DNA of 64,000 nucleotides from an uncultured Microbulbifer sp. (GTDB lineage: Bacteria; Pseudomonadota; Gammaproteobacteria; Pseudomonadales; Cellvibrionaceae), in assembly GCF_947498635.1 (NCBI RefSeq), contig NZ_CANMKV010000021.1, forward strand, positions 1-64,000, read 5' to 3'. Position 1 is the first letter of the stretch; every line of letters starts with the position of its first letter. The notes under the pieces are model-generated. The model did not search any database. It had not been told where the DNA came from and worked only from the letters and a program-made list of their open reading frames with translations. Below, piece by piece: positions 1 to 64,000 of this stretch. The position numbers and the translations under genes were made by a program.

Positions 1-2453
1 GCAGCGATCTGACCTTTTTTGTTGTACTCGCGTTGCCACTTATTGCCCGCAGGGTCCGTAACTTTTGCGGGCAGGCCCTCGCTATTGTATTCAATGCGGT
101 GCTTATTGCCGGCGGCATCGGTTTTTTGTACCAAGCGGCCCTGATCATCGTATTGATAAATCTCTTCGCGCAAGCTGCCATCGTCGCTTGGCAGCTGTAC
201 CTTAGTGATCTGGCCCAGGTCGTTGTAACTGTAAAGGGTCTCAGCACCTTCAGGGTCGCGGTGATAAATGGGCAGGGCGCGGTCGTTAAAGCGATAGCGC
301 TCTTTACCGCCGCGGGTATCAGTTACGGTGACACCCTTGCCATCATCATCCCAATCAAACTGGTAGTTGTAAGTGGCCTGCCCATCGATAGGATCGCCCC
401 ACTGGCGTACACAGCGGGCCGAGGGACCTTCGGCATCCCATTCGAAGTGGAAGCGGTAGCCGGTTTTTAGGGTACGCTGCTTAATAACATGCTGGCGGTA
501 CTGATACTGCTCGCTGTGGCCATCAGCATCGGTGGCTTTGATCAGGTCGCCCTCATCGCTGTACTCATAGTTGGCGAGTACTTTAATGTGGCCATCGCGG
601 GTTTCTTTTTTCAGTTCACCAATACGCAGGCTCTTAGCCTGCCCTTCTGGTGGGCTGATATGCAGGGCTTCACCGAGACTGCTCTCGATGCAGAGTAAAC
701 GCTCATCGATATAGTGGAACAGGTAGAAGTTGCCGTAACCATCGCGAATTTCTGCAAGCTTAAGAGTCCCCTTATCCCCGATAGCTTTAAAGTGCCTCTG
801 CACTCCATTGGGGGCGCCGTAGGGGGTAACTATCCAATGCTCGTCATTAACGCGAGTAAGCGTTAACTGCTCCACCACATTGTGGCTGCGGCCGCTATCT
901 CCCGGTGCCGGCAGGTTAATCACTCGGCCCTCAGCATCGTGGAGCTGCACCGCTTTGCCAGGGCGCCATAGCAGTTTTTCGCCCAGGGTATGGGTCCAGC
1001 CGTGCCCCATACCGAAGTCCTTGGGATTACTGCTGCGGTAGGTGCGCGCTACGGTAAGAGGCAGTGGGCCATCCAGAACCGTATCCACCAGGGTGAGGCG
1101 CTCCTCACCCGTTTTTAAGTTAATCGGCTCGCCGCCCTCACAAGCATTCGCATTGCACTGAGAAGTACTACCATTTTGGTTGGTGCCAGTTTCACTATTG
1201 GCGCTATCCGGTTCATTGGAAGTGGAACTGCCGCTGGCCTGGTTTCCACCATCGGCATTGGAGCCTGATCCACTCCCCTGGCTACTTTGATTGCTGTTAC
1301 TGGAACCATTAGAGGAGCTGCTGCTGGAGGAAGAGCTACTCGGCGAGGAACCGCTGGAAGAGGGCGGTGCCGCAGCCTCTGAAGTGCTTAAATCGGAGAA
1401 GCTGGCTCCATTGCCCTTGGCATTGCCGCCGCGCTTTTTCGAAAGTAGGTTGCGTTGTTTTTTTAACTTGGCGAAATCCAACATCAGATCGCCAATACCG
1501 CGGAAGGCTTTTAACAGGCGCGCATTCTTCACCATGGCCGCTACTGCCCCAACGCCACCGGTAACTGCCGCCAGTACGATCGTGAGAATAATCTCAAAGG
1601 CACCGCCGCCCGCCATCTCGGTAATTTCCAGGCTGTGCTGGGCGCTCACGTAATCCTGGGCAAAGCGGAAGATGGTATCGCGCAACGCCGGGTCTTCATA
1701 AATAAGCTGGGCTACCTCACAGGCCAGCTCTAATTGCTGCTTAGTAATCTGGGATGGGTCAAAGCCGAGTACATCGACAACTTCCCGTTGAACGGCCGAT
1801 AAATATTCCCGATGGGATTCCTCAAAGCTTTTGTCATAGAGCAGATAATTGGCCGTAGCGCTGCTCAGCTCAATCGACTGGCGCAAAGGATGGGTTAGCG
1901 CTGCCACTTCCAGCACATCCTTGGCCCAAACAGCTAGCCCCCAGGCGGCATTACCCACACCGGTAGCACCACGATCGATATAGGCGCCCACCTTCTCGAG
2001 CTTTGAGCGCTGCTCGTGGCGCTGCTGAATAAGTGCCGCTTCTGCGCGCTCTTGGGCAACAATTTGTTGCAACCCCATACGGATCTTGGTGATCAGCTCA
2101 GCCTGCTTGTCGGCCAACGCTGTAGCCGCGAATGGGGCTTCTTCGATAATGAGGCGGTTTTGTACCAGGGCCAGGTAGATTTCTTTTTCCCGACTGCTGA
2201 GGTGGCCCGGTGCTTCACTCAGGGGGCCGAGAAAGACCGTGCCCGCCTGGCTGGACTGGATACTGACACTCAGCACGTTACAGGAAATACCATTCAGGCC
2301 AAAAAAGTGCTCGTAGATTTCCTGAATTACAGCGTTATCAAACATAGATAGGAGTTGGGTGGCATCCACCTTCATGGGGATACCCATCTGGTACGCCCAG
2401 CCAACCCGGACCATATAACGAATGCCTTGTCTATTCTCGACACTTAGCTGCAT
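1..2453 (-). CDS. Rhs/YD-repeat polymorphic toxin-type protein, N-terminal part (runs off left edge)
   Basis: The frame opens at an ATG at 2453 (AAGGA seven bases upstream) and stays open to position 1, so about 817 N-terminal residues are visible. The C-terminus, where this family carries its variable toxin, lies outside. Residues 1-280 are an N-terminal region I do not recognise. A hydrophobic stretch at ~282-304 follows, then a Ser/Asn/Gly-rich linker at ~351-437 with a run of serines. Next come CNANAC and GGEPINLKTGEE, the usual entry (DUF6531-like) into the Rhs barrel, then YD repeats such as YSYNDLGQITKV near residue 735. Rhs proteins encapsulate and deliver C-terminal toxins, often by type VI secretion; no VgrG, PAAR or immunity gene is in view. 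The Rhs assignment is firm, the delivery route is inference. Confidence 0.9.
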   Translation of the reverse strand, partial: MQLSVENRQGIRYMVRVGWAYQMGIPMKVDATQLLSMFDNAVIQEIYEHFFGLNGISCNVLSVSIQSSQAGTVFLGPLSEAPGHLSSREKEIYLALVQNRLIIEEAPFAATALADKQAELITKIRMGLQQIVAQERAEAALIQQRHEQRSKLEKVGAYIDRGATGVGNAAWGLAVWAKDVLEVAALTHPLRQSIELSSATANYLLYDKSFEESHREYLSAVQREVVDVLGFDPSQITKQQLELACEVAQLIYEDPALRDTIFRFAQDYVSAQHSLEITEMAGGGAFEIILTIVLAAVTGGVGAVAAMVKNARLLKAFRGIGDLMLDFAKLKKQRNLLSKKRGGNAKGNGASFSDLSTSEAAAPPSSSGSSPSSSSSSSSSSNGSSNSNQSSQGSGSGSNADGGNQASGSSTSNEPDSANSETGTNQNGSTSQCNANACEGGEPINLKTGEERLTLVDTVLDGPLPLTVARTYRSSNPKDFGMGHGWTHTLGEKLLWRPGKAVQLHDAEGRVINLPAPGDSGRSHNVVEQLTLTRVNDEHWIVTPYGAPNGVQRHFKAIGDKGTLKLAEIRDGYGNFYLFHYIDERLLCIESSLGEALHISPPEGQAKSLRIGELKKETRDGHIKVLANYEYSDEGDLIKATDADGHSEQYQYRQHVIKQRTLKTGYRFHFEWDAEGPSARCVRQWGDPIDGQATYNYQFDWDDDGKGVTVTDTRGGKERYRFNDRALPIYHRDPEGAETLYSYNDLGQITKVQLPSDDGSLREEIYQYDDQGRLVQKTDAAGNKHRIEYNSEGLPAKVTDPAGNKWQREYNKKGQIA

Positions 2454-3253
2454 GGATAATCCTTCAAACGCCGTAAGCCCGCTTTTCGCCAGCTCTCTGT
2501 TATCATTTCCTGATCCGATAAATCATCCCAATTTACCTTCTCGTCTCTAATGTAAGAATCCCCGGCTTGATTGCCAGGCTCCTTACCGATACCCAACTGT
2601 TCATTCCGCAATCAACGGCTGTAGTTTCTATACCGCTGAATCACATAAAAGTGGTTGAATTAGGGTAATCACAATCTGTGAAATCTTAAATAGTGAACCT
2701 CATTACCCCTGTGGCTTATGGAAAATCTAATTGCCAGTAGTTCCAATTCACCGGTGCTCGGATGGGATGAGGCCAAAGCTACCGGTAAGGGATACCTGAA
2801 ATTGCGACCTATCGAGGCAGATTACCGCAAATAGATCAGAGGGGATAGATAAACGGCATTACACGAGTAAGACAACTGGTACAAAGAGCTACGCCGGCAA
2901 AATAACAGAAAACATTCGATTTAAGGCAATCGATGAGCGCGAAACGCTAACGTGTGTAGAAAATTTAATAAAAGTCTCTACGAGAAAAATAAAATTCGTA
3001 TTTCTTAAGAAAATCCAACCACAGCTTTTTTTAAACACAGAATTTACGGCTGTGCTAGCGCCGATAAATTCAGCTAAGCGTTATTAGTTGATTATTAGAG
3101 TGACACCCGATAAAGCGTGGAGGGTAATTAGGAGGGAGCAGACTCAGGCCGTTCAATCAAGGAGCCCAGTAAACGGATCAACACTCCCAGCACTACTAAA
3201 ACCATTACTAACCTCCTCAGGCCCGGAGTTAGTAATGGCTTACACCGTAGGAA
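2454..3253. other. Intergenic region, 800 bp, no gene seen
   Basis: Divergence-free spacer between the rhs start and the pyk end, AT-rich around 2880-3080. Short open frames here (for example 3088-3270 on +) have no recognisable product and overlap the pyk end. The only structure I can support is the pyk terminator hairpin at 3202-3238. Confidence 0.6.
3202..3238 (-). terminator. Rho-independent terminator of pyk (likely of the gap-pyk end)
   Basis: Perfect 11-bp inverted repeat CCATTACTAAC / GTTAGTAATGG (3202-3212 and 3228-3238) with a 15-nt loop. It lies 15 nt past the pyk stop on the minus strand and is followed there by TTTTAG. The stem is AT-rich and the T-run short, so strength is uncertain. 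Confidence 0.6.
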
Positions 3254-4690
3254 CTATTCTATTTCTTTAATACGCATGGAACTGGTCTGCCCACCCACAT
3301 TGAGGCGCTCACCCTGAGTAATCAGTACACGCTGGCCTTTTTGCAAGTCAATACGCGAGCCCAGCACTTCAATAATCGACTCGGTGAGGTGCCCGAGCGG
3401 TACGGTGGCCGGATCGTAGCTAATGGGCTCTACTCCGCGCAAAAGTACCAGCTGCCGCGCAACGTTTGGGTGCCGTGTCATCGCATAAATGGGCAGGCGA
3501 GTGTTGGCGCGCGACATCATACGTGGGGTGCGCCCAGATTCGGTCAGCGCCGCCACGGCACAGAGGTTCTCTACACGGGAGGCGACATCGATCGCAGCCT
3601 GAGCAATAACCGTGTCTATACGATTCGTAGCACCGTGCTCCTGTGGTGTGTAAGGCACACTGCCGAGATACTGCTCCGCGCCTACGATGACTTCACTCAT
3701 AGATTCGACCGCAGACACCGGGTAATCACCGGCGGCGGTCTCGGCGGAGAGCATTACCGCATCAGTACCATCGAGCACGGCGTTGGCCACATCCATCACT
3801 TCGGCGCGCGTGGGCGTCGGGCTGGTAATCATGGATTCCATCATTTGTGTCGCGGTGATCACACCGCGATTGAGGGCATTGGCACGGTTGATCAGTTTCT
3901 TCTGCACTCCAACCAGCGCGGGGTCGCCAATCTCCACACCCAAATCGCCGCGGGCCACCATAATGGCATCTGAAGCGAGAATCAGAGCGTCCATCTGCGC
4001 ATCGTTGGCCACCGCTTCGGCCCGTTCAATCTTAGCCACTATAGCCGCCTGACTACCGGCAGCCTCCATAGCCTTGCGGGCAGTTTCCAGATCCTCGGCA
4101 CAGCGGGGGAAACTCACCGCGAGGAAATCCACGTTCAGCTCCGCAGCCAGTTTGATATCCCGATAATCCTTTTCTGTCAGAGCTGGCGCAGACAAGCCAC
4201 CACCCAGCAGGTTAATTCCCTTGTTATTGGAGAGCTTACCCCCCTGTAAAACGCGGCAGTAAAGCTTGCTCGGTGTTGTACCCGTGACCTCCAGGCGAAT
4301 CTTGCCATCGTCGAGCAGGAGAATGTTGCCGGAATGGCAATCGCTGATCAGACTGGGGTAATCCACCCCCACGCGATGCGCATCGCCACCTTCCGGCGGA
4401 CAGTCGAGGTCCAAAGTGAATTCGTCGTTGTTCTCGAGGGATACACTACCCTCGGCAAAGCGGGCAATACGGATTTTCGGACCCTGGAGATCCCCCAACA
4501 CCGCGACGGTTTTGCCCTGTGCAGTTGCCACATCGCGTACCTCTTGCACCCGGCGGCGATGGTCATCGGCGGAGCCGTGAGAGAAGTTTATGCGCACAAC
4601 ATTGACACCCGCGCGAATCATTTCATCGATAACGCGCGGCTTGTCTGTACCGGGCCCCAAGGTGGCGACGATTTTTGTATGGCGAATCAT
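3254..4690 (-). CDS. pyk: Pyruvate kinase
   Basis: Converts phosphoenolpyruvate and ADP to pyruvate and ATP, the last glycolytic/Entner-Doudoroff step, in the cytosol. The 478-residue length fits bacterial pyruvate kinases. Visible signatures are the N-terminal RHTKIVATLGPG, the nucleotide/K+ region INFSHG, GDLQGPKIR, the catalytic KIERAEA, the Mg-binding MVARGDLGVEIG, and ATQMMESMI followed by PTRAEVMDVANAV and SAETAAG. The C-terminal allosteric domain is full length. It is the last gene of the minus-strand run edd-zwf-pgl-eda-gap-pyk, 132 nt after gap, so it probably has its own promoter or is read through. Start ATG 4690 is preceded by a GGGAT motif. PykA or PykF type was not resolved. Confidence 0.96.
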   Translation of the reverse strand: MIRHTKIVATLGPGTDKPRVIDEMIRAGVNVVRINFSHGSADDHRRRVQEVRDVATAQGKTVAVLGDLQGPKIRIARFAEGSVSLENNDEFTLDLDCPPEGGDAHRVGVDYPSLISDCHSGNILLLDDGKIRLEVTGTTPSKLYCRVLQGGKLSNNKGINLLGGGLSAPALTEKDYRDIKLAAELNVDFLAVSFPRCAEDLETARKAMEAAGSQAAIVAKIERAEAVANDAQMDALILASDAIMVARGDLGVEIGDPALVGVQKKLINRANALNRGVITATQMMESMITSPTPTRAEVMDVANAVLDGTDAVMLSAETAAGDYPVSAVESMSEVIVGAEQYLGSVPYTPQEHGATNRIDTVIAQAAIDVASRVENLCAVAALTESGRTPRMMSRANTRLPIYAMTRHPNVARQLVLLRGVEPISYDPATVPLGHLTESIIEVLGSRIDLQKGQRVLITQGERLNVGGQTSSMRIKEIE

Positions 4691-4822
4691 AGGATCCCGT
4701 CAAATGTTCGTTAAATGAATAATTTATGTGAGCGGTGAACTGTCTTCTTTTCGATGACTTTGCCCCGCTAAGATACAAGACGAATTCACAGGTTTTCCCA
4801 TACCCCTCTATAAACAATGTGC

Positions 4823-5857
4823 TCAGGCAGACTCCGCCACCGGCAGATCCAATTGTTGGGCCGCAGCCATAGCCAAGCTCGTATCCAGCATACGGTGGGA
4901 GAAACCCCATTCGTTGTCATACCAAGCCATTACTTTAACCAAATTACCGTTCACACGAGTATGGTTGGCATCGAAGTGACAGGAAGCGCTAGTATGGTTG
5001 AAGTCCACAGAAACCAGGGGCTGATCGCAATAGCTCAGAATACCATCACTGCCTCCAGCGGCCCGCTGCATAATGTGGTTCACCTCCTCGACAGTCGTAT
5101 CACGGCTTGCGATAAATTGGCAGTCCACCAGGGAAACATTGTTCACTGGTACCCGCACCGCCATACCATCCAGGCGTCCCCTTAATTCCGGGAGCACCAG
5201 ACCCACGGCCGCAGCCGCACCGGTCTTGGTGGGAATCATATTGTCGGCCGCAGCGCGCGCCCGATAAATATCGGCATGTACCGCATCCTGGGTACTCTGA
5301 TCATTGGTATAGGCATGCACGGTGGTCATAAAGCCGCGCTCTATACCCAGCTCGCACTGCAATGCTTGCGCCACTGGAGCCAGGCAATTGGTCGTGCAGG
5401 AGGCATTGGAAACCACGCGATGATCCGCGGTCAGATCGCGATCATTTACCCCATAAACCACGGTGAGGTCCGCATCTTTCGAAGGCGCGGATATCAGCAC
5501 TGCCGCAGCGCCAGCTTCGATATGCGCGGAGGCAGAGGCTTTATCCGTAAAGCGGCCGGTACACTCCAGCACCAGATCCACACCCAGTGCTCTCCAGGGT
5601 AGCCTGGCTGGATCGCGCTCTTGGAAAACCTGTATACGCTCACCACCGATAATCAGGGCGTCATTATCCACTTTGACTTCCGTGGCAAAGCGACCGTGAA
5701 TGGTATCGAAGCGGGTTAGGTGTGCGTTTGAGGAAACCGGAGCCAGATCATTAATCGCAACCAGCTCGATACGATCGCTGTAACCGGATTCGTATATGGC
5801 GCGGGTGACATTGCGGCCGATACGGCCGTAACCATTGATGGCAATTTTAATTCTCAT
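4823..5857 (-). CDS. gap: Glyceraldehyde-3-phosphate dehydrogenase, type I (Pseudomonas gap-1-like)
   Basis: Oxidises glyceraldehyde-3-phosphate to 1,3-bisphosphoglycerate with NAD(P). The Rossmann start is [11 protein letters not shown] (residues 7-17), with AINDL at 34-38. The catalytic cysteine is C154 in [12 protein letters not shown], and the C-terminal [12 protein letters not shown] is conserved. Length 344 is normal. The C-terminal half ([19 protein letters not shown]) resembles the Entner-Doudoroff-linked Gap-1 of pseudomonads more than E. coli GapA; Epd (erythrose-4-P dehydrogenase) is a less likely alternative. It sits 142 nt after eda on the same strand, which fits a role in processing the glyceraldehyde-3-phosphate released by Eda. 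Start ATG 5857 has AAAAGG nine bases upstream. Confidence 0.93.
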
Positions 5858-5999
5858 CAGGCGTTACCTTTTTTATTAGCTTCTGATTTCCCCAGTGCAC
5901 CCAACGATGAGCACACCCTAGCAAACATTTGTTACGGCTAGCCTGGCAGCTTCGCATTTTTCATCAACGATCCCTCTCCAACCACAAAGTACGATTGAG

Positions 6000-6629
6000 T
6001 TAAGGTTTCAGAGCCACGGCTTGTTGGGACAGACGGGTGATCTCTGCCCAGTTTTTTTCCCGCATCAGGGCACTGGAAGCCATCCAGGAGCCACCCACAC
6101 AAATCACATTGTTGAGGCCCAGGTAGTCGGCTGCATTCTTGGCACTGACGCCGCCGGTTGGGCAGAAGTGCACTTCCGCCAGTGGGCCGGCGAGAGATTT
6201 CAACATGGGCACACCACCCGCAGCTTCGGCTGGGAAGAATTTCTGGTAGCGATAACCACGCTCGTAAAGGCGCATCACCTCGGAGGCACTGGCAGCGCCG
6301 GGAAGCAGCGGCACCTCGCTTTTTTCCGCCGCATCCAATAATTTTTCTGTAGCTCCCGGGCTCACCATAAAGCCGGCTCCCGCATCGACAGAGCGCTGCA
6401 GATCATTGCTATTCAGCACCGTGCCGGTGCCCACATGGGCTTCGGGCAGATGTTTCGCAATAAGCGCCACCGCCGCCAGAGCGGCCTCTGTACGCAGGGT
6501 GACTTCGAGTACATGCAAACCACCTTCAAGCAGAGCTTCCGCCAGGGGCAGCGCGTCTTCAGCCTGCTCTATAACCAACACTGGGACCACACCAGCAACC
6601 TGCAAAATGTCGGCGATATTTTTCTGCAT
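6000..6629 (-). CDS. eda: KDPG aldolase (2-keto-3-deoxy-6-phosphogluconate / KHG aldolase)
   Basis: Cleaves 2-keto-3-deoxy-6-phosphogluconate into pyruvate and glyceraldehyde-3-phosphate. At 209 residues it is the usual size of this trimeric TIM-barrel enzyme. Visible signatures are VLEVTLRTEAAL (catalytic Glu), VGTGTVL, the Schiff-base lysine in YQKFFPAEAAGG, and FCPTGGVS near the C-terminus. I take the ATG at 6629 rather than the TTG one codon upstream, since GGAAT precedes the ATG at good spacing. It lies 21 nt after pgl in the same operon, with its product feeding gap and pyk downstream. Confidence 0.96.
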   Translation of the reverse strand: MQKNIADILQVAGVVPVLVIEQAEDALPLAEALLEGGLHVLEVTLRTEAALAAVALIAKHLPEAHVGTGTVLNSNDLQRSVDAGAGFMVSPGATEKLLDAAEKSEVPLLPGAASASEVMRLYERGYRYQKFFPAEAAGGVPMLKSLAGPLAEVHFCPTGGVSAKNAADYLGLNNVICVGGSWMASSALMREKNWAEITRLSQQAVALKP

Positions 6630-6650
6630 CAATCAATTCCAAGTAATTCG

Positions 6651-7361
6651 TTAAGGTGCCCAATACACCGTGATCGGTTTCAACCCCTGCTTGAGAATAC
6701 TGCGCACTGGCATTTCCATTTCATCACTGCCGAGAAGGGCCTCACGGTACACTTTCAATTTTTCCTCACCGGTGATCAGCAGCTTGATATTTTTTGCCTG
6801 TAAAATCCCACTCAGAGTCAACGTCATTCGTTCGGTATTCGCACCGGTTACGGCACTCTGCTGTGCGGTGATTGCACTGCACAATTTTTCGGAGCGAGGA
6901 TTTAACGCTTCCTTGAGACCCTGTGCATGGGGAAAAAGAGAGGCGGTGTGACCATCGTTGCCCATACCCAAAATGCAAACATCAAAAGGGCGTATCAGCT
7001 CGGCATAGACTCGCTCACAATCGGCTTCGCCCTCAGCAGCGCTGGTATGGGCATTTTTCATACCGAGTAGCGAAGCTTCCGCGGCAAAATTTTGCATCAG
7101 GCTTTTTTCAATAAACGCTTGGTTACTGCCTTCGTGAGATTTATCCACCCAGCGCTCATCGACCAGCGCCGCCGTAATCTGTGACCAGGGCAGCGGGCGC
7201 TTGGAAAGCTCGCGATAAACAGGCTCAGGGGTGCTGCCGCCAGAAACCAGAAAAGTGGCTTGGCCATGCTCTTTCAAGCCCTTTTGCAGTTCGCAAGCAC
7301 AATCGTGGACCAGAGCCTGGACGAGGCGCTCACGATTTGTGAAAAATTTTTCTTCTGCCAT
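6651..7361 (-). CDS. pgl: 6-phosphogluconolactonase (DevB/Pgl type)
   Basis: Hydrolyses 6-phosphogluconolactone to 6-phosphogluconate, between Zwf and Edd. At 236 residues it shows the NagB-like fold motifs LVSGGSTPEPVYREL, LVDERWV and LGMGNDGHTASLFP typical of DevB/SOL lactonases. The ATG at 7361 is preferred because GGAAG lies six bases upstream; an ATG four codons earlier (7373) has no ribosome site. It is in operon with zwf (56 nt gap holding a short TTACCC/GGGTAA hairpin at 7387-7405) and eda. Confidence 0.95.
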   Translation of the reverse strand: MAEEKFFTNRERLVQALVHDCACELQKGLKEHGQATFLVSGGSTPEPVYRELSKRPLPWSQITAALVDERWVDKSHEGSNQAFIEKSLMQNFAAEASLLGMKNAHTSAAEGEADCERVYAELIRPFDVCILGMGNDGHTASLFPHAQGLKEALNPRSEKLCSAITAQQSAVTGANTERMTLTLSGILQAKNIKLLITGEEKLKVYREALLGSDEMEMPVRSILKQGLKPITVYWAP

Positions 7362-7417
7362 GAATACTTCCATTCAATGTTGGGGTTTACCCTAAAAAAG
7401 GGTAATCCGCCTGTTTA

Positions 7418-8878
7418 TTACTTGGCGTTAAACCAGTGTCGACCACTGCGGGCCAGTAACTCACTGGCCTCTTGCGGCCCCCAGCTACCCGCCGGATAGG
7501 GTTTGGGCTGATCGCTGGTTTCACGCCAGTGCTCAATAATCGGATCGACCCAGGCCCAGGCCGCTGCAACTTCATCGCGATGAATAAACAGGGCGGAATT
7601 ATTCGCGGCGGCATCGAGCATCAAGCGCTTATAAGCGTCACTACGGAAACTGTCGTAGGTATCCGAAAGGGTTAAATTCAATTCCGCGGGCTGCAGCTCT
7701 GTGGTCAGGCTATCCATTTTCTTAGCCATCAATACCAACTTAATGCTCTCTTCCGGCTGCAAATGAATCACTAAGCGGTTAGGAATGACATGACCGGCAT
7801 CTTCACCATAAACGTGATGGGAAACCTTTTTGTACTGCACCACAATTTCAGCACAGCGTTTTTCCATACGTTTGCCAGTGCGCAGGAAAAAGGGCACACC
7901 GGCCCAGCGCCAGCTGTCGATATGGGCGCGCAGGGCGACAAAGGTTTCCGTCGCGCTGGCGTCGCCCTCCAAATCCTGCAGATACCCCGGCACTTTTTGC
8001 CCATTAATTTCTCCAGCCATATATTGACCGCGCACCACATCCTCATCCACTTTCGCGCCACTGAGTGGACGCAGCGCCTCCAACACTTTGATTTTTTCCG
8101 CACGGATATTTTTTGCGGTCATAGAATTGGGGGACTCCATCGCGATAAGGCACAGGAGTTGTAAAAGATGGTTTTGCACCATATCGCGCATCGCACCGGT
8201 TTCATCATAAAAACCAGCGCGCCCTTCTAAGCCAACCGTTTCTGAAATGCTGATCTGAATATGATCAATGCTTTTCGCATCCCACAAATGCTCAAATAAC
8301 ACATTGCTAAAACGCAGCGCCAACAGATTCTGTACGGTTTCCTTTCCCAGGTAGTGATCAATTCGGAAAATATTGTTTTCCGGGAAGTAGCTGGCGATTT
8401 TGCTGTTGATTTCATCGGAAGATTGAGCGTTATAACCGAGAGGTTTCTCCACCACCACACGGGAATTTTTACTGATTAATCCCTTAGCGGAGAGGTTTTC
8501 ACAGCAGGCTCCAAAAACACCGGGCGGAATGGCCAGGTAAAAAAGACGCACCCGCTGCGGGGCGGAACTAAGGATATCCGACAAGTGCTCCCACTGCTCA
8601 TCCGGCACAGAAATATCCAGGGAGATAGGGCGTAGTAACTGACTAAAGCCTGTCCAGATGGAACTGCAATACTCGCCATCACTCAGGTATTGCTGCAGAG
8701 CCTGATGCGCGGTTTGTAAATATTGATCGGCATCTTTCTGGTGGCGACAAACGGGGAGAACACGGCACCCCTCTTTCAGGCTACCCTCCCTAAAGGCACG
8801 GTAGAGCGCCGGAATCAGCTTGCGCAGGGCAAGGTCCCCAACACCACCAAACAACACCATATCAAATGGTTTAGACAT
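7418..8878 (-). CDS. zwf: Glucose-6-phosphate 1-dehydrogenase
   Basis: Oxidises glucose-6-phosphate to 6-phosphogluconolactone with NADP+/NAD+, the entry to both the Entner-Doudoroff and pentose phosphate routes. Length 486 is typical. The coenzyme loop GGVGDLALRKLIPALY is at residues 11-26. The family signature RIDHYLGKETVQN, with the catalytic His and substrate-binding Lys, is near residue 175. VEKPLGYN and FLRTGKRM are also present. It lies 52 nt after edd on the same strand, so it is probably read from the edd promoter that carries the HexR-like operators. Confidence 0.97.
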   Translation of the reverse strand: MSKPFDMVLFGGVGDLALRKLIPALYRAFREGSLKEGCRVLPVCRHQKDADQYLQTAHQALQQYLSDGEYCSSIWTGFSQLLRPISLDISVPDEQWEHLSDILSSAPQRVRLFYLAIPPGVFGACCENLSAKGLISKNSRVVVEKPLGYNAQSSDEINSKIASYFPENNIFRIDHYLGKETVQNLLALRFSNVLFEHLWDAKSIDHIQISISETVGLEGRAGFYDETGAMRDMVQNHLLQLLCLIAMESPNSMTAKNIRAEKIKVLEALRPLSGAKVDEDVVRGQYMAGEINGQKVPGYLQDLEGDASATETFVALRAHIDSWRWAGVPFFLRTGKRMEKRCAEIVVQYKKVSHHVYGEDAGHVIPNRLVIHLQPEESIKLVLMAKKMDSLTTELQPAELNLTLSDTYDSFRSDAYKRLMLDAAANNSALFIHRDEVAAAWAWVDPIIEHWRETSDQPKPYPAGSWGPQEASELLARSGRHWFNAK

Positions 8879-8930
8879 AAATTTTTCTCTGAAATCGTAT
8901 CTCTTGCGCGGCTACGCAGCAGCGCATTCA

Positions 8931-10748
8931 TTAATAAAGAATACTGGCGCCGCTCTCGGCACCACTGGCAATAGCGCGCATATTCGCGAACAGTTCGCGA
9001 CCCATACCGCGGGCATTACCAGACAAATCGCACTGCACTATTTCGCGTGCATCAAACTCTTGCTCGTCAACCAGGACGCGCAGCACCCCGGCCTCTGCAT
9101 CCAGCTCGACGATGTCACCGTCGCGCACCCTGGCAATGGGGCCACCTTCGACGGCCTCCGGCGACATATGAATAGCGGCCGGCACCTTACCGGAAGCTCC
9201 GGACATACGCCCGTCGGTCACCAGTGCCACTTTGAAGCCCCGGTCCTGTAATACCCCTAGAGTTGGGGTCAGCTTGTGCAGTTCCGGCATACCGTTTGCC
9301 TGGGGTCCCTGAAAACGCACTACCGCGACAAAGTCCCGCTCCAGCTCGCCAGCCTTAAAACGCTGTAATAGCTCATCCTGGTTGTGCAGTACTATCGCCG
9401 GCGCCTTCACCTTAAGGTGTTGCGGTTTAATCGCGGAGACCTTGATCACACTGCGACCGAGATTCCCCTCTAACAGTTGCAGACCACCGTGGTGGGAGAA
9501 GGGGTCGCTCACTGAGCGAATCACCGCAGTGTCACCGCTCTCCTCCGCGGTGGGACGCCATACCACGCCGTCCCCAGCATCGTTTAAGAAGGGATCGCGG
9601 CAGTAGGGTTCCAGCCCGGAATTACCAAGTACGGTATGCACGTCGGCGTGTAAGAGACCAGCGGAGAGCAACTCGCGGATCAGCAACTGCATACCGCCGG
9701 CGGCGGCAAAATGGTTGATATCCGCAGTCCCGTTTGGATAGACATGGCACAGCAGGGGCACCACCTCGGAGAGGTCCGCCATATCCTGCCAGGTGAGCTG
9801 GATTCCAGCGGCGCGAGCCATCGCCACCATATGCAGCGTATGATTGGTGGAGCCCCCTGTGGCAAGCAGGCCCACCACACCATTGACGAAGGCTTTCTCC
9901 GTGAGAATATGGGCAATCGGCGTGTGCTGGCTGGGCTCGGTGATTTTTGCCAGTTGCTCGACAGCCGCCTCATTCAGGGCATCGCGCAGACCGGTCCCCG
10001 GATTGACAAAAGAGCTACCAGGTAACTGCAAGCCCATGATTTCCACCAGCATCTGGTTGCTGTTGGCAGTGCCATAAAAAGTACAGGTGCCAGCACTGTG
10101 ATAGGAGGCGCTCTCCGCCTCCAGTAACTCGGCGCGGCCCACCTTGCCCTCTGCATACAGCTGGCGCACTCGTACTTTTTCGGCATTTGAAAGGCCGGTG
10201 GGCATGGGACCTGCCGGCACAAAAATCGAGGGCAGATGACCAAACGCCAGAGCACCGATGACCAGCCCGGGCACAATTTTGTCGCAGATACCAAGGAACA
10301 TCGCACCTTCGAACACATCGTGAGACAGGGCTACGGCCGTGGACATGGCGATTACGTCGCGAGAAAAGAGACTCAGCTCCATTCCCGGTCGCCCCTGGGT
10401 TACGCCATCGCACATCGCCGGCACTCCCCCGGCCACCTGTGCAGTAGCGCCACAGCGCGCCGCAGCCTCCTTCAGGCGAGCTGGATAGGTTCCATAGGGT
10501 TGGTGCGCCGATAGCATATCGTTATAAGCGGTGACAATACCCAGGTTGGGCCCGCGGCCGGAGGCAATTAGCTGCTTATCCTTTTCCGGAGAAGCGGCAA
10601 TTGCGTGGGCCAGGTTGCCACAGGACAGGTGCTCAGTGGCACGCCCTTCAATATGTGCCTTATCCACCTGCGCCAAATACTGAGCGCGGGTTTCTTCACT
10701 GCGCTGGATAATACGCTCGGTAACTGCCTGAACCTTGCTGTGAACCAT
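8931..10748 (-). CDS. edd: Phosphogluconate dehydratase
   Basis: Dehydrates 6-phosphogluconate to 2-keto-3-deoxy-6-phosphogluconate. It is an Fe-S enzyme of the IlvD/Edd family; 605 residues matches the family. Visible conserved blocks are [31 protein letters not shown] and [10 protein letters not shown] (likely cluster cysteines), [26 protein letters not shown] and [15 protein letters not shown]. It is the first gene of the minus-strand Entner-Doudoroff run. The 815-bp upstream region holds two HexR-like sites and a promoter-like sequence. ATG 10748 is preceded by GGAAAGG at close spacing. Confidence 0.97.
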
Positions 10749-11169
10749 GACCTTTCCGTATTAATCTGCTGCGGCACAGCCCAAGACCCGTGCCGACGTG
10801 ATATTGCGATGGCCTGAACCACCAGTGATCGCACATCCCGGCGGAAAATCCCCCGCCGGTTGACTGGGTTGTAGTGCAACCGACGCCCCATCACCCGACA
10901 AGGAGCGAGAACGCTAAAGGACTTTATTCCCCTCAGGGCGCTTTAGCCGCAACCTTGAACCAAGGAGAAAATAAAAAAACACCTGAAGGCTTTTTTGGCC
11001 ACCAAGAGTGGAATTTCTTGCTAAGGGCAACCTTTGCTGGAACCCGCAAGCCGCACCGGATACTAGTGGGTCGAACAGATCGAAACCTCCCCCCCACCGC
11101 CGGAGGAGGGACCCCGATGACAAAACAAGGAATGCATCCGCAAAACATCGGGCAAGCGCGTTGGAGTGC

Positions 11170-11199
11170 ATTATGTAGTAAAACTACAAAAAACATCAA
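11170..11199 (-). promoter_or_regulatory. Candidate sigma-70 promoter of the edd operon
   Basis: On the minus strand TTGATG (11199-11194), 18-nt spacer and CATAAT (11175-11170). The HexR-like operator 11174-11188 occupies the spacer and edge of the -10 box, the geometry expected for repression. Confidence 0.45.
11174..11188. promoter_or_regulatory. HexR-like operator 1
   Basis: TGTAGTAAAACTACA, a perfect TGTAGT/ACTACA dyad around AAA. It differs from the known gammaproteobacterial HexR consensus TGTAATwwwATTACA only by symmetric A-to-G/T-to-C changes. HexR is the KDPG-sensing RpiR-type regulator of Entner-Doudoroff genes; its gene is not in the window. Confidence 0.65.
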
Positions 11200-11343
11200 G
11201 CGCCCCTTTCCAGTAAATACCCACAATCAACAAAATGGGCTGACCAGCCTGCCTGAGCGTCATTTAAATCAACATAAAGAAGAAACTAGTACCACAGATA
11301 GAGCAAAGGCAGGACTCTGGATTCAAGACCCAAAGCACAGGAA

Positions 11344-11358
11344 TGTAAGAAAATTACA
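11344..11358. promoter_or_regulatory. HexR-like operator 2
   Basis: TGTAAGAAAATTACA matches TGTAATwwwATTACA at all but one arm position. It lies 170 bp from operator 1 (start to start) and about 205 bp before the LacI-family gene, so it could act on either divergent transcript or support looping. Confidence 0.5.
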
Positions 11359-11563
11359 AAAATAGAGGGTCGCTGAGCCTTGCCCCTCATATGCAGAGTT
11401 ACTTTATTGCTAGAATCCACCTCCAGCTGAGCTTCTAAACTACTGCCAGACTGTCTTTGTATGGCCGCCCCAAGGCCTGGGGAAGCAGTGGGCCGGAGGC
11501 AATAGTGCACCAGGGGCCAAAGCCCACCCTTTACTGCGGATTTTGCGAGAAGGATTGATATCG

Positions 11564-12640
11564 ATGAAAGTCACCATTAATGACGTGGCCGAGCGCGCTG
11601 GCGTATCGATCAAGACAGTCTCGCGAGTCATCAACAATGAGCCCTCTGTGCGCTCCAGCACCCGAGAACGGGTTATGAATGTGGTGCAAGCACTCAACTA
11701 CCACCCCAATTTAGCGGCGCGCAACTTAGCTGGCACCCACTCTTACTCCATTGCCTTTATTTACGACAATCCAAATGCCTACTATGTAATCGATATGCAA
11801 AATGGCATTCTCGAAGCCTGCAGAACGCAGGGCTACGAGCTTTTAATCCACCCCGGCAGCGGCCACACAGACTCTATTCACAGGGAGTTACGCAAGCTGG
11901 TGGAGCAGAGCCGAGTTGCCGGGCTAGTACTCACCCCACCGTTCTCGGAAACGCCCGCGGTAATCGATACCCTGACATCTTTGGATGTAGAGTTCGTACG
12001 AATTATTTCTGCACAAGATTCTCCTCAGCTGGAGGAAAATTGCATCCATATTGATGACGAGGCTGCCGCCTTCGCCATTACCCAGCATTTACTGCAATTG
12101 GGCCACAAGCACATCGGCTACCTCTGCGGCGGCACCGAACATTACTCCACATTGGGTCGCCTGGCGGGCTACAGGAGGGCACTGCGGGAAGCGGGACTGC
12201 CTTTTGAGAGCGAGCTGGTGAAAGAGGGAGAGTATTCTTTTGATTCCGGTGTGGCCGGAGCCACGGCGCTGCTGCATTCACCCACTTCCCCCACGGCTAT
12301 TTTTGCCGGCAATGACGAAATTGCCGCAGGCGCACTGTTTGCCGCGCGCATGCTGAATATCGAGGTGCCACAGCAGCTTTCCATCGCCGGCTTCGAAGAT
12401 AGCCCCTTTTCACGCCAAACTTGGCCCAAGCTCACCACGGCCCAACAACCCAATGAAGACATTGCCCGCTGTGCCGCCGAGCTGGTGCTGGAGCGCATTC
12501 AGTGCCGGGGAAACCAAGAAAAGGATCAGCAGCAAGCTGGAAGGAAAACCACCAACCTCCGCCGCAGCTTCACCCCCACACTGGTCGTACGGGACTCCAG
12601 CGGACCTGTGGCGGAAAGGACCCTAAACCCCCAAACGTAA
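11564..12640 (+). CDS. LacI-family transcriptional regulator
   Basis: A 358-residue repressor-type regulator. The helix-turn-helix TINDVAERAGVSIKTVSRVINN is at residues 3-24, with the hinge helix region up to ~60 (NLAARNLAG). A periplasmic-binding-protein-like sugar domain follows (YSIAFIYDNPNAYYV, GHKHIGYLCGG, PTAIFAGNDEIAAGAL, IAGFEDSPFSR). The ATG at 11564 is taken, with GAGAAGG upstream and the HTH starting at once; a TTG seven codons earlier is unlikely. It is divergent from edd and convergent with nagA (23 nt apart), so it may govern amino-sugar or glucose catabolism. The ligand cannot be read from the sequence. Confidence 0.93.
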   Translation: MKVTINDVAERAGVSIKTVSRVINNEPSVRSSTRERVMNVVQALNYHPNLAARNLAGTHSYSIAFIYDNPNAYYVIDMQNGILEACRTQGYELLIHPGSGHTDSIHRELRKLVEQSRVAGLVLTPPFSETPAVIDTLTSLDVEFVRIISAQDSPQLEENCIHIDDEAAAFAITQHLLQLGHKHIGYLCGGTEHYSTLGRLAGYRRALREAGLPFESELVKEGEYSFDSGVAGATALLHSPTSPTAIFAGNDEIAAGALFAARMLNIEVPQQLSIAGFEDSPFSRQTWPKLTTAQQPNEDIARCAAELVLERIQCRGNQEKDQQQAGRKTTNLRRSFTPTLVVRDSSGPVAERTLNPQT

Positions 12641-12663
12641 ACCCGCACCGAACAACCGAAGCG

Positions 12664-13791
12664 CTATTCGCCGTACACCGGGCACCCACCGATCCAGGTT
12701 TTTTGCACCCGAAGATGCCGATCGAGCAAAATCAAATCCGCCCTGGCGCCAGGGGCGATCCTCCCCCCCTGCAACCCCAGGAACTGGGATGGATACAGGC
12801 TTGCCATGCGTAAGGATTCGTTAATTTCCAAGCCACACCAGCGGCTGAAATTGCGCACCGCACCCATCATATCCAGGTGCGAACCGGCCAGCTCTCCGGT
12901 AGTGGAGGTCAACCTGTCCCCCTCTCGGGTCACCACTCGATCATACAGCGGAAAACTCAGCGCATCGCTACCCACCAGAGACATGGCATCGGTGACTAAC
13001 AGCAGTTTTCCACGCGGCTTGGCTTTGAGGGCAAGCGTCATAGCCTCCGCACTGACGTGATGACCATCGGCAATAATTCCGCACCAGGCTTCATCGCTAA
13101 CGAGAGCGGTCCCCACCATCCCGGGTTCACGGGAATGCAACGGCGACATCGCATTGTACAAATGGGTAAAGCCCACGGCGCCCGCACGCAGCGCCAAGCG
13201 CACTGTTTCACCATCGGCATTGGAGTGACCGAGACAAACCCGCACCCCCATCGCTGCCAATCGATGAATATCCTCTACCGGAACTGTTTCCGGTGCCAGG
13301 GTAACGACCTTTACCCCCAGGTCCTCCCGCGCATAAATTCCCCACTCCTCAGCGCTGAGGGGACGAATAAATGACGACTCGTGGGTACCCTTTTTCGGCA
13401 CACTCAGATGCGGCCCTTCAAAGTGAATCCCCGCGACACCAGGTACCCGCTCCCGCAGTGCGGCACTGACCGCATTGGCAGCGCGCTGCATAACGTCGAG
13501 GCGGTCGGTGATCAGGGTAGGTAAAAAAGCCGTGGTACCAAAACGGGCGTGGGCCTCGGCCATGGTGCGCAGCCCGGCAACGCTGGGCTCTTGATTAAAC
13601 AGCACACCACCGCCGCCGTTCACCTGCACATCAACCAATCCCGGCGCTAGCAAGCCACGGACATAGGGCGCTGTGCCCTGGGCCGAATCACCGATGGAAA
13701 CAATGCGGCCATCATCGGCGACGACCAGGGGCACATCCTGCAGAGTCTGCTCACCGTCAAATAGTGTCTCTGCGACCAGGGCAAAAGCCAC
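12664..13791 (-). CDS. nagA: N-acetylglucosamine-6-phosphate deacetylase
   Basis: Deacetylates GlcNAc-6-phosphate to glucosamine-6-phosphate in amino-sugar (chitin, murein) catabolism. At 375 residues it carries the amidohydrolase set: LLAPGLVDVQVNGGGG, IHFEGPHLS (metal Glu), CLGHSNAD, FTHLYNAMSPLHSREPG, IIADGHHVS and LVTDAM (catalytic Asp). The start is GTG at 13791 with AAGGAGG directly upstream. It lies 54 nt after nagBII on the same strand, forming a two-gene catabolic unit whose product, fructose-6-phosphate, joins central metabolism. Confidence 0.95.
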   Translation of the reverse strand: MAFALVAETLFDGEQTLQDVPLVVADDGRIVSIGDSAQGTAPYVRGLLAPGLVDVQVNGGGGVLFNQEPSVAGLRTMAEAHARFGTTAFLPTLITDRLDVMQRAANAVSAALRERVPGVAGIHFEGPHLSVPKKGTHESSFIRPLSAEEWGIYAREDLGVKVVTLAPETVPVEDIHRLAAMGVRVCLGHSNADGETVRLALRAGAVGFTHLYNAMSPLHSREPGMVGTALVSDEAWCGIIADGHHVSAEAMTLALKAKPRGKLLLVTDAMSLVGSDALSFPLYDRVVTREGDRLTSTTGELAGSHLDMMGAVRNFSRWCGLEINESLRMASLYPSQFLGLQGGRIAPGARADLILLDRHLRVQKTWIGGCPVYGE

Positions 13792-13845
13792 ACCCCCTCC
13801 TTAGCATTAAAATAATTCTTGGTCGTAAGTTTTTCCGGTAAATTA

Positions 13846-14844
13846 TTACACGGTCTGGGTGACTTTTTTCAGACCTGCCGGCTCATCGGGATTAATACCG
13901 CGATTTACAGCCACATGGGCAACATCGATATAAAAACGCTGCAACAATGCCAGAGGCGCGATGCGCGGGTGTACACCCTTGCTGGGCACATGTAGGTTAA
14001 TCAGGGTACCTCCCCGGCGCACGATGTCATCGATCTGCTCACTGTGCGCAACATATGATTCATCCTCAATGGGGACATTCACCACCGTCAGCCTGTCCTC
14101 AACCAGGGTAACCGGCCCATGTAAAAACTCCGCACTGGAAAAAGACTCCGCGTGAATATTGCATACCTCTTTGAGCTTCAGGGCCAGCTCGCGGGTGATC
14201 GCATAACCGGGTCCGCGACCGAGCACAACCAAGTTTTGCACAGAAGCCAAATCTTCAGGCCGCAATTGAATCTCCGCGCGGACCGCCGCCTGCAGAGTTT
14301 CTGGCAGTTTTGCCAGGGCATCCCCCAGGGATTTATCCCCGCTCCAACAGGACACCAGTTGTAAAATCGCAGAGAGCGTCGCCAAATAACTTTTGGTCGC
14401 CGCCACTGCCTTTTCCGGGCCCGCCTTGAGGGGGATCAACTGATCGACAATGTCCTTGATGGGCGCCTGTTCATCGTTTACCAAAGCGACGGTATAAGCA
14501 CCACAGTCCCTGGCCATTTTTGCCTGGGCGAGAATATCCGGGCTGCGCCCCGATTGGGATATTACCAACACCAGAGCACCTTCCAGCTTTAGCTTGCGCC
14601 CATAAACACTGGAAACCGAGGGCGCTGCGGCAAAGGTCGGCGTTCCCGTTTCTATCTCGATCAGGTACTTGGCGAAGACACCGGCGTGGTCAGATGAACC
14701 GCGCCCAACAATCATCACAAAGCGCGGCGAATGCGCACGTAAACGCTCCCCCAGCCGCGCCATGACTTTCGCATTACTGCGCAACTGTTCGGCTATTCTT
14801 GCCGGAGCCTCACGGGCTTCGGCTTCCATAGTCGTGGTGGCCAT
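13846..14844 (-). CDS. nagBII: Glucosamine-6-phosphate deaminase, SIS-domain type (NagB-II)
   Basis: Deaminates and isomerises glucosamine-6-phosphate to fructose-6-phosphate. It has two SIS domains and no glutaminase domain, so it is not full GlmS. Visible motifs are VGRGSSDHAGVFAKYLIE, VISQSGRSPD, AVAATKSYLATL, LGRGPGYAITRELALKLKE and SSAEFLHGPVTL, as in the NagB-II type of Shewanella. Length is 332 from the ATG at 14844, which has GGAGGG five bases upstream; the ATC-region start eight codons earlier is unsupported. It is upstream of nagA in the same unit. A hairpin AGCCCTC/GAGGGCT (14883-14912) lies in its leader. Confidence 0.9.
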   Translation of the reverse strand: MATTTMEAEAREAPARIAEQLRSNAKVMARLGERLRAHSPRFVMIVGRGSSDHAGVFAKYLIEIETGTPTFAAAPSVSSVYGRKLKLEGALVLVISQSGRSPDILAQAKMARDCGAYTVALVNDEQAPIKDIVDQLIPLKAGPEKAVAATKSYLATLSAILQLVSCWSGDKSLGDALAKLPETLQAAVRAEIQLRPEDLASVQNLVVLGRGPGYAITRELALKLKEVCNIHAESFSSAEFLHGPVTLVEDRLTVVNVPIEDESYVAHSEQIDDIVRRGGTLINLHVPSKGVHPRIAPLALLQRFYIDVAHVAVNRGINPDEPAGLKKVTQTV

Positions 14845-15138
14845 ACTGCCCTCCACTCGGGCTATCACTTTCCACGGGGCTCAGCCCTCCCTGCAATGAA
14901 GCGGAGAGGGCTACAGTTATCAGTCTATGTGTTGGCCGCATACTGGGAGCCCTGTATTGCTGCGCAGGGTGAGTATTGTCACTTCTATTTGCAATTTCCC
15001 CGAGCACAAAAAGCAGGACTTCCCCTACTGATTTACCCTGAAAAGTGATTGCGCGCCAAACGGCGCGTGCCCCCCAATCATCTATGCTTTTTAATAATTC
15101 CCCGGTAACAGTCGGGCAATGCTTACAGGAAAAAGTCA

Positions 15139-16005
15139 ATGGCACAGGCCGGTGGCACGCCAATACACCGTTACTGGCGCAACGTTGCGTTACTAATTCT
15201 CTTACTGCTCATCAGCAGCTGCTCCAGCATCCAGTTTGCCTATAACAATGTGGATTATTGGATTCGCTGGAAAGTCCACAAATATGTCGAACTGGACAGA
15301 AACCAGAAGGGCGAATTACAGGCGGCCCTCAACAGCTTTTTTCGCTGGCATCGACAAACCCAACTCCCACGATACGCCAACTTCCTCGACAACCTGGCAG
15401 ACCGAGTGGATAAGGGCGCACTGGAAAACCCTCAACTGCAACCAATAGAAAAACAGGTTCATCAGTTTCTAAAAGTGGCCAGTGAAAACACCTACAACTT
15501 AATACTGCCTTTGGCTGCGCAACTGAGCGACCAACAAATTAAGGAACTACAGGGTAACCTGTGGAAAAAAGAACAAAAGACCCTGGATAAGTGGCAACGC
15601 TCACCAGAGAAAATTAAGCACAAGCGAGACAAAATTATACGCAAGGAAAGTATTCGCTGGCTCGGCACCCTTACCGAGGCGCAAAAAAATATGATCTCTG
15701 CCTGGGTCGCCAAGATGGAATACAACCCTTTACAACGCATCGAACAACGCAGGCTGTGGCAATCAAAAACCTTTGAGTTATTACACAGTAAACCTGAGGG
15801 TTACCTGGAAGAAATACGCAGCCTGCTACTTAAACCAGAACAGCTCTGGTCAGCCGAATATCGCCAAGCCCAAGAACAACGCCAACAGCAGGCGCAGACA
15901 CTGGCAAAAAAAATATTAACCAGCACCAGCCCCTCGCAACGGCGCCACCTGAGCCGCAACCTCAGAGAATATGCACAGGATTTCCGCGCCTTAGCCAGCC
16001 AATAA
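15139..16005 (+). CDS. DUF6279-type lipoprotein of unknown function
   Basis: A 288-residue protein with a lipoprotein signal: a positive n-region (HRYWR), a hydrophobic stretch and the lipobox LISSC near residue 30. The mature part is charged, Gln/Lys/Arg-rich and probably helical; WIRWKVHKYVELDRNQK just after the lipobox is the recognisable family block. An anchored envelope protein is expected. Start ATG 15139 is preceded by ACAGGAAAAA. It lies 154 nt before the aminotransferase gene on the same strand; I see no functional link. The function is unknown. Confidence 0.8.
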   Translation: MAQAGGTPIHRYWRNVALLILLLLISSCSSIQFAYNNVDYWIRWKVHKYVELDRNQKGELQAALNSFFRWHRQTQLPRYANFLDNLADRVDKGALENPQLQPIEKQVHQFLKVASENTYNLILPLAAQLSDQQIKELQGNLWKKEQKTLDKWQRSPEKIKHKRDKIIRKESIRWLGTLTEAQKNMISAWVAKMEYNPLQRIEQRRLWQSKTFELLHSKPEGYLEEIRSLLLKPEQLWSAEYRQAQEQRQQQAQTLAKKILTSTSPSQRRHLSRNLREYAQDFRALASQ

Positions 16006-16159
16006 ACGAGTGGGTGAGCATAGAACAAAGAACCCACAGCTTGGGCGAGAACTCCAAATTTACACGAGGACAACCATTAAAAGCATTGCTGCGGGGCTGA
16101 CGAAGCCCGCTTCATACTGCTAAGCTCACCGCCTCCAATGACCAGCCAGGGGACATCAC

Positions 16160-17446
16160 GTGCAAATCGAATCCGCCAGTATTAGCCAGTTAGTGGAGTG
16201 GGAAAAAGAGTTGAGCACCCACTATGAGCGCATCCGCCAACACGAACTGAATCTGGACATCACCCGCGGCAAACCTTCAACCGAGCAACTGAATCTATCC
16301 GATAAACTCGACGGTATCCTTTCCGGCGACTATCGCGCCGCCGGTGGTACAGACACCCGCAATTACGGCGGCTTGATCGGGCTCACCTGTGCCCGCGAAC
16401 TGGGTGCGGATATGCTCCAGGTGCCCACAGAGGAAGTCATCGCCGGTGGCAACAGCTCCCTCACACTGATGTATCACGCAGTGCTAACTGGCTACCTGTT
16501 CGGATTTGCCGGCAATACCCCCTGGCGCGAGCTGAAGGCACCGAAGTTTCTCTGCCCGGTGCCCGGATACGATCGGCACTTCACCATCTGCGAACAACTG
16601 GGGATTGGCATGATCAATATCCCCGTGAATGCGCAGGGCCCCGATATGGATCTTGTCGAAAAGCATATCCGCGAGGATAACGAGATCATCGGTATTTGGT
16701 GTGTACCCAAGTATTCCAACCCCACCGGCGTTACCTACAGCGAGGAAACAGTAGAGCGCTTGGCACAACTCGGGCAAATCGCTAACCCGGGCTTTCGCAT
16801 TTTCTGGGACAACGCCTATGCCGTACACGATCTCGGACACTACGTCAGCCTCCCCAGTATTCGTGCGGCCACTCTGGAAAATGACACTGCAGATTCTGTG
16901 CTTCAATTCGCCTCCACCTCCAAAGTGACCCACGCCGGAAGTGGTGTGGCTTTCGTCAGTGCCACTGGTGACAACCTGAAGTCTCTGCAGCAACAAATGC
17001 AGGCAATGACCATTGGTCCCGACAAAGTCAACCAGCTGCGACACTCGCGCTTTTTTACCGAGTGTACCTCCCTCAAGGATCATATGCGCAAACACGCCAC
17101 TATCCTTAGACCCAAGTTTGACTGCGTGCTGGAACACCTGCATAACGGACTGGAAGGTATGAATCTGGGCCAATGGGAGAAACCACAAGGAGGGTATTTT
17201 GTTTCCTTTAATACCCGTCCGGGCTGTGCCAAGGCGGTAGTAAACCTGGCCGCGGAGGCTGGAGTAAAACTGACGCCGGCCGGAGCTACCTTTCCCTACG
17301 GCAAGGATCCAGAGGACAGTAATATCCGCATAGCGCCGAGCTTTCCTCCCCTGGAGGAACTCGATACCGCCATGGCAGTTTTTGTGCTGTGTGTGAAGTT
17401 GGCGAGTGTACGCCAAAGACTGGAACAGCTATACCAGAAGGGGTAG
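16160..17446 (+). CDS. Class I/II aminotransferase, MocR-like (aspartate aminotransferase Ic type)
   Basis: A PLP-dependent fold-type I aminotransferase of 428 residues. Visible blocks are NLDITRGKPSTEQLNLS, the substrate/PLP region NYGGLIGLTCAR, AGGNSSLTLMYH, CPVPGYDRHF, CVPKYSNPTG and FWDNAYAVHDL. The PLP lysine lies in FASTSKVTHAGSGVAF, and RIAPSFP is near the C-terminus. This matches the stand-alone Aminotran_MocR group, some members of which are aspartate aminotransferases. No DNA-binding domain is present. The start is GTG at 16160 with AGGGGA seven bases upstream. A bidirectional terminator follows the stop. The amino-acid substrate is not established. Confidence 0.88.
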   Translation: MQIESASISQLVEWEKELSTHYERIRQHELNLDITRGKPSTEQLNLSDKLDGILSGDYRAAGGTDTRNYGGLIGLTCARELGADMLQVPTEEVIAGGNSSLTLMYHAVLTGYLFGFAGNTPWRELKAPKFLCPVPGYDRHFTICEQLGIGMINIPVNAQGPDMDLVEKHIREDNEIIGIWCVPKYSNPTGVTYSEETVERLAQLGQIANPGFRIFWDNAYAVHDLGHYVSLPSIRAATLENDTADSVLQFASTSKVTHAGSGVAFVSATGDNLKSLQQQMQAMTIGPDKVNQLRHSRFFTECTSLKDHMRKHATILRPKFDCVLEHLHNGLEGMNLGQWEKPQGGYFVSFNTRPGCAKAVVNLAAEAGVKLTPAGATFPYGKDPEDSNIRIAPSFPPLEELDTAMAVFVLCVKLASVRQRLEQLYQKG

Positions 17447-17473
17447 CTGCCTAGAAAGATCGTATTAATCGAT

Positions 17474-17504
17474 AAAAAGGGCACCTTAACTGGCCGCCCT
17501 TTTT
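17474..17504. terminator. Bidirectional Rho-independent terminator
   Basis: Perfect 9-bp repeat AAAAAGGGC / GCCCTTTTT (17474-17482, 17496-17504) with a 13-nt loop, A-run on one side and T-run on the other. It sits between the convergent aminotransferase (stop 17446) and olsF (stop 17507) and can serve both. Confidence 0.85.
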
Positions 17505-17506
17505 AC

Positions 17507-19192
17507 TCACACTTCGTTTTCACTGGATAAATAGCGCCGCGCGAACTTTTCCTCGGCCATGCTTAAGTCAACAACCACAAGCCCATCCACTGCATCGCAG
17601 AAATCCGGATCGACGTTAAAGGCGTGAAAGCTGGTACCGCCCGGCCTTGTCAATGCTGCATACTTTTTAAAAAGCGGCGGCAGGACTACGCCCTCCTCGC
17701 GCAGCAGCAACTTTAATTGGCGCATATCCGCAATAGAGCTCCCCGACAATAATGGCAGGGGCCCACCAGCCTGCAGGAAAGGCAGACGCGCATCTCCCAA
17801 GGAATTTTGCGGGGAAAAATAATGAGAGAAGTAGCGCACAATTGCAGATTTCGCCCGCACAGAGAAACTGCCCGGCATAGAAACCGGGCCAAATAAATAA
17901 CGTACATCATTGCGTAAAACCCACTGACCAATAGCACTCCAGAGCAGATCCAAGCCCTTGCCTCGCCAGTATTCCGGTAGCAAAAAACTGCGTCCAAGTT
18001 CCGCAGAGCCCGGTAGGCATTGTCGTGGTGGGCTTGGGTAATTGAATAAAGTGCTGCTGTAGATTTCATCTTCCGCTAATACCTCAGTGCACGCCAGGCG
18101 GTAAGCGCCGGCAATTTGCCGGCGCTTGCGGTCCCAGAGCAATAGGTGATCATAGTGCGCATCAAAGGCATCCCAGTCCCGGCTCTGCCCAGTACCCTCA
18201 CCTACTGCGCGGAACGCGATTTCACGCATCCGCGCCAGCTCCCGCATAACCGGGCAATCCGCCCCCTGGCGATACAGGCGTACAGAAAACTCTCCCTGGG
18301 CAATCAATGCTTCACAACTTTGGATGACTTTTTCAACCTCTGCCTGAGACTCCGCAGCTGCAATAAGTTCCGGGCCCAGGGGCGCGGGAGAGCGATGCAG
18401 CTGGTAAACATGTTTACGCCAGAGCGCAGCCTGGGCGCGAGGCGTCAATGGCCAGGTGCGGAAGTGCTCCGCCTCCAGGGGGCGGCCAATTCGGATATCA
18501 ATCCCTCGACTGGCCTGCTTAAACATTTCACGAATCAGCCAAAGTGTGGACAGGGGCTTGTTCATCATTGACAAACCGTAAAACCACCAGGAATTCCTGC
18601 CGAGTACCTGCATAGGTAAAATCGGCGCATTGGCCTTTTCCGCAAAGCGGACAAATCCTGGATTCCAACGCCCATCGCGTACGCCTTTGGGACTGAGGCG
18701 TGAAACCTCTCCGGCGGGAAAAATAATTACAGCCCCCCCCTGATCCAGATAATCATAAATCCCCTGTACATCCGCACGGCGGGTACGCCCATTAAAATTA
18801 TCCACCGGCAAAAAGTAGGAGCGCAGAGGTTTAATATTCCACAGCAATTCACTAGCAACTGCGCGCACATCTCGGCGCACCCTCGCCACCATATCGATCA
18901 GTGCCAATCCATCCAGGCTGCCCAGGGGGTGGTTGGCAACGATAATCAAGGGACCCGTTGTCGGCACCCGCTCTAATTCCGAGGGATTTAATTCATAACG
19001 AAAATTCAAATCGGTAAATAATTGACGAATAAAATCCAATCCCCCCAAGTGGGGATAGCGCCGCCCCAAGTCGACAATTCTCTCCTCACAGCATATTTTT
19101 TTCAGAGTGGCGGAAACCAATTTTCGCGTTGGCTTTTGTGGTGCTGCGCTGTACCAGGTATTTTTTTGCAAGAGTGCTTCAAATTGAATCAT
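17507..19192 (-). CDS. olsF: Bifunctional ornithine-lipid acyltransferase (OlsF-type fusion)
   Basis: A 561-residue fusion of two acyltransferase modules. The N-terminal half has a PlsC-like 1-acyl-glycerol-3-phosphate acyltransferase site: NHPLGSLDGLALID (HxxxxD type) near residue 100 and FPAGEVSRLSPKG near 170. The C-terminal half is a GNAT-like N-acyltransferase: GAYRLACTEVLAEDEIYSS, AELGRSFLLPEYWRGKGLDLLW and the C-terminal DPDFCDAVDGLVVVDL. This order matches OlsF, which makes ornithine lipids by N- then O-acylation of ornithine. Ornithine lipids contain no phosphorus. The ATG at 19192 overlaps the stop of the upstream gene (ATGA), so translation is coupled; the in-frame start 17 codons earlier lies inside that gene. 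Function is by family, not proven. Confidence 0.82.
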   Translation of the reverse strand: MIQFEALLQKNTWYSAAPQKPTRKLVSATLKKICCEERIVDLGRRYPHLGGLDFIRQLFTDLNFRYELNPSELERVPTTGPLIIVANHPLGSLDGLALIDMVARVRRDVRAVASELLWNIKPLRSYFLPVDNFNGRTRRADVQGIYDYLDQGGAVIIFPAGEVSRLSPKGVRDGRWNPGFVRFAEKANAPILPMQVLGRNSWWFYGLSMMNKPLSTLWLIREMFKQASRGIDIRIGRPLEAEHFRTWPLTPRAQAALWRKHVYQLHRSPAPLGPELIAAAESQAEVEKVIQSCEALIAQGEFSVRLYRQGADCPVMRELARMREIAFRAVGEGTGQSRDWDAFDAHYDHLLLWDRKRRQIAGAYRLACTEVLAEDEIYSSTLFNYPSPPRQCLPGSAELGRSFLLPEYWRGKGLDLLWSAIGQWVLRNDVRYLFGPVSMPGSFSVRAKSAIVRYFSHYFSPQNSLGDARLPFLQAGGPLPLLSGSSIADMRQLKLLLREEGVVLPPLFKKYAALTRPGGTSFHAFNVDPDFCDAVDGLVVVDLSMAEEKFARRYLSSENEV

Positions 19193-19980
19193 GCGGCCAC
19201 CACCTCTGTCATTATGCTGGCTATTTTCGGCGTCTGGTACCAATGCAGCAGTTCCAGGTTGCCATTTTGTTGCTCCACTACGGCACTCATTGAATCGACC
19301 CAGTCACCGCAATTGGCATAAATTACCGGGCTACCACCATTATTTTTACTGCGTAGCGCCGGGCGATGAATATGCCCACAGATTATTCCATCCATTCCCC
19401 GAGCGTCCGCCGCAGCAACGGCGACACGTTCAAAGTCACTCATCATCTGCCGGGCCGCACCCACCCGGTTTTTTATCTGGCTGGCCAGAGACCACCAGGG
19501 CTTATTGAAACGACTGCGCCAATAATTAATCCAGCGGTTCAAGCGCAACATCAGGTAATAACTGCGGTCACCGATGTGGTAACTAACCGGATTAATTTTT
19601 ATATGGTGCTCAAATTGATCCCCATGGGTGACCCAGTAGCGCTTGCCGCCCGCAGCAGTGTGCACCCAGTCCCGTTCAATCCGGATATTACCCAGTCGCT
19701 TACCCGCCCAGCTGCGCATGGGGGCATCGTGATTACCGGGGATATAAATGACTTCCGGGATAAGGTTGCTCAACTCCGAAAGCATACCCAGCAGTAGGGA
19801 AGATGCCTGACACCAAGTGCCCCTGCCCTTGGATAGGGCATACATATCGAAAATGTCCCCCACCAAGTACACCTTATCGGCACGGTTCTGTGCCAGAAAG
19901 TCCGCCAGCCGGTGGGGCTCACTGTCTCTACTACCTAAATGGACATCGGATACCCACAGCGCACGGTAGCGATTGCTCAT
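19189..19980 (-). CDS. Calcineurin-like metallophosphoesterase (PlcP/LpxH-like)
   Basis: A 263-residue cytosolic metallophosphoesterase with all five metal motifs: SDVHLG (residues 10-15), VGDIFD (~41), PGNHD, THGDQFE and CGHIHRP. Annotation pipelines often call this type UDP-2,3-diacylglucosamine diphosphatase. The motif set and the HGDQFEHHIK/GDWVDS context also fit PlcP, the phospholipase C that strips phospholipid head groups during phosphate starvation. Being translationally coupled to an ornithine-lipid synthase favours PlcP. True LpxH cannot be excluded without alignment. A perfect 7-1-7 palindrome lies 17 bases upstream of its start. Confidence 0.8.
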   Translation of the reverse strand: MSNRYRALWVSDVHLGSRDSEPHRLADFLAQNRADKVYLVGDIFDMYALSKGRGTWCQASSLLLGMLSELSNLIPEVIYIPGNHDAPMRSWAGKRLGNIRIERDWVHTAAGGKRYWVTHGDQFEHHIKINPVSYHIGDRSYYLMLRLNRWINYWRSRFNKPWWSLASQIKNRVGAARQMMSDFERVAVAAADARGMDGIICGHIHRPALRSKNNGGSPVIYANCGDWVDSMSAVVEQQNGNLELLHWYQTPKIASIMTEVVAA

Positions 19981-19996
19981 AGCAAGGTTCCAACCT

Positions 19997-20011
19997 TTGA
20001 TCAGTGATCAA
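19997..20011. promoter_or_regulatory. Palindrome TTGATCA-g-TGATCAA, possible operator
   Basis: A perfect 7-1-7 dyad, 17 bases upstream of the metallophosphoesterase start codon. It resembles an FNR half-site pair, but the inner spacing is five instead of four, so a different regulator is more likely. Confidence 0.4.
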
Positions 20012-20268
20012 CTTGCAATCAGGGGCTGATAAACGACTTACTGGGCGCCAAAGTAAGCGTCACACACGGTGTCAGTCGTATATATCAGCCGGGGGCTTGC
20101 AAGCTGGATACAGGCGGGTACCTATCGAGCATCAATTCAGGATCAAACTTGAGTAAAATCGATAATCACCCGCACAATCACTTTGCAGCGATTCGATGAC
20201 AACCCGGAGGATTTTTATTGAAGCTTATATTGCAGTGAAACCCGAAGGACTGCGAGGGTTTTAGGCGC

Positions 20269-20302
20269 CCGAATCAGCCAGGCCAAAGACCTGCTGATTC
20301 GG
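20269..20302. terminator. Hairpin after the DUF1820 gene
   Basis: A 10-bp repeat CCGAATCAGC / GCTGATTCGG with a 14-nt loop, just past the DUF1820 stop (20319). No T-run follows on the minus strand, so it may be an mRNA 3-prime stabiliser or a weak terminator. Confidence 0.45.
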
Positions 20303-20318
20303 TGAAAAAAGGGGGGGA

Positions 20319-20651
20319 TTACTCAGTATCTTGGGGATGACGAATAGGCGGTGCGAAAGGGAATTTTGCTACTTTATCGCCCTTAACCTCGACAATTTTG
20401 CCGGTGCCTTCTTTCTCCACCTCATCAATACGCACAATACTGTGCATGGGAATATAGGAGCGGGTCACCGAGGCAAATTCGGTTTTCAGTTTTTCTTCAC
20501 TCGGGTCCACTACCAGCTGGGCCTTCTCCCCAAATACGAACTCCTCGACCTCAATAAAGCCGTACATATCGCTCTGATAGATAGCCCGGGCATAGAGTTC
20601 ATACACCTGGTTCTGGTTGTGGAAAATCACTTTATATATCGGGTTGGCCAT
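20319..20651 (-). CDS. DUF1820 family protein
   Basis: A small 110-residue cytosolic protein starting MANPIYKVIFHNQNQVYELYAR, the recognisable DUF1820 opening. It continues with VEEFVFGE, SYIPMHSIVRIDEVEKEG and ends with a proline-rich tail. The ATG at 20651 is chosen because the family begins there and GAGAG precedes it; the frame open upstream to 20735 overlaps the miaB promoter. The function of the family is not known. It is divergent from miaB across about 180 bp. Confidence 0.8.
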   Translation of the reverse strand: MANPIYKVIFHNQNQVYELYARAIYQSDMYGFIEVEEFVFGEKAQLVVDPSEEKLKTEFASVTRSYIPMHSIVRIDEVEKEGTGKIVEVKGDKVAKFPFAPPIRHPQDTE

Positions 20652-20832
20652 AAGTCTCTCAGGATGGGGAATACCCCGAAGCTCGAAGTTGTTCAGAAAA
20701 CGGGCAATGCCCGAAAAAGCGCGCAAGAATAGCACAGGTTCTCAAGCGCTAATATAGCCATCTATGCAGTGCCGGGTCCTGTCGCTATAATGCCCCACCC
20801 GTTTAATTGACCAGTTTTTAATCAGGCGCGAT

Positions 20833-22200
20833 ATGTCCGATACACCGGCGAAAAAGCTATACATCAAAACCCACGGCTGCCAAATGAATGAGTACGATTC
20901 CGCCAGGATGCGCGATCTACTCGGCGAATCACACGCGATGGTACCCACCGACGATCCTGAAGAGGCGGACGTGCTACTGGTCAACACCTGTTCTATTCGC
21001 GAAAAGGCCCAGGAAAAGTTATTCCACCAGCTCGGTCGCTGGAAGCGCCTCAAGGAAAAAAATCCCGAACTGGTGATTGGCGTCGGCGGCTGTGTCGCCA
21101 GCCAGGAAGGCGAAGCCATCGCCAAGCGCGCCCCCCATGTAGACCTGATCTTTGGCCCGCAAACCCTACACCGCTTGCCGGAAATGATGGAAACCAAAGA
21201 GCAGAAAAACGGCGTTGTAATCGTCGATATCAGCTTCCCTGAGATCGAGAAATTCGACCGCCTGCCCCAGCCAGAAGCCGATGGTGTCTCAGCCTTTGTC
21301 TCTATTATGGAAGGCTGCTCCAAATACTGCACATTCTGCGTGGTTCCCTACACCCGCGGTGAAGAGGTAAGCCGGCCGGTCGCCGATGTACTGGAAGAAG
21401 TCGCACATTTGGCCGAGCAGGGTGTGCGGGAAGTGAACCTGCTGGGCCAAAACGTCAACGCCTACCGAGCTGCCGGCGAAGACGGCCAGGAAGTGGATTT
21501 CGCCGAGCTGATCACCTACGTGGCGGCGATTGATGGTATCGACCGCATCCGCTATACCACATCACACCCGGTCGAGTTCTCCGATGCACTGATCGACGTG
21601 TACGCACAGGTACCAGAACTGGTCAGCCACCTTCACCTGCCGGTGCAAAGCGGCTCCGACCGTATTTTGATGGCTATGAAGCGTGGCCACACAGCGCTGG
21701 AATACAAATCGAAAATCCGCCGTCTGAAAAATATTCGTCCGGATATCTGCCTATCCTCAGATTTTATCGTGGGCTTCCCCGGTGAAACCGACAGAGATTT
21801 TGAAGCCACCATGAACCTGATTCAGGACGTGGGCTTTGACCTCTCCTTCAGTTTTATTTACTCACCACGCCCGGGAACCCCTGCTGCCGACCTGCCCGAC
21901 GATACCCCGGAAGAGGTTAAGAAAAAGCGCCTGAAATTACTGCAAAATCGCATCAACCAACAGGCTCAGGCTATAGCCAGACATATGGTGGGCAATACCG
22001 AGCGGGTACTTGTAAGCGGAGTTTCCAAGAAAGATCCGGGCCAGTTACAAGGGCGCACGGAAAACAACCGAGTAGTCAACTTCCGTGCCGACGACTTGGC
22101 CCTGATTGGTAAGTTTGCCGATGTACTGATCGAAGAAGCCCTGCCCAATTCCCTGCGCGGTACCCTAATCACTTCTGAGTTGGAAGAGGACCTGCTCTAA
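20833..22200 (+). CDS. miaB: tRNA-2-methylthio-N6-dimethylallyladenosine synthase
   Basis: A radical-SAM methylthiotransferase that adds the 2-methylthio group to i6A37 of tRNAs reading UNN codons. At 455 residues it has the full layout. The N-terminal UPF0004 domain shows the auxiliary-cluster cysteines ([27 protein letters not shown]). The radical SAM centre is [16 protein letters not shown], followed by [14 protein letters not shown] and a C-terminal TRAM domain (TERVLVSG to the end). It starts the conserved miaB-phoH-ybeY-corC-lnt order. Confidence 0.97.
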
Positions 22201-22222
22201 GGTTCTCTCAATCCCCACATCC

Positions 22223-22255
22223 CGGCAAGGTGTGCTTAAAAACCACTCCTTGCCG
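22223..22255. terminator. Hairpin between miaB and phoH
   Basis: A perfect 8-bp repeat CGGCAAGG / CCTTGCCG (22223-22230, 22248-22255) 22 nt after the miaB stop, with no T-run. It may attenuate read-through into phoH. A second dyad, ATTACAAGCTGTAAT, lies downstream at 22283-22297. Confidence 0.4.
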
Positions 22256-22392
22256 CCAAAATAGCCTAACAGCACCGCTGAAATTACAAGCTGTAATTAA
22301 AATCGGGTAAAGTTAGAACCTATTGGTAAGATCCAAGGCTTTCCTATCCAGGGAAAATGGGTATACCCTAGCAATGAACACTACAAATTAAG

Positions 22393-23436
22393 GTGCCGGA
22401 AACCAGTTTGGAAACTCAAGCTCTCGCTCACAGTATCACTCTCGAGCCCAATGACGCTCGACGCCTCGCCAACCTCTGCGGTCAGTTCGACCAGCATTTG
22501 CGCCAAATAGAACAGCGACTGGGTATTGAAATCCGTAATCGGGGCAACCAGTTCGCCGTCTACGGCGACCCGAAAACGGCCAAGGCTGCCTGTGAGTTGC
22601 TGAGCGCCCTCTACAAGGAGACCGGCACCCGCGATGACCTGACGCCCGATGAGATCCATTTGGCTCTACAACAGGCAGGCGTAGAGGAATTGCTCCGCAA
22701 GGGTGAAGGGGGCGAATCCACAGAAGCCGACCAAGTGGTATTGATTCGCACCAAAAAGTGTTCTGTACGCCCGCGTGGTTTAAACCAACGCAAGTACGTG
22801 CATGCGGTACAGAGCAACGATATCAATTTCGGTATAGGCCCCGCCGGTACCGGCAAAACCTATCTGGCGGTCGCCTGTGCAGTCGAGTCCCTACTTAAAG
22901 ACCAGGTGGAACGCATTCTGTTGGTGCGCCCTGCGGTGGAAGCCGGTGAAAAACTCGGCTTTCTCCCCGGTGACCTAAGCCAAAAAGTAGACCCCTACTT
23001 ACGCCCACTCTACGACGCCCTCTACGAGATGCTGGGCTTTGAGACGGTCGGTAAGCTGATAGAACGCAACGTGATCGAAGTAGCTCCTCTGGCCTACATG
23101 CGCGGGCGTACACTCAATAACGCTTTTGTGATTCTCGATGAGAGCCAGAACACCACCCGCGAACAGATGAAAATGTTTCTGACCCGAATTGGTTTCGGCT
23201 CCACGGCGGTGATCACCGGAGATCCGAGCCAGGTGGACCTGCCACGCGGGCAGGCCTCGGGCCTGCGCCACTCCGTGGAAGTACTCAACAAGGTCAACGG
23301 TATCAGCTTTACCCATTTCAGCGCCAAGGATGTGGTCCGCCACCCTCTCGTACAGCGCATCGTGGAAGCCTACGATATCCACGAGGCGGAACGGGATGCC
23401 AACATCAGTAACAAAGCCGATGAGAACGCCGCCTGA
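22393..23436 (+). CDS. phoH: PhoH-family ATPase (YbeZ)
   Basis: A 347-residue PhoH-like P-loop ATPase with an RNA-linked role together with YbeY in ribosome and RNA quality control. An N-terminal KH-like region ([17 protein letters not shown]) precedes the ATPase. Walker A is [12 protein letters not shown] (residues ~148-159) and Walker B is FVILDESQN, with the family block [14 protein letters not shown] take GTG 22393 as start, although its ribosome site is weak. It is the second gene of the miaB-phoH-ybeY-corC-lnt set, 17 nt before ybeY. Confidence 0.93.
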
Positions 23437-23453
23437 GGTCCCCCCGCATAGTT

Positions 23454-23924
23454 ATGATTGACTTGACCCTCGATGTGCAGCGGGCGAGCCGCTGCAGTAG
23501 CCTCCCCCCCGATGAAAAGATCCGCACATGGGTAATTAGCGCCCTTTCCAGCCAACGTGAAGAAGCCGAATTAGCGGTGCGTATCGTCGATGAAGATGAG
23601 AGCCGACAGCTCAACGCCCAGTACCGGGGCAAAGACAAACCCACCAACGTTTTGTCTTTCCACACAGACTTCCCCGCGGAGCTGAATCTACCCCTGCTGG
23701 GAGACTTGGTCATCTGCGCACCGGTTGTTGAGATAGAAGCGAAACAACAGGGCAAATCATCCGAAGCACACTGGGCACATATGCTGGTCCATGGCACACT
23801 GCACCTTCTGGGTTATGACCACATCGAAGATAGCGATGCGGAAATCATGGAAAAGCTGGAGACAAGCCTGATGGCTCAACTCGGCTTTGCCGATCCCTAC
23901 ACGCCTCTCGATGAGGCGGGGTGA
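23454..23924 (+). CDS. ybeY: Endoribonuclease YbeY (16S rRNA maturation)
   Basis: A 156-residue zinc endoribonuclease acting in 16S rRNA 3-prime maturation and 70S quality control. The metal site [11 protein letters not shown] carries the three histidines (HxxxHxxxxxH). The conserved [13 protein letters not shown] and [11 protein letters not shown] blocks are present. It lies 17 nt after phoH and 72 nt before corC in the conserved gammaproteobacterial order. Confidence 0.96.
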
Positions 23925-23996
23925 TGGCCCCCGGCCGAGATGAAAGTGACCCATTAACGATTCCTGAATTGACAACAGACGAGAGATACCCGGAGC

Positions 23997-24890
23997 ATGG
24001 CCACTTCCATGACCACAGACGAGCCCCCAAGTAGCCACTCTTCCAGCAAGCCCCGGTCGAGTGAAAAAAACTGGCTGGAAAGACTGTTTGGCGCATTTTC
24101 CGCCGAACCCAAGTCCCGTGATGAATTGCTGGATATCATCAAGGATGCTGCTGAAAACCAGCTGGTCGACGCCGAGGCACTGTCCATTATTGAAGGCGCC
24201 CTGGATGTATCCAGCCAGCAAGTTCGGGAGATTATGATCCCCCGCTCGCAGATGGTGGTTGTGGGTCTGCAGGACAAGCCCGAAACGTTTCTCCCCAAAA
24301 TTATCGAATCTGGTCACTCCCGCTTCCCCGTGGTTGGCGAGAGCATTGACGATATTCGCGGAATACTGCTGGCTAAAGACCTATTACCTCTGCTCCTCAA
24401 AGGTGTCGGCGAATTCCAGCTCGAAGACATCATTCGCCCGGCCAATATCATCCCCGAAAGCAAGCGCCTGAATATTCTCCTGCGGGAATTTCGTGAAAAT
24501 CGCTACCATATGGCCGTTGTTATCGACGAGTATGGCGGTGTATCTGGCGTGGTCACCATTGAAGATATCCTCGAAGAAATCGTTGGCGAAATCGAAGATG
24601 AAACCGATGAGGAAGAAGCGGATAGTTTTATTCGTCGCGTGGGCGAGAATGACTATATCGTCAAGGCCCTGACCCCCATCGAAGAGTTCAACGAATTTTT
24701 TGATTGCACGTTCAGCGATGAAGAATTCGACACGGTTGGTGGTCTGATTATGCAATCTTTCGGCCACCTGCCTGGCCGAGATGAAGTCACCCGCCTAGGC
24801 GACTTCCTATTCCGGGTGCTCTACGCGGACAGCCGGCAGATCCACCTGCTTCGCGTTGCCCATATGCGCAAGCCGCCCGATGAGGATTAA
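23997..24890 (+). CDS. corC: CorC/YbeX CBS-domain protein (Mg/Co efflux-associated)
   Basis: A 297-residue soluble protein. The N-terminal segment is followed by two CBS domains (IMIPRSQMVVVGL to SRFPVVGESIDDIRGILLAKDLL, and ENRYHMAVVIDEYGGVSGVVTIEDILEEIVGEI). A C-terminal CorC_HlyC domain comes last (FNEFFDCTFSDEEFDTVGGLIMQ). No membrane segments are visible, as in YbeX. In E. coli the family is linked to Mg2+/Co2+ homeostasis and to ribosome health together with YbeY/YbeZ. It precedes lnt by 85 nt. Confidence 0.93.
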   Translation: MATSMTTDEPPSSHSSSKPRSSEKNWLERLFGAFSAEPKSRDELLDIIKDAAENQLVDAEALSIIEGALDVSSQQVREIMIPRSQMVVVGLQDKPETFLPKIIESGHSRFPVVGESIDDIRGILLAKDLLPLLLKGVGEFQLEDIIRPANIIPESKRLNILLREFRENRYHMAVVIDEYGGVSGVVTIEDILEEIVGEIEDETDEEEADSFIRRVGENDYIVKALTPIEEFNEFFDCTFSDEEFDTVGGLIMQSFGHLPGRDEVTRLGDFLFRVLYADSRQIHLLRVAHMRKPPDED

Positions 24891-24975
24891 GCGGTATGCC
24901 CCCTGGGCGACACTGGTCAAAACTCTTCGGGGTTGAGAGCTCGGCGGCACTGGCGGCTATCGATTAAGCGAGTCT

Positions 24976-26541
24976 ATGCGAAGAATACTATTACCCCTCG
25001 CCGGCGCTAGTGCCGGCGGGCTGATGACATTGTCCCTCGCCCCCTTTAACTACTGGGTGTGCGGCCTCCTGTCCCTGACCCTGCTGGCGTGGTTATTCCT
25101 GTTCGCCGCCCGCGGCACCCCGCTGCGCGGGCGCAACGCCCTCTGGTTGGCTTTTTGCTATGGATTCGGCCTGTATGCCACAGGTGGCTCCTGGGTCTAT
25201 GTTTCCATCACGAACTTTGGCAATTCCTCGCCCGCCCTAGGGCTCGCCCTCACCGGGGGATTTGTCGCCTTGATGGCAGCGCTTTTGGCCGCGCCTTTTT
25301 ATTTTCTCGGCCGCTTCACTGCCAACAAATTCAGTTTTGCCCTGGCCTTTGCCGCCCTCTGGTTTATCAGCGAGTGGTTCCGCAGCTGGATGTTCACAGG
25401 ATTCCCCTGGTTATTCGCCGGCTACGCCCACCTGGAAACCTGGTTGTCCGGCTGGGCGCCGGTGCTGAGTGTCTATGGAATCGGCTTGCTACTGGCCCTC
25501 TCCGGGGCAGTATTGGCGCTGGCTGCCAGTGGCCGCCTGGCCCCCCTCAAGCAACCCGCCCATGTCGCACTGATTAGCGCGGCGCTTCTCCCCTGGCCTC
25601 TCGGGGCTGCTCTCTCCAAGATCCAGTGGACCCAGGCCGAAGGTGGCTTAATCACAGTGGGGTTAGTACAGGCGAACATCCCGCAGGAAAAAAAGTGGCT
25701 CCCAGAATTTCGCGGGGAGACCATCAGTCGCTACCAAGAGGGCTCCCTCGCCCTGAGTGAGCAGGATGTAGATGTGATTATCTGGCCGGAGGCAGCACTC
25801 CCCATGCTGTACGGTCAGGCGCCAAACCTAATGCAGGCCCTGCAGCGCAATGCGGAAAAAACCGGGATCGATCTGATCAGCGGTATTCTTTACGACACAC
25901 GCAGCCCAGAAAGCGGCGCCAAGAAAGTACACAATTCCGCAGCCGTTTTTGGCCGCAGCCCCAGTGTTTACCACAAACGTCACTTGGTGCCTTTTGGCGA
26001 GTATGTCCCCCTGGAGGACTTCATCAGGGGGACCATTGAATTCTTTAACCTGCCCACCTCCTTTATCCGTTCCGGCCCCGATCAACAGGGCCCACTCAAT
26101 GCGGGAAAGGCCAGTTGGGCCCCCCTTATCTGCTATGAAATTGTCTATCCTCGACTGGTAGCCGATAGCGCCCTCTCAGCCCAGGTACTCCTCACCATCA
26201 GTAACGATGCCTGGTTTGGCGACTCCATAGGGCCATTGCAACATATGCAGATGGCGCAGATGCGCGCGCTGGAAACAGGGCGCTACCTAGTACGCGGCAC
26301 CAATACCGGTGTGAGTGCCATCGTTGACCCCCACGGAAGCATCCTCAAACAGCTGCCGCAGTTTGAGCAGGCCAATATGACCGGCGATATTCGTGCAATG
26401 CGCGGCTCCACCCCCTTTATGCTCGCCGGCATATCCACAGTTTTTACGCTGGCCATACCAATGCTGGTACTGGCAATGCTGCTGCAGCGCCGGCGGTCCG
26501 ATAAGGTCAAAAAACCTCTCACCGGCGGAGTAGCCGAATAA
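24976..26541 (+). CDS. lnt: Apolipoprotein N-acyltransferase
   Basis: Transfers a third acyl chain to the N-terminus of lipoproteins in the inner membrane. At 521 residues it has about six N-terminal membrane segments (residues 1-210), then a periplasmic nitrilase domain with the catalytic triad visible as IIWPEAALP (Glu), KRHLVPFGEYVP (Lys) and LICYEIVYP (Cys). A closing membrane helix lies near residue 490. It would mature the LptE, CsgG and DUF6279 lipoproteins encoded nearby. It is the last gene of the miaB-lnt set. Confidence 0.97.
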   Translation: MRRILLPLAGASAGGLMTLSLAPFNYWVCGLLSLTLLAWLFLFAARGTPLRGRNALWLAFCYGFGLYATGGSWVYVSITNFGNSSPALGLALTGGFVALMAALLAAPFYFLGRFTANKFSFALAFAALWFISEWFRSWMFTGFPWLFAGYAHLETWLSGWAPVLSVYGIGLLLALSGAVLALAASGRLAPLKQPAHVALISAALLPWPLGAALSKIQWTQAEGGLITVGLVQANIPQEKKWLPEFRGETISRYQEGSLALSEQDVDVIIWPEAALPMLYGQAPNLMQALQRNAEKTGIDLISGILYDTRSPESGAKKVHNSAAVFGRSPSVYHKRHLVPFGEYVPLEDFIRGTIEFFNLPTSFIRSGPDQQGPLNAGKASWAPLICYEIVYPRLVADSALSAQVLLTISNDAWFGDSIGPLQHMQMAQMRALETGRYLVRGTNTGVSAIVDPHGSILKQLPQFEQANMTGDIRAMRGSTPFMLAGISTVFTLAIPMLVLAMLLQRRRSDKVKKPLTGGVAE

Positions 26542-26565
26542 TAGCCCCCGTCACAACCCTTGCTC

Positions 26566-26605
26566 TAGCAGGCGGTCGGGGCCCCGCCCCTGGGGATGCC
26601 TGCTA
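26566..26605. terminator. Hairpin after lnt
   Basis: Repeat TAGCAGGC / GCCTGCTA (26566-26573, 26598-26605) enclosing a very GC-rich loop that can itself pair, 25 nt past the lnt stop. No T-run follows. It is a plausible end structure for the lnt transcript. Confidence 0.4.
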
Positions 26606-26652
26606 TGCTGCAAGCAATTTACCAGTGAAATTTTGGCGGGGATGCCCAGTCT

Positions 26653-27570
26653 ATGCATTGCTTAATCAGTGGTGGCACCGGCCTGATCGGTAGACTTTTT
26701 TGCCAGCGCTGGCTTGCCCGCGGCGACACGCTCACCGTATTGAGCCGCCAGCCGGACAAAGTTCGCAGGCTCTGTGGAGAGTCGGCCAAGGCCTGTGGTA
26801 CACCCGAAGAGGTTCAAGAACGGGTGGATGTTGTAGTCAACCTGGCCGGTGAACCCATATCCAGCCGTTGGACTGAGAAACGCCGCGCCGAAATTCGTAA
26901 CTCCCGCCTAAACACCACCGAAAGATTAGTGCGCTGGACCCTCGCCCAGCGAGAACGGCCAGACTACTTCCTGTCGGGGTCCGCTATCGGCTACTACGGG
27001 GACCGCGGAGGGGAATTACTGAGGGAGGACAGTTCTCCTGGCGGCGGGTTTTCCGCTCAACTCTGCCGCGACTGGGAAGCAGCCACACAGCCCCTGCAGA
27101 GAGCAGGCATGTGTGTTGGGACAATTCGCACAGCAGTAGTGCTATCCACCCGCGGCGGTGCACTGCCAAAAATGTTGCCTGCTTTCCGCCTGGGCCTGGG
27201 GGGACCGATGGGCTCCGGTGAGCACTGGATGAGCTGGGTTCATGAGGAGGATGAGGTTGGTCTGATACTTCATGCAATCGACAAGCGACTTTGCGTACCT
27301 TTTAATGCCAGTGCACCCGAAGCCGTCACCAACAACAGTTTCAGTCGCCTATTAGCCAAACAGCTACACCGCCCCTCTTTGTTTCGCTCACCCGCCTGGT
27401 TGCTCAAAACCCTGTTCGGACAGATGGCGGAAGAACTACTCCTGGCCAGCGAGCGGGTGGAGCCTCGTGCCGCTCTGGATAGTGGCTACAGCTTTCAGTT
27501 CCCCACCCTGGAGCAGGCTCTTGCAGACCTGCTCAATCAAAATAGCGCTACCAATAAGGCCCGCGCCTAG
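26653..27570 (+). CDS. TIGR01777-family NAD(P)-dependent epimerase (YfcH-like)
   Basis: A 305-residue extended-SDR protein. The nucleotide-binding start is LISGGTGLIGRLFCQRWLARG (residues 4-24). Family blocks VVNLAGEPISSRWTEKRRAEIRNSR, SGSAIGYYGDRG and RTAVVLSTRGGALPKML are clear, with the C-terminal DUF1731-like segment PEAVTNNSFSRLLAKQLHRP. The substrate is unknown for the family. ATG 26653 is preceded by GGGGATG. It lies 111 nt after lnt on the same strand and may be read with it. Confidence 0.88.
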   Translation: MHCLISGGTGLIGRLFCQRWLARGDTLTVLSRQPDKVRRLCGESAKACGTPEEVQERVDVVVNLAGEPISSRWTEKRRAEIRNSRLNTTERLVRWTLAQRERPDYFLSGSAIGYYGDRGGELLREDSSPGGGFSAQLCRDWEAATQPLQRAGMCVGTIRTAVVLSTRGGALPKMLPAFRLGLGGPMGSGEHWMSWVHEEDEVGLILHAIDKRLCVPFNASAPEAVTNNSFSRLLAKQLHRPSLFRSPAWLLKTLFGQMAEELLLASERVEPRAALDSGYSFQFPTLEQALADLLNQNSATNKARA

Positions 27571-27600
27571 CGTATACCGCGTTGAAAACAGTCTCTTAAA

Positions 27601-28014
27601 TCAAGCGGCAACAACGCTGCTTTCCAGAGCCTGGGTCAAATAGCGCCGGCTGGACTCACTGGTTACCAAGTCCCCGTGGCACCCCATGGGCGCAGAGCCA
27701 ACCCACTGCGCATGCCAGCGATACCACTGGGTTTCTTCGGCGCCAACTCGCAATTCAATAAATTCTACTATCGATGGATCCAGACGGAATTCTCGGACAA
27801 TTTGCCCGGCAAAGGTCTCGAAGTTTTTATTCAACTGAGCTCCACTCTCAAGCCCAGCACAGAGGAAAAACAGGATTCGTCCATCCTGATCCACGCGCTT
27901 GTAGCCAATCCATACCGCCCGGTTTAGTCGGTTGTGCAGCTGGATGGGAGCAAAGTTAGCCGGGATGCCCTTTGGCATAAGGTTATCTCGCTTATTGTTA
28001 TGATTGTTATCCAC
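27601..28014 (-). CDS. Hypothetical protein, 137 residues
   Basis: Not recognised. A soluble protein without signal peptide or membrane segment. It contains NRLNRAVWIGYKRVDQDGRILFFLCAGL and a Trp-rich WYRWHAQWVGSAP stretch, which looks like a small folded domain. The start is GTG 28014 (GGAG eight bases upstream) or the ATG at 27978. It is convergent with the epimerase gene. Codon use is like its neighbours, so I consider it a real gene. Confidence 0.55.
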   Translation of the reverse strand: MDNNHNNKRDNLMPKGIPANFAPIQLHNRLNRAVWIGYKRVDQDGRILFFLCAGLESGAQLNKNFETFAGQIVREFRLDPSIVEFIELRVGAEETQWYRWHAQWVGSAPMGCHGDLVTSESSRRYLTQALESSVVAA

Positions 28015-28176
28015 AGTCGCTACTCCATTCTAAAAAGTGATCAGCGGGTTGACCCTGTGGCGCCAGTCGACCATTTAGCTCGGTGCAACCAGTCTGCTAA
28101 GACCTGCGGTACAAGGCGCGTCGCCTATTCCTTCATACACGATAAGTCTCAGAGATTCCCTCACTACAAAAGTTCC

Positions 28177-28944
28177 TCAACATCTGCCAGCCTCCGGCAG
28201 TGGCCTCAGTTGATACCAAGCTTGTGCCAACAGCTCTCTCCAATAGATCTGTGTGCACAATAGAGCCGCCGCACTGGGTATCCATCGCCGAACCCCATCC
28301 CGAGCCCTAGGTAGCAATTCGGACACACTTCCCACCGGTAGGGGTTGAACCTGTAGGCCGGCGCGGGTAAAAACCGCTGCAGCCCTGGACATGTGCCACC
28401 AGTGGGTGGCGAGCACAATACTTTCAACACCTGAGCTACGCAATATTTCCGCACTGTTTACGGCATTCTCTGCAGTAGTGCGACTGCAATCATCGCGCCA
28501 ACTCACCGGGCGAGACAACTCAGATTCGAGTAAATCCACCATTAACTGTGCTTCGGTCGCACGCTTGTTCGGATGGACTCGTCCACCGGAAACCAGGATC
28601 GGCATTCCTTCAGGCGCATTCTGAACCGCCCAAAGAACCCGCTCCAGGCTGGGAGCAGATAAGCGCTCACTTCCAGACTCACCGTCCCTATAGCTCCCGC
28701 CCCCGAGAATTACAACGGCCTGCGGGGCTGGAGCCCTGGCAGGAAGATCCGGCACAGTTCCCAAGCATTTGCCAAGCCAACCAGAAAAGGCCGGCGTGCC
28801 GCTGAGCCAAAGTAAAGTAAAAGAGAAAATCGCAAGGGGCAAAGACACCCTCTCCAAGAGGGAGCCCACAGGCAAAAAACGTATTAAGAATGCCACAAGC
28901 AGACCCAACATAGGTGCCAAAGGCGGAATCAGCAGATTCACCAT
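28177..28944 (-). CDS. DUF218 (ElyC/SanA/YdcF-like) membrane protein
   Basis: A 255-residue protein with two N-terminal membrane helices (PPLAPMLGLLVAFLIRFLP and the next hydrophobic run, residues ~5-55). A DUF218 domain follows: APQAVVILGGGSYRDG, PILVSGGRVHPNKRATEA, DDCSRTTAENAVNSAEIL and VLATHWWHMSRAAAVF. The family includes E. coli ElyC and SanA, linked to envelope and peptidoglycan homeostasis. The start is set at ATG 28944 (or the GTG next to it), because the open frame upstream lies inside the ybeL-like gene. It probably shares the transcript with that gene. Confidence 0.85.
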   Translation of the reverse strand: MVNLLIPPLAPMLGLLVAFLIRFLPVGSLLERVSLPLAIFSFTLLWLSGTPAFSGWLGKCLGTVPDLPARAPAPQAVVILGGGSYRDGESGSERLSAPSLERVLWAVQNAPEGMPILVSGGRVHPNKRATEAQLMVDLLESELSRPVSWRDDCSRTTAENAVNSAEILRSSGVESIVLATHWWHMSRAAAVFTRAGLQVQPLPVGSVSELLPRARDGVRRWIPSAAALLCTQIYWRELLAQAWYQLRPLPEAGRC

Positions 28945-28961
28945 TGCCCTGGGGAGCTCGA

Positions 28962-29411
28962 TCAATACTCTAAACCGCCCTCTATCTGCCTGAAACAGCC
29001 ATAGCCACAGCGATGGCAGGGAGTAACTTGGCTTTTCTCCGGTGGCTGGGCGCGATAGCCACACCCGAGGCACTGCAACTCCTCACCGGCACCTACCGTC
29101 TCGCCAGCCAGAGCCCAGGGCTTACCCTCGCGGATACAGCGCATCAGATTTGGCCAAGCGGTTTCTGTGGGGTCCGCTGCATTTAGTAGCCAGTCCCCTC
29201 CACGCGCCTCCAAAGTGCGCAATTCCCCGCCCAGGCCCCGCACATAATCCTTCGCGCGGTGCAGGTCATCCTTCAGCCAAGCACGAAGAAAGGCGACTTT
29301 ATTGGCGGTAAGGTTCTCAACCGCCAGCTCTCCCTCGATTAAATCTTCCAGGTCTTCACGAAACTCATCGGCCAGATCGTCCTTCGGCGGTAACTTCGGT
29401 TCCTTCGTCAC
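28962..29411 (-). CDS. DUF1451 zinc-ribbon protein (YbeL-like)
   Basis: A 149-residue protein with a helical, acidic N-terminal part (EFREDLEDLIEGELAVENL) and a C-terminal zinc ribbon: CLGCGYRAQPPEKSQVTPCHRCGYG, i.e. two CxxC pairs. This is the layout of YbeL, which in E. coli also lies beside leuS and lptE. The role is unknown. It is divergent from leuS; the shared 161-bp intergenic region contains a perfect FNR-type box. Confidence 0.85.
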   Translation of the reverse strand: MTKEPKLPPKDDLADEFREDLEDLIEGELAVENLTANKVAFLRAWLKDDLHRAKDYVRGLGGELRTLEARGGDWLLNAADPTETAWPNLMRCIREGKPWALAGETVGAGEELQCLGCGYRAQPPEKSQVTPCHRCGYGCFRQIEGGLEY

Positions 29412-29469
29412 GGTATCCCTCCTATAATCTCGCGTTTACGCATCCTAAATAGATGCTTCGGGGAAATCC

Positions 29470-29483
29470 TTGATCACGATCAA
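29470..29483. promoter_or_regulatory. FNR/Anr-type box between ybeL-like gene and leuS
   Basis: TTGATCACGATCAA matches the FNR/Anr consensus TTGATnnnnATCAA exactly. It is 58 bp before the ybeL-like start and 89 bp before leuS, so it could control either; the sequence could also be chance. Confidence 0.4.
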
Positions 29484-29572
29484 TTCTTTGCTTGTAGATC
29501 TCAGGCCGCCCCCACCAGAACACCCAAGGGTTCCCCCGCAAATTTTGATCACAGAGTATAGGTCCCCAATCG

Positions 29573-32170
29573 ATGGAAGAGCAGTACACCCCCTCCGCAG
29601 TCGAAGCTTCCGCCCAGGAATTCTGGGAGGCGCAAAAGAGCTTTGAGGTTCAGGAAGATACCGGCAGGGAAAAATTCTACTGCCTATCCATGTTCCCCTA
29701 CCCCAGCGGCAAACTGCACATGGGCCATGTGCGCAACTACACCATTACCGATGTTATTTCCCGCTACCAGCGTATGCAGGGTAAAAATGTTTTGCACCCC
29801 ATGGGTTGGGATGCCTTTGGTCTTCCGGCAGAAAACGCCGCGATCCAAAATAAAACCGCGCCGGCCAAATGGACCTACGCCAATATCGAGTATATGAAAG
29901 GCCAGCTAAAGGCCCTCGGCTTCGGCTTCGACTGGTCCCGTGAGCTGGCCACCTGCCAGCCTTCTTATTATCGCTGGGAGCAATGGTTCTTTACCCGACT
30001 CTACGAAAAGGGGTTGGTTTATAAGAAGAACTCCGCCGTGAACTGGTGCCCGCATGACCAGACCGTACTCGCAAACGAGCAGGTTGAAGATGGAGCCTGC
30101 TGGCGCTGCGGCACCACTGTGGAGCGGCGTGAACTGGCCCAGTGGTTTATCAAGATCACCGACTATGCCGAAGAGCTGCTCAACGACTTGGACAAGTTGC
30201 CGGAGTGGCCTGAGCAAGTGCGGACCATGCAACGCAATTGGATCGGTAAGAGCCGCGGTGTGGAATTGAGCTTCGCACTGCCCACAACCGTCGCGGGCAT
30301 GGACCACTTCGATGTCTATACCACCCGCCCGGACACCCTGATGGGGGTCACATACGTATCCCTCGCCGCTGAGCACCCGATTGCGCTGGAATTAGCCCAG
30401 GCTAACCCTGAGCTAAAAGACTTTATTGCAGAATGTAAAAAGCAATCCTTGTCTGAGGCCGATATGGCCACCATGGATAAAAGAGGCATGGATACCGGCC
30501 TTAAGGCCATCCACCCCATCAGCGGTGAAGAGGTTTCGGTCTGGGTAGCTAATTATGTGTTGATGGATTACGGCTCTGGCGCAGTGATGGCCGTACCCGC
30601 CCACGATCAACGTGACTGGGAGTTTGCTCAGAAATATCAGCTACCTATCACCCAGGTAATAGAGCCTGCGGACGGCCAAGAGATCGACCTGAGCAAAGAG
30701 GCCTTTACTGAGAAAGGCAATTTGGTAAATTCAGGGAGCTTCGATGGCCTGGATTTTGATGGGGCCTTTACCGCAATTTCTGAGGTATTGGTAGCAGCCG
30801 GCAAGGGCCAGGTAACGACCAATTACCGTCTGCGCGACTGGGGGGTGTCCCGCCAACGTTACTGGGGCGCCCCTATCCCCATGTTCAACCTGGCCGATGG
30901 CGGCGAAATCCCAGTGCCCGCTGAGAAACTGCCGGTTTTACTACCGGAAGATGTGGAGCTGGACGGGGTTCAATCGCCGATAAAAGCCGACCCCGAGTGG
31001 CGCAAAGACGAACTCAATGGCACGCCGGTAGAACGCGAAACCGACACCTTTGACACCTTCATGGAGTCCAGCTGGTACTACGCGCGCTACACCTGTCCTG
31101 ATTTCGAAGAGGGGATGCTCGACCCAGATCGCGCCAACTACTGGCTTCCCGTAGACCAGTATGTGGGTGGTATTGAGCACGCTATTTTGCACCTGTTGTA
31201 CGCACGCTTTTTCCACAAACTGATGCGTGATGAGGGCCTGGTCAACACCGATGAGCCCTTCAAACAGTTGTTATGCCAGGGCATGGTTTTGGCGGAGTCC
31301 TTCTTTCGGGAAGAGAGCGGCCACAAAACCTGGATCAACCCAGCCGACGTGGATGTGGAGCGGGATGAGAAGGGCAAAGCCATTAAAGCCATTGAGCGCG
31401 CGACCGGTGAAGAGGTAACCGCCGGCGGCGTAGTGAAAATGTCCAAGTCGAAAAACAACGGGATTGACCCCCACGCCGCAGTTAAAGAGTACGGTGCCGA
31501 TACCGTGCGGCTGTTCACCATGTTTGCAGCTCCTCCCGAACAGACTCTGGAATGGCACGAAACAGGTGTAGAGGGCGCCAGCCGCTTCCTGCGCAAACTG
31601 TGGAAAACCGTTCATAGCCATGTTGCCGCTGGCTCCTGCGAAGTGGAAATTCATCAGCAGTCACTGAGTGACAAGCAGCAGCAACTGCGTCGCAAGGCCC
31701 ATGAGACCATCCAGAAAGTCGGAGACGATTACGGTCGTCGACAGACTTTCAACACTGCTATCGCCGCAGTAATGGAGCTTCTCAATGAAGTAAATAAACT
31801 GGCTGAGCGGGATAGCGAACAGGGTCTTGCCGTTGAGCGGGAGGCATTACAAGCCGCGGTACTGCTGTTGGCACCGGTTACTCCGCATATCTGCCACCAA
31901 TTGTGGCGGGTACTGGGTAATTCTGACTCCCTAATTGATGCGCCTTGGCCCGCTGTGGATAAGGAAGCCCTGATCCGTTCCACTATTACCCTGGTAGTAC
32001 AGGTCAACGGTAAAGTCCGTGCCAAGCTTGAAGCGCCAGCCGATGCTGGCAAAGAGAGCCTGGAAAAACTGGCGCTGGACAATGAAACCGTGCAGAAATT
32101 TATCGGCGATACCACAGTACGCAAAGTGATTGTTGTACCGGGCAAGCTGGTAAACATTGTTGCCAAGTAG
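29573..32170 (+). CDS. leuS: Leucyl-tRNA synthetase
   Basis: Charges tRNA-Leu; a cytosolic class I synthetase of 865 residues, the usual length. The HIGH motif is in [16 protein letters not shown] (residues ~42-57). The CP1 editing domain has TTRPDTLMG and [15 protein letters not shown]-type sequence (here [14 protein letters not shown]). KMSKS is in [13 protein letters not shown] (~620), followed by the anticodon-binding domain and the C-terminal [12 protein letters not shown]. It is first in the leuS-lptE-holA order. Confidence 0.98.
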
Positions 32171-32184
32171 GCCCCCGCCCACCT

Positions 32185-32207
32185 GCCGGGAGCACCATGC
32201 TCCCGGC
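32185..32207. repeat. Perfect hairpin between leuS and lptE
   Basis: GCCGGGAGC / GCTCCCGGC, a 9-bp perfect stem with a 5-nt loop (32194-32198), 15 nt past the leuS stop and 48 nt before lptE. No T-run follows, so it may tune read-through or stability within the operon. Confidence 0.5.
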
Positions 32208-32255
32208 TAGCTTCTGCACAAACCCGTTTGCCGGTACAAACAAATCAGGTAGTTT

Positions 32256-32780
32256 ATGAAAATAACCACAAGCCGAATCCTCGTCCTACTAGCCACCCTT
32301 ACTCTGGCCAGTTGTGGCTGGCACCTGCGCGGAGCACCGAAAAACTTCCCCCCAGGTAGCACTATATATATTTCCAGTGAAAACCCGCGAAGTGACATCG
32401 CAGATGAAATCAGCCGGCTCCTGGAAAACGGCGGAGTCCCCGTTGCCGCGTCTCCCATAGAGGCGGACTATCTGCTGACCATTCATAGGGAAACCGAACG
32501 AAAACTCACGGTTGCTGTGGATTCTGAAGGGCGTGCTTCTGAGTACGAATTAATTACTAGCGCTATTTACAGTGTGCGTACAAGTAGTGGCGAGGTTCTG
32601 TTAAATAAGGCCCAGGCTGATGTCTACCGATCTCTAGAGTGGGATGTCTCAGAAATTGTCAGTAAGGGCGAAGAGGAGCGACTCCTGCGCGCAGAAATGC
32701 GCCGTGAGCTGATCAGCCGGATGATTGATCGCCTGCGCCGTATCGATGTCAACGCCCCTCTGGAAGATAAAAGCTACTAG
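32256..32780 (+). CDS. lptE: LPS-assembly lipoprotein LptE
   Basis: A 174-residue outer-membrane lipoprotein that plugs the LptD barrel and helps insert lipopolysaccharide. The signal peptide ends at the lipobox LASC (cysteine near residue 21), directly followed by GWHLRG, the hallmark start of mature LptE. The rest is the small alpha/beta domain with the C-terminal helix EMRRELISRMIDRLRRI. It lies between leuS and holA, the standard gammaproteobacterial position. Confidence 0.95.
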   Translation: MKITTSRILVLLATLTLASCGWHLRGAPKNFPPGSTIYISSENPRSDIADEISRLLENGGVPVAASPIEADYLLTIHRETERKLTVAVDSEGRASEYELITSAIYSVRTSSGEVLLNKAQADVYRSLEWDVSEIVSKGEEERLLRAEMRRELISRMIDRLRRIDVNAPLEDKSY

Positions 32781-32792
32781 GCAGTTTGGCTT

Positions 32793-33797
32793 ATGCGTAT
32801 CAACCCTCAACAACTCTCTCAACAACTCAGGAAAGAGCTAGTAACGGCTTATATCGTTTCTGGCGATGAGCCCCTTCTCGTACAGGAGTGCTGCGATCAA
32901 ATACGTGCAGCGGCACGGAAAAATGGCTTTGAAGAGCGAGAGATACTGCACGCTGAGCACAATTTCGATTGGGGGTCACTACTTGCCTCTGCCGGAAATA
33001 TGTCACTCTTTGCAGAAAAAAAACTCATTGAAGTGCGCGCGCCGAGTGGTAAGCCAGGAGATAAAGGTAGCAAGGCCTTACAGGAGTTTGCCGCCCTTGC
33101 CAGCCAGGATTTGATACTACTGCTCATTCTGCCCAAGCTAGACAGATCCCAACTCAACAGCAAGTGGGTCAAAACCCTTGAAGGCCAGGGCGTATTGGTC
33201 CAGGTTTGGCCGGTAAGTTCTCAGGAAATGCCACACTGGATCAGCCAAAGACTTAGCGCGGCAGGGCTGTCCGCCGAAAAGGAAGCCGTGCGTATTCTCG
33301 CCGAGCGAGTGGAAGGCAATTTACTTGCTGCAAGTCAGGAAATTGAGAAGCTAAAATTATTAAACAGCGGCGAAACGATAACCGTTGAGCAGTTAGAGCA
33401 TAGTGTTACCAGCTCCGCCCGCTATAGTGTTTTTGACCTCATAGACAGGGCGTTGGCTGGAGAGGCCGAGAAGGCTGTCAAAACTTTGCAGGGCTTGCGT
33501 GCCGAAGGAATAGAGCCGCCGGTGGTGCTTTGGGCCCTGGCCCGGGAGGTTCGATCCCTCCTGGAAATAACGGAAAAACTCGAACAGGGACAGCCATTGG
33601 CACGCTTGGTGCGCATCCAGAAACGTCAACCACTCGTTCAGTCGGCTTTATCCCGCCTCGGGCCCCCAAAGCTGGAAGCACTCTTACTGAAAGCACGAGC
33701 TGTTGATTCAGCCATTAAAGGCAACACCACCCATCAATCGCCTTGGATCGGCCTCCTAGAGCTCACACTGAATTTATGCGGGCAGCGGTGTGTTTAG
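32793..33797 (+). CDS. holA: DNA polymerase III, delta subunit
   Basis: The clamp-loader subunit that opens the beta clamp; 334 residues (E. coli 343). Recognisable blocks are AYIVSGDEPLLVQECCDQIR at the N-terminus, FAEKKLIEVRAPSGKPGDKG, YSVFDLIDRALAGEAEKAVKTL and the C-terminal domain with VLWALAREVRSLL. It follows lptE by 12 nt, so the two are cotranscribed. It is convergent with csgA. Confidence 0.94.
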   Translation: MRINPQQLSQQLRKELVTAYIVSGDEPLLVQECCDQIRAAARKNGFEEREILHAEHNFDWGSLLASAGNMSLFAEKKLIEVRAPSGKPGDKGSKALQEFAALASQDLILLLILPKLDRSQLNSKWVKTLEGQGVLVQVWPVSSQEMPHWISQRLSAAGLSAEKEAVRILAERVEGNLLAASQEIEKLKLLNSGETITVEQLEHSVTSSARYSVFDLIDRALAGEAEKAVKTLQGLRAEGIEPPVVLWALAREVRSLLEITEKLEQGQPLARLVRIQKRQPLVQSALSRLGPPKLEALLLKARAVDSAIKGNTTHQSPWIGLLELTLNLCGQRCV

Positions 33798-33830
33798 CGC
33801 ACAAATAAATGATGTGGTGAATTTTTTATC

Positions 33831-33863
33831 CAATAAAAAAGAACCCTCCCCGAATGGAGAGGG
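33831..33863 (-). terminator. Rho-independent terminator of the csg operon
   Basis: On the minus strand CCCTCTCC-ATTC-GGGGAGGG forms an 8-bp stem (one G-U pair) followed by TTCTTTTTTATT, starting 26 nt after the csgA stop. A strong, classical terminator. Confidence 0.85.
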
Positions 33864-33888
33864 CTCTCATTAAAGAGGCAAGCGTTTC

Positions 33889-35067
33889 TTAGTTTTGAGA
33901 AACTGAAGCCAAATTATTATTGCCAACTTGATGAACACTGGCCATGTTAAAGTTGCCAGTCTGAGTAACAAAGGTGGCATTCTCGCTACCGGACTGCCCC
34001 AGGTGAGCGCCGTGTTCAAAGCCATCTTGAGTCATAACTATCAAATTGAATTCACCCAGATCCTGATGAATTTCAGCCAAGTTCAGCTCGCCAGACTGGT
34101 CAATATCTACCGTGTTAGCCATACCTTCGGTATAGCCAAAGGCTGAGTTAGCGCTACCAGACTGATCAATCGTTGCCACGTTCAGATCACCAGACTGAGA
34201 AAATTCGGTCCAGTTAAGATCACCATTTTGTACCAGGGTCGCAGCGTTACTGCTGCCATACTGATACATATCGCCGATGTTATTGGTTTCATTCTGAGTG
34301 ACAGTGACAACGTTAGCGTCACCATACTGGCCGGCAACACTGGAGTTACCAGTACCCGTCTGGGCAACCGTGACAATATTACTGGCACCAACCTGAGACA
34401 TATCCAAATAGTTGTAGTCGCCAGTTTGTACCAGATTTGATGTATTTTCGACGCCTTCCTGATAGACGAAGCCGGCATTTCCATTACCTACCTGACCACC
34501 CAGGAAACCATCGGCGGAAGCATACCAAGTACTGCTCCAGACACTGTTTCCATCACCAGACTGCGTGCTGACAAACTGGTTACCGTCACCGTCCTGGTGT
34601 AATGCGGCCATATTATCATTACCCTCTTGAACAGCATCGAGAGTGTTATCGTTAGCCTCTGAGTACTGATCTAGGTGCATGACATTTTCACTACCAATCT
34701 GCGTAGCGAAAGCAGCGTTTCTGGTACCATCCCACTGGTGAATGACCCCTTGGTTACCCTCTCCCTGCTGAAAAGTATATGCCTGTGAACCATCCTGATT
34801 AAACTGGCTGGTTTCAGAATAGTTACGATTACCTACCTGAGTCTGATCAATGTAGTTAGCATCAGCGGTAGACTGATTAGCGGTAGCACGGTTGTCATTA
34901 CCTTCCTGCCACTGATAGGCAGCATTATTAGTGGACTCGGACACCTGATAAATATCAGCACCATTATCGTTTCCAACCTGTAGTTGATCGCCATAGTTAC
35001 TATCGGCCATAACCTGTCCAGCACCAACAAGCATTGCAATCGCGGCAGCAAGTGAAAGCTTTTTCAT
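33889..35067 (-). CDS. csgA: Major curlin subunit CsgA-like, greatly expanded repeat array
   Basis: A secreted amyloid subunit of 392 residues; E. coli CsgA has 151. A signal peptide (MKKLSLAAAIAMLVGAGQVMA) precedes a domain built almost wholly of 11-residue strand units of the form xGxxNxAxxxQ. I count about 31 units, i.e. 15-16 full curlin repeats against five in E. coli. Clear examples are TGDYNYLDMSQ, SGDLNVATIDQ and TGNFNMASVHQ. Units near residues 90-180 are irregular, and one carries an insertion (SSTWYASADGFLGG). The protein ends on a repeat, ASVSQN. It lies 55 nt after csgB. ATG 35067 has GGGAGAAA upstream. Confidence 0.9.
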   Translation of the reverse strand: MKKLSLAAAIAMLVGAGQVMADSNYGDQLQVGNDNGADIYQVSESTNNAAYQWQEGNDNRATANQSTADANYIDQTQVGNRNYSETSQFNQDGSQAYTFQQGEGNQGVIHQWDGTRNAAFATQIGSENVMHLDQYSEANDNTLDAVQEGNDNMAALHQDGDGNQFVSTQSGDGNSVWSSTWYASADGFLGGQVGNGNAGFVYQEGVENTSNLVQTGDYNYLDMSQVGASNIVTVAQTGTGNSSVAGQYGDANVVTVTQNETNNIGDMYQYGSSNAATLVQNGDLNWTEFSQSGDLNVATIDQSGSANSAFGYTEGMANTVDIDQSGELNLAEIHQDLGEFNLIVMTQDGFEHGAHLGQSGSENATFVTQTGNFNMASVHQVGNNNLASVSQN

Positions 35068-35122
35068 TTATGTTTCTCCCTCAGACTAAGTAAACAAATA
35101 CAAACAAAAAGAAAACAGCGCG

Positions 35123-35599
35123 TTAGTGTTGAACTACTTGCACTGCATGGTTGTCACCGAACTGCGCGACAAATCCAAAGAGCCCATCTCCGTTTTGGAT
35201 GATATTGGCTGAATTTCCATAACCTACTTGATTAATCAGGGCGATATTATTCACCCCATTTTGAACGGCAGTAGCCTGGTTATAGGCTCCAGATTGGGAG
35301 ATTGCGGCATAATTATACTCTCCCCCCTGCTGGACTAGGGCCTCGTTAGAATACCCATCCTGAACCAAAAAAACCTGGTTGTACTGTCCTGACTGAGAGA
35401 CTTCGACGAGATTATAATCGCCCGTCTGTACAACCTCCGCCAGCTGGCCCGTAATGGACTCATTCCTCTTTAGTAAAAGATCTAGCTCTCCTTGCGCTGA
35501 AGACAGTTCATCATAATCATCTAGATCGCCTGCCCAGGCTGCGGAAGCACAAAAAACAAACAGGAGAAAAAAACAAACACCCGTTTTAATAGTGCCCAC
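35123..35599 (-). CDS. csgB: Curlin nucleator CsgB-like
   Basis: A 158-residue secreted protein with a signal peptide ending CASAAWA. A short acidic/charged spacer (DLDDYDELSSAQGELDLLLKRNE) follows, then about nine 11-residue curlin units (TGDYNLVEVSQ, SGQYNQVFLVQ, NGVNNIALINQ), the last degenerate and ending HAVQVVQH. This size and the non-repeat leader fit the nucleator CsgB. The start is set at GTG 35599, with GAGGGGG about eight bases upstream and a clean signal peptide; the ATG 17 codons earlier would spoil the signal. It is followed by csgA. Confidence 0.85.
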   Translation of the reverse strand: MGTIKTGVCFFLLFVFCASAAWAGDLDDYDELSSAQGELDLLLKRNESITGQLAEVVQTGDYNLVEVSQSGQYNQVFLVQDGYSNEALVQQGGEYNYAAISQSGAYNQATAVQNGVNNIALINQVGYGNSANIIQNGDGLFGFVAQFGDNHAVQVVQH

Positions 35600-35926
35600 C
35601 CAAAACCCCCTCAAAAAAATTAAACAAAGATACCGTTTACCGATGGACACTATAGAAACATATGAGAAAGGATTAAATCAGAAGAAAGAGTATATTTTTC
35701 AGAAAGAAATGGGGAATAATTAAGACTTTTGTATGAGGGGGAAATATAGCTTGCTTATCTCGAATAAAAACAGCCCCAAATAAACAAGCAACGTAAATTA
35801 CATGATATTTCACCACAGCACAACAGAAATACAAGACCACTTATACCACTGAAGAAAACAACACAGGAGGTGATTATACGTCACAAAAAGAACACACCCA
35901 GAAAACAAACAAAACTGCATCAATAA
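35600..35926. other. AT-rich spacer between csgG and csgB, 327 bp
   Basis: No gene seen. The gap is much longer than other spacings in the cluster, so csgBA probably has its own promoter here; I cannot identify the boxes with confidence. Confidence 0.5.
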
Positions 35927-36775
35927 TCAAAGAATTTTTACAGTAGCATCCGAATATTCGCTCAATACAGAAGCCGGGAATTCATTAACATCCTGCAAAG
36001 CCCAGAGATTGTTAGTGACACCATTGGCAATAAGATGTATCACTGCCGACTCAATAGCAGAAAGCACACAAAGTTGTGCCGGATCATTTGTCGTCATCCC
36101 GGCCTCAATTTCCAGCAACCGCTTATACTCCACAAAAGTATAAACATCACCCTGAACCTGGCGTGAAAGGATTTTTTTACTGGTGAGCACACTATTTAAA
36201 ACGCGACCTGTGCGAACATCTACAGCACGTAAATTTACAGTCACCTCATCAACACGATACTGCTCAGAAAGGCCGATACCGAAATATCGAGCTCCGGCTC
36301 CACCAGTTTTTATGTTTGTATCATAAGCAATTATGCCTCCCTCCAACATAACATTGGCAGACATCAAGGAGGGCAGTTCAAATGGAAGAGGCGATTCCTG
36401 CTCTTTATTGGATGCCCTTATTATTTTTCTTTCGGTAAGTAAATTCTGTAATCCCTCCCTCTCCAAGGTGACAAACCACCCTGACTCGTTCAAGACCTGA
36501 ACAAGCATAGAGGCTGCCCCTTGTGTAACAGCGGTTGAGAAAGAGCTTGAAGGAGCAGGTCTATACTGTCCAGTTTGATCACTGAAGCCATAAACGGCCA
36601 CTACAATTTTCCCTCTCGGGGATGGCAAATTCAAAAGGTCGGCGTAGGTACTCATCCTATCTGTCAGAGTCGCCTTCTGCTCCCCTGGACCAAACAAAGC
36701 CTCCCCCGCACTCTGAAAAAAACTACAACCACCAAAAAATAAAACTGAAAATATGAATATTATTCTAACCACCAT
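35927..36775 (-). CDS. csgG: Curli secretion channel lipoprotein CsgG
   Basis: Forms the nonameric outer-membrane pore that exports CsgA and CsgB. At 282 residues it has a lipoprotein signal with lipobox FFGGC and the family blocks VVAVYGFSDQTGQYR, STAVTQGAASMLVQVLNESGWF, LEREGLQNLLTERKI, ANVMLEGGIIAYDTN and VTVNLRAVDVRTGRVL, close to E. coli CsgG (277). The ATG at 36775 is chosen, with GAGGTG upstream and at the start of the signal peptide. It follows csgF by 41 nt. Confidence 0.96.
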   Translation of the reverse strand: MVVRIIFIFSVLFFGGCSFFQSAGEALFGPGEQKATLTDRMSTYADLLNLPSPRGKIVVAVYGFSDQTGQYRPAPSSSFSTAVTQGAASMLVQVLNESGWFVTLEREGLQNLLTERKIIRASNKEQESPLPFELPSLMSANVMLEGGIIAYDTNIKTGGAGARYFGIGLSEQYRVDEVTVNLRAVDVRTGRVLNSVLTSKKILSRQVQGDVYTFVEYKRLLEIEAGMTTNDPAQLCVLSAIESAVIHLIANGVTNNLWALQDVNEFPASVLSEYSDATVKIL

Positions 36776-36816
36776 CACCGCCACCTCTAAAAAACACCAT
36801 CCGCTGGCCAATTAAA

Positions 36817-37218
36817 TCAGTTGCCCGGATTAAGACCAACAACCACAATCTCGGAAAGTTCCCCTGTAACAGCATCTGTAATAGTTATGGTTAATGTACC
36901 ATCCACATCAAGAATATTGACAATGAAGTCATCCGTTACCAAGGTTCCATCATTTCCATTGCCAACATCTGTAAGCAGCTGGGATAACAATCTGGATTCC
37001 AGGGTATCCGTAAACCGATCAAGCGAGGACGAATCAGAGTAAGGAGACTTGCCAGCCTTAGGGTCCTTTTTACCATTTTGGGCACTGGCATTATTTAGCA
37101 AATAATTACCATTCAGAGGGTTGCCCCCGAAAGACGGATTTACTGGAGTATAAATAAGCTCTGTAGCAAAAGCGGTGCAAGATAGCGCAAAAATAATTAA
37201 TAAATTTACATACTTCAC
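36817..37218 (-). CDS. csgF: Curli assembly protein CsgF
   Basis: A 133-residue secreted protein that binds CsgG at the cell surface and places the nucleator. A signal peptide ends near SCTAFA, followed directly by TELIYTPVNPSFGGNPLNG, the conserved CsgG-binding N-terminus of mature CsgF. Then come the NASAQN linker and the C-terminal ITITDAVTGELSEIVV. The start is GTG 37218, overlapping the csgE stop by one base (TAGTG) with GAGGAAA upstream. Confidence 0.95.
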   Translation of the reverse strand: MKYVNLLIIFALSCTAFATELIYTPVNPSFGGNPLNGNYLLNNASAQNGKKDPKAGKSPYSDSSSLDRFTDTLESRLLSQLLTDVGNGNDGTLVTDDFIVNILDVDGTLTITITDAVTGELSEIVVVGLNPGN

Positions 37219-37652
37219 TAGATTTCCTCCCCAGCCAAATCTAAATTCTGTGAAAACAATTCCTGTATCCTTTGCTGTCGTACATTATTGTTTATTTGAG
37301 AAGCTGCCTGCTCGACTACTTGCCCAAATCGCCTGCGCCCAGGATAAATAACAGTCCTGAACATCTGTTTATTTTCATAAGTCACCCACACAACACTACC
37401 CCAGCGTGCCGAAGGTCTTTCATGAACAGTAAGGTTATAATCGAAATCTGTCAGATTTGAGGAGATGTACAGAGAGAGTGCGCGCGCAAATTCCTGACCT
37501 ATACCACTCACCGTATTATCAATGATCAACCCTGTAAGAATTGAATCTTCACCATCACCAGAATCCAGGGTCTGAGAAACCGTGAAAGAAGACATGAAAC
37601 ATAGAGAAAGTACAAGGCACCTCCCCCAAAGAGAAAAATATTTTGATTTCAT
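37218..37652 (-). CDS. csgE: Curli production/transport component CsgE
   Basis: A 144-residue periplasmic adaptor that caps CsgG and selects substrates. A signal peptide (~residues 1-27, ending near FTVSQ) precedes LIIDNTVSGIGQEFARALS, NLTVHERPSARWGSVVWV and the C-terminal VYPGRRRFGQVVEQAASQI, typical of CsgE. It starts one base after the csgD stop, so translation is probably coupled. Confidence 0.94.
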   Translation of the reverse strand: MKSKYFSLWGRCLVLSLCFMSSFTVSQTLDSGDGEDSILTGLIIDNTVSGIGQEFARALSLYISSNLTDFDYNLTVHERPSARWGSVVWVTYENKQMFRTVIYPGRRRFGQVVEQAASQINNNVRQQRIQELFSQNLDLAGEEI

Positions 37653-37653
37653 C

Positions 37654-38337
37654 TTACAAATTCTGACTCGCCCAACTACTTGCTTCCAAGCGATTTTTAC
37701 AGCCTATCTTTCTATAAATTTTATATAGATGACTTTTCACCGTGTGTTCACTGACGCAGAGTACACTAGCAATATCTGCATTAGTCCGACACTCACAGAT
37801 AAGTTCTAATATCTGCCGCTCCCTCTGTGTGAGGCTTGCGGTTGTATCCATCCATCTTTTGGGGCGTCTGTGCTGCCGAAGAAAATTATGCAAAACATCT
37901 CTAGGAAACCAATATTCCCCACAAAATATCCTGCCTAATCTCTCCATAATCACTTTCGCATCACTCTTCGAGGGCATCAGCCCTAGCACCTTTTCCCAAT
38001 GCAATACAAAATCAAATTCACTTGTATCGTCTACGTTTAGTAAAATGACACTGGGAGCATCAATTGCAGCATGAATATCCCGTAAAAGTTGATCAAGTTC
38101 TAACTTAGAGAGATCTGCGCAATCGAGTAAAAGATAATCAGCAACCAAATCCTCAAAAGAAACTGAGGGAAGGCGCTGAACAATAGAGCACTTGGTTTGA
38201 AATTCCGTTTCAATATGACCTGCAAAAATCGAAGTTTGCAAGTTGATTGAGGATGTTAAGAAAGCTACAGAAGGCCCCTTAAGAGTACTATCTGCCGCAA
38301 CAATTTTTAAGCGTGCATAGTCCTTATGCAAATTCAT
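37654..38337 (-). CDS. csgD: LuxR/CsgD-family transcriptional regulator
   Basis: A 227-residue regulator with an N-terminal receiver-like domain and a C-terminal LuxR-type HTH: LTQRERQILELICECRTNADIASVLCVSEHTVKSHLYKIYRKIG (residues ~168-212). It lacks a clear phosphoacceptor context, as CsgD does; it is probably not a classical response regulator. Position at the head of csgEFG supports control of the curli genes. In E. coli CsgD activates csgBA and extracellular matrix genes. ATG 38337 has GGGGGAA upstream. Confidence 0.88.
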   Translation of the reverse strand: MNLHKDYARLKIVAADSTLKGPSVAFLTSSINLQTSIFAGHIETEFQTKCSIVQRLPSVSFEDLVADYLLLDCADLSKLELDQLLRDIHAAIDAPSVILLNVDDTSEFDFVLHWEKVLGLMPSKSDAKVIMERLGRIFCGEYWFPRDVLHNFLRQHRRPKRWMDTTASLTQRERQILELICECRTNADIASVLCVSEHTVKSHLYKIYRKIGCKNRLEASSWASQNL

Positions 38338-39033
38338 CTGGGTTCCCCCAACATACGATCCTTTTTGATTCTACCTGATGACGGCTTCTTACTTTTTTAT
38401 TCTTTTCATCCTGCGGTATCGTTGCTGAGAACTAAATCTATTCGATCAACCCTCATACTGCAACAGGTAGTGATACAGATACCAAAAATTCAATCTTAAG
38501 TGTGCCAGTAATCCTTGCAAATGTTACTTTCTCATACAAAGGTATCGCTTTTAACTTGACCTGGAACAATTGTTAGCATCCTTTCGTATAGATTTCAAAG
38601 TAACGCAAAATCACCTAGAACAACAATAAATTCGCACTAGTCCGCAAACTTAATTGATATATATCGAGTAAAACCGTATGTTAACTCAGCTCAAATAACG
38701 CACACCGACCGAGTAAACACCACCATCTGTCAATTTAAAAAGATTCGGAAAGCAATTTAGTCGAGTCCTCTCAAATAAAGAAATTAATAGCGCTCGGAAA
38801 AGCAATATCGCTTTGATTAAAAACTTATTCACCTATGATTTTCTAGTACAGCGTAAGTCCAATCGAACTTACCCATGAAATATCAACATGCCCAAATAGT
38901 AATCAGGCGCTTGCTGATTTATGCTTCCATACTGGTACTCTCTAATCATTTATCACAGCCTCAACTTGAGAATACAGTACAAGATAGGCTTTCTAATAAG
39001 CAAAAATTCGCCTTAGCCGCAAAGGTTCAAGTC
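38338..39033. other. Divergent AT-rich control region between csgD and aidB, 696 bp
   Basis: No gene seen. The open frame 38875-39033 upstream of the chosen aidB start is judged non-coding or at most an N-terminal extension. As for curli loci elsewhere, a large regulatory region before csgD is expected; I could not assign individual sites. Confidence 0.5.
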
Positions 39034-40692
39034 ATGAGTGATCATTTACACCCTTCAACACATACAGCTACTCACATAGTCAGTAACCAAGTCTCTCCTC
39101 TCTGTGGACACAACCTATATGCCGGTGACCAAGCCTTAATTGATAATACGCATCTCAATGGTGGGCACTGGGCGGAAAATGACTTACAGCGTTACGGTGA
39201 AGTCTGCGGAAGACCAGAAATGATTGAGCGGGGTTATGCTGCGAATGAGTTTAAGCCAATATTTGAAAGTCATGATCGTATCGGTAATCGCATTGACTTA
39301 GTACGCTATCACCCCTCGTATCACCAGCTTATGCAGCTCGCACTATCAGAAGGGCTCCACAGCTCTCCCTGGACCACTCCTCGTCCCGGGGCCAATGTAA
39401 CCCGCGCTGCGAAAAACTATCTTCATTGCCAGCTAGAGGCGGGGCACAGTTGTCCCGTTACGATGACCTTTGCCTCAGTACCCTCAATTAAGTTAAATCA
39501 GGGAATTGCTGAAGAGTGGATACCCAAGATTCTTAACCGGGGATATGATGGCAGCAATCGCCCATATTTTGAAAAGTCCTCCCTGACCATTGGTATGGGT
39601 ATGACCGAAAAGCAGGGCGGCTCAGATGTTCGCTCAAATACAAGCACCGCATTATATACAGGTGGTGAGAGCTATGAATTGCTTGGTCATAAATGGTTTA
39701 TGTCAGCCCCAATGTGTGATGGCTTCCTCGTATTAGCCCAAGCGCCAGGAGGGCTCTCATGTTTCCTGGTGCCCCGCTGGCGGCCTGATGGAAGCAAAAA
39801 TGCGCTAGAAATTCAAAGACTTAAGATAAAGGCTGGTAATGTATCCAATGCCTCTTCTGAAGTGGAGATGCGAGGTGCTTTAGGTTGGTTATTGGGTGAA
39901 GAGGGGCGCGGCGTAAACGCGATCATCAAGATGGTCGCCCTCACACGCTTTGATTGTATGGTTGGCTCATCAGGTGGGCAGCGCCAAGCAGTGGTGCAGG
40001 CTATGTATCACACCTCTCAGAGGAAAGCCTTTGGTCAGAAACTGATTGACCAACCTTTAATGAGGAATGTATTGGGCGACCTACAACTGGAAGTTGAGGG
40101 CTCAATCGCTCTAACAATGCGTATGGCACGAGCCATGGATCAAGAGGATCAGGAGCACGAACAGATGCTATTACGTCTGGGTGCTGCCGTAGGTAAATAT
40201 TGGATCTGTAAACGCAGCCCCCATCATGCCTATGAAGCAATGGAGTGCTTGGGAGGTAATGGGGTTATTGAAAACTTTATCACCGCCCGCCTCTACCGCG
40301 ATGCACCAATTAATGCTATCTGGGAGGGGTCAGGTAACATTCAGGCTCTAGACGTGCTGCGAGCGATTACTAAGACGCCCAGTGTCGTCAACCATTGGTT
40401 GGATGAAATGGCATCGAGTGTCGGCGTAGATTCTCGATTTGATAAAGCAATAAATTTACTGAAAAATGAACTTGCAGACCTGGATCAATTTGAATATCGG
40501 GCACGTCATATAATCGACCAAATGGCGATTACGATGCAAACCCATCTCCTTCTTCAGGCTGGCAATGAAGCCGTAAGTAATGCTTTTATTCAATCTAGAT
40601 TGGAAAGTAAGGGGGCACACAGTACCGGCACTCTTCCTAGAAACATTGATATAGAAACACTACTGAAACGCGGGGATCCACTTTCTTTATAA
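39034..40692 (+). CDS. aidB: AidB-like acyl-CoA dehydrogenase family protein
   Basis: A 552-residue flavoprotein closely matching E. coli AidB (541) block by block: ITMTFAS (here VTMTFASVP), IGMGMTEKQGGSDVRSNT, LLGHKWFMSAPMCDGFLVLAQ, GGLSCFLVPRW, RFDCMVGSSGG, EAMECLGGNGVIEN and INAIWEGSGNIQALDVLRAI. AidB is induced by alkylating agents and binds DNA and FAD; its true reaction is unsettled. ATG 39034 is chosen because homology begins there (HIVSNQVSPLCGHNLY) and AAAGG lies eight bases upstream. The upstream in-frame ATG (38875) would add 53 residues foreign to AidB. A terminator follows. Confidence 0.9.
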   Translation: MSDHLHPSTHTATHIVSNQVSPLCGHNLYAGDQALIDNTHLNGGHWAENDLQRYGEVCGRPEMIERGYAANEFKPIFESHDRIGNRIDLVRYHPSYHQLMQLALSEGLHSSPWTTPRPGANVTRAAKNYLHCQLEAGHSCPVTMTFASVPSIKLNQGIAEEWIPKILNRGYDGSNRPYFEKSSLTIGMGMTEKQGGSDVRSNTSTALYTGGESYELLGHKWFMSAPMCDGFLVLAQAPGGLSCFLVPRWRPDGSKNALEIQRLKIKAGNVSNASSEVEMRGALGWLLGEEGRGVNAIIKMVALTRFDCMVGSSGGQRQAVVQAMYHTSQRKAFGQKLIDQPLMRNVLGDLQLEVEGSIALTMRMARAMDQEDQEHEQMLLRLGAAVGKYWICKRSPHHAYEAMECLGGNGVIENFITARLYRDAPINAIWEGSGNIQALDVLRAITKTPSVVNHWLDEMASSVGVDSRFDKAINLLKNELADLDQFEYRARHIIDQMAITMQTHLLLQAGNEAVSNAFIQSRLESKGAHSTGTLPRNIDIETLLKRGDPLSL

Positions 40693-40722
40693 TTAAAAAT
40701 ATTTTACGACACTTCCAGAATT

Positions 40723-40752
40723 AACAACACGGCTACTGCCGTGTTGTTTCTT
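40723..40752 (+). terminator. Terminator of aidB
   Basis: A perfect 10-bp stem AACAACACGG / CCGTGTTGTT (40723-40732, 40739-40748) with a 6-nt loop, followed by TCTTTG. It is 30 nt past the aidB stop and in the gap to the convergent TonB receptor gene. Confidence 0.8.
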
Positions 40753-40772
40753 TGAGCCACCAAAGCAAGTCG

Positions 40773-43358
40773 CTAAAAGAAACTATAGCGAAAACCAAAT
40801 TGTCCACGCACTCCATAATATTCTAACTGCTTGGGCCTATTTTCATTACCAATATAATATGTTAGAGGTTCGTTAGTCAGGTTGAGAGCTTCTACAAAGA
40901 CAACCAGACTGTCACTCAATGTATAATTTGCACTCATCTCCAGACTGGTGTAGGCCCCATAGTATTGATCTCCATTTTTACTGGCTCCATGCTCCTCAAT
41001 ATACTCACCCTTATGATTTTGAGCCAAGCGTATGGAGAAAGCACCGTCGTCATAGTAGATAGAGAAATTATGTAACAAATCTGCTTGGCGGGAAATCGGC
41101 ACAGATTCATCACGTCCTGGGATATGCATTTCTGACTCCATCAAGGTGATATTTGCCGATACCCCAATATTTGAAAGAAATCCAGGCAGAAAATCCAACC
41201 TACGCACCAAGTTAAACTCCAAACCTCTCAGCCATGCATCGCCCCCATTTTCCGGGCTGTAGATATCAACTCCGGAAACCCCGTTATACTCGCCCTCTTT
41301 AACATCTTTAAAAATTGGATCGGTGATATCCTTATAGAAAACTCCAGTAGATAACACTCCGAATTCATTGAAATAGTATTCATACATCATATCCAGATTC
41401 CAAGAGTAAGTGGGATCAAGATCTGGATTACCACCTATAAATTCATTATCGTGTTCGGCGTAGTAACCTCCTGGATTCAGGTCACCAAAATCCGGCCTGG
41501 CAAATGTTCGGGTAACAGCAAACCGGATGTTACTATCTTCCGTAAGCGCATACTTTAGATGTACCGATGGCAGAATGGATAAATACTCTTTCTGGCCATT
41601 AAAAGGCACCAGGTAACCATTGTCAGATTCATCGGTGATAAACACCTGGCTATCCACCTCAGTTTGTGTCTGAGTCAGCCGCAACCCAGCTACAAAAGTC
41701 GCTCTCTCTGAAAAATCGTAAGTTCCCATACCATAAGCAGCCAGGTGACTTTCAGTTAGCTCAAAATTGCGTCCAAGAGCACCGCCATTTTCCACCAAAG
41801 CAGATTCTTCTGATACTAAAATAAATTTATCTCGATTTTCGTTCCAAAATTTTTCCAACTGCGACATTGAAGCCGATTGTGAGAACTGTGAGGCGTAATT
41901 AACATCCAGTTCAGATAAGAAATAACTTCTACCAGGCTGGTCAGACAATGTGAAATCAGCAAGAACCGGAGCAGAGCCGTAGTTCACCTCATCCCAGGCG
42001 TAAAATTCATCGGAAAATTCTGACACTCGCTCCTTATCCCGATATTTCATTCCGAACTTTAATTCCAACTCACTGGAAAGCTCCGAAGTAAAGTCAAAAG
42101 AAACAACTACTTTATCTTTTTCGTTGACATACACTTTATAAAGTTCAACCCAGGATAAATTGGACTGAGCCGGGTCCATCACAAAATGATCGGGAAGATG
42201 AGTCGGTATATTTTCTGCTGGATCATAGCCACCATCAATCTGGTTATAGGCCAGTCCATCCTCAGCCAAGCCAATATAACCCACATTCGCTTGGTCAAAG
42301 CGCATTACAAAATAAGAGTGATCTTCTTTATTAGGTGTATTCCCGTAGCGGAACTCATTATCATAACTGGCTAAACTCCAATTCAGCTGGTTATCAGCTC
42401 CTATAAAGCTTTCCCCACCAACTTCGAAGCCCTGCATACGAGTAATCAGCGTATTGTGTATGTGTTGAAGCTCCATTCTATCCTTATCAAACCTCAGCCT
42501 ATGCTTATAATGGATTTCTTCATCCTCAAGTGTTCCATATAAACCACGTGCAAAAAGTTTGCCTCCATCGTCAAACCGGTATTCAGTAGCAATATTTAAG
42601 CCAAGGGTATCCCTTGTCCCAGTGTAATCTCGTAATTCCAGGCGATATATTCCCACACCTTTACGGCGGGGCTCATAATTATCTGTTGCCCAGTCCCTGC
42701 TCCACCCGGTCACATTAGCAAGAAATCCCCACTTACCTTCCTCGCTTCTATCTCCATATAGAATACTCATGGATTTAATATCACCATCCGCTTTATCCGC
42801 ATAGCCACCGGAGAGGGATAAATCCAGAGTGCGCTCTTCAGGCGCAGTGCGGGTGACAAAGTTGACATTACCTCCAATAGAGTCTCCTTCCTGATCGGCA
42901 GTGAGCGCCTTGGAAACTTCGATACGCTCAATCAATTCCGATGGGAAGAAATCAAAAGCCGTAGCCCTGCTGGTCGTTTCCTCTTCTGCAGATGGCAATC
43001 GGTGGCCATTGAGGCTGGAGGAGCTCCACTGGGATGGGAGACCGCGAACAGCTACAAAACGTCCCTCGCCCTGGTCACGTTCAATAGAAACACCTGAAAC
43101 TCGTTGAACTGCCTCTGCAGCGTTACGATCGGGCAGCTTGCCAATACCATCTGCTGATACCACACTGACAATACGGTTAGATTCCCTCTGTATCTCCAGT
43201 GAATGCAACTCAGTATCAAACATGTGGCCTAGCACCACCACTTCTTCTATGCCGTAATCATCCAGAGCTCCCTGCTCACTACTTTCTTGAGCAAACACGT
43301 AACTACCCTGCCCAATTAGCAAAGCGATCGCTGCAGGCAATAATTTGACTCGAATCAT
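40773..43358 (-). CDS. TonB-dependent outer-membrane receptor (TIGR01782-like)
   Basis: An 861-residue outer-membrane importer. The signal peptide is at residues 1-23 (ends SYVFAQ). The TonB box is probably in EEVVVLG, then the plug domain: IGKLPDRNAAEAVQRVSGVSIERD, FVAVRGLPSQWSSSSLNGHRLPS and GDSIGGNVNFVTR. The barrel ends in the terminal aromatic signature FGFRYSFF. The plug resembles the large TIGR01782 group usually linked to organic substrates rather than siderophores. ATG 43358 is preceded by GGAG. The gene is divergent from the phosphonate operon and carries the same operator palindrome 80 bp upstream, so I infer uptake of a phosphonate or phosphonate-bearing molecule. Confidence 0.92.
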   Translation of the reverse strand: MIRVKLLPAAIALLIGQGSYVFAQESSEQGALDDYGIEEVVVLGHMFDTELHSLEIQRESNRIVSVVSADGIGKLPDRNAAEAVQRVSGVSIERDQGEGRFVAVRGLPSQWSSSSLNGHRLPSAEEETTSRATAFDFFPSELIERIEVSKALTADQEGDSIGGNVNFVTRTAPEERTLDLSLSGGYADKADGDIKSMSILYGDRSEEGKWGFLANVTGWSRDWATDNYEPRRKGVGIYRLELRDYTGTRDTLGLNIATEYRFDDGGKLFARGLYGTLEDEEIHYKHRLRFDKDRMELQHIHNTLITRMQGFEVGGESFIGADNQLNWSLASYDNEFRYGNTPNKEDHSYFVMRFDQANVGYIGLAEDGLAYNQIDGGYDPAENIPTHLPDHFVMDPAQSNLSWVELYKVYVNEKDKVVVSFDFTSELSSELELKFGMKYRDKERVSEFSDEFYAWDEVNYGSAPVLADFTLSDQPGRSYFLSELDVNYASQFSQSASMSQLEKFWNENRDKFILVSEESALVENGGALGRNFELTESHLAAYGMGTYDFSERATFVAGLRLTQTQTEVDSQVFITDESDNGYLVPFNGQKEYLSILPSVHLKYALTEDSNIRFAVTRTFARPDFGDLNPGGYYAEHDNEFIGGNPDLDPTYSWNLDMMYEYYFNEFGVLSTGVFYKDITDPIFKDVKEGEYNGVSGVDIYSPENGGDAWLRGLEFNLVRRLDFLPGFLSNIGVSANITLMESEMHIPGRDESVPISRQADLLHNFSIYYDDGAFSIRLAQNHKGEYIEEHGASKNGDQYYGAYTSLEMSANYTLSDSLVVFVEALNLTNEPLTYYIGNENRPKQLEYYGVRGQFGFRYSFF

Positions 43359-43437
43359 TCTCCATCCCCTTATCAAATAAAATATGAAGGGCAAACTGTT
43401 ACCGAAGTAAATTTAACGAGTTTGACCGCACCACAAA

Positions 43438-43451
43438 CTGGACTAGACCAG
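43438..43451. promoter_or_regulatory. Phosphonate-regulon operator 1 (before the TonB receptor)
   Basis: CTGGACTAGACCAG, a 14-bp dyad with one central mismatch, 80 bp upstream of the receptor start. The same sequence is repeated at 43614 and, nearly, at 48507. It resembles the known PhnF-type operator TGGTATAGACCA of GntR/UTRA regulators. Confidence 0.7.
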
Positions 43452-43612
43452 AATGCTAGTGTGCAGGCATGACGTTTGTATAACAGAAGCATGAATATTT
43501 TCACGCCCCCACAGCACGATATATCTTTAGTGAAATCACTTAGTACAGCAGACAAACATTTCTGAATTTAAGAAAGATACGGTCACAAAAGTTTAATCGA
43601 TAACCTTTAGAA

Positions 43613-43628
43613 TCTGGACTAGACCAGA
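43613..43628. promoter_or_regulatory. Phosphonate-regulon operator 2 (before the transporter operon)
   Basis: TCTGGACTAGACCAGA, identical in its core to operator 1. It ends 18 bases before the ATG of the MFS-like gene, a position suited to repression. Confidence 0.7.
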
Positions 43629-43646
43629 ATATGATTACTGAACAGT

Positions 43647-44972
43647 ATGGAAAATATCAGCAATAGAAAGGCACCCAATTACAGCAAAGATTTTATCAGC
43701 GAGCAGCTTCTACTGCTCTTTTCTGGAATCGCTGCCTTTTCTACTTACTTCTGCATGTATGCTTTTCGAAAGCCCTTTGCAGCCGCTTCCTATTCTGATA
43801 TTCCAGGCTGGGAGTTTATTCTCGACTTCAAAACCGCGCTGATTATTTCCCAACTACTAGGCTATACATTTTCAAAAGTTATCGGGATTAAGGTCGTCTC
43901 AGAGTTGCGTCCATTACAGCGAGGCCGGTTACTTCTAGCCCTGGTCCTTGCCAGTCACTTGGCCCTGGTTGCATTCGCAATAACTCCTGCTCCCTATAAT
44001 GTGGCCATGCTTTTTTTAAATGGCCTTCCCCTGGGAATGGTCTGGGGGTTGGTGTTCAGTTACCTGGAAGGCCGTCGCCTTACTGAAGCGCTAGGCGCTA
44101 TTTTATGTGTTAGCCTAATCGTCTCTTCAGGAGCCGTAAAAGCGGTAGCTGCTTATCTTCTGCTGGAATGGAAAATTCCAGAACTCTGGATGCCTGCAGC
44201 GGCTGGATTACTATTCTTACCTGGCCTGCTGGTATCTACACTTGCACTCAGTAGAACCCCACAACCTAGCCAAGCCGACATTAGTGCACGCAAAAAAAGA
44301 ACACCTATGACTGATGAGATGCGCAACCGTTTTCTCAATGAAACGCATTTTGGTCTGCTGGCCTTAATATTGACCTATGTATTTCTAACCGCATTTCGCG
44401 ACTTCACCGATAATTTTGCTGCTGAACTCTGGCAAGCTCTGGGATATGGTGAAACACCTCATATTTTCCTCACCAGTAGTCTACTTGTTGCACTGGTGGT
44501 ACTTGGCTCCCTGGCTCTACTTATTTTTGTACGAAATAACTATCGTGCATTGCAGCTAAATCAGTTATTTGTAGCGATTGGGGGAGCTACTTGCATTACA
44601 GCAACGCTGGTGTTCGAGACGGGCTCTATAACCGGCGCCACCTGGATGATCGCTATAAATGTTGGACTCTATATCGGTTATGTTCCGTTTAACTGCTTAT
44701 TATTTGAACGTCTAGTCGCCTGTACCAAAAGTCTTGGCAATGCCGGATTCGTTATTTATCTGGCAGATAGTTCAGGCTATATCGGCAGTATTGGAGTCAT
44801 GCTGTATAAAACATTCGCACAGCCAAATCTAAACTGGTTACAGTTTACCCAGCAGTTTTCCTACGCCACCGGTTTTGCGTGCATTCTGCTAATGCTGTTC
44901 TCACTTATCTCCTTCCGCCGCCTGCGCCGTAACCATTGTCCACGGTCAGAGCTAGTTACTTCTCCAGTGTAA
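43647..44972 (+). CDS. MFS-like 12-helix membrane transporter of a phosphonate operon (DUF5690-type)
   Basis: A 441-residue polytopic inner-membrane protein with about twelve hydrophobic segments and a short polar linker in the middle (residues ~205-230, RKKRTPMTDEMRNRF). It opens with CMYAFRKPFAAASYSD after the first helix; this YAFRKPF motif is seen in organophosphate-antiporter-like and DUF5690 proteins. It is the first gene after operator 2 and is followed 19 nt later by the FAD enzyme, so it is probably the inner-membrane step for the compound imported by the adjacent TonB receptor. The substrate is inferred from context only. Confidence 0.8.
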   Translation: MENISNRKAPNYSKDFISEQLLLLFSGIAAFSTYFCMYAFRKPFAAASYSDIPGWEFILDFKTALIISQLLGYTFSKVIGIKVVSELRPLQRGRLLLALVLASHLALVAFAITPAPYNVAMLFLNGLPLGMVWGLVFSYLEGRRLTEALGAILCVSLIVSSGAVKAVAAYLLLEWKIPELWMPAAAGLLFLPGLLVSTLALSRTPQPSQADISARKKRTPMTDEMRNRFLNETHFGLLALILTYVFLTAFRDFTDNFAAELWQALGYGETPHIFLTSSLLVALVVLGSLALLIFVRNNYRALQLNQLFVAIGGATCITATLVFETGSITGATWMIAINVGLYIGYVPFNCLLFERLVACTKSLGNAGFVIYLADSSGYIGSIGVMLYKTFAQPNLNWLQFTQQFSYATGFACILLMLFSLISFRRLRRNHCPRSELVTSPV

Positions 44973-44991
44973 AAAGGGTTATAAGCAAGAT

Positions 44992-46176
44992 ATGAAATTC
45001 GATATCGCCATCGTCGGTGCCGGAGTGCTTGGTAGCTTTGCCGCTTACCATGCACTCAAGTCCGGAAAAAAGGTATTGCTCATCGATGCCAGTACTAAAT
45101 CTCACGGCGCAACGGTACGGAATTTTGGGCAAATAGTGCCATCGGGTATGAATCTGAACTTATGGCGTAACCTGGGGCGGCGATCACTAGAGCTTTATGG
45201 CGAGCTGACATCATTAATGCCAGATGCACTTAAGCAACAAGGATCTCTCTATGTAGCTTCTTGTGCAGAAGAGACAAGTATCCTTGAGGAAATGCACGAG
45301 ATTAATTGTGAAACGGACTACACCTCCAAGCTTCTTACACCCACACAGTGCCGAAAACGTATTGCCCCCCTGGCCCAGGGTTATTGTCACGGTGGTCTCC
45401 TCTACCCACAGGAAATGAGTTCAGAAAGTACTCTAATGATGAAATATTTCTGGAAACACCTGGATGATGAGGCCAACCTCCACTTTAAAAAAGCCACTCC
45501 GGTAATTGCCGTAGAAGAAGTTCATAGCGGTATTGGGGTTCGCTGCTCAACTGGAGAAATTCATCTCTCAGAGCGCGCACTGATTTGTTGTGGCCACCAA
45601 CTTAGCCACTTGTTTCCACATTTATTGCAAACGAAAAAAATGCAACTTAGTAAGTTACAAATGTTGCGTACTCAGCCCTTCGAAAAGATCAAGGTTCCAG
45701 GAAATTTGTTAACAGCCCTGACTATACGCCGTTATGAGGCCTTCAAAAGCTGTCCCAACTATAAAAATTTACCGAAACCTCAGATCGATCCAGACTATAA
45801 AAAACTTGGAATCCACCTGCTATTTCGTCAGTCTGCCGATGGTAGCCTTATCATCGGTGACTCCCATGAGTATTTCTCTGCCCTAGACTCGGGCACGTTG
45901 GACTATGAGATCCGACAAGAAATCAACACACTGATAATGGCTGAAGCCAAACGTATCCTCAACCTTCCCCATTACAATATAGCCAGGGCCTGGAATGGCT
46001 ATTACAGCCAGGAAAATAATCGAGGTATCTTCCTCAAATCGGCTGCTGAGCATATCCATTTAGTGACCGGTATTGGCGGAAAAGGCATGACGACTGGACC
46101 CGCATTAATGGAGCGGGTAGTGAAAAATATTTTTGAAGAAAATCCTCTTGAAGAGTGCCTTATCGATGAATATTGA
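44992..46176 (+). CDS. FAD-dependent amine oxidase of phosphonate clusters (TIGR03364 type)
   Basis: A 394-residue DAO-like flavoprotein. The FAD-binding motif is IAIVGAGVLGSFAAYHAL (residues 5-22) with VLLIDAS closing the Rossmann unit. The conserved GATVRNFGQIVPSG follows, and near the C-terminus GIGGKGMTTGPAL. This family recurs beside phnX; recent work on such enzymes (PbfC/PbfD) showed oxidation of 2-aminoethylphosphonate or its N-alkyl derivatives to phosphonoacetaldehyde. With no PhnW transaminase or PhnY in view, this enzyme most likely supplies PhnX. It overlaps the next gene by 11 bases. Confidence 0.85.
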   Translation: MKFDIAIVGAGVLGSFAAYHALKSGKKVLLIDASTKSHGATVRNFGQIVPSGMNLNLWRNLGRRSLELYGELTSLMPDALKQQGSLYVASCAEETSILEEMHEINCETDYTSKLLTPTQCRKRIAPLAQGYCHGGLLYPQEMSSESTLMMKYFWKHLDDEANLHFKKATPVIAVEEVHSGIGVRCSTGEIHLSERALICCGHQLSHLFPHLLQTKKMQLSKLQMLRTQPFEKIKVPGNLLTALTIRRYEAFKSCPNYKNLPKPQIDPDYKKLGIHLLFRQSADGSLIIGDSHEYFSALDSGTLDYEIRQEINTLIMAEAKRILNLPHYNIARAWNGYYSQENNRGIFLKSAAEHIHLVTGIGGKGMTTGPALMERVVKNIFEENPLEECLIDEY

Positions 46177-46720
46177 TGTTGTGGATGAAATAAGTCAGCT
46201 TTTTTTACAGTACGGTCATTTAACACTCGGGGAAAACTGTACACAACTACAACATGCTATCCAGTGTGCAACCCTGGCAGAACACACTGATAGCACTGAC
46301 GAATTGATTGTGGCTGCATTTCTACACGATATCGGTCATCTCTACGCCATTAAGGAAAACTTACCCGGTATAGATTCCGAGGGCTATTGCAAACATGAAC
46401 TTATAGGCGCAGCTCTGCTCGAAAAGTGGGGATTTCCCTCTAGTGTCACCATACCCATCGCCTTGCATGTTCAGGCGAAGAGATTCCTTAAGAATACGGA
46501 TAGTCATTACGAAGCGCAGCTATCCAGAGCCAGCCGAAACACTCTGGTAAAGCAAGGCGAAGGCATGAGCAATCAAGAGCAAATTGGTTTTCTACAAAAT
46601 CCCTTCGCCAGAGACGCCCTGCTCCTCCGCAAATGGGATGATGCCGGAAAGATTCCAGGAAGAGATATGGCCACTTTTCATCATTGGCTAAAGGTCTGTG
46701 CAAAGGTACGCAATAAATAA
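46166..46720 (+). CDS. HD-domain protein of phosphonate operons (PhnZ-like, TIGR03276 type)
   Basis: A 184-residue HD-domain protein. Metal ligands expected from PhnZ, a mixed-valent diiron oxygenase that splits 1-hydroxy-2-aminoethylphosphonate, are all present: H30 (LQHAIQCATLAE), H54-D55 (FLHDIGHL), H77 (KHELIG), H101 (ALHVQAKRFL, with K105) and an Asp in KWDDAGK (~158). By eye, the PhnZ lid tyrosine (Y24) aligns with a threonine (T20), while the following G-E is kept. The ATG at 46166 lies inside the end of the FAD gene. No phnY hydroxylase is seen, so its substrate may be an already hydroxylated phosphonate. Confidence 0.83.
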   Translation: MNIDVVDEISQLFLQYGHLTLGENCTQLQHAIQCATLAEHTDSTDELIVAAFLHDIGHLYAIKENLPGIDSEGYCKHELIGAALLEKWGFPSSVTIPIALHVQAKRFLKNTDSHYEAQLSRASRNTLVKQGEGMSNQEQIGFLQNPFARDALLLRKWDDAGKIPGRDMATFHHWLKVCAKVRNK

Positions 46721-46764
46721 TCTGTCGTTTCAATTCCATATCCATCACCTAAAAGAGAGAACAC

Positions 46765-47574
46765 ATGGAATCCCTACAATTAAAAGCAGTTATCCTCGAC
46801 TGGGCCGGAACACTAGTCGACTTTGGCTCTCGCGCTCCTCTGCAAGCATTTATACAGGTTTTTTCTGATGCGAGGATTTCTGTCAATGAGGCGCAAACCC
46901 GCATTCCAATGGGTACCGAGAAGAAAGAGCATATTCGCCGGATGTTACAACAGGAAGCCATTCAAGCTGCCTGGCAAGAAGAGTACGGGCGCTCATCCCA
47001 GGAATCCGATATCGACGATTTGTATCGTCAGTTGACCCCAATACAAATTCAGGAAATTGATAAACACAGCCAAATAGTGCCAGGGGCAGACAAATTATTT
47101 GTTCGTTTGCGTGAGCGTAATTTACGTATCGGCAGTACCACCGGTTATAGCCGCATGATGATTGAGGGAATGCTGGCAAACGCTCAACAACAGGGCCTGA
47201 GGCCCGACTGTGTAGTTGCTGCCGATGAAGCTGTAGGCGCGAGACCCGGACCGGCCGCCGCATTGAAGAACGTTATTGAAATGGAAATCCCCTCCGTCAG
47301 CCTATGTGTCAAGGTAGATGACACCGCTGCAGGCATTCACGAAGGGCGAAATGCCGGTATGTGGACCGTTGCAGTGGTGCTTTCCGGAAACGCCTCAGGA
47401 TTATCCCAGGAAAGCTGGCAGATGCTCTCAGAGGAAGAGAAAAATAGTCACCGTACTAGCGCCTATCAAAAACTGGAGAATAGTGGCGCCCACTACTTGA
47501 TAGACGATATCAGTAAGCTTGAACCTGTACTGGTCGATATCAATCGTCGGCTGGCCCTTGGACAACGCCCCTGA
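46765..47574 (+). CDS. phnX: Phosphonoacetaldehyde hydrolase
   Basis: A HAD-superfamily phosphonatase that cleaves phosphonoacetaldehyde to acetaldehyde and phosphate. At 269 residues the key residues fall at the positions of the Bacillus cereus enzyme: nucleophile D12 in LDWAGT and Schiff-base K53 in the cap motif MGTEKKEHIRRM. HAD motif II is GSTTGYS and motif IV is VKVDDTAAGIHEGRNAGMWTV. The motif III region reads GARPGPAAALKN where most PhnX have GRPxPWM, a mild divergence. ATG 46765 has GAGAG upstream. It lies 44 nt after the HD gene. Confidence 0.95.
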   Translation: MESLQLKAVILDWAGTLVDFGSRAPLQAFIQVFSDARISVNEAQTRIPMGTEKKEHIRRMLQQEAIQAAWQEEYGRSSQESDIDDLYRQLTPIQIQEIDKHSQIVPGADKLFVRLRERNLRIGSTTGYSRMMIEGMLANAQQQGLRPDCVVAADEAVGARPGPAAALKNVIEMEIPSVSLCVKVDDTAAGIHEGRNAGMWTVAVVLSGNASGLSQESWQMLSEEEKNSHRTSAYQKLENSGAHYLIDDISKLEPVLVDINRRLALGQRP

Positions 47575-47654
47575 TAGGCTATCAACCTGCAACAATAATT
47601 CTTCGGTAGCCCAGGCTAAAGACCAAGTTTAAGAACAAACCCAAGAGAAGTACT

Positions 47655-48356
47655 GTGTCCTCCAGTTACGATGATATCAAGTCCTATGTTCAATTGTTGA
47701 TCACTAATAGTCGCCTGGCCGTCAACCAGAAATTACCCGCCGAGCGTGAACTGGCAGAGCAACTGCAAGTCACGCGTATTACCTTGCGCGACGGATTAAA
47801 CCGCCTTGAGGGAGAGGGGCTGATCTACCGTCAAAATCGGCGTGGCTGGTTTGTTGCCCCAAATCGCTTCGTAATGAATCCAGCCCAAAAGGTCAATTTT
47901 AATTCCATGGCTTGGCAACAGGGGTTCAGCCCCACCACCAATGTGCTGGGATTTCGCAAACTGATCGTACGCCGCGCTATTTACTCGGTCTTTAGCTCCA
48001 GTAAAAGCACTAAGTATTTTGAGATGCGAAGAGTACGCTACCTAGACCAGCGGGCAGTTATGGTAGAAGAAAGCTATCTTCCCGCAGAGCGCTTTTCTGG
48101 ATTATCTGACTCCGATTTATCGGGATCGGTTACAGAAATATTAAAAGATCGCTACGCGGTAACTATTACTCATGAGCGCTGTACCATTCAGGTTGCCAAC
48201 TTGGAATTACAGTGTGCAGAGCCCCTTGGCATTCCCGCTGGCGCCCTAAGCCTGAAAATAATACGACTCCGCTTTGATTCCAGTGAGCATTTGGTCGATT
48301 ACAATATTGAATACTGGCTACCTCATGCCATAGAAATGGAAGTCGCCACCCAGTAA
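47655..48356 (+). CDS. GntR-family regulator with UTRA domain (PhnF/PhnR-like)
   Basis: A 233-residue regulator. The N-terminal winged HTH is LPAERELAEQLQVTRITLRDGLNRLEGEGLIYRQNRRGWFV (residues ~23-65). A UTRA ligand domain follows (FEMRRVRYLDQRAVMVEESYLPAERF, LSLKIIRLRFDSSEHLVDYNIEYWLPHAIEMEV). The UTRA/HutC group includes PhnF and regulators of aminoethylphosphonate genes. As the only regulator in the island it is the best candidate to bind the CTGGnCTAGnCCAG sites. The start is GTG 47655 after AGAGAAG. No operator copy was found directly before its own start. Confidence 0.9.
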   Translation: MSSSYDDIKSYVQLLITNSRLAVNQKLPAERELAEQLQVTRITLRDGLNRLEGEGLIYRQNRRGWFVAPNRFVMNPAQKVNFNSMAWQQGFSPTTNVLGFRKLIVRRAIYSVFSSSKSTKYFEMRRVRYLDQRAVMVEESYLPAERFSGLSDSDLSGSVTEILKDRYAVTITHERCTIQVANLELQCAEPLGIPAGALSLKIIRLRFDSSEHLVDYNIEYWLPHAIEMEVATQ

Positions 48357-48504
48357 TTCCCTCCCTTACGGTCTTGCTACTTTTTTCTGGCTTTTACCCA
48401 AGGGGGTCGGTTAGTTGTTCGCTTTTAATTAACCGTCTTTTCTTTGCAGTATCTCAGTCAAAACCCCTTCATTGGCATTTAACAACCATTGTCTATCCTA
48501 ATAA

Positions 48505-48522
48505 ATCTGGTCTAGGCCAGAT
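48505..48522. promoter_or_regulatory. Phosphonate-regulon operator 3 (before the secreted phosphatase-hemopexin gene)
   Basis: ATCTGGTCTAGGCCAGAT, an 18-bp palindrome with one mismatched pair, sharing CTGGnCTAGnCCAG with operators 1 and 2. It ends 26 bases before the ATG of the secreted enzyme. Confidence 0.65.
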
Positions 48523-48548
48523 ACAATTTAAAATACAGGATATTCGAT

Positions 48549-50309
48549 ATGAAGAGGCTCATCTCCTGCCTATTGTGGATCATGCTGGTTTCCAGTACCC
48601 AGTACGTTTTTGCCCAGAACAATAAGAAGGTACTTCTTATTGGCGTTGATGGGCTACAGTACGAAAAGCTAAAGGCCTTAGACACCCCCAATTATGACCG
48701 ATTAATTTTACACAAAGCCTATACCGGTGGCATCAACGGTACCCCCAACCAGCAAGATACTAAAAGTGGACCTGGCTGGTCCACTATTCTTACTGGAGTT
48801 TGGGTGGACAAGCACAAAGTTGCCGCCAATGACTCTGGCCAAGCAAATGCTATATTTCCAAGTTTATTCAAGCGTATTAAAGAAGCGGACAATAACTTTT
48901 GGGTAGGCAGCCTATCGCACTGGAGCCCTATCAATACCAACTTCTTTACAGCTGACCTGGCGCAGGCCGATCTGGTTTTAAGTGGCCTTTCCGATGCGGA
49001 TGTCACCGCTCGCGGAGTGCAGGAGATTTCTTCTGGCAAAGTAGATTTCCTATTCCTGCACTTGGATGATCCCGATGGTGCCGGTCATAGCTCTTGCTTT
49101 GGCGATCGCTATAACGAGAGCATTCACACAAGCGATACTCAGCTGGGTATGCTGCTAGATGCAGTCGAGTCACGTATTGCTCGCGGGGAGGAATGGTTGG
49201 TACTCGTAACCACAGATCACGGCCGTGATTCCCGTGGCTGCGGACACGGATCACAAACGACCAGTGAGAAAACTATTTTTATCGGCAGTAACCTGCCATT
49301 GAATGCCGAGCACAGTGAATATGTTGAGGATATCCACAATGAAGATTTTGATGGGATTTATGGCCATGCCGCACAAACTTCGATTGCACCAACGGTGCTC
49401 CGTTTTATGGATATCGACCTAAAAACGACCTGGAAGCTGGATGGTAATCCACTGATTGGTAGCCCTGGCATACGTAAATTGATATCGACCAATAATACAA
49501 CGATTCAATGGTATTCAACGGATAGCGGTCCAGTTGAGATTTACCAAAATGATCAGCTTATTGATATAACGGATGCGAGTTTACAGAGCTGGACCGATCG
49601 CACAAAAGCCCAGGGAATCCTCGATTATGTATTTGTGTATAACAATACCCCGGTCGCTCTGCGAAAATCCGCTCTGGACATTATCGCCGGTCTCGATTGG
49701 AGCGGTTCGCGTGCTTACTATTTCCGAAGCGACAATCAATATGTACGCTATAACAAAATCCTGGGCAGGGCTTCTAGCGACTATCCACGCACAACGGATA
49801 ATAACACTTGGCCTGGTTTGGGAGACTATGCCAACCTTATTGTTGCCGCATTTAAAACCAGTAGCGAAAAAGGTTATTTTTTCTTAAATGATGGGCGCTA
49901 TTTACGCTACGATCTCGATAAAGATCGCGTGGATTCCGGCTACCCAAAGTTGGTTGATAACAACAGCTGGCCGGGTATGGCCACCTACGCCAATAAAATT
50001 CGCGCAGCCCTGAAGTGGCCCAATAATAAAGTATATTTCTTTCTCAATGATGGGAATTATTTACGCTATGACTTGGAAGAAGATCAGCTTGACAGCGGTT
50101 ACCCTCAAGCTGTCAATGACAACACCTGGCCGGGACTCGGCGCCTATGCATCAGAGATTACTGCGGCCCACCAATGGAACTCTATTCGCGCTTATTTCTT
50201 CCTGAAAAATCAACGCTATATACGCTATTCCATCACCTCGGATCAGGCGTATAACGGATATCCACGAACAACCGACGATGACACCTGGCCGGGCCTGATG
50301 ACTCCCTGA
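48549..50309 (+). CDS. Secreted alkaline-phosphatase-superfamily hydrolase fused to a hemopexin propeller
   Basis: 586 residues. Signal peptide at 1-22 (ends QYVFAQ). The catalytic domain (~25-300) has alkaline-phosphatase-superfamily metal and nucleophile motifs: LLIGVDGLQ, SGPGWSTILTGVWVDKH (nucleophile Ser/Thr), HLDDPDGAGHSS, VTTDHGRDSRG and YGHAAQTSIAPTVL. After a spacer, four hemopexin-like blades follow (~390-586), each with a YYF/YFF-L-x-D-G/N-x-Y-x-R-Y core and a SGYP-x(6)-TWPGL end. Location outside the inner membrane is expected. With operator 3 upstream, it belongs to the phosphonate regulon; it may release phosphonates or phosphate from esters such as phosphonolipids. The exact reaction (phosphodiesterase, phosphonoacetate hydrolase or other) is unknown. 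Confidence 0.82.
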   Translation: MKRLISCLLWIMLVSSTQYVFAQNNKKVLLIGVDGLQYEKLKALDTPNYDRLILHKAYTGGINGTPNQQDTKSGPGWSTILTGVWVDKHKVAANDSGQANAIFPSLFKRIKEADNNFWVGSLSHWSPINTNFFTADLAQADLVLSGLSDADVTARGVQEISSGKVDFLFLHLDDPDGAGHSSCFGDRYNESIHTSDTQLGMLLDAVESRIARGEEWLVLVTTDHGRDSRGCGHGSQTTSEKTIFIGSNLPLNAEHSEYVEDIHNEDFDGIYGHAAQTSIAPTVLRFMDIDLKTTWKLDGNPLIGSPGIRKLISTNNTTIQWYSTDSGPVEIYQNDQLIDITDASLQSWTDRTKAQGILDYVFVYNNTPVALRKSALDIIAGLDWSGSRAYYFRSDNQYVRYNKILGRASSDYPRTTDNNTWPGLGDYANLIVAAFKTSSEKGYFFLNDGRYLRYDLDKDRVDSGYPKLVDNNSWPGMATYANKIRAALKWPNNKVYFFLNDGNYLRYDLEEDQLDSGYPQAVNDNTWPGLGAYASEITAAHQWNSIRAYFFLKNQRYIRYSITSDQAYNGYPRTTDDDTWPGLMTP

Positions 50310-50313
50310 CTGC

Positions 50314-51054
50314 CTACCAGGGCAAGCGGCTACCATCCCAAAAAAACAAATTGCCACTATCGGCCGGCGCCAGTTGTTCTACTACATCCACAATACGCCC
50401 GGCACTCAGTGCCGGGCTATAGAGTTTACCGGGTGCTAGATTCCCCTGAAAAGGTTTGGAGAGCACTGTATCTGTGGTTCCCGGATGGACTGCCACCACA
50501 CAACTACTTTCCAGTCGACGCCCCCATTCAATAGACAGGTTTTTTATCAACATATTGAGCGACGCCTTGCTGATACGGTAACTGTACCAGCCGCCCAACT
50601 CATTATCGCCGATACTACCGACCTTGGCAGATAGGGATACCCACAGCAGCGGCTGCTTGCGCAGCAACTTCCTATCCAGTGCCTGGGCCAGGTGCAAGTG
50701 AGTGAGCAAATTGATGCGTATGGATTGTACCAGCCAGTCATCTTCACACTGGGCCAGGGATTTTTCCGGACCACGGAACTCATCGTGTAACAGCCCACAG
50801 CAGTTGATTACCCAGTCGGGCGGAGAGGAAAATTCAGAGAGAAAGGCCTTGACCGATTGAATCGAGTGCTCGTCCGCAAGGGATACTGTCAGGTGCCGGC
50901 GCTCACCCGCGTGCCCCGGCACCCGATCCACCGCAGCGCGGCTCAACGTGAGCAGCGCTATATCGGGATAGCGCCGAACAATTTCGGCGCCTATTGCGCG
51001 GGCCAGGTCGCCTGACGCGCCAGCAAGTAATACCGTCCTTGGTTGATCAAACAT
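50314..51054 (-). CDS. Short-chain dehydrogenase/reductase
   Basis: A 246-residue SDR with the coenzyme motif VLLAGASGDLARAIGAEIV (residues ~7-25, a GASGxxA variant of TGxxxGxG), NCCGLLHD (NNAG-like), a catalytic Ser in VSLSAKVGSIGDN and YSYRISKASLN (YxxxK). The start is taken at ATG 51054 with GGAGG six bases upstream; the longer frame runs into the decarboxylase gene. It lies 31 nt after the decarboxylase on the same strand and is probably cotranscribed. The substrate is unknown. It is convergent with the hemopexin-fusion gene, 4 bp apart. Confidence 0.85.
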   Translation of the reverse strand: MFDQPRTVLLAGASGDLARAIGAEIVRRYPDIALLTLSRAAVDRVPGHAGERRHLTVSLADEHSIQSVKAFLSEFSSPPDWVINCCGLLHDEFRGPEKSLAQCEDDWLVQSIRINLLTHLHLAQALDRKLLRKQPLLWVSLSAKVGSIGDNELGGWYSYRISKASLNMLIKNLSIEWGRRLESSCVVAVHPGTTDTVLSKPFQGNLAPGKLYSPALSAGRIVDVVEQLAPADSGNLFFWDGSRLPW

Positions 51055-51085
51055 ACCGGCCTCCATGCCGGATAGCTCGTGGGGT

Positions 51086-53149
51086 CTATTTTGCCTTTTT
51101 GCCGCCGGATTTTTTACCTGTGGCTTCCAGGGTCCCAGGTACTTCCCTGACCACACGCAACATGGGTTCATCGGAGCGGAAAATCAGGCCGTGAATTTCC
51201 GTAGTATTCTGCCCCTGCAATAACTGTTGCAGGTACTGCACAATCTGCGCGGAAATCTCCTGACCAGGCACCAGTACAGGAATACCCGGTGGGTAGGGCA
51301 CAATCTCATCGGCGCTGGTGCGGCCGATCAGGTTCTGCGTCGCATCCACGCCGTTATCCATTAACGGAAGCTCTTCAGTCTCGGCAAAGTAGGCGTCTGC
51401 CGGCAGACAGGTAAAGCGGGTAAACTCCGGCAGTCGACGCGGAGTACCCACATGAATACGCTTATGGGTATTGCCCGCCAGTTGCTTGAGCGCATGAATC
51501 AGGCGCAACAATTTACTCTCGGTGCTGCCCAGAGTCACCAACACCGTGATGGTATTGTAGGTGGTCTTCTCCACCTGGATACCATACTGGTCGAACAGCT
51601 TGATCTGCATCTCATTACCCGAGTAGCCACTGCGGGAGATATCGATGGTCACCTTGGTGGGGTCCAAGCGAATATTGTCGCCGGCAAGTGGCTCGGCAAT
51701 CAGATCGTCACGGGTTAGGGCGCGGAATACACCGGTTTCATTCACTGCGCGGCGCAGAGTTTCCACCATCTGTAAGCACTGCTTAAGACGCCCATAACCC
51801 TCCATCGCCATTTGCTTTCGCGCCACATCGAGGCTGGCGATCATGGCGTATTGCGGGCTGGTGGAGGCGTGCATGTTCAGGTTTTCGCGGAAGCGGAACT
51901 CGTCAAAGTCCGGGTCCTGCACATGAATCATACTGGCCTGGGAAAACGCCGATAGCATCTTGTGGGTGCTCTGGGTTACATAGTCGGCGCCACACTCCAG
52001 CGCGGTGGGACGCAGCTCAGGGTGGAAGAAACCGTGGGCAAACCAGGCCTCATCAACCAGCACCTTAACGCCCCGCTCATGGGCGTAGTCGATGATGGGC
52101 TTCAGGTCGTAACGCAGGCCATCATAGGTGCAGGACGTGATGACCAGTAGACGCGCATCGCCGTGCTCATCCAGGGCCGCCTCGATATCGGAGCGCTTCA
52201 CCGGGCCATAGATACCGAATTCGGGGTGCAGTACCGACTTCAGGTAAACCGGCTCACAGCGATTCATCACTATCGCGTGGTGGACCGACTTGTGACAGGC
52301 CTGGTCGACAATAATCTTGCCACCACCGCCGAGGATCTGCTGAATCACTACCTTGTTAGCAGTGGAAGTGCCGTTGGTCAGGAAAAAAGTGTGGCGCGAA
52401 CCAAAGGCCTGGGCGGCCAGATCTTGTGCTTCCTGGATCACCGAGTGTGGTTCCAGCAGGCTGTCCAGTATCTGCACCGAGACAGACAAATCCGTATTGA
52501 AAACGTGTTCGCCCATAAAGCGGTAGAAATCCCCCACCCAGGGGCTATTGCGCAGGCTGTCCCCTCCGGAGTGGCCCGGTGTGTGCCAGGCATCGCGCGC
52601 GGAGAATACGTACTCTTTCAAAGTATCGGCGAAGGGAGTGGAGGCCCGGCGGGCGATAAATGCCTGCACCAGACGGAACATATGGTTGAAGTTGCCCTCA
52701 CGGCGGTCAAATAGTTCGTCGAAGCGCCTGCGCAGACTGGTCAGTGATTTGACGCCGCTTTTCCCTGCCAGTGGCGTACCACCGGCGACATCGCTTTGCG
52801 CCACCAGAAAAATATTGAGTTGAGAGCGAAGTGCATGAATCTGGTCAGCGAGCATATCCGCAGCTTCCAGGCCCTGGGCATCAGTACCCCCATCCACTAT
52901 AACGGCCTGTAGACGCCCCTCTTCCAGCGCCAGCTGTTCCGCATCTGCGGGGATCACCGCTTCAAAAACCAGGCCGAAGGGATTCTCATGCAAAGCTGCG
53001 GTGCTGTTCAGGGCGCTGACCCAGTCTCCCGCCAACTTGCTGTCTGCACTCACCAGCGCCACATGGCATTCCAGCTTCTGTGCGCTGTGTTTCAGGTTGC
53101 CCAATTCAGGCATCTTCATGTCCAAACCCATATTCTTATCCACCAGCAT
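51086..53149 (-). CDS. Orn/Lys/Arg decarboxylase, fold-type I, PLP-dependent
   Basis: A large basic-amino-acid decarboxylase of 687 residues making a diamine or agmatine. An N-terminal wing-like domain (~1-170) precedes the PLP core with WHTPGHSGGDSL, FFLTNGTSTANK, CHKSVHHA, VDEAWFAHGFF and the PLP lysine in TQSTHKMLSAFSQASMIH (about residue 397). The C-terminal domain is conserved (EIVPYPPGIPVLVPGQEI). Specificity among lysine, ornithine and arginine cannot be read by eye. Start choice is uncertain among several in-frame ATGs near 53149-53110. It is followed by the SDR. Confidence 0.9.
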   Translation of the reverse strand: MLVDKNMGLDMKMPELGNLKHSAQKLECHVALVSADSKLAGDWVSALNSTAALHENPFGLVFEAVIPADAEQLALEEGRLQAVIVDGGTDAQGLEAADMLADQIHALRSQLNIFLVAQSDVAGGTPLAGKSGVKSLTSLRRRFDELFDRREGNFNHMFRLVQAFIARRASTPFADTLKEYVFSARDAWHTPGHSGGDSLRNSPWVGDFYRFMGEHVFNTDLSVSVQILDSLLEPHSVIQEAQDLAAQAFGSRHTFFLTNGTSTANKVVIQQILGGGGKIIVDQACHKSVHHAIVMNRCEPVYLKSVLHPEFGIYGPVKRSDIEAALDEHGDARLLVITSCTYDGLRYDLKPIIDYAHERGVKVLVDEAWFAHGFFHPELRPTALECGADYVTQSTHKMLSAFSQASMIHVQDPDFDEFRFRENLNMHASTSPQYAMIASLDVARKQMAMEGYGRLKQCLQMVETLRRAVNETGVFRALTRDDLIAEPLAGDNIRLDPTKVTIDISRSGYSGNEMQIKLFDQYGIQVEKTTYNTITVLVTLGSTESKLLRLIHALKQLAGNTHKRIHVGTPRRLPEFTRFTCLPADAYFAETEELPLMDNGVDATQNLIGRTSADEIVPYPPGIPVLVPGQEISAQIVQYLQQLLQGQNTTEIHGLIFRSDEPMLRVVREVPGTLEATGKKSGGKKAK

Positions 53150-53376
53150 AGCCCGCAACTTATCGGGGGCCGCCGCTTTAATTATTCAACTATTTGATTT
53201 TATTAACTTTTATTTAGTCCCCCGACAATCGCGGAGGATCTGGAATTCTTGGGTGAAAAACCAGAGGGCAAATACTAATAGAGAGGGCATCGGAATTCCG
53301 CGACGACAGCGCTTTTGGCGATATTCGCCAAAAGCAAGCTGACCGACCAGATCTATTGCCAAGGAAGAGTGGAAAG

Positions 53377-53781
53377 TTAGAACTTTGCGCTGCGCACACA
53401 GCCGTCGAATTCGAGGCAGTCCCTGACCCTGTGTCGCTGCACTTCGGGGAGCCGCTCTAGAGGGAAATAGGCTACCTCGGAGTGCTCATTCGACAGGGAG
53501 ATATGCCTCCTGTCATCAAAGCGAGCGCGAAAAATAAACACATGGGAGTTATAAACTTTGTGGTAATAAACACCACTCAGGTACTCGATACACACCTCAC
53601 GACCCAGCTCCTCCCGACATTCGCGCCGCAGGGCCTCGTGGATGGTCTCTCCCGGATCGAGAGCACCGCCGGGAAGTCCCCAGCTGCGATTGGCATAGGT
53701 GGCCAGCAACTGTAGGACTTCACCCGCATCATTGGTAATTACCGCGTGTGCGCTGAGCCGGTAGCTGTCTTCAAATCCCAT
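53377..53781 (-). CDS. NUDIX hydrolase
   Basis: A 134-residue protein with an intact Nudix box GGALDPGETIHEALRRECREELG (GX5EX7REUXEEXGU) at about residues 38-60. The chain resembles small (di)nucleotide-sugar or ADP-ribose-type hydrolases but the substrate is not determinable. The ATG at 53781 is preferred, with an AGGGATGG stretch upstream, over one three codons earlier. It stands alone between the decarboxylase and pldA. Confidence 0.9.
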   Translation of the reverse strand: MGFEDSYRLSAHAVITNDAGEVLQLLATYANRSWGLPGGALDPGETIHEALRRECREELGREVCIEYLSGVYYHKVYNSHVFIFRARFDDRRHISLSNEHSEVAYFPLERLPEVQRHRVRDCLEFDGCVRSAKF

Positions 53782-53837
53782 CGATCCCATCCCTGACGAT
53801 CCGATACTGATCTGACGATTCTATCTCTAAATGAGGG

Positions 53838-54953
53838 CTAGAATCCCTGAGCCAGGGTAAAACCAAAGCCCAGAGTCTGAACAGACTCATCGTAGTCGAT
53901 CAGACTTTCGCCATAGCCATTAAAATAGCGGATGTAACCATCCACCCGGTCGCCCAGGGGGAAACCCCAAGTCAGCTCAACCGCACCGTGATTTTCCGAG
54001 CGCAAATTATTGCGCACCATAATCGCCACCGTGTGATCGCCGTCGCGATAGCGCCCACTCAGTTCAAAATGCCCTAGGTAGTGCTCGATATCCGGGTTGT
54101 CGTCATCCTCGCGCTCCTCCGGTATGCGATACCAGGGTTTAACACCGAGGGAAAAGTTATCCCGCTCGAACAGAAAGTTTGCGTATACCCGGTTCCAGCT
54201 GCGCGAGTAGGGTTCGCTGCGCCCATTGGACTGGTGATTAAAAGCGACCTGGTTGGCCACATTCTGCCAGCCAAAGAGGCTCCAATCATTGAGCCAGGTG
54301 AAAATCAGCTCCGGCTCGTGGTTGGTTTCGCGAAATGGCGAGGAGTTATCAGAGTTATAGGCCTGCCAAAAACTGCGGTTGGTGTAAGCCACACTCATAA
54401 ATGAAGCGCTCCCCAGAAAACCCCGCCACACAGGTACCTGAACCGATAACTGGAATTGCACCTCTAGGTTATCCAGGTCGGAACCTTTGCCTTCATAATC
54501 GGACAGTCCCCCTTTTTCCGGGGATGGATTGTAGGTCAATGGCAGGATGTAATTGGTTTTGTGGGAAGCCAGGGTAAAGGGGTTACTGGCGGCATCGCGA
54601 ATAGCCTGAGCCCGCCCCCCGAGCAACACTTGATCGGTGGGCAGCTCCTCGGAATAGGCTTCAACCACCGGATCGACTTCAAAAAAATCTTCCTCTATCC
54701 CCAGATCCGCCCTTAAGCGATTGGCACAGAGCAGTCGAATATCGCGCAATGTCGTATCGGCGGAGGAGATCAGCAACTGCTCGCGTAAGCATTGTTCCTG
54801 TTGCTGCTCAGACTCCTGGTCCAGTTCCTGAATCTCTACCTCTGTATCCCCATCGATACTGGCAAAGGCGACGTTAAACGTTAACTGAGAAGTCACAAAA
54901 AGTGTGATCGCCAGTGGCATACCCCATCGGGGACTGGATTTGATAAAAGGCAA
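53838..54953 (-). CDS. pldA: Outer-membrane phospholipase A1 (PldA/OMPLA)
   Basis: A calcium-dependent outer-membrane phospholipase that removes mislocalised phospholipids from the outer leaflet. The active-site block FNHQSNGRSEPYSRSWNRVY (His and Ser) and VKPWYRIPE match OMPLA; the barrel follows to the terminal FTLAQGF. At 371 residues it is longer than E. coli PldA (289), with an extra acidic Glu/Gln-rich segment after the signal peptide (DGDTEVEIQELDQESEQQQEQ). I place the start at TTG 54953, with GGGGGA six bases upstream, giving a signal peptide ending FNVAFA. Confidence 0.93.
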   Translation of the reverse strand: MPFIKSSPRWGMPLAITLFVTSQLTFNVAFASIDGDTEVEIQELDQESEQQQEQCLREQLLISSADTTLRDIRLLCANRLRADLGIEEDFFEVDPVVEAYSEELPTDQVLLGGRAQAIRDAASNPFTLASHKTNYILPLTYNPSPEKGGLSDYEGKGSDLDNLEVQFQLSVQVPVWRGFLGSASFMSVAYTNRSFWQAYNSDNSSPFRETNHEPELIFTWLNDWSLFGWQNVANQVAFNHQSNGRSEPYSRSWNRVYANFLFERDNFSLGVKPWYRIPEEREDDDNPDIEHYLGHFELSGRYRDGDHTVAIMVRNNLRSENHGAVELTWGFPLGDRVDGYIRYFNGYGESLIDYDESVQTLGFGFTLAQGF

Positions 54954-55176
54954 AATGGTTCCCCCATAAGCACAAAAGTGACGCAAGCTTACACTGCAGT
55001 ACTGTAAAAATCCCGCTATATCATTTTCCAGGCACTCTCTTAAAGCCCTGTTACAGCCAGCATCCTAGGATGCCCACTGGGATTGGAAAGTTCAAAAGAG
55101 TGAGAAAAAGTACGTATTTTGGAGGTTTTTTTGAAGTGAAAAATTCAACCGGCACCCTTATGTACGAAGCGCCAAC

Positions 55177-55191
55177 GAATAATCATTATTC
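55177..55191. promoter_or_regulatory. Palindrome GAATAAT-c-ATTATTC upstream of pldA
   Basis: A perfect 7-1-7 dyad whose core ATAATCATTAT equals the centre of the Fur consensus. It lies about 225 bp upstream of the pldA start and just past the stop of the upstream gene. Fur binding is possible but the flanks do not complete a 19-bp box. Confidence 0.35.
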
Positions 55192-55256
55192 ACAAGGCCG
55201 ATATAGTAGGGGTGTTCACTTTCAGGGACATAAGTGAACACAACCCAGGGTAAATA

Positions 55257-55982
55257 TTAGAAGAGCAGACTGGTGAGACTGGGCGACCACTCGAGGTCTC
55301 TTAGGCGAACTTGCCACAGGCGCCCGGTGCTGGAGGGCCAATCATAACCGACCAACAAACTGCGGTTGTCCACATAGCAGTGGGCATCACGCTCCGCCTC
55401 GTCCCCCTGGTAGATATAACCGCTGATATCTGGCCCTAGATCCTGCGCCCGCTGGCTTGCCGAATCGCCCGCCATGACTCGCGCAGTACGATGACTGATC
55501 CTCGGAGCCAACAACTTGCCTCGCTGGGAAGGATCAACGATATCAGGAGAGACCACTTCCAGGCCCTCCCGGTGCTTCACCAGTGTTTTCAGTAGAGGCC
55601 CCATAAATACCCGCATCAGGGGAAACAGTAGGCGGTTGTCCCCACCTAATCGCAACGCCTGTGGACCGTTGGGTCCACTCCACTTGGCTTCTATTTCATC
55701 GCCTAACCGGGGAGAATGCCCCTCGGCAGGGCATAAATGATAATTGGCACTGACCTCATCGACCTCATCACGCCAATTTAATTGGCACTCACTCACCAAA
55801 CCGCGGCTTAATACCGCAAAGACCTCTATGCCGAAGCCCTGATCACCCACAAGCCTCTGGCTCACCAGAGAGCGGCGACCCTGAGCATCAAATCCCAGTT
55901 GCCAACTGTCTTGGACAGGCATTTCTCGCCCGTCACAACTGTAGTGATAACGCCCTTGTGCAAGGGTTGAATTTAAACGCAT
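55257..55982 (-). CDS. Hypothetical protein, 241 residues
   Basis: Not recognised. A soluble protein without signal peptide or membrane segment. It opens MRLNSTLAQGRYHYSCDGRE and contains RYHYSC, FPLMRVFMGPLLKTLVKHREG and AHCYVDNRSLLVGYDWPSS. A good ribosome site (GGAGG, eight bases before ATG 55982) and codon use like its neighbours support a real gene. It lies upstream of pldA on the same strand, 303 bp away, with a palindrome between them. No function is proposed. Confidence 0.6.
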   Translation of the reverse strand: MRLNSTLAQGRYHYSCDGREMPVQDSWQLGFDAQGRRSLVSQRLVGDQGFGIEVFAVLSRGLVSECQLNWRDEVDEVSANYHLCPAEGHSPRLGDEIEAKWSGPNGPQALRLGGDNRLLFPLMRVFMGPLLKTLVKHREGLEVVSPDIVDPSQRGKLLAPRISHRTARVMAGDSASQRAQDLGPDISGYIYQGDEAERDAHCYVDNRSLLVGYDWPSSTGRLWQVRLRDLEWSPSLTSLLF

Positions 55983-56605
55983 TACAGATTTCCTCCCTGC
56001 TCACTGCATGCACCAGACCGACGGTTCAGTACCCAAAAAGTATTGCACAAGGAGCATTGCGCACGCCGGCTTTGGCGCCACATTTAGCAAAAAATTGGGG
56101 CGCCTATTAAGCGTTTTTAAAATACATTTTTATGAAATTGATGTACCCACTGATCGCGGAGCAGGATAAACAGAAAATTACAGCAGGTAACATTTGCTTG
56201 CACAGACAGTGGAAAACGTAAAAATAGAGAAGCCCATATCGGCGGAAGTAAAGATCTAAAAACCTGAAAACATCTTCAAGCCAATCCCAGGTTTGTGATT
56301 GACCAGAGTGTAGCCATCACTTCGGCGCAGCCTGCACAAACGCATTCTTGTGCCGGATTTTTAATCCCCAGCTTATACCCCTACTTGATTAATTGCTGTA
56401 GAGAAATGCCAAAGTTATCGCAAACGACGTTCAGCCTGTGAATACCGACAGGAATAACGCAAAAAAGCCAACCGAATCAGTCCGTAGGAATCTTAGGCTT
56501 TACGCCCTAGAGTGTAATCCCCAAAGAAATACTGGCTTCTCTTATTAATAAACGGTATTAAATACATAACTTTACTCAATAACCTGATAAAAATGAGTGG
56601 CCAAT
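55983..56605. other. Intergenic region, 623 bp, no gene seen
   Basis: Divergent spacer between the 241-residue unknown gene and the EEP-like gene. Only minor inverted repeats (for example CCTGT/ACAGG near 56435) are visible. Confidence 0.5.
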
Positions 56606-57544
56606 ATGCCAACCTTTGCCTACCAGTCCATAAATTCGAGCGCCAGTACCAATCACGGCGTTGGTGCCTCCAACAGCCAACATTTCACTCGTGTGACACA
56701 TAACCATCAAGCCGCCAATCAGGACTCCTGGCATTTGGTCATGCCTACTGCCGATAGTGTGGAACCTCATGTTCCTATTTATGGCCCGGCCCAACTGGTA
56801 GCACAAGCACCGCGGGGGCATATGGCCAGGGGGCAACACAGTAACAGTCAATTTCTCAGTATGATTGAAGGCAAGGCGCGCCAAACCCATCAACACCTCT
56901 ATCGCTCCTTCGGAAAACCCTGCGATCTATTGGTTTATGGCGAGATGAATGGCTCCAACAGCGAGTGGAGCACCATGCAGCAGCACGCTGGAGGCTTAGT
57001 GGGAGCGAGATCTACCGGAATGGCCTGTAACAGTTTTAGTGTACATGCAGCCAATACCTTGCAACACCAGATACTCAATTCCGGTATGGGTTGGATTGCG
57101 ATTAAGACCGGTAACGTCAATGCTGTATTTGTACATGTTCCCAATAGGATTGCCAGAAATGAAGGGGAGGCAACGCTTTTTTACCAAAACATCAATAATT
57201 TCCTCCTCCAACAGGGGCACGGCGGTATCGATCTCGTAATGGGGGATACCAACCAGGGCAGTACCCGTTTTACACCCACTGTACTCAGCCAAGCGACGGG
57301 GAATGATTTTCTCGATGCGCACTCCGGTAATGAAGTGACACCATCAGACGCATACCAGCGCAGTTTTTCCGGCACCAATAGCACTGCCAGTAAAAAGTAT
57401 GATGTGGCCGTTTACAATACGGCGACAATCAAAACCATTAATGTGGACTACATCTCACAAAGCACCGCCGTTAGTGTGAATGGTGCAAATATGGCTGCGG
57501 CAGTCACTGATCACATGGGTATTTTTATTGATATTACCAAGTGA
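56606..57544 (+). CDS. Orphan protein with DNase I/EEP-type motifs
   Basis: 312 residues, no signal peptide or membrane segment. It is rich in His, Asn and Ser in the N-terminal third. The order of motifs matches the endonuclease/exonuclease/phosphatase fold: LLVYGEMNGSNSEW (metal-binding Glu), VFVHVPNRIA (catalytic His region), IDLVMGDTNQGS (GDxN), KYDVAVYN, and at the C-terminus VTDHMGIFIDI (SDH-like). The family includes DNase I, CdtB toxins and phosphodiesterases. The start is ATG 56606; a GTG three codons earlier is possible. There is no operon partner. Substrate and location are unknown. Confidence 0.6.
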   Translation: MPTFAYQSINSSASTNHGVGASNSQHFTRVTHNHQAANQDSWHLVMPTADSVEPHVPIYGPAQLVAQAPRGHMARGQHSNSQFLSMIEGKARQTHQHLYRSFGKPCDLLVYGEMNGSNSEWSTMQQHAGGLVGARSTGMACNSFSVHAANTLQHQILNSGMGWIAIKTGNVNAVFVHVPNRIARNEGEATLFYQNINNFLLQQGHGGIDLVMGDTNQGSTRFTPTVLSQATGNDFLDAHSGNEVTPSDAYQRSFSGTNSTASKKYDVAVYNTATIKTINVDYISQSTAVSVNGANMAAAVTDHMGIFIDITK

Positions 57545-57689
57545 TCTAAAGTGACTTAGGAAATCCGTAATCCGGGATTAACCATCAACAATAATTTCCT
57601 CATGGCCGAATCCATTACTGGGCATTCCAGCAAAATATTCGGCCGAGGAATCGATAATCACACAAACCTTAATGGCGTGAACAATCGCG

Positions 57690-59003
57690 TTAAGCTACCG
57701 CTACCTGCGGAGCTTGTGAAGTAATCCACTTCATGAAGTTACCGGTTTGCTGATTGTCATACACAGCACTTTCATGCAAATCATTAACCACTTGCGCGGC
57801 GCGCCAGGCAGAGAGACTCAGCTGCGGCTCGGCAATACCATGACTGGTGCGACCGGTACCGAGGAAATAGAGTCGGCGCCCACTTTCATCACCAGACAGT
57901 TTTGCAGCAAAAGCATCATCAAGTAACAAGCGCCCCTCCCCATCCCGCGAGATTCTTTCCTGTAAAGGCGCCAGGCACGGTGGTAGCGCTTCGCACAAGC
58001 CAGTACACAAAATTACCACGTCAGCATTAATCCACTCGGCACCGTCAGCATCACCCAACAAATGGTTTTCCAACTGCAACTGGTAGTCGCCGCGGTGAGA
58101 CATATCCACCAGCTCGCGATTGGGCATCAATGCCACACGTTCAGCATCTTTATCCAGGTGGACAAGGCGATAAAACTGCTGGTAAAGCTCCTTGAGGGTA
58201 TCTGGAGAAATTCCATCGGAAGCCAGCTTCTGTTCAGCAACAACCTGCTCACGACGCTGTGGGCTCAGCTGGCGGAAAACATCAACATACTCTGGGGTAA
58301 ACCAATCATTAGTGAAAGGCGTTTCATCCAGTGGCAAATAATTGCTACGACGGGAGACCCAAGTGACCTGTTGAGGGCGGCCCCATTGTTTGCACAGAAG
58401 ATTAATCACTACTTCTGCTCCCGTCTGCCCACCACCGATAACGGCGACGCGCTTACCACTTACATCCGGATTGCGCAGGGCAATTTCCAGTGCATGGAAG
58501 CAATTATCAGACAGCAGTGGACGGCTGCACTCAGGGATATTTGGTTTTTTACCCGCAGCGATGCATAGATTCTTGGCAAGAATCTGTTCACGGCCATTCG
58601 GCCCATGAACATCCAGCTCAAAGAAATCACCATTATCCACTACGCTTTGCACACGACTGCTCATCTGAATAGAGTCCAAACGGCGCGCAGCCCAAGCCAG
58701 ATAATCGGCAAACTCACGCCGTGTCACAGTGCGCTGTTCCGCATGGAGGAAATCATAAAAACGTTTGTTTTCCACCAGATACGCGAGAAAGCTATAGGGA
58801 TTGGTGGGATCTACCGGTGTTACCAAATCCTTGAGGTAGGAGGTCTGCATCATAGCGCCCGGCAGCATCAACCCCGGGTGCCAGGAAAATTCCGCTTTGG
58901 CTTCAAAGAAGCGATGACTCAAGGATTTATCCCGCATTAAAGCGGCAACAGCCAAGTTGAAGGGACCGGCTCCGATACCGGCGAGATCTAGGAAATTACT
59001 CAT
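57690..59003 (-). CDS. iucD: L-lysine/ornithine N-monooxygenase (IucD-like)
   Basis: A flavin-dependent N-hydroxylating monooxygenase that makes the N-hydroxy amino acid for a hydroxamate siderophore. At 437 residues it has the FAD motif GIGAGPFNLAVAAL (residues 9-22), WHPGLMLPGAMMQTSYLKDLVTPVDPTNPYSF, the NADPH motif VAVIGGGQTGAEV and the C-terminal LGTGRTSHGIAEPQLSLSAWRAA. Position as last gene of iucABCD favours lysine N6-hydroxylation; an ornithine enzyme cannot be ruled out. It lies two bases after iucC. Confidence 0.92.
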   Translation of the reverse strand: MSNFLDLAGIGAGPFNLAVAALMRDKSLSHRFFEAKAEFSWHPGLMLPGAMMQTSYLKDLVTPVDPTNPYSFLAYLVENKRFYDFLHAEQRTVTRREFADYLAWAARRLDSIQMSSRVQSVVDNGDFFELDVHGPNGREQILAKNLCIAAGKKPNIPECSRPLLSDNCFHALEIALRNPDVSGKRVAVIGGGQTGAEVVINLLCKQWGRPQQVTWVSRRSNYLPLDETPFTNDWFTPEYVDVFRQLSPQRREQVVAEQKLASDGISPDTLKELYQQFYRLVHLDKDAERVALMPNRELVDMSHRGDYQLQLENHLLGDADGAEWINADVVILCTGLCEALPPCLAPLQERISRDGEGRLLLDDAFAAKLSGDESGRRLYFLGTGRTSHGIAEPQLSLSAWRAAQVVNDLHESAVYDNQQTGNFMKWITSQAPQVAVA

Positions 59004-59005
59004 GA

Positions 59006-60826
59006 TTAAGCCTCTAAAGCGGCAGCGGTTTTTGGTTGTAGTTGATGTTGTTGTAACTCTTGCTCAGCGAGCCAAAGGGGATTGGCTAAGTCTCCACCGA
59101 CAATGGGGACCGGGCGCTCGGCGCTATCGTCGTATCCCTGGCGCAGGCGTACGCGATTAATACAAACGCGCTCAATATGGGGGCGGAATAAATCGAATTG
59201 TTGAAAACGCTCTGCCATATGGGCGTTATCCTGTTGCGCGGACTCTTGATAACGGCGCAACACCCGAGCCAAAACCCCGTAGAAATCCAATTCCTGCAAG
59301 CCGCTCTCAGTCATTAATTGCGCAGACAGATATCGCAGCACTGTGACGAAATGGCCGGTAAACAGATCGTGAATAATATAATTGGCCGGCAATTGGTCGA
59401 GCGCTTGCACAGCTGTTTCCGGCAGGTCGGCACGATCCGGGAAATCCCCTTGGGCTAGGCGCAGGTCTCCCTGGAAGTCCTTTAGCAGTACGCGCACTAC
59501 TTTGTTATCACGCAATACCAGGGTCAGATTCTGCGAGTGTGCCACCAGGCCTATGCCATAGCGGCTGAGGAGGTGGTAAAGCGGCACCACTGTGGCGTCA
59601 AATAAATGCTCCAGCCATGCTTCCGCTGAAAGGCCAGAAGCTGCAATCAGGGCCGCCGCGACAGATTTACCACTGGCATCTCTCTGCAGCAAGGCAGCCA
59701 TCAAAAGGTGGCGCTCCCCCTCCGCACACAAGCTCGCCGGACTCTGGCGCCAGGTGGCCCCCAGCAATTCGCGGTAGCGATAAGGAGTACCATCAATCAT
59801 TTCGTGGTAGGGGTGCGGTACATGCAATCCAGCTACTTCCTGTAAAATCCCGGTGCCACGCATTTGCAACTGCGCATCGCGATCACAAAGTTGCTGCATC
59901 CACTCAGACAGCGCGGGGCCACAGCGCATAAACTTCCCTGGAATTCCCCGGTAGCAAGAAGTATTGAGCACCGTTAAGGGCAATTTCACATGCAGGGCGC
60001 GCGGGCGCGCCAAATTCGACAGGGTGCGCAGAGAAACCTGAGGCAAATAGTCATCGCCAAATTCACCGAGCAGGACCAAATCGCCGCAACTGATCTGCTG
60101 GGCATAGTGCTGGCGAATATGGTGCTGCCACTGCCAGGGATGCACCGGCACTGGCAAAAACGCCTGCCAACCAACCCCTTTTGCATGGCATGCTTCATCC
60201 AGCTGCTGCCGTTGCGTTTCATTCAGGCTTTCGGCTAGCAATTGTGGCCAATCCCACGCATCGCTATTACCGCTGACGGCCAATTCCCGTCTAACCCCCA
60301 ACCACAGGAGTCGTACGCCCTGAGCAGCCTCTGTGCCATAAGCGTTAAATTCCTGCGCTCCCCAACCGATACGCCCTTTATTCACCATGGCCTTGGGGTG
60401 ACCGTCGAGCAGGCACTGCAGCTGCTCATCCGGTAGTGAGGCCAAAGCTGGTGCATCGAGGGACTCACGCTTTTGCAACAGGGCAACATCGGCTACCAGA
60501 GTATTGGCGAGCTCGTGCAGCAAGTTGCCCAGGGTGCTACTGGTGGCTTCCAGGTCTTGGCAAGCATCGATAAAAAACTGTGCCGCATCATCAGCGGACG
60601 TTACCGTTCCGCCGGCGACCCGCTCGATACTCTGTGCGTCAATCAACAGCCAATCCCAAATTGTTAACTGCCCCTTGAAACGGTAGATAATTCCCGTCGC
60701 AAGATTTACAGAAAACTGATTGTTCTGTTCTGCCGTTGCTGTGAGTGCCTGCTCGTAGCAAAGCTCGGCCAGTGACTTGACCAGCAGGGCTCTATTTGCC
60801 TGCTTCCAATATTGATCGCCGCTCAT
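59006..60826 (-). CDS. iucC: NRPS-independent siderophore synthetase (IucC-like)
   Basis: An ATP-dependent ligase of 606 residues that joins the second hydroxamate arm to a citrate half-intermediate. The N-terminal IucA_IucC domain shows GHPKAMVNKGRIGW, FLPVPVHPWQWQHHI and KLPLTVLNTSCYRGIPG. The C-terminal FhuF-like part shows GLVAHSQNLTLVLRDNKVVRVLLKDFQGDLR. It overlaps iucB by four bases (ATGA) and is followed by iucD after two bases, so all are translated from one message. Assigned IucC by operon order. Confidence 0.9.
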   Translation of the reverse strand: MSGDQYWKQANRALLVKSLAELCYEQALTATAEQNNQFSVNLATGIIYRFKGQLTIWDWLLIDAQSIERVAGGTVTSADDAAQFFIDACQDLEATSSTLGNLLHELANTLVADVALLQKRESLDAPALASLPDEQLQCLLDGHPKAMVNKGRIGWGAQEFNAYGTEAAQGVRLLWLGVRRELAVSGNSDAWDWPQLLAESLNETQRQQLDEACHAKGVGWQAFLPVPVHPWQWQHHIRQHYAQQISCGDLVLLGEFGDDYLPQVSLRTLSNLARPRALHVKLPLTVLNTSCYRGIPGKFMRCGPALSEWMQQLCDRDAQLQMRGTGILQEVAGLHVPHPYHEMIDGTPYRYRELLGATWRQSPASLCAEGERHLLMAALLQRDASGKSVAAALIAASGLSAEAWLEHLFDATVVPLYHLLSRYGIGLVAHSQNLTLVLRDNKVVRVLLKDFQGDLRLAQGDFPDRADLPETAVQALDQLPANYIIHDLFTGHFVTVLRYLSAQLMTESGLQELDFYGVLARVLRRYQESAQQDNAHMAERFQQFDLFRPHIERVCINRVRLRQGYDDSAERPVPIVGGDLANPLWLAEQELQQHQLQPKTAAALEA

Positions 60827-61803
60827 ACTCCCCCCATATTCCGTAGAAATTCATCCCGTTTGCACATCACCAGAGCCGCACGTTTGTGCGGGAAATCGAA
60901 TTCTTTAATTTTTTTCCAGCCAAAGGTGCCATTGATATATTTGAGTAGCGCACGGTTATCTGCACGAGGCTCTCCTACCAGCGTTTCGGTGCGTCTATCA
61001 TCCAAAAACATAAAATGGGAAACACCGTTAAACCAAGCCTGGGCAAAACGCTTGCCCAGAAAGCGCTGATCGCCAACCAACATATGGGCACCGCGGTCAA
61101 ATGACTGACAGTCGTAGTAGGGTGCAATCCGATCTTCAAGAGCCCAGTAAATTTCGAAATAAGCAAAGGGCTCATCGTCAAAACACGCAATCAGCGGATG
61201 TTTATGAGGGTCCTGAATTACGGAATCGATAAACTTCCGCTGCTTTTCTGCTTCGCCCTCTTCCTCCCAAAACTGCGCGACACGCTCCTGATTCATCCAA
61301 TCGGTAAAGCGCGCTAAATCCTTCTTTGGGTCCAGGTGACGCAGACTAAAATCCATCCCCAGTGTGTGAAAATAACGCCGATAGACTTCCCCTTCAGGCG
61401 GGTGTGCACGAAGGGGGTGACGTACCCCTTGTTCATTCTCCACCCACTGCAAGGGAAACTTTCCTCCATTATTACCGCGATACCAAAGTTCTGTGCGCTG
61501 ATAAAAACCACTGCGGGAGACCCGGCTTACAACGGTATCCACCTGGACAATATCTACCTTTTGCAGAGCGGGATTCAGCGCAAAGAGCCAGTCAAACCAA
61601 AGGTCCAAATGCGTGAGTTGAATATCACCGTGCGGTAAAATAAAGCGAGAGGACTCCCTCCCGGGAATATATTCAACTTGAAAATACGCCTCCGCGCTTG
61701 ACTGGCAACGATACCCTCCGGAGGCTATTTGCCATAAGCGACCGTCGGGTAGCTGACCACGCTCCCCTTGGCGATTCTCAAGCACAGCTGTTGAGCTGGT
61801 CAT
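60823..61803 (-). CDS. iucB: N-hydroxylysine acetyltransferase (IucB-like GNAT)
   Basis: A 326-residue acyltransferase that acylates the hydroxyamine to a hydroxamate. The C-terminal GNAT domain contains RHLDPKKDLARFTDWMNQERVAQFWEEE, PLIACFDDEPFAYFEIYWALEDRIAPYYD, GAHMLVGDQRFLGKRFAQAW and FDFPHKRAALVM. An N-terminal extension matches IucB (about 315 residues). In aerobactin the acyl group is acetyl; marine relatives can carry fatty acyl groups, which the sequence alone does not decide. ATG 61803 has GAAAGG upstream. It lies 34 nt after iucA. Confidence 0.9.
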   Translation of the reverse strand: MTSSTAVLENRQGERGQLPDGRLWQIASGGYRCQSSAEAYFQVEYIPGRESSRFILPHGDIQLTHLDLWFDWLFALNPALQKVDIVQVDTVVSRVSRSGFYQRTELWYRGNNGGKFPLQWVENEQGVRHPLRAHPPEGEVYRRYFHTLGMDFSLRHLDPKKDLARFTDWMNQERVAQFWEEEGEAEKQRKFIDSVIQDPHKHPLIACFDDEPFAYFEIYWALEDRIAPYYDCQSFDRGAHMLVGDQRFLGKRFAQAWFNGVSHFMFLDDRRTETLVGEPRADNRALLKYINGTFGWKKIKEFDFPHKRAALVMCKRDEFLRNMGGV

Positions 61804-61837
61804 AATTCTTTCCTTTCAATATTCATCTGCGCGTGGA

Positions 61838-63703
61838 TCAGACGTCGACAACTTCGGATTCTGCTACGGCCTTCAGGGGGTTGGGCATTGTGTGGTAGAT
61901 CGAGAGCGGATCTTCGGTAGTCGTTTCATTCATACCGATAACGGCACACTGAAAATTACCCTTAGCCCATATCTCGTCAGAGTTGAGTAGGTATTCCAGG
62001 CAGCTGTGATCGCGACGCTGACCTTCATCCAGTAACTGCAAGCGCTCGCGTAACTGACGCAAAAGCGCCCGCTCAGAAATCAAACCCGCGGCGGAAAGTG
62101 CGCAAATCAAACCAAAACAACTGTTAACGATGAGGTAGTAAACAAATAGGCGATTTGCCATCTGCTCATCAATTACATTTTCACTGCTCTGCGCCAGGTT
62201 GGGCAGGTACGGCTTGAGCAGCTTTTCGCCGAGACGGCTATAACCGCTGCCCTGGCAGTCTCTGAAAAAACCGGAAACAGGCAAGGCGCCGTCGAAGGAC
62301 AAAATCAGATTTTGTTGGTGAGCACCGAATAAAATACCAAAATCGGCCTGGGCGATGAGTAAAGGCTCGATCACTGCATCGAGGAAAGCGTTAAACCACC
62401 GCTTGCTCGCCGCTTCAATAGAGATACTCTCCTCCGCCGCAAGGCGTTGAACAAGTTGGGCCGCCCTGCAGGGAGATCCATCCGGGTGATCCTGGGTGAG
62501 AGTGGCCAGTAGGCAGGTATTTTCTGCCGACTCTGCCAGGAAAGGGTTTTCCCGGAACATCACCAGGCTTTCTATAATTTGCTCGCCTCGATTATCGGCA
62601 AGCATCAGATACGCTGGCTCGGCCAATACCTGGAACCGCGGATAGCGGCTGGAAAATTCCTGGCCCAACGGCGTATCGCGTACCTTTAGTACCTCTAATC
62701 CACGCACCATTTCTTTGGGCTGTAGGGTGCGCACCGAATTCGTCAGCCGCAAACTAAGGGAAAACTTGAGCATATAAGGGCTCTTGCCGCTATAAATAGC
62801 ACGCAGTGACGAGGTCGCGCGCCAGGATTCACCGCCCTCACCCAGCTCAATAATTTTTCCGTGCGCAAGTAACTCGGCAACTCTGGGATCTTCACACAAC
62901 TGGCGCCACTGCCAGGGGTGGGCCGGAATGGCAACAAATCCTTCTGGTGCCTCGGGAGCGCCATCGGCGTTGCGGACGACATCGGCAAACTGCGCCTCAC
63001 TAATTTGCGCCCCACTGGCTCCGCGTAAATACTGAGGATCCACCCCCAACCACTGCAGGGTAAAGCTATTGCCAAATTCCGGCGCGTATTGCTCGGCATC
63101 CGTATCCGTAAAAGGATCGCGACTTTTTGGTGTTGGGTGAATTGAATGACCACATAAAAGAGCCTGTTCCGCCTCGGCAAATGTCAGCGGCTGGCCAAAG
63201 AGTTTTTCCGTATCGGCGCTGCGTGCGGCCAATGCCTGGGCCATATTTTTCACACTGGCTGAGACCCGGCGGGTGAATTGCGCCCTGGACTCTGCCGCGG
63301 CACCGGGGAAGAATGCGGGCTCTTGTGCAACCAATTGCGCGGCCTCAGCCAGCTCGATCGCCTTACAGGCACCTTCCGCTGTTCGCCATACCATGGGCAA
63401 GGCAAATTGGTGCCGGCCACACTCACTGCGATATAAAGCATTTAGCCAAAGCTCAGCACCGGTTGCCGGCAGGGGAACCCCCACCGCAGGTACTCTGATG
63501 CCTTCTGGGAGCTGCTCGTCAGCCTGTTCGTGCCAGGTGCCACTATCGGTCTCTCGCAGCAGTGCGTTGAAGAAGCAGTTGGCTGACATTCTTTCCGCGG
63601 CCATATTGACCTGAGTATCCCCAGCGGTCATAACTGAGTTTTGAGCAAAAGCATCGCCATCGACACAGCCGGCTCGAGCCGCATCGGATTGAGGATTATT
63701 CAT
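61838..63703 (-). CDS. iucA: NRPS-independent siderophore synthetase (IucA-like)
   Basis: A 621-residue synthetase that couples the first hydroxamate to citrate. IucA_IucC domain blocks are GHSIHPTPKSRDPF, VAIPAHPWQWRQL, LKFSLSLRLTNSVRTL; the C-terminal part has LLIAQADFGILFGAHQQNLILSFDGALPVSGFFRDCQGSGYS. It carries an N-terminal extension of about 45 residues relative to E. coli IucA, so the true start could be one of the internal ATGs; I use ATG 63703. It is the first gene of the operon, next to the Fur-like box. Confidence 0.9.
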   Translation of the reverse strand: MNNPQSDAARAGCVDGDAFAQNSVMTAGDTQVNMAAERMSANCFFNALLRETDSGTWHEQADEQLPEGIRVPAVGVPLPATGAELWLNALYRSECGRHQFALPMVWRTAEGACKAIELAEAAQLVAQEPAFFPGAAAESRAQFTRRVSASVKNMAQALAARSADTEKLFGQPLTFAEAEQALLCGHSIHPTPKSRDPFTDTDAEQYAPEFGNSFTLQWLGVDPQYLRGASGAQISEAQFADVVRNADGAPEAPEGFVAIPAHPWQWRQLCEDPRVAELLAHGKIIELGEGGESWRATSSLRAIYSGKSPYMLKFSLSLRLTNSVRTLQPKEMVRGLEVLKVRDTPLGQEFSSRYPRFQVLAEPAYLMLADNRGEQIIESLVMFRENPFLAESAENTCLLATLTQDHPDGSPCRAAQLVQRLAAEESISIEAASKRWFNAFLDAVIEPLLIAQADFGILFGAHQQNLILSFDGALPVSGFFRDCQGSGYSRLGEKLLKPYLPNLAQSSENVIDEQMANRLFVYYLIVNSCFGLICALSAAGLISERALLRQLRERLQLLDEGQRRDHSCLEYLLNSDEIWAKGNFQCAVIGMNETTTEDPLSIYHTMPNPLKAVAESEVVDV

Positions 63704-63734
63704 GGTGGTGATTCTTTTTTGAGCTAAATCTAAG

Positions 63735-63753
63735 TGAGAATGGTTTGCATTTA
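63735..63753. promoter_or_regulatory. Fur box-like site of the siderophore operon
   Basis: TGAGAATGGTTTGCATTTA, 32 bp upstream of iucA, resembles the GAGAATGATTTGCATT variants of the Fur consensus seen in proteobacteria. It lies between the divergent iucA and the right-edge gene and could control both. Confidence 0.6.
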
Positions 63754-63896
63754 GTATATGATGCAGGTAAATTCCGCGCACTTCAAGCCCGCCGCTAGAG
63801 AAATTGTCTGGCTGTGAACTCTTACACAGGAAAGGTTCACGCTTTTCCTTTGCGGTTTCTTTTATTTATTTGTTGCGGAGCCCCGGATGCGGCCAC

Positions 63897-64000
63897 CTCT
63901 GAATTCCCCAAAAAATCACCAGCGTAAAATCAATATGGTGGTGGCCAGCCAGGGCGCCGCCCAGGTAGTGCTGCTCACTCAGATTCCACTGATTGTCGAG
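63897..64000 (+). CDS. Start of a gene divergent from iucA, possibly an MFS transporter (runs off right edge)
   Basis: An ATG at 63897 preceded by GCGGAG opens a frame to the window end (34 codons): MRPPLNSPKNHQRKINMVV, then ASQGAAQVVLLTQIPLIVE. A positively charged N-terminus followed by a mildly hydrophobic stretch would fit a major-facilitator siderophore transporter, common beside iuc genes, but too little is visible to be sure. It shares the Fur-like control region with iucA. Confidence 0.5.

Follow-up and report, generated by a model that had tools for sequence, protein, structure and literature searches.

A candidate PhnR-type-regulated island for the uptake and breakdown of aminophosphonates in an uncultured Microbulbifer

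We propose that a seven-gene island from an uncultured Microbulbifer takes up aminophosphonates and breaks them down under a PhnR-type regulator, that it is patchily distributed and was probably acquired horizontally, and that its secreted enzyme probably acts on phosphonate esters. We put the probability of this reading at about 0.7. The island occupies positions 40773-50309 of the window, by which we mean the whole 64,000-nucleotide stretch that was analysed. The proposal is founded on the identities of the genes, on a set of operators, and on linkage that is conserved in other genomes.

In the mechanism we have in mind, a phosphonate signal would act through the PhnR-type GntR/UTRA regulator and three operators, and three transcription units would then be made. 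The substrates would be 2-aminoethylphosphonate (AEP) and N-methyl-AEP, probably together with their esters. A secreted PF01663 enzyme would trim phosphonate esters outside the cell (phosphonolipid head groups or phosphonate-decorated glycans), a TonB-dependent receptor would carry phosphonate across the outer membrane, and a GlpT-like permease, DUF5690, would carry it across the inner membrane. A FAD oxidase of the PbfD type is predicted from its sequence to form phosphonoacetaldehyde from AEP or N-methyl-AEP, which would bypass PhnW, and PhnX would split phosphonoacetaldehyde into acetaldehyde and phosphate. An HD-domain protein would probably act on 1-hydroxylated aminophosphonates that are taken up ready-made. 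A preliminary description of this DNA had proposed a similar scheme, in which bulky phosphonates are trimmed outside, imported, oxidised by the FAD enzyme and cleaved. It was right in outline, and the receptor is indeed linked, but the replacement of PhnW by a FAD enzyme had already been published, and the support for the secreted enzyme comes from other lineages.

Genes and operators of the island

The seven genes that had been described as lying together do so: all are present as open reading frames, with assignments backed by Pfam and NCBIfam profiles. They form three transcription units. The receptor gene (40773-43394, minus strand) runs leftwards; five tightly spaced genes run rightwards (43647-48356, plus strand); and the gene for the secreted enzyme (48549-50309, plus strand) has its own upstream region. 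The rightward unit encodes the DUF5690 permease (43647-44972), the FAD oxidoreductase (44992-46176), the HD-domain protein, which is oxygenase-like (46133-46720), PhnX, the phosphonoacetaldehyde hydrolase (46765-47574), and the GntR/UTRA regulator (47655-48356). The receptor more likely starts at the ATG at 43358 than at the mechanically called TTG at 43394, and the HD protein could have an alternative start at the ATG at 46166.

A 14-base palindrome, CTGGNCTAGNCCAG, precedes each of the three units. It reads CTGGACTAGACCAG before the receptor (43438-43451) and before the permease-led series (43614-43627), and CTGGTCTAGGCCAG before the secreted enzyme (48507-48520). A scan of the 4.52 Mb assembly found three exact copies, all of them in the island, which bears out the earlier claim that the island's genes share an operator. 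With one mismatch there were five further places in the genome, all on other contigs, and a reversed control pattern had one. If up to three mismatches were allowed, then matches in the window were at chance level (31, versus a mean of 26.2 in shuffled sequence), so only close sites carry weight.

The product of the last gene in the rightward unit had been described as a GntR/UTRA regulator. It does have a PhnR-like profile match (TIGR03337, 211.7 bits), but this is below the cut-off of 296.75 bits and we do not claim membership. Given its gene context, the protein presumably works like PhnR and binds the three operators; we infer this pairing.

The FAD oxidoreductase passes the cut-off for TIGR03364 (336.6 bits versus 285.1). 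PhnX passes the cut-off for TIGR01422 (318.1 bits versus 220), and its catalytic residues D12 and K53, which had been noticed before, align with those of solved PhnX. The description of the HD protein as PhnZ-like holds in part. Its only four matches in PDB are all PhnZ or TmpB (E about 1e-23 to 1e-24), but it scores below the cut-off for TIGR03276 (187.5 bits versus 214.6), so we treat it as related and do not file it as a member. It has a threonine at the position of PhnZ Y24 and keeps E27.

PhnW, PhnY and C-P lyase had been reported absent from the island, and the same is true of the genome. Genome-wide, PhnW has no match over the cut-off (there are three weak matches), PhnJ has no match at all, and none of the four PhyH-family proteins is over a PhnY cut-off. 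The reported absence of an ABC importer holds genome-wide for the PhnD type (the single PF12974 match is the lytic transglycosylase MltF), and not necessarily for the AepXVW, AepSTU and PhnSTUV kinds.

DUF5690 and the receptor in other genomes

What had been called an MFS-like permease belongs to DUF5690 (PF18943; 496.8 bits versus a Pfam gathering score of 25). We found no paper on DUF5690 by that name in the open-access literature, excluding preprints. The family is over its cut-off in five of 293 genomes of the order, including the window's own. Within the genus it is present in one of seven genomes, the window's, and absent from the six others, so the island is patchy; we infer that it was acquired by transfer.

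To describe the genes around DUF5690 we used 80 named loci, the ones most similar to the window's gene among 571 confirmed DUF5690 loci; several of the 80 are closely related to one another. Among these 80 closest of 571 loci, 69 contain an aminophosphonate enzyme gene and 56 contain a PhnX-family gene (BLAST clusters plus tblastn). The tblastn matches were added because ORF calling in GC-rich loci hides genes under longer spurious ORFs. PbfD is found in 45 of the 80, HD in 31, PhnR-like genes in 26, PhnW in 13, and a second, TIGR03329-like aminophosphonate oxidase in 12 (the one in locus L063 scores 606 versus a cut-off of 633). At least one of these enzymes is present in 66 of the 80 and at least two families are present in 57. 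The remaining three of the 69 are Arenibacter loci (L108, L112 and L118) that have PbfA, the (R)-1-hydroxy-2-aminoethylphosphonate ammonia-lyase, instead. The L112 protein scores 726.5 bits versus a cut-off of 525, and those of L108 and L118 are 94-95% identical to it. We dropped a count of 70 of 80, since all that speaks for the extra locus (L102) is a weak GntR match and an aminotransferase of 27% identity. Ten of the 80 loci had no aminophosphonate genes (L079, L080, L085, L099, L106, L121, L122, L133, L135 and L137); five of these stretches are 6.5-15.3 kb and five are at least 17 kb. When all ORFs of the 80 loci were clustered without regard to names, the same families were the commonest companions of DUF5690.

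Records from a plasmid collection (three of the four hits, all but H2) give a similar picture. One record from Parabacteroides and one from Bacteroides contain the plain series DUF5690-phnX-phnW; on a plasmid of Novosphingobium, a UTRA regulator comes after DUF5690, TIGR03364 and phnX. Inside these series DUF5690 is the sole carrier; other transporters are annotated nearby. In one locus from the window's order (L046), DUF5690 lies among housekeeping-like genes and phosphonate genes are absent.

DUF5690 has weak similarity to the GlpT/UhpT/UhpC profile (hhalign probability 30%, E 5.5e-4). In GlpT, the conserved basic residues R45, K80 and R269 bind phosphate. In the weak profile match, R41-K42 and K77 of DUF5690 (helices 1 and 2) align with GlpT R45-K46 and K80, while the helix-7 arginine, R269, has no clean alignment. 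Our alignment of the family (A5) comprises the window's protein and those of 38 of the 80 loci; L084, L102 and L135 were left out because the matched stretch contained a stop codon. The relative in L108 matches TIGR00881 at 3.8e-5, far below the cut-off, and a sequence search of PDB with a DUF5690 profile (A1) gave no matches. From its gene neighbours we predict that DUF5690 takes aminophosphonate across the inner membrane.

The receptor passes the cut-off for TIGR01782 (491.8 bits versus 310). The preliminary description had staked its proposal on this type of receptor being linked to phnX elsewhere, and it is. In 17 loci, a receptor 50-59% identical to the window's is encoded no more than 7 kb from DUF5690. 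Such a relative (50-58% identical) is near DUF5690 in 13 of the 80 closest of 571 loci, and all 13 have PhnX; they are from Pseudoalteromonas (seven), Thalassotalea, Colwellia, Novosphingobium, Sphingobium, and two gammaproteobacterial metagenome assemblies. Relatives are also found in three of the four other DUF5690 loci examined from the window's order (L047-L049) and in L153.

We also searched without steering by DUF5690, scoring two or three candidates per genome. Across 369 genomes of the class, a strong relative of the receptor was found in one genome besides the window's (G490), where it is linked as well. Across 299 genomes of that genome's order, there were relatives in two, G490 and G728; in G728 only some 1.3 kb separate the receptor's start from the end of the contig, too little to judge linkage. 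In the window's order, eight TIGR03364 loci, from eight of the 12 other genomes that are over the TIGR03364 cut-off, had neither a DUF5690 match nor a receptor match in the stretches examined.

The distances among receptors and among permeases correlate (Mantel r 0.89, 18 sequences from several genera), and part of this correlation will reflect shared species history. Other DUF5690 loci have other receptors: TonB receptors roughly 30% identical to the window's in Alphaproteobacteria, SusC-SusD in Bacteroidota, and a further receptor family in seven of the 80 closest of 571 loci (one was checked in Pfam).

The operator recurs as well. The 80 closest of 571 loci (1.37 Mb) contain nine exact sites, and five first-order shuffles of the same loci contain 0, 1, 0, 0 and 0. 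With up to one mismatch there are 29 sites in these loci and L047-L049 together, 23 of them upstream of an island-type gene at a distance of up to 400 bp; the chance level was computed for exact sites in the 80 loci. Ten of these sites, six of them exact and four with a single mismatch, lie 4-44 bp ahead of a called receptor start in Gammaproteobacteria, which further supports the place of the receptor in these loci. Other sites with up to one mismatch precede PhnW, MFS and HD genes, and in Sphingomonas echinoides RIT-Gs-1 (L067) there is an exact site 55 bp before a phospholipase C gene. From the sites before receptors and this phospholipase C, we conclude that the same operator is carried in other genera.

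The secreted enzyme and other explanations

The secreted enzyme has a phosphodiesterase-type domain (PF01663, 51.8 bits versus a gathering score of 23), C-terminal hemopexin repeats, and a signal peptide, as judged by eye. D34, S73, D176, H180, D223, H224 and H233 are invariant in all 13 aligned sequences (A4), and we take the conserved Asp and His residues of the PF01663 domain to be metal ligands. Chemically, phosphonate monoesters resemble phosphodiesters, and the enzymes that such a locus would require are therefore of the phosphodiesterase or phospholipase C type.

Both types of enzyme recur beside DUF5690. PF01663-type homologues are present in 15 of the 80 closest of 571 loci; in 11 of the 15, from Muricauda- and Arenibacter-like Bacteroidota, the gene directly follows SusC-SusD (one of these proteins was checked in Pfam and has PA14 in place of hemopexin). 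Phospholipase C homologues are present in 15 of the 80: 13 from Alphaproteobacteria, one from Alteromonas and one unplaced. The two that we checked (L067 and L081) pass the cut-off for phosphocholine-specific phospholipase C. One or the other type is found in 29 of the 80 loci, in one case under the operator, and 25 of the 80 combine an enzyme of these types with both a receptor and an aminophosphonate enzyme. In an enrichment estimate by genome, phospholipase C was found in 12 of 19 (0.21 expected) and PF01663 in 14 of 18 (1.1 expected), but these figures are only an illustration because the genomes were chosen partly for the nearby enzyme. (Phospholipase C was later also found in L073 and L125, which were counted as lacking it.)

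The preliminary description had expected the secreted enzyme to be linked to phnX elsewhere. The 29 loci agree with this in other lineages, but the expectation failed for this receptor type and within the class. A PF01663 or phospholipase C homologue is missing from the examined stretches of all 13 named loci that have the window's type of receptor, and among 369 genomes of the class the catalytic-domain relatives (in G446 and G438) lie away from phosphonate genes. (A third genome matches the hemopexin part only.) The ester step is weakened by both results. We dropped the idea that phosphonates are the dedicated target of this PF01663 family as a whole, given its gammaproteobacterial relatives away from phosphonate genes.

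These two results would also fit an island that serves free small aminophosphonates only. The receptor would then do no more than help dilute AEP to cross the outer membrane, and the secreted enzyme, controlled by the same regulator, would act on phosphodiesters in general to provide phosphate or nucleosides. Some genomes encode many PF01663 proteins (31 to 44 in each of four Arenibacter genomes), which is consistent with such a general role. However, a separate copy of the operator stands before the gene for the secreted enzyme, PF01663 or phospholipase C types recur across the closest DUF5690 loci, and the phospholipase C of L067 is under the operator too. We consider this explanation unlikely. 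We favor the view that the secreted enzyme probably hydrolyses phosphonate esters; trimming of esters outside the cell is plausible, and the substrate may be a bulky one (lipid, glycan or polymer).

The receptor might instead import iron or another metal complex for a di-iron HD oxygenase. Many TonB-dependent receptors are iron receptors, this one weakly matches siderophore-receptor families, and there is an HD oxygenase-like gene in the island, but five loci with this type of receptor (L064, L070, L072, L082 and L084) have no HD match and the receptor shares the phosphonate operator, so we think a role in metal import is very improbable. It is hardly credible that the receptor and the secreted enzyme are passengers joined by transfer events and not by one function: the patchiness of the island within the genus and the absence of the enzyme from loci with the same receptor would be expected of passengers, but the distances of receptor and permease correlate over 18 loci from several genera, and there is one operator per unit with no further exact copy in the genome.

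Relation to known systems

Polysaccharide utilisation loci combine a secreted hydrolase, a TonB receptor, an inner permease and cytoplasmic catabolism. The island that we propose has the same logic, but its nutrient would be an organophosphonate, and profile searches found no carbohydrate-active family among its seven proteins. A clear precedent for its envelope logic are the PusCD loci of Flavobacterium, which, according to the authors, lie together with PDEs and enzymes that degrade phosphonates (passages of PMC8115612). As described there, PusCD are SusC-SusD pairs induced by low phosphate, whereas the window has a single TIGR01782 receptor and a PhnR-type operator. Also, among ten proteins of the island and its flanks that were scanned, none belongs to the SusD family, which sets the island apart from PusCD.

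The cytoplasmic core is not new, as the FAD enzyme that replaces PhnW beside PhnX has been published. In passages of PMC10590968, a TIGR03364 FAD enzyme encoded beside phnX, without phnW, oxidises AEP or N-methyl-AEP to phosphonoacetaldehyde. The island has this combination in common with the published PbfD-PhnX clusters and adds the receptor, DUF5690 and the secreted enzyme; the text passages of that paper do not contain the word TonB. For the permease, AepP from Pseudomonas putida is a precedent: it is a GlpT-like AEP permease, 27.75% identical to GlpT (passages of PMC8316502). Import of AEP by a single protein of the major facilitator type is also the expected role of DUF5690, but DUF5690 is a separate Pfam family with weak similarity to the GlpT profile. 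Text passages of PMC5082522 and PMC8154272 mention no TonB receptor, and in PMC11892949 work on AEP is only cited. A review states that phosphonates presumably reach the periplasm via porins such as PhoE (a passage of PMC10574752).

As far as we searched the open-access literature, excluding preprints, three elements are new: the assignment of DUF5690 to phosphonate uptake; the finding that, in different genera, TonB receptors and secreted-type esterases are preceded by a PhnR-type operator; and a hemopexin-bearing phosphodiesterase in a PhnR-type regulon.

Tentatively, we suggest as a real possibility that DUF5690 marks an undescribed type of locus for the use of esterified phosphonates in Alphaproteobacteria, Gammaproteobacteria and Bacteroidota. 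Such loci would have single TonB receptors or SusC-SusD, and DUF5690 would be their common inner-membrane carrier. Their secreted phosphodiesterases and phospholipases C, recruited more than once, would strip head groups from phosphonolipids or phosphonoglycans for PbfD/PhnW-PhnX. A large share of biogenic phosphonate is believed to be bound, in lipids and polymers. If the suggestion is correct, then DUF5690 would turn from a family without known function into a carrier of phosphonates that is widespread, and there would be testable candidate genes for two steps of phosphonate use, passage of the outer membrane and hydrolysis of esters.

Genes flanking the island in the window

To the left of the predicted aminophosphonate island, the curli secretion genes CsgG, CsgF, and CsgE and a LuxR-type regulator lie on the minus strand (35927-38337). 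The gene that adjoins the island on this side (38875-40692) encodes a protein similar to AidB and isovaleryl-CoA dehydrogenases, as judged by PF18158; its score against NF008594 is 508 bits, which is below the cut-off of 545. Past the other end of the island are two overlapping reading frames on the minus strand (50314-53158), for a short-chain dehydrogenase and a PLP enzyme that resembles lysine/ornithine decarboxylases.

Other proteins at DUF5690 loci

Among the best 80 of 571 confirmed loci with DUF5690 (the predicted carrier), 10 include a TPR protein that bears a sulfotransferase domain (PF13469), as at L102:4671-6686. At several loci from Bacteroidota, the PF01663 enzyme is followed directly by one more protein. 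At L107 (18754-19584), this protein has a weak metallo-beta-lactamase match; at L112 (18226-19479), a Pfam scan gave no matches. We also note that in genome G116, from the same order as our Microbulbifer, the PbfD-type gene adjoining DUF5690 is a 215-amino-acid reading frame (L048:10456-11103) that lacks the middle of the protein.

Two records listed as plasmids

DUF5690, phnX, and phnW form a series in this order in NZ_OY725756.1 and NZ_OY725933.1 (L158 and L159), which are both listed as plasmids. Because housekeeping-like genes are found near these three genes (for example, glycine-tRNA ligase in L159), these records may be pieces of chromosomes.
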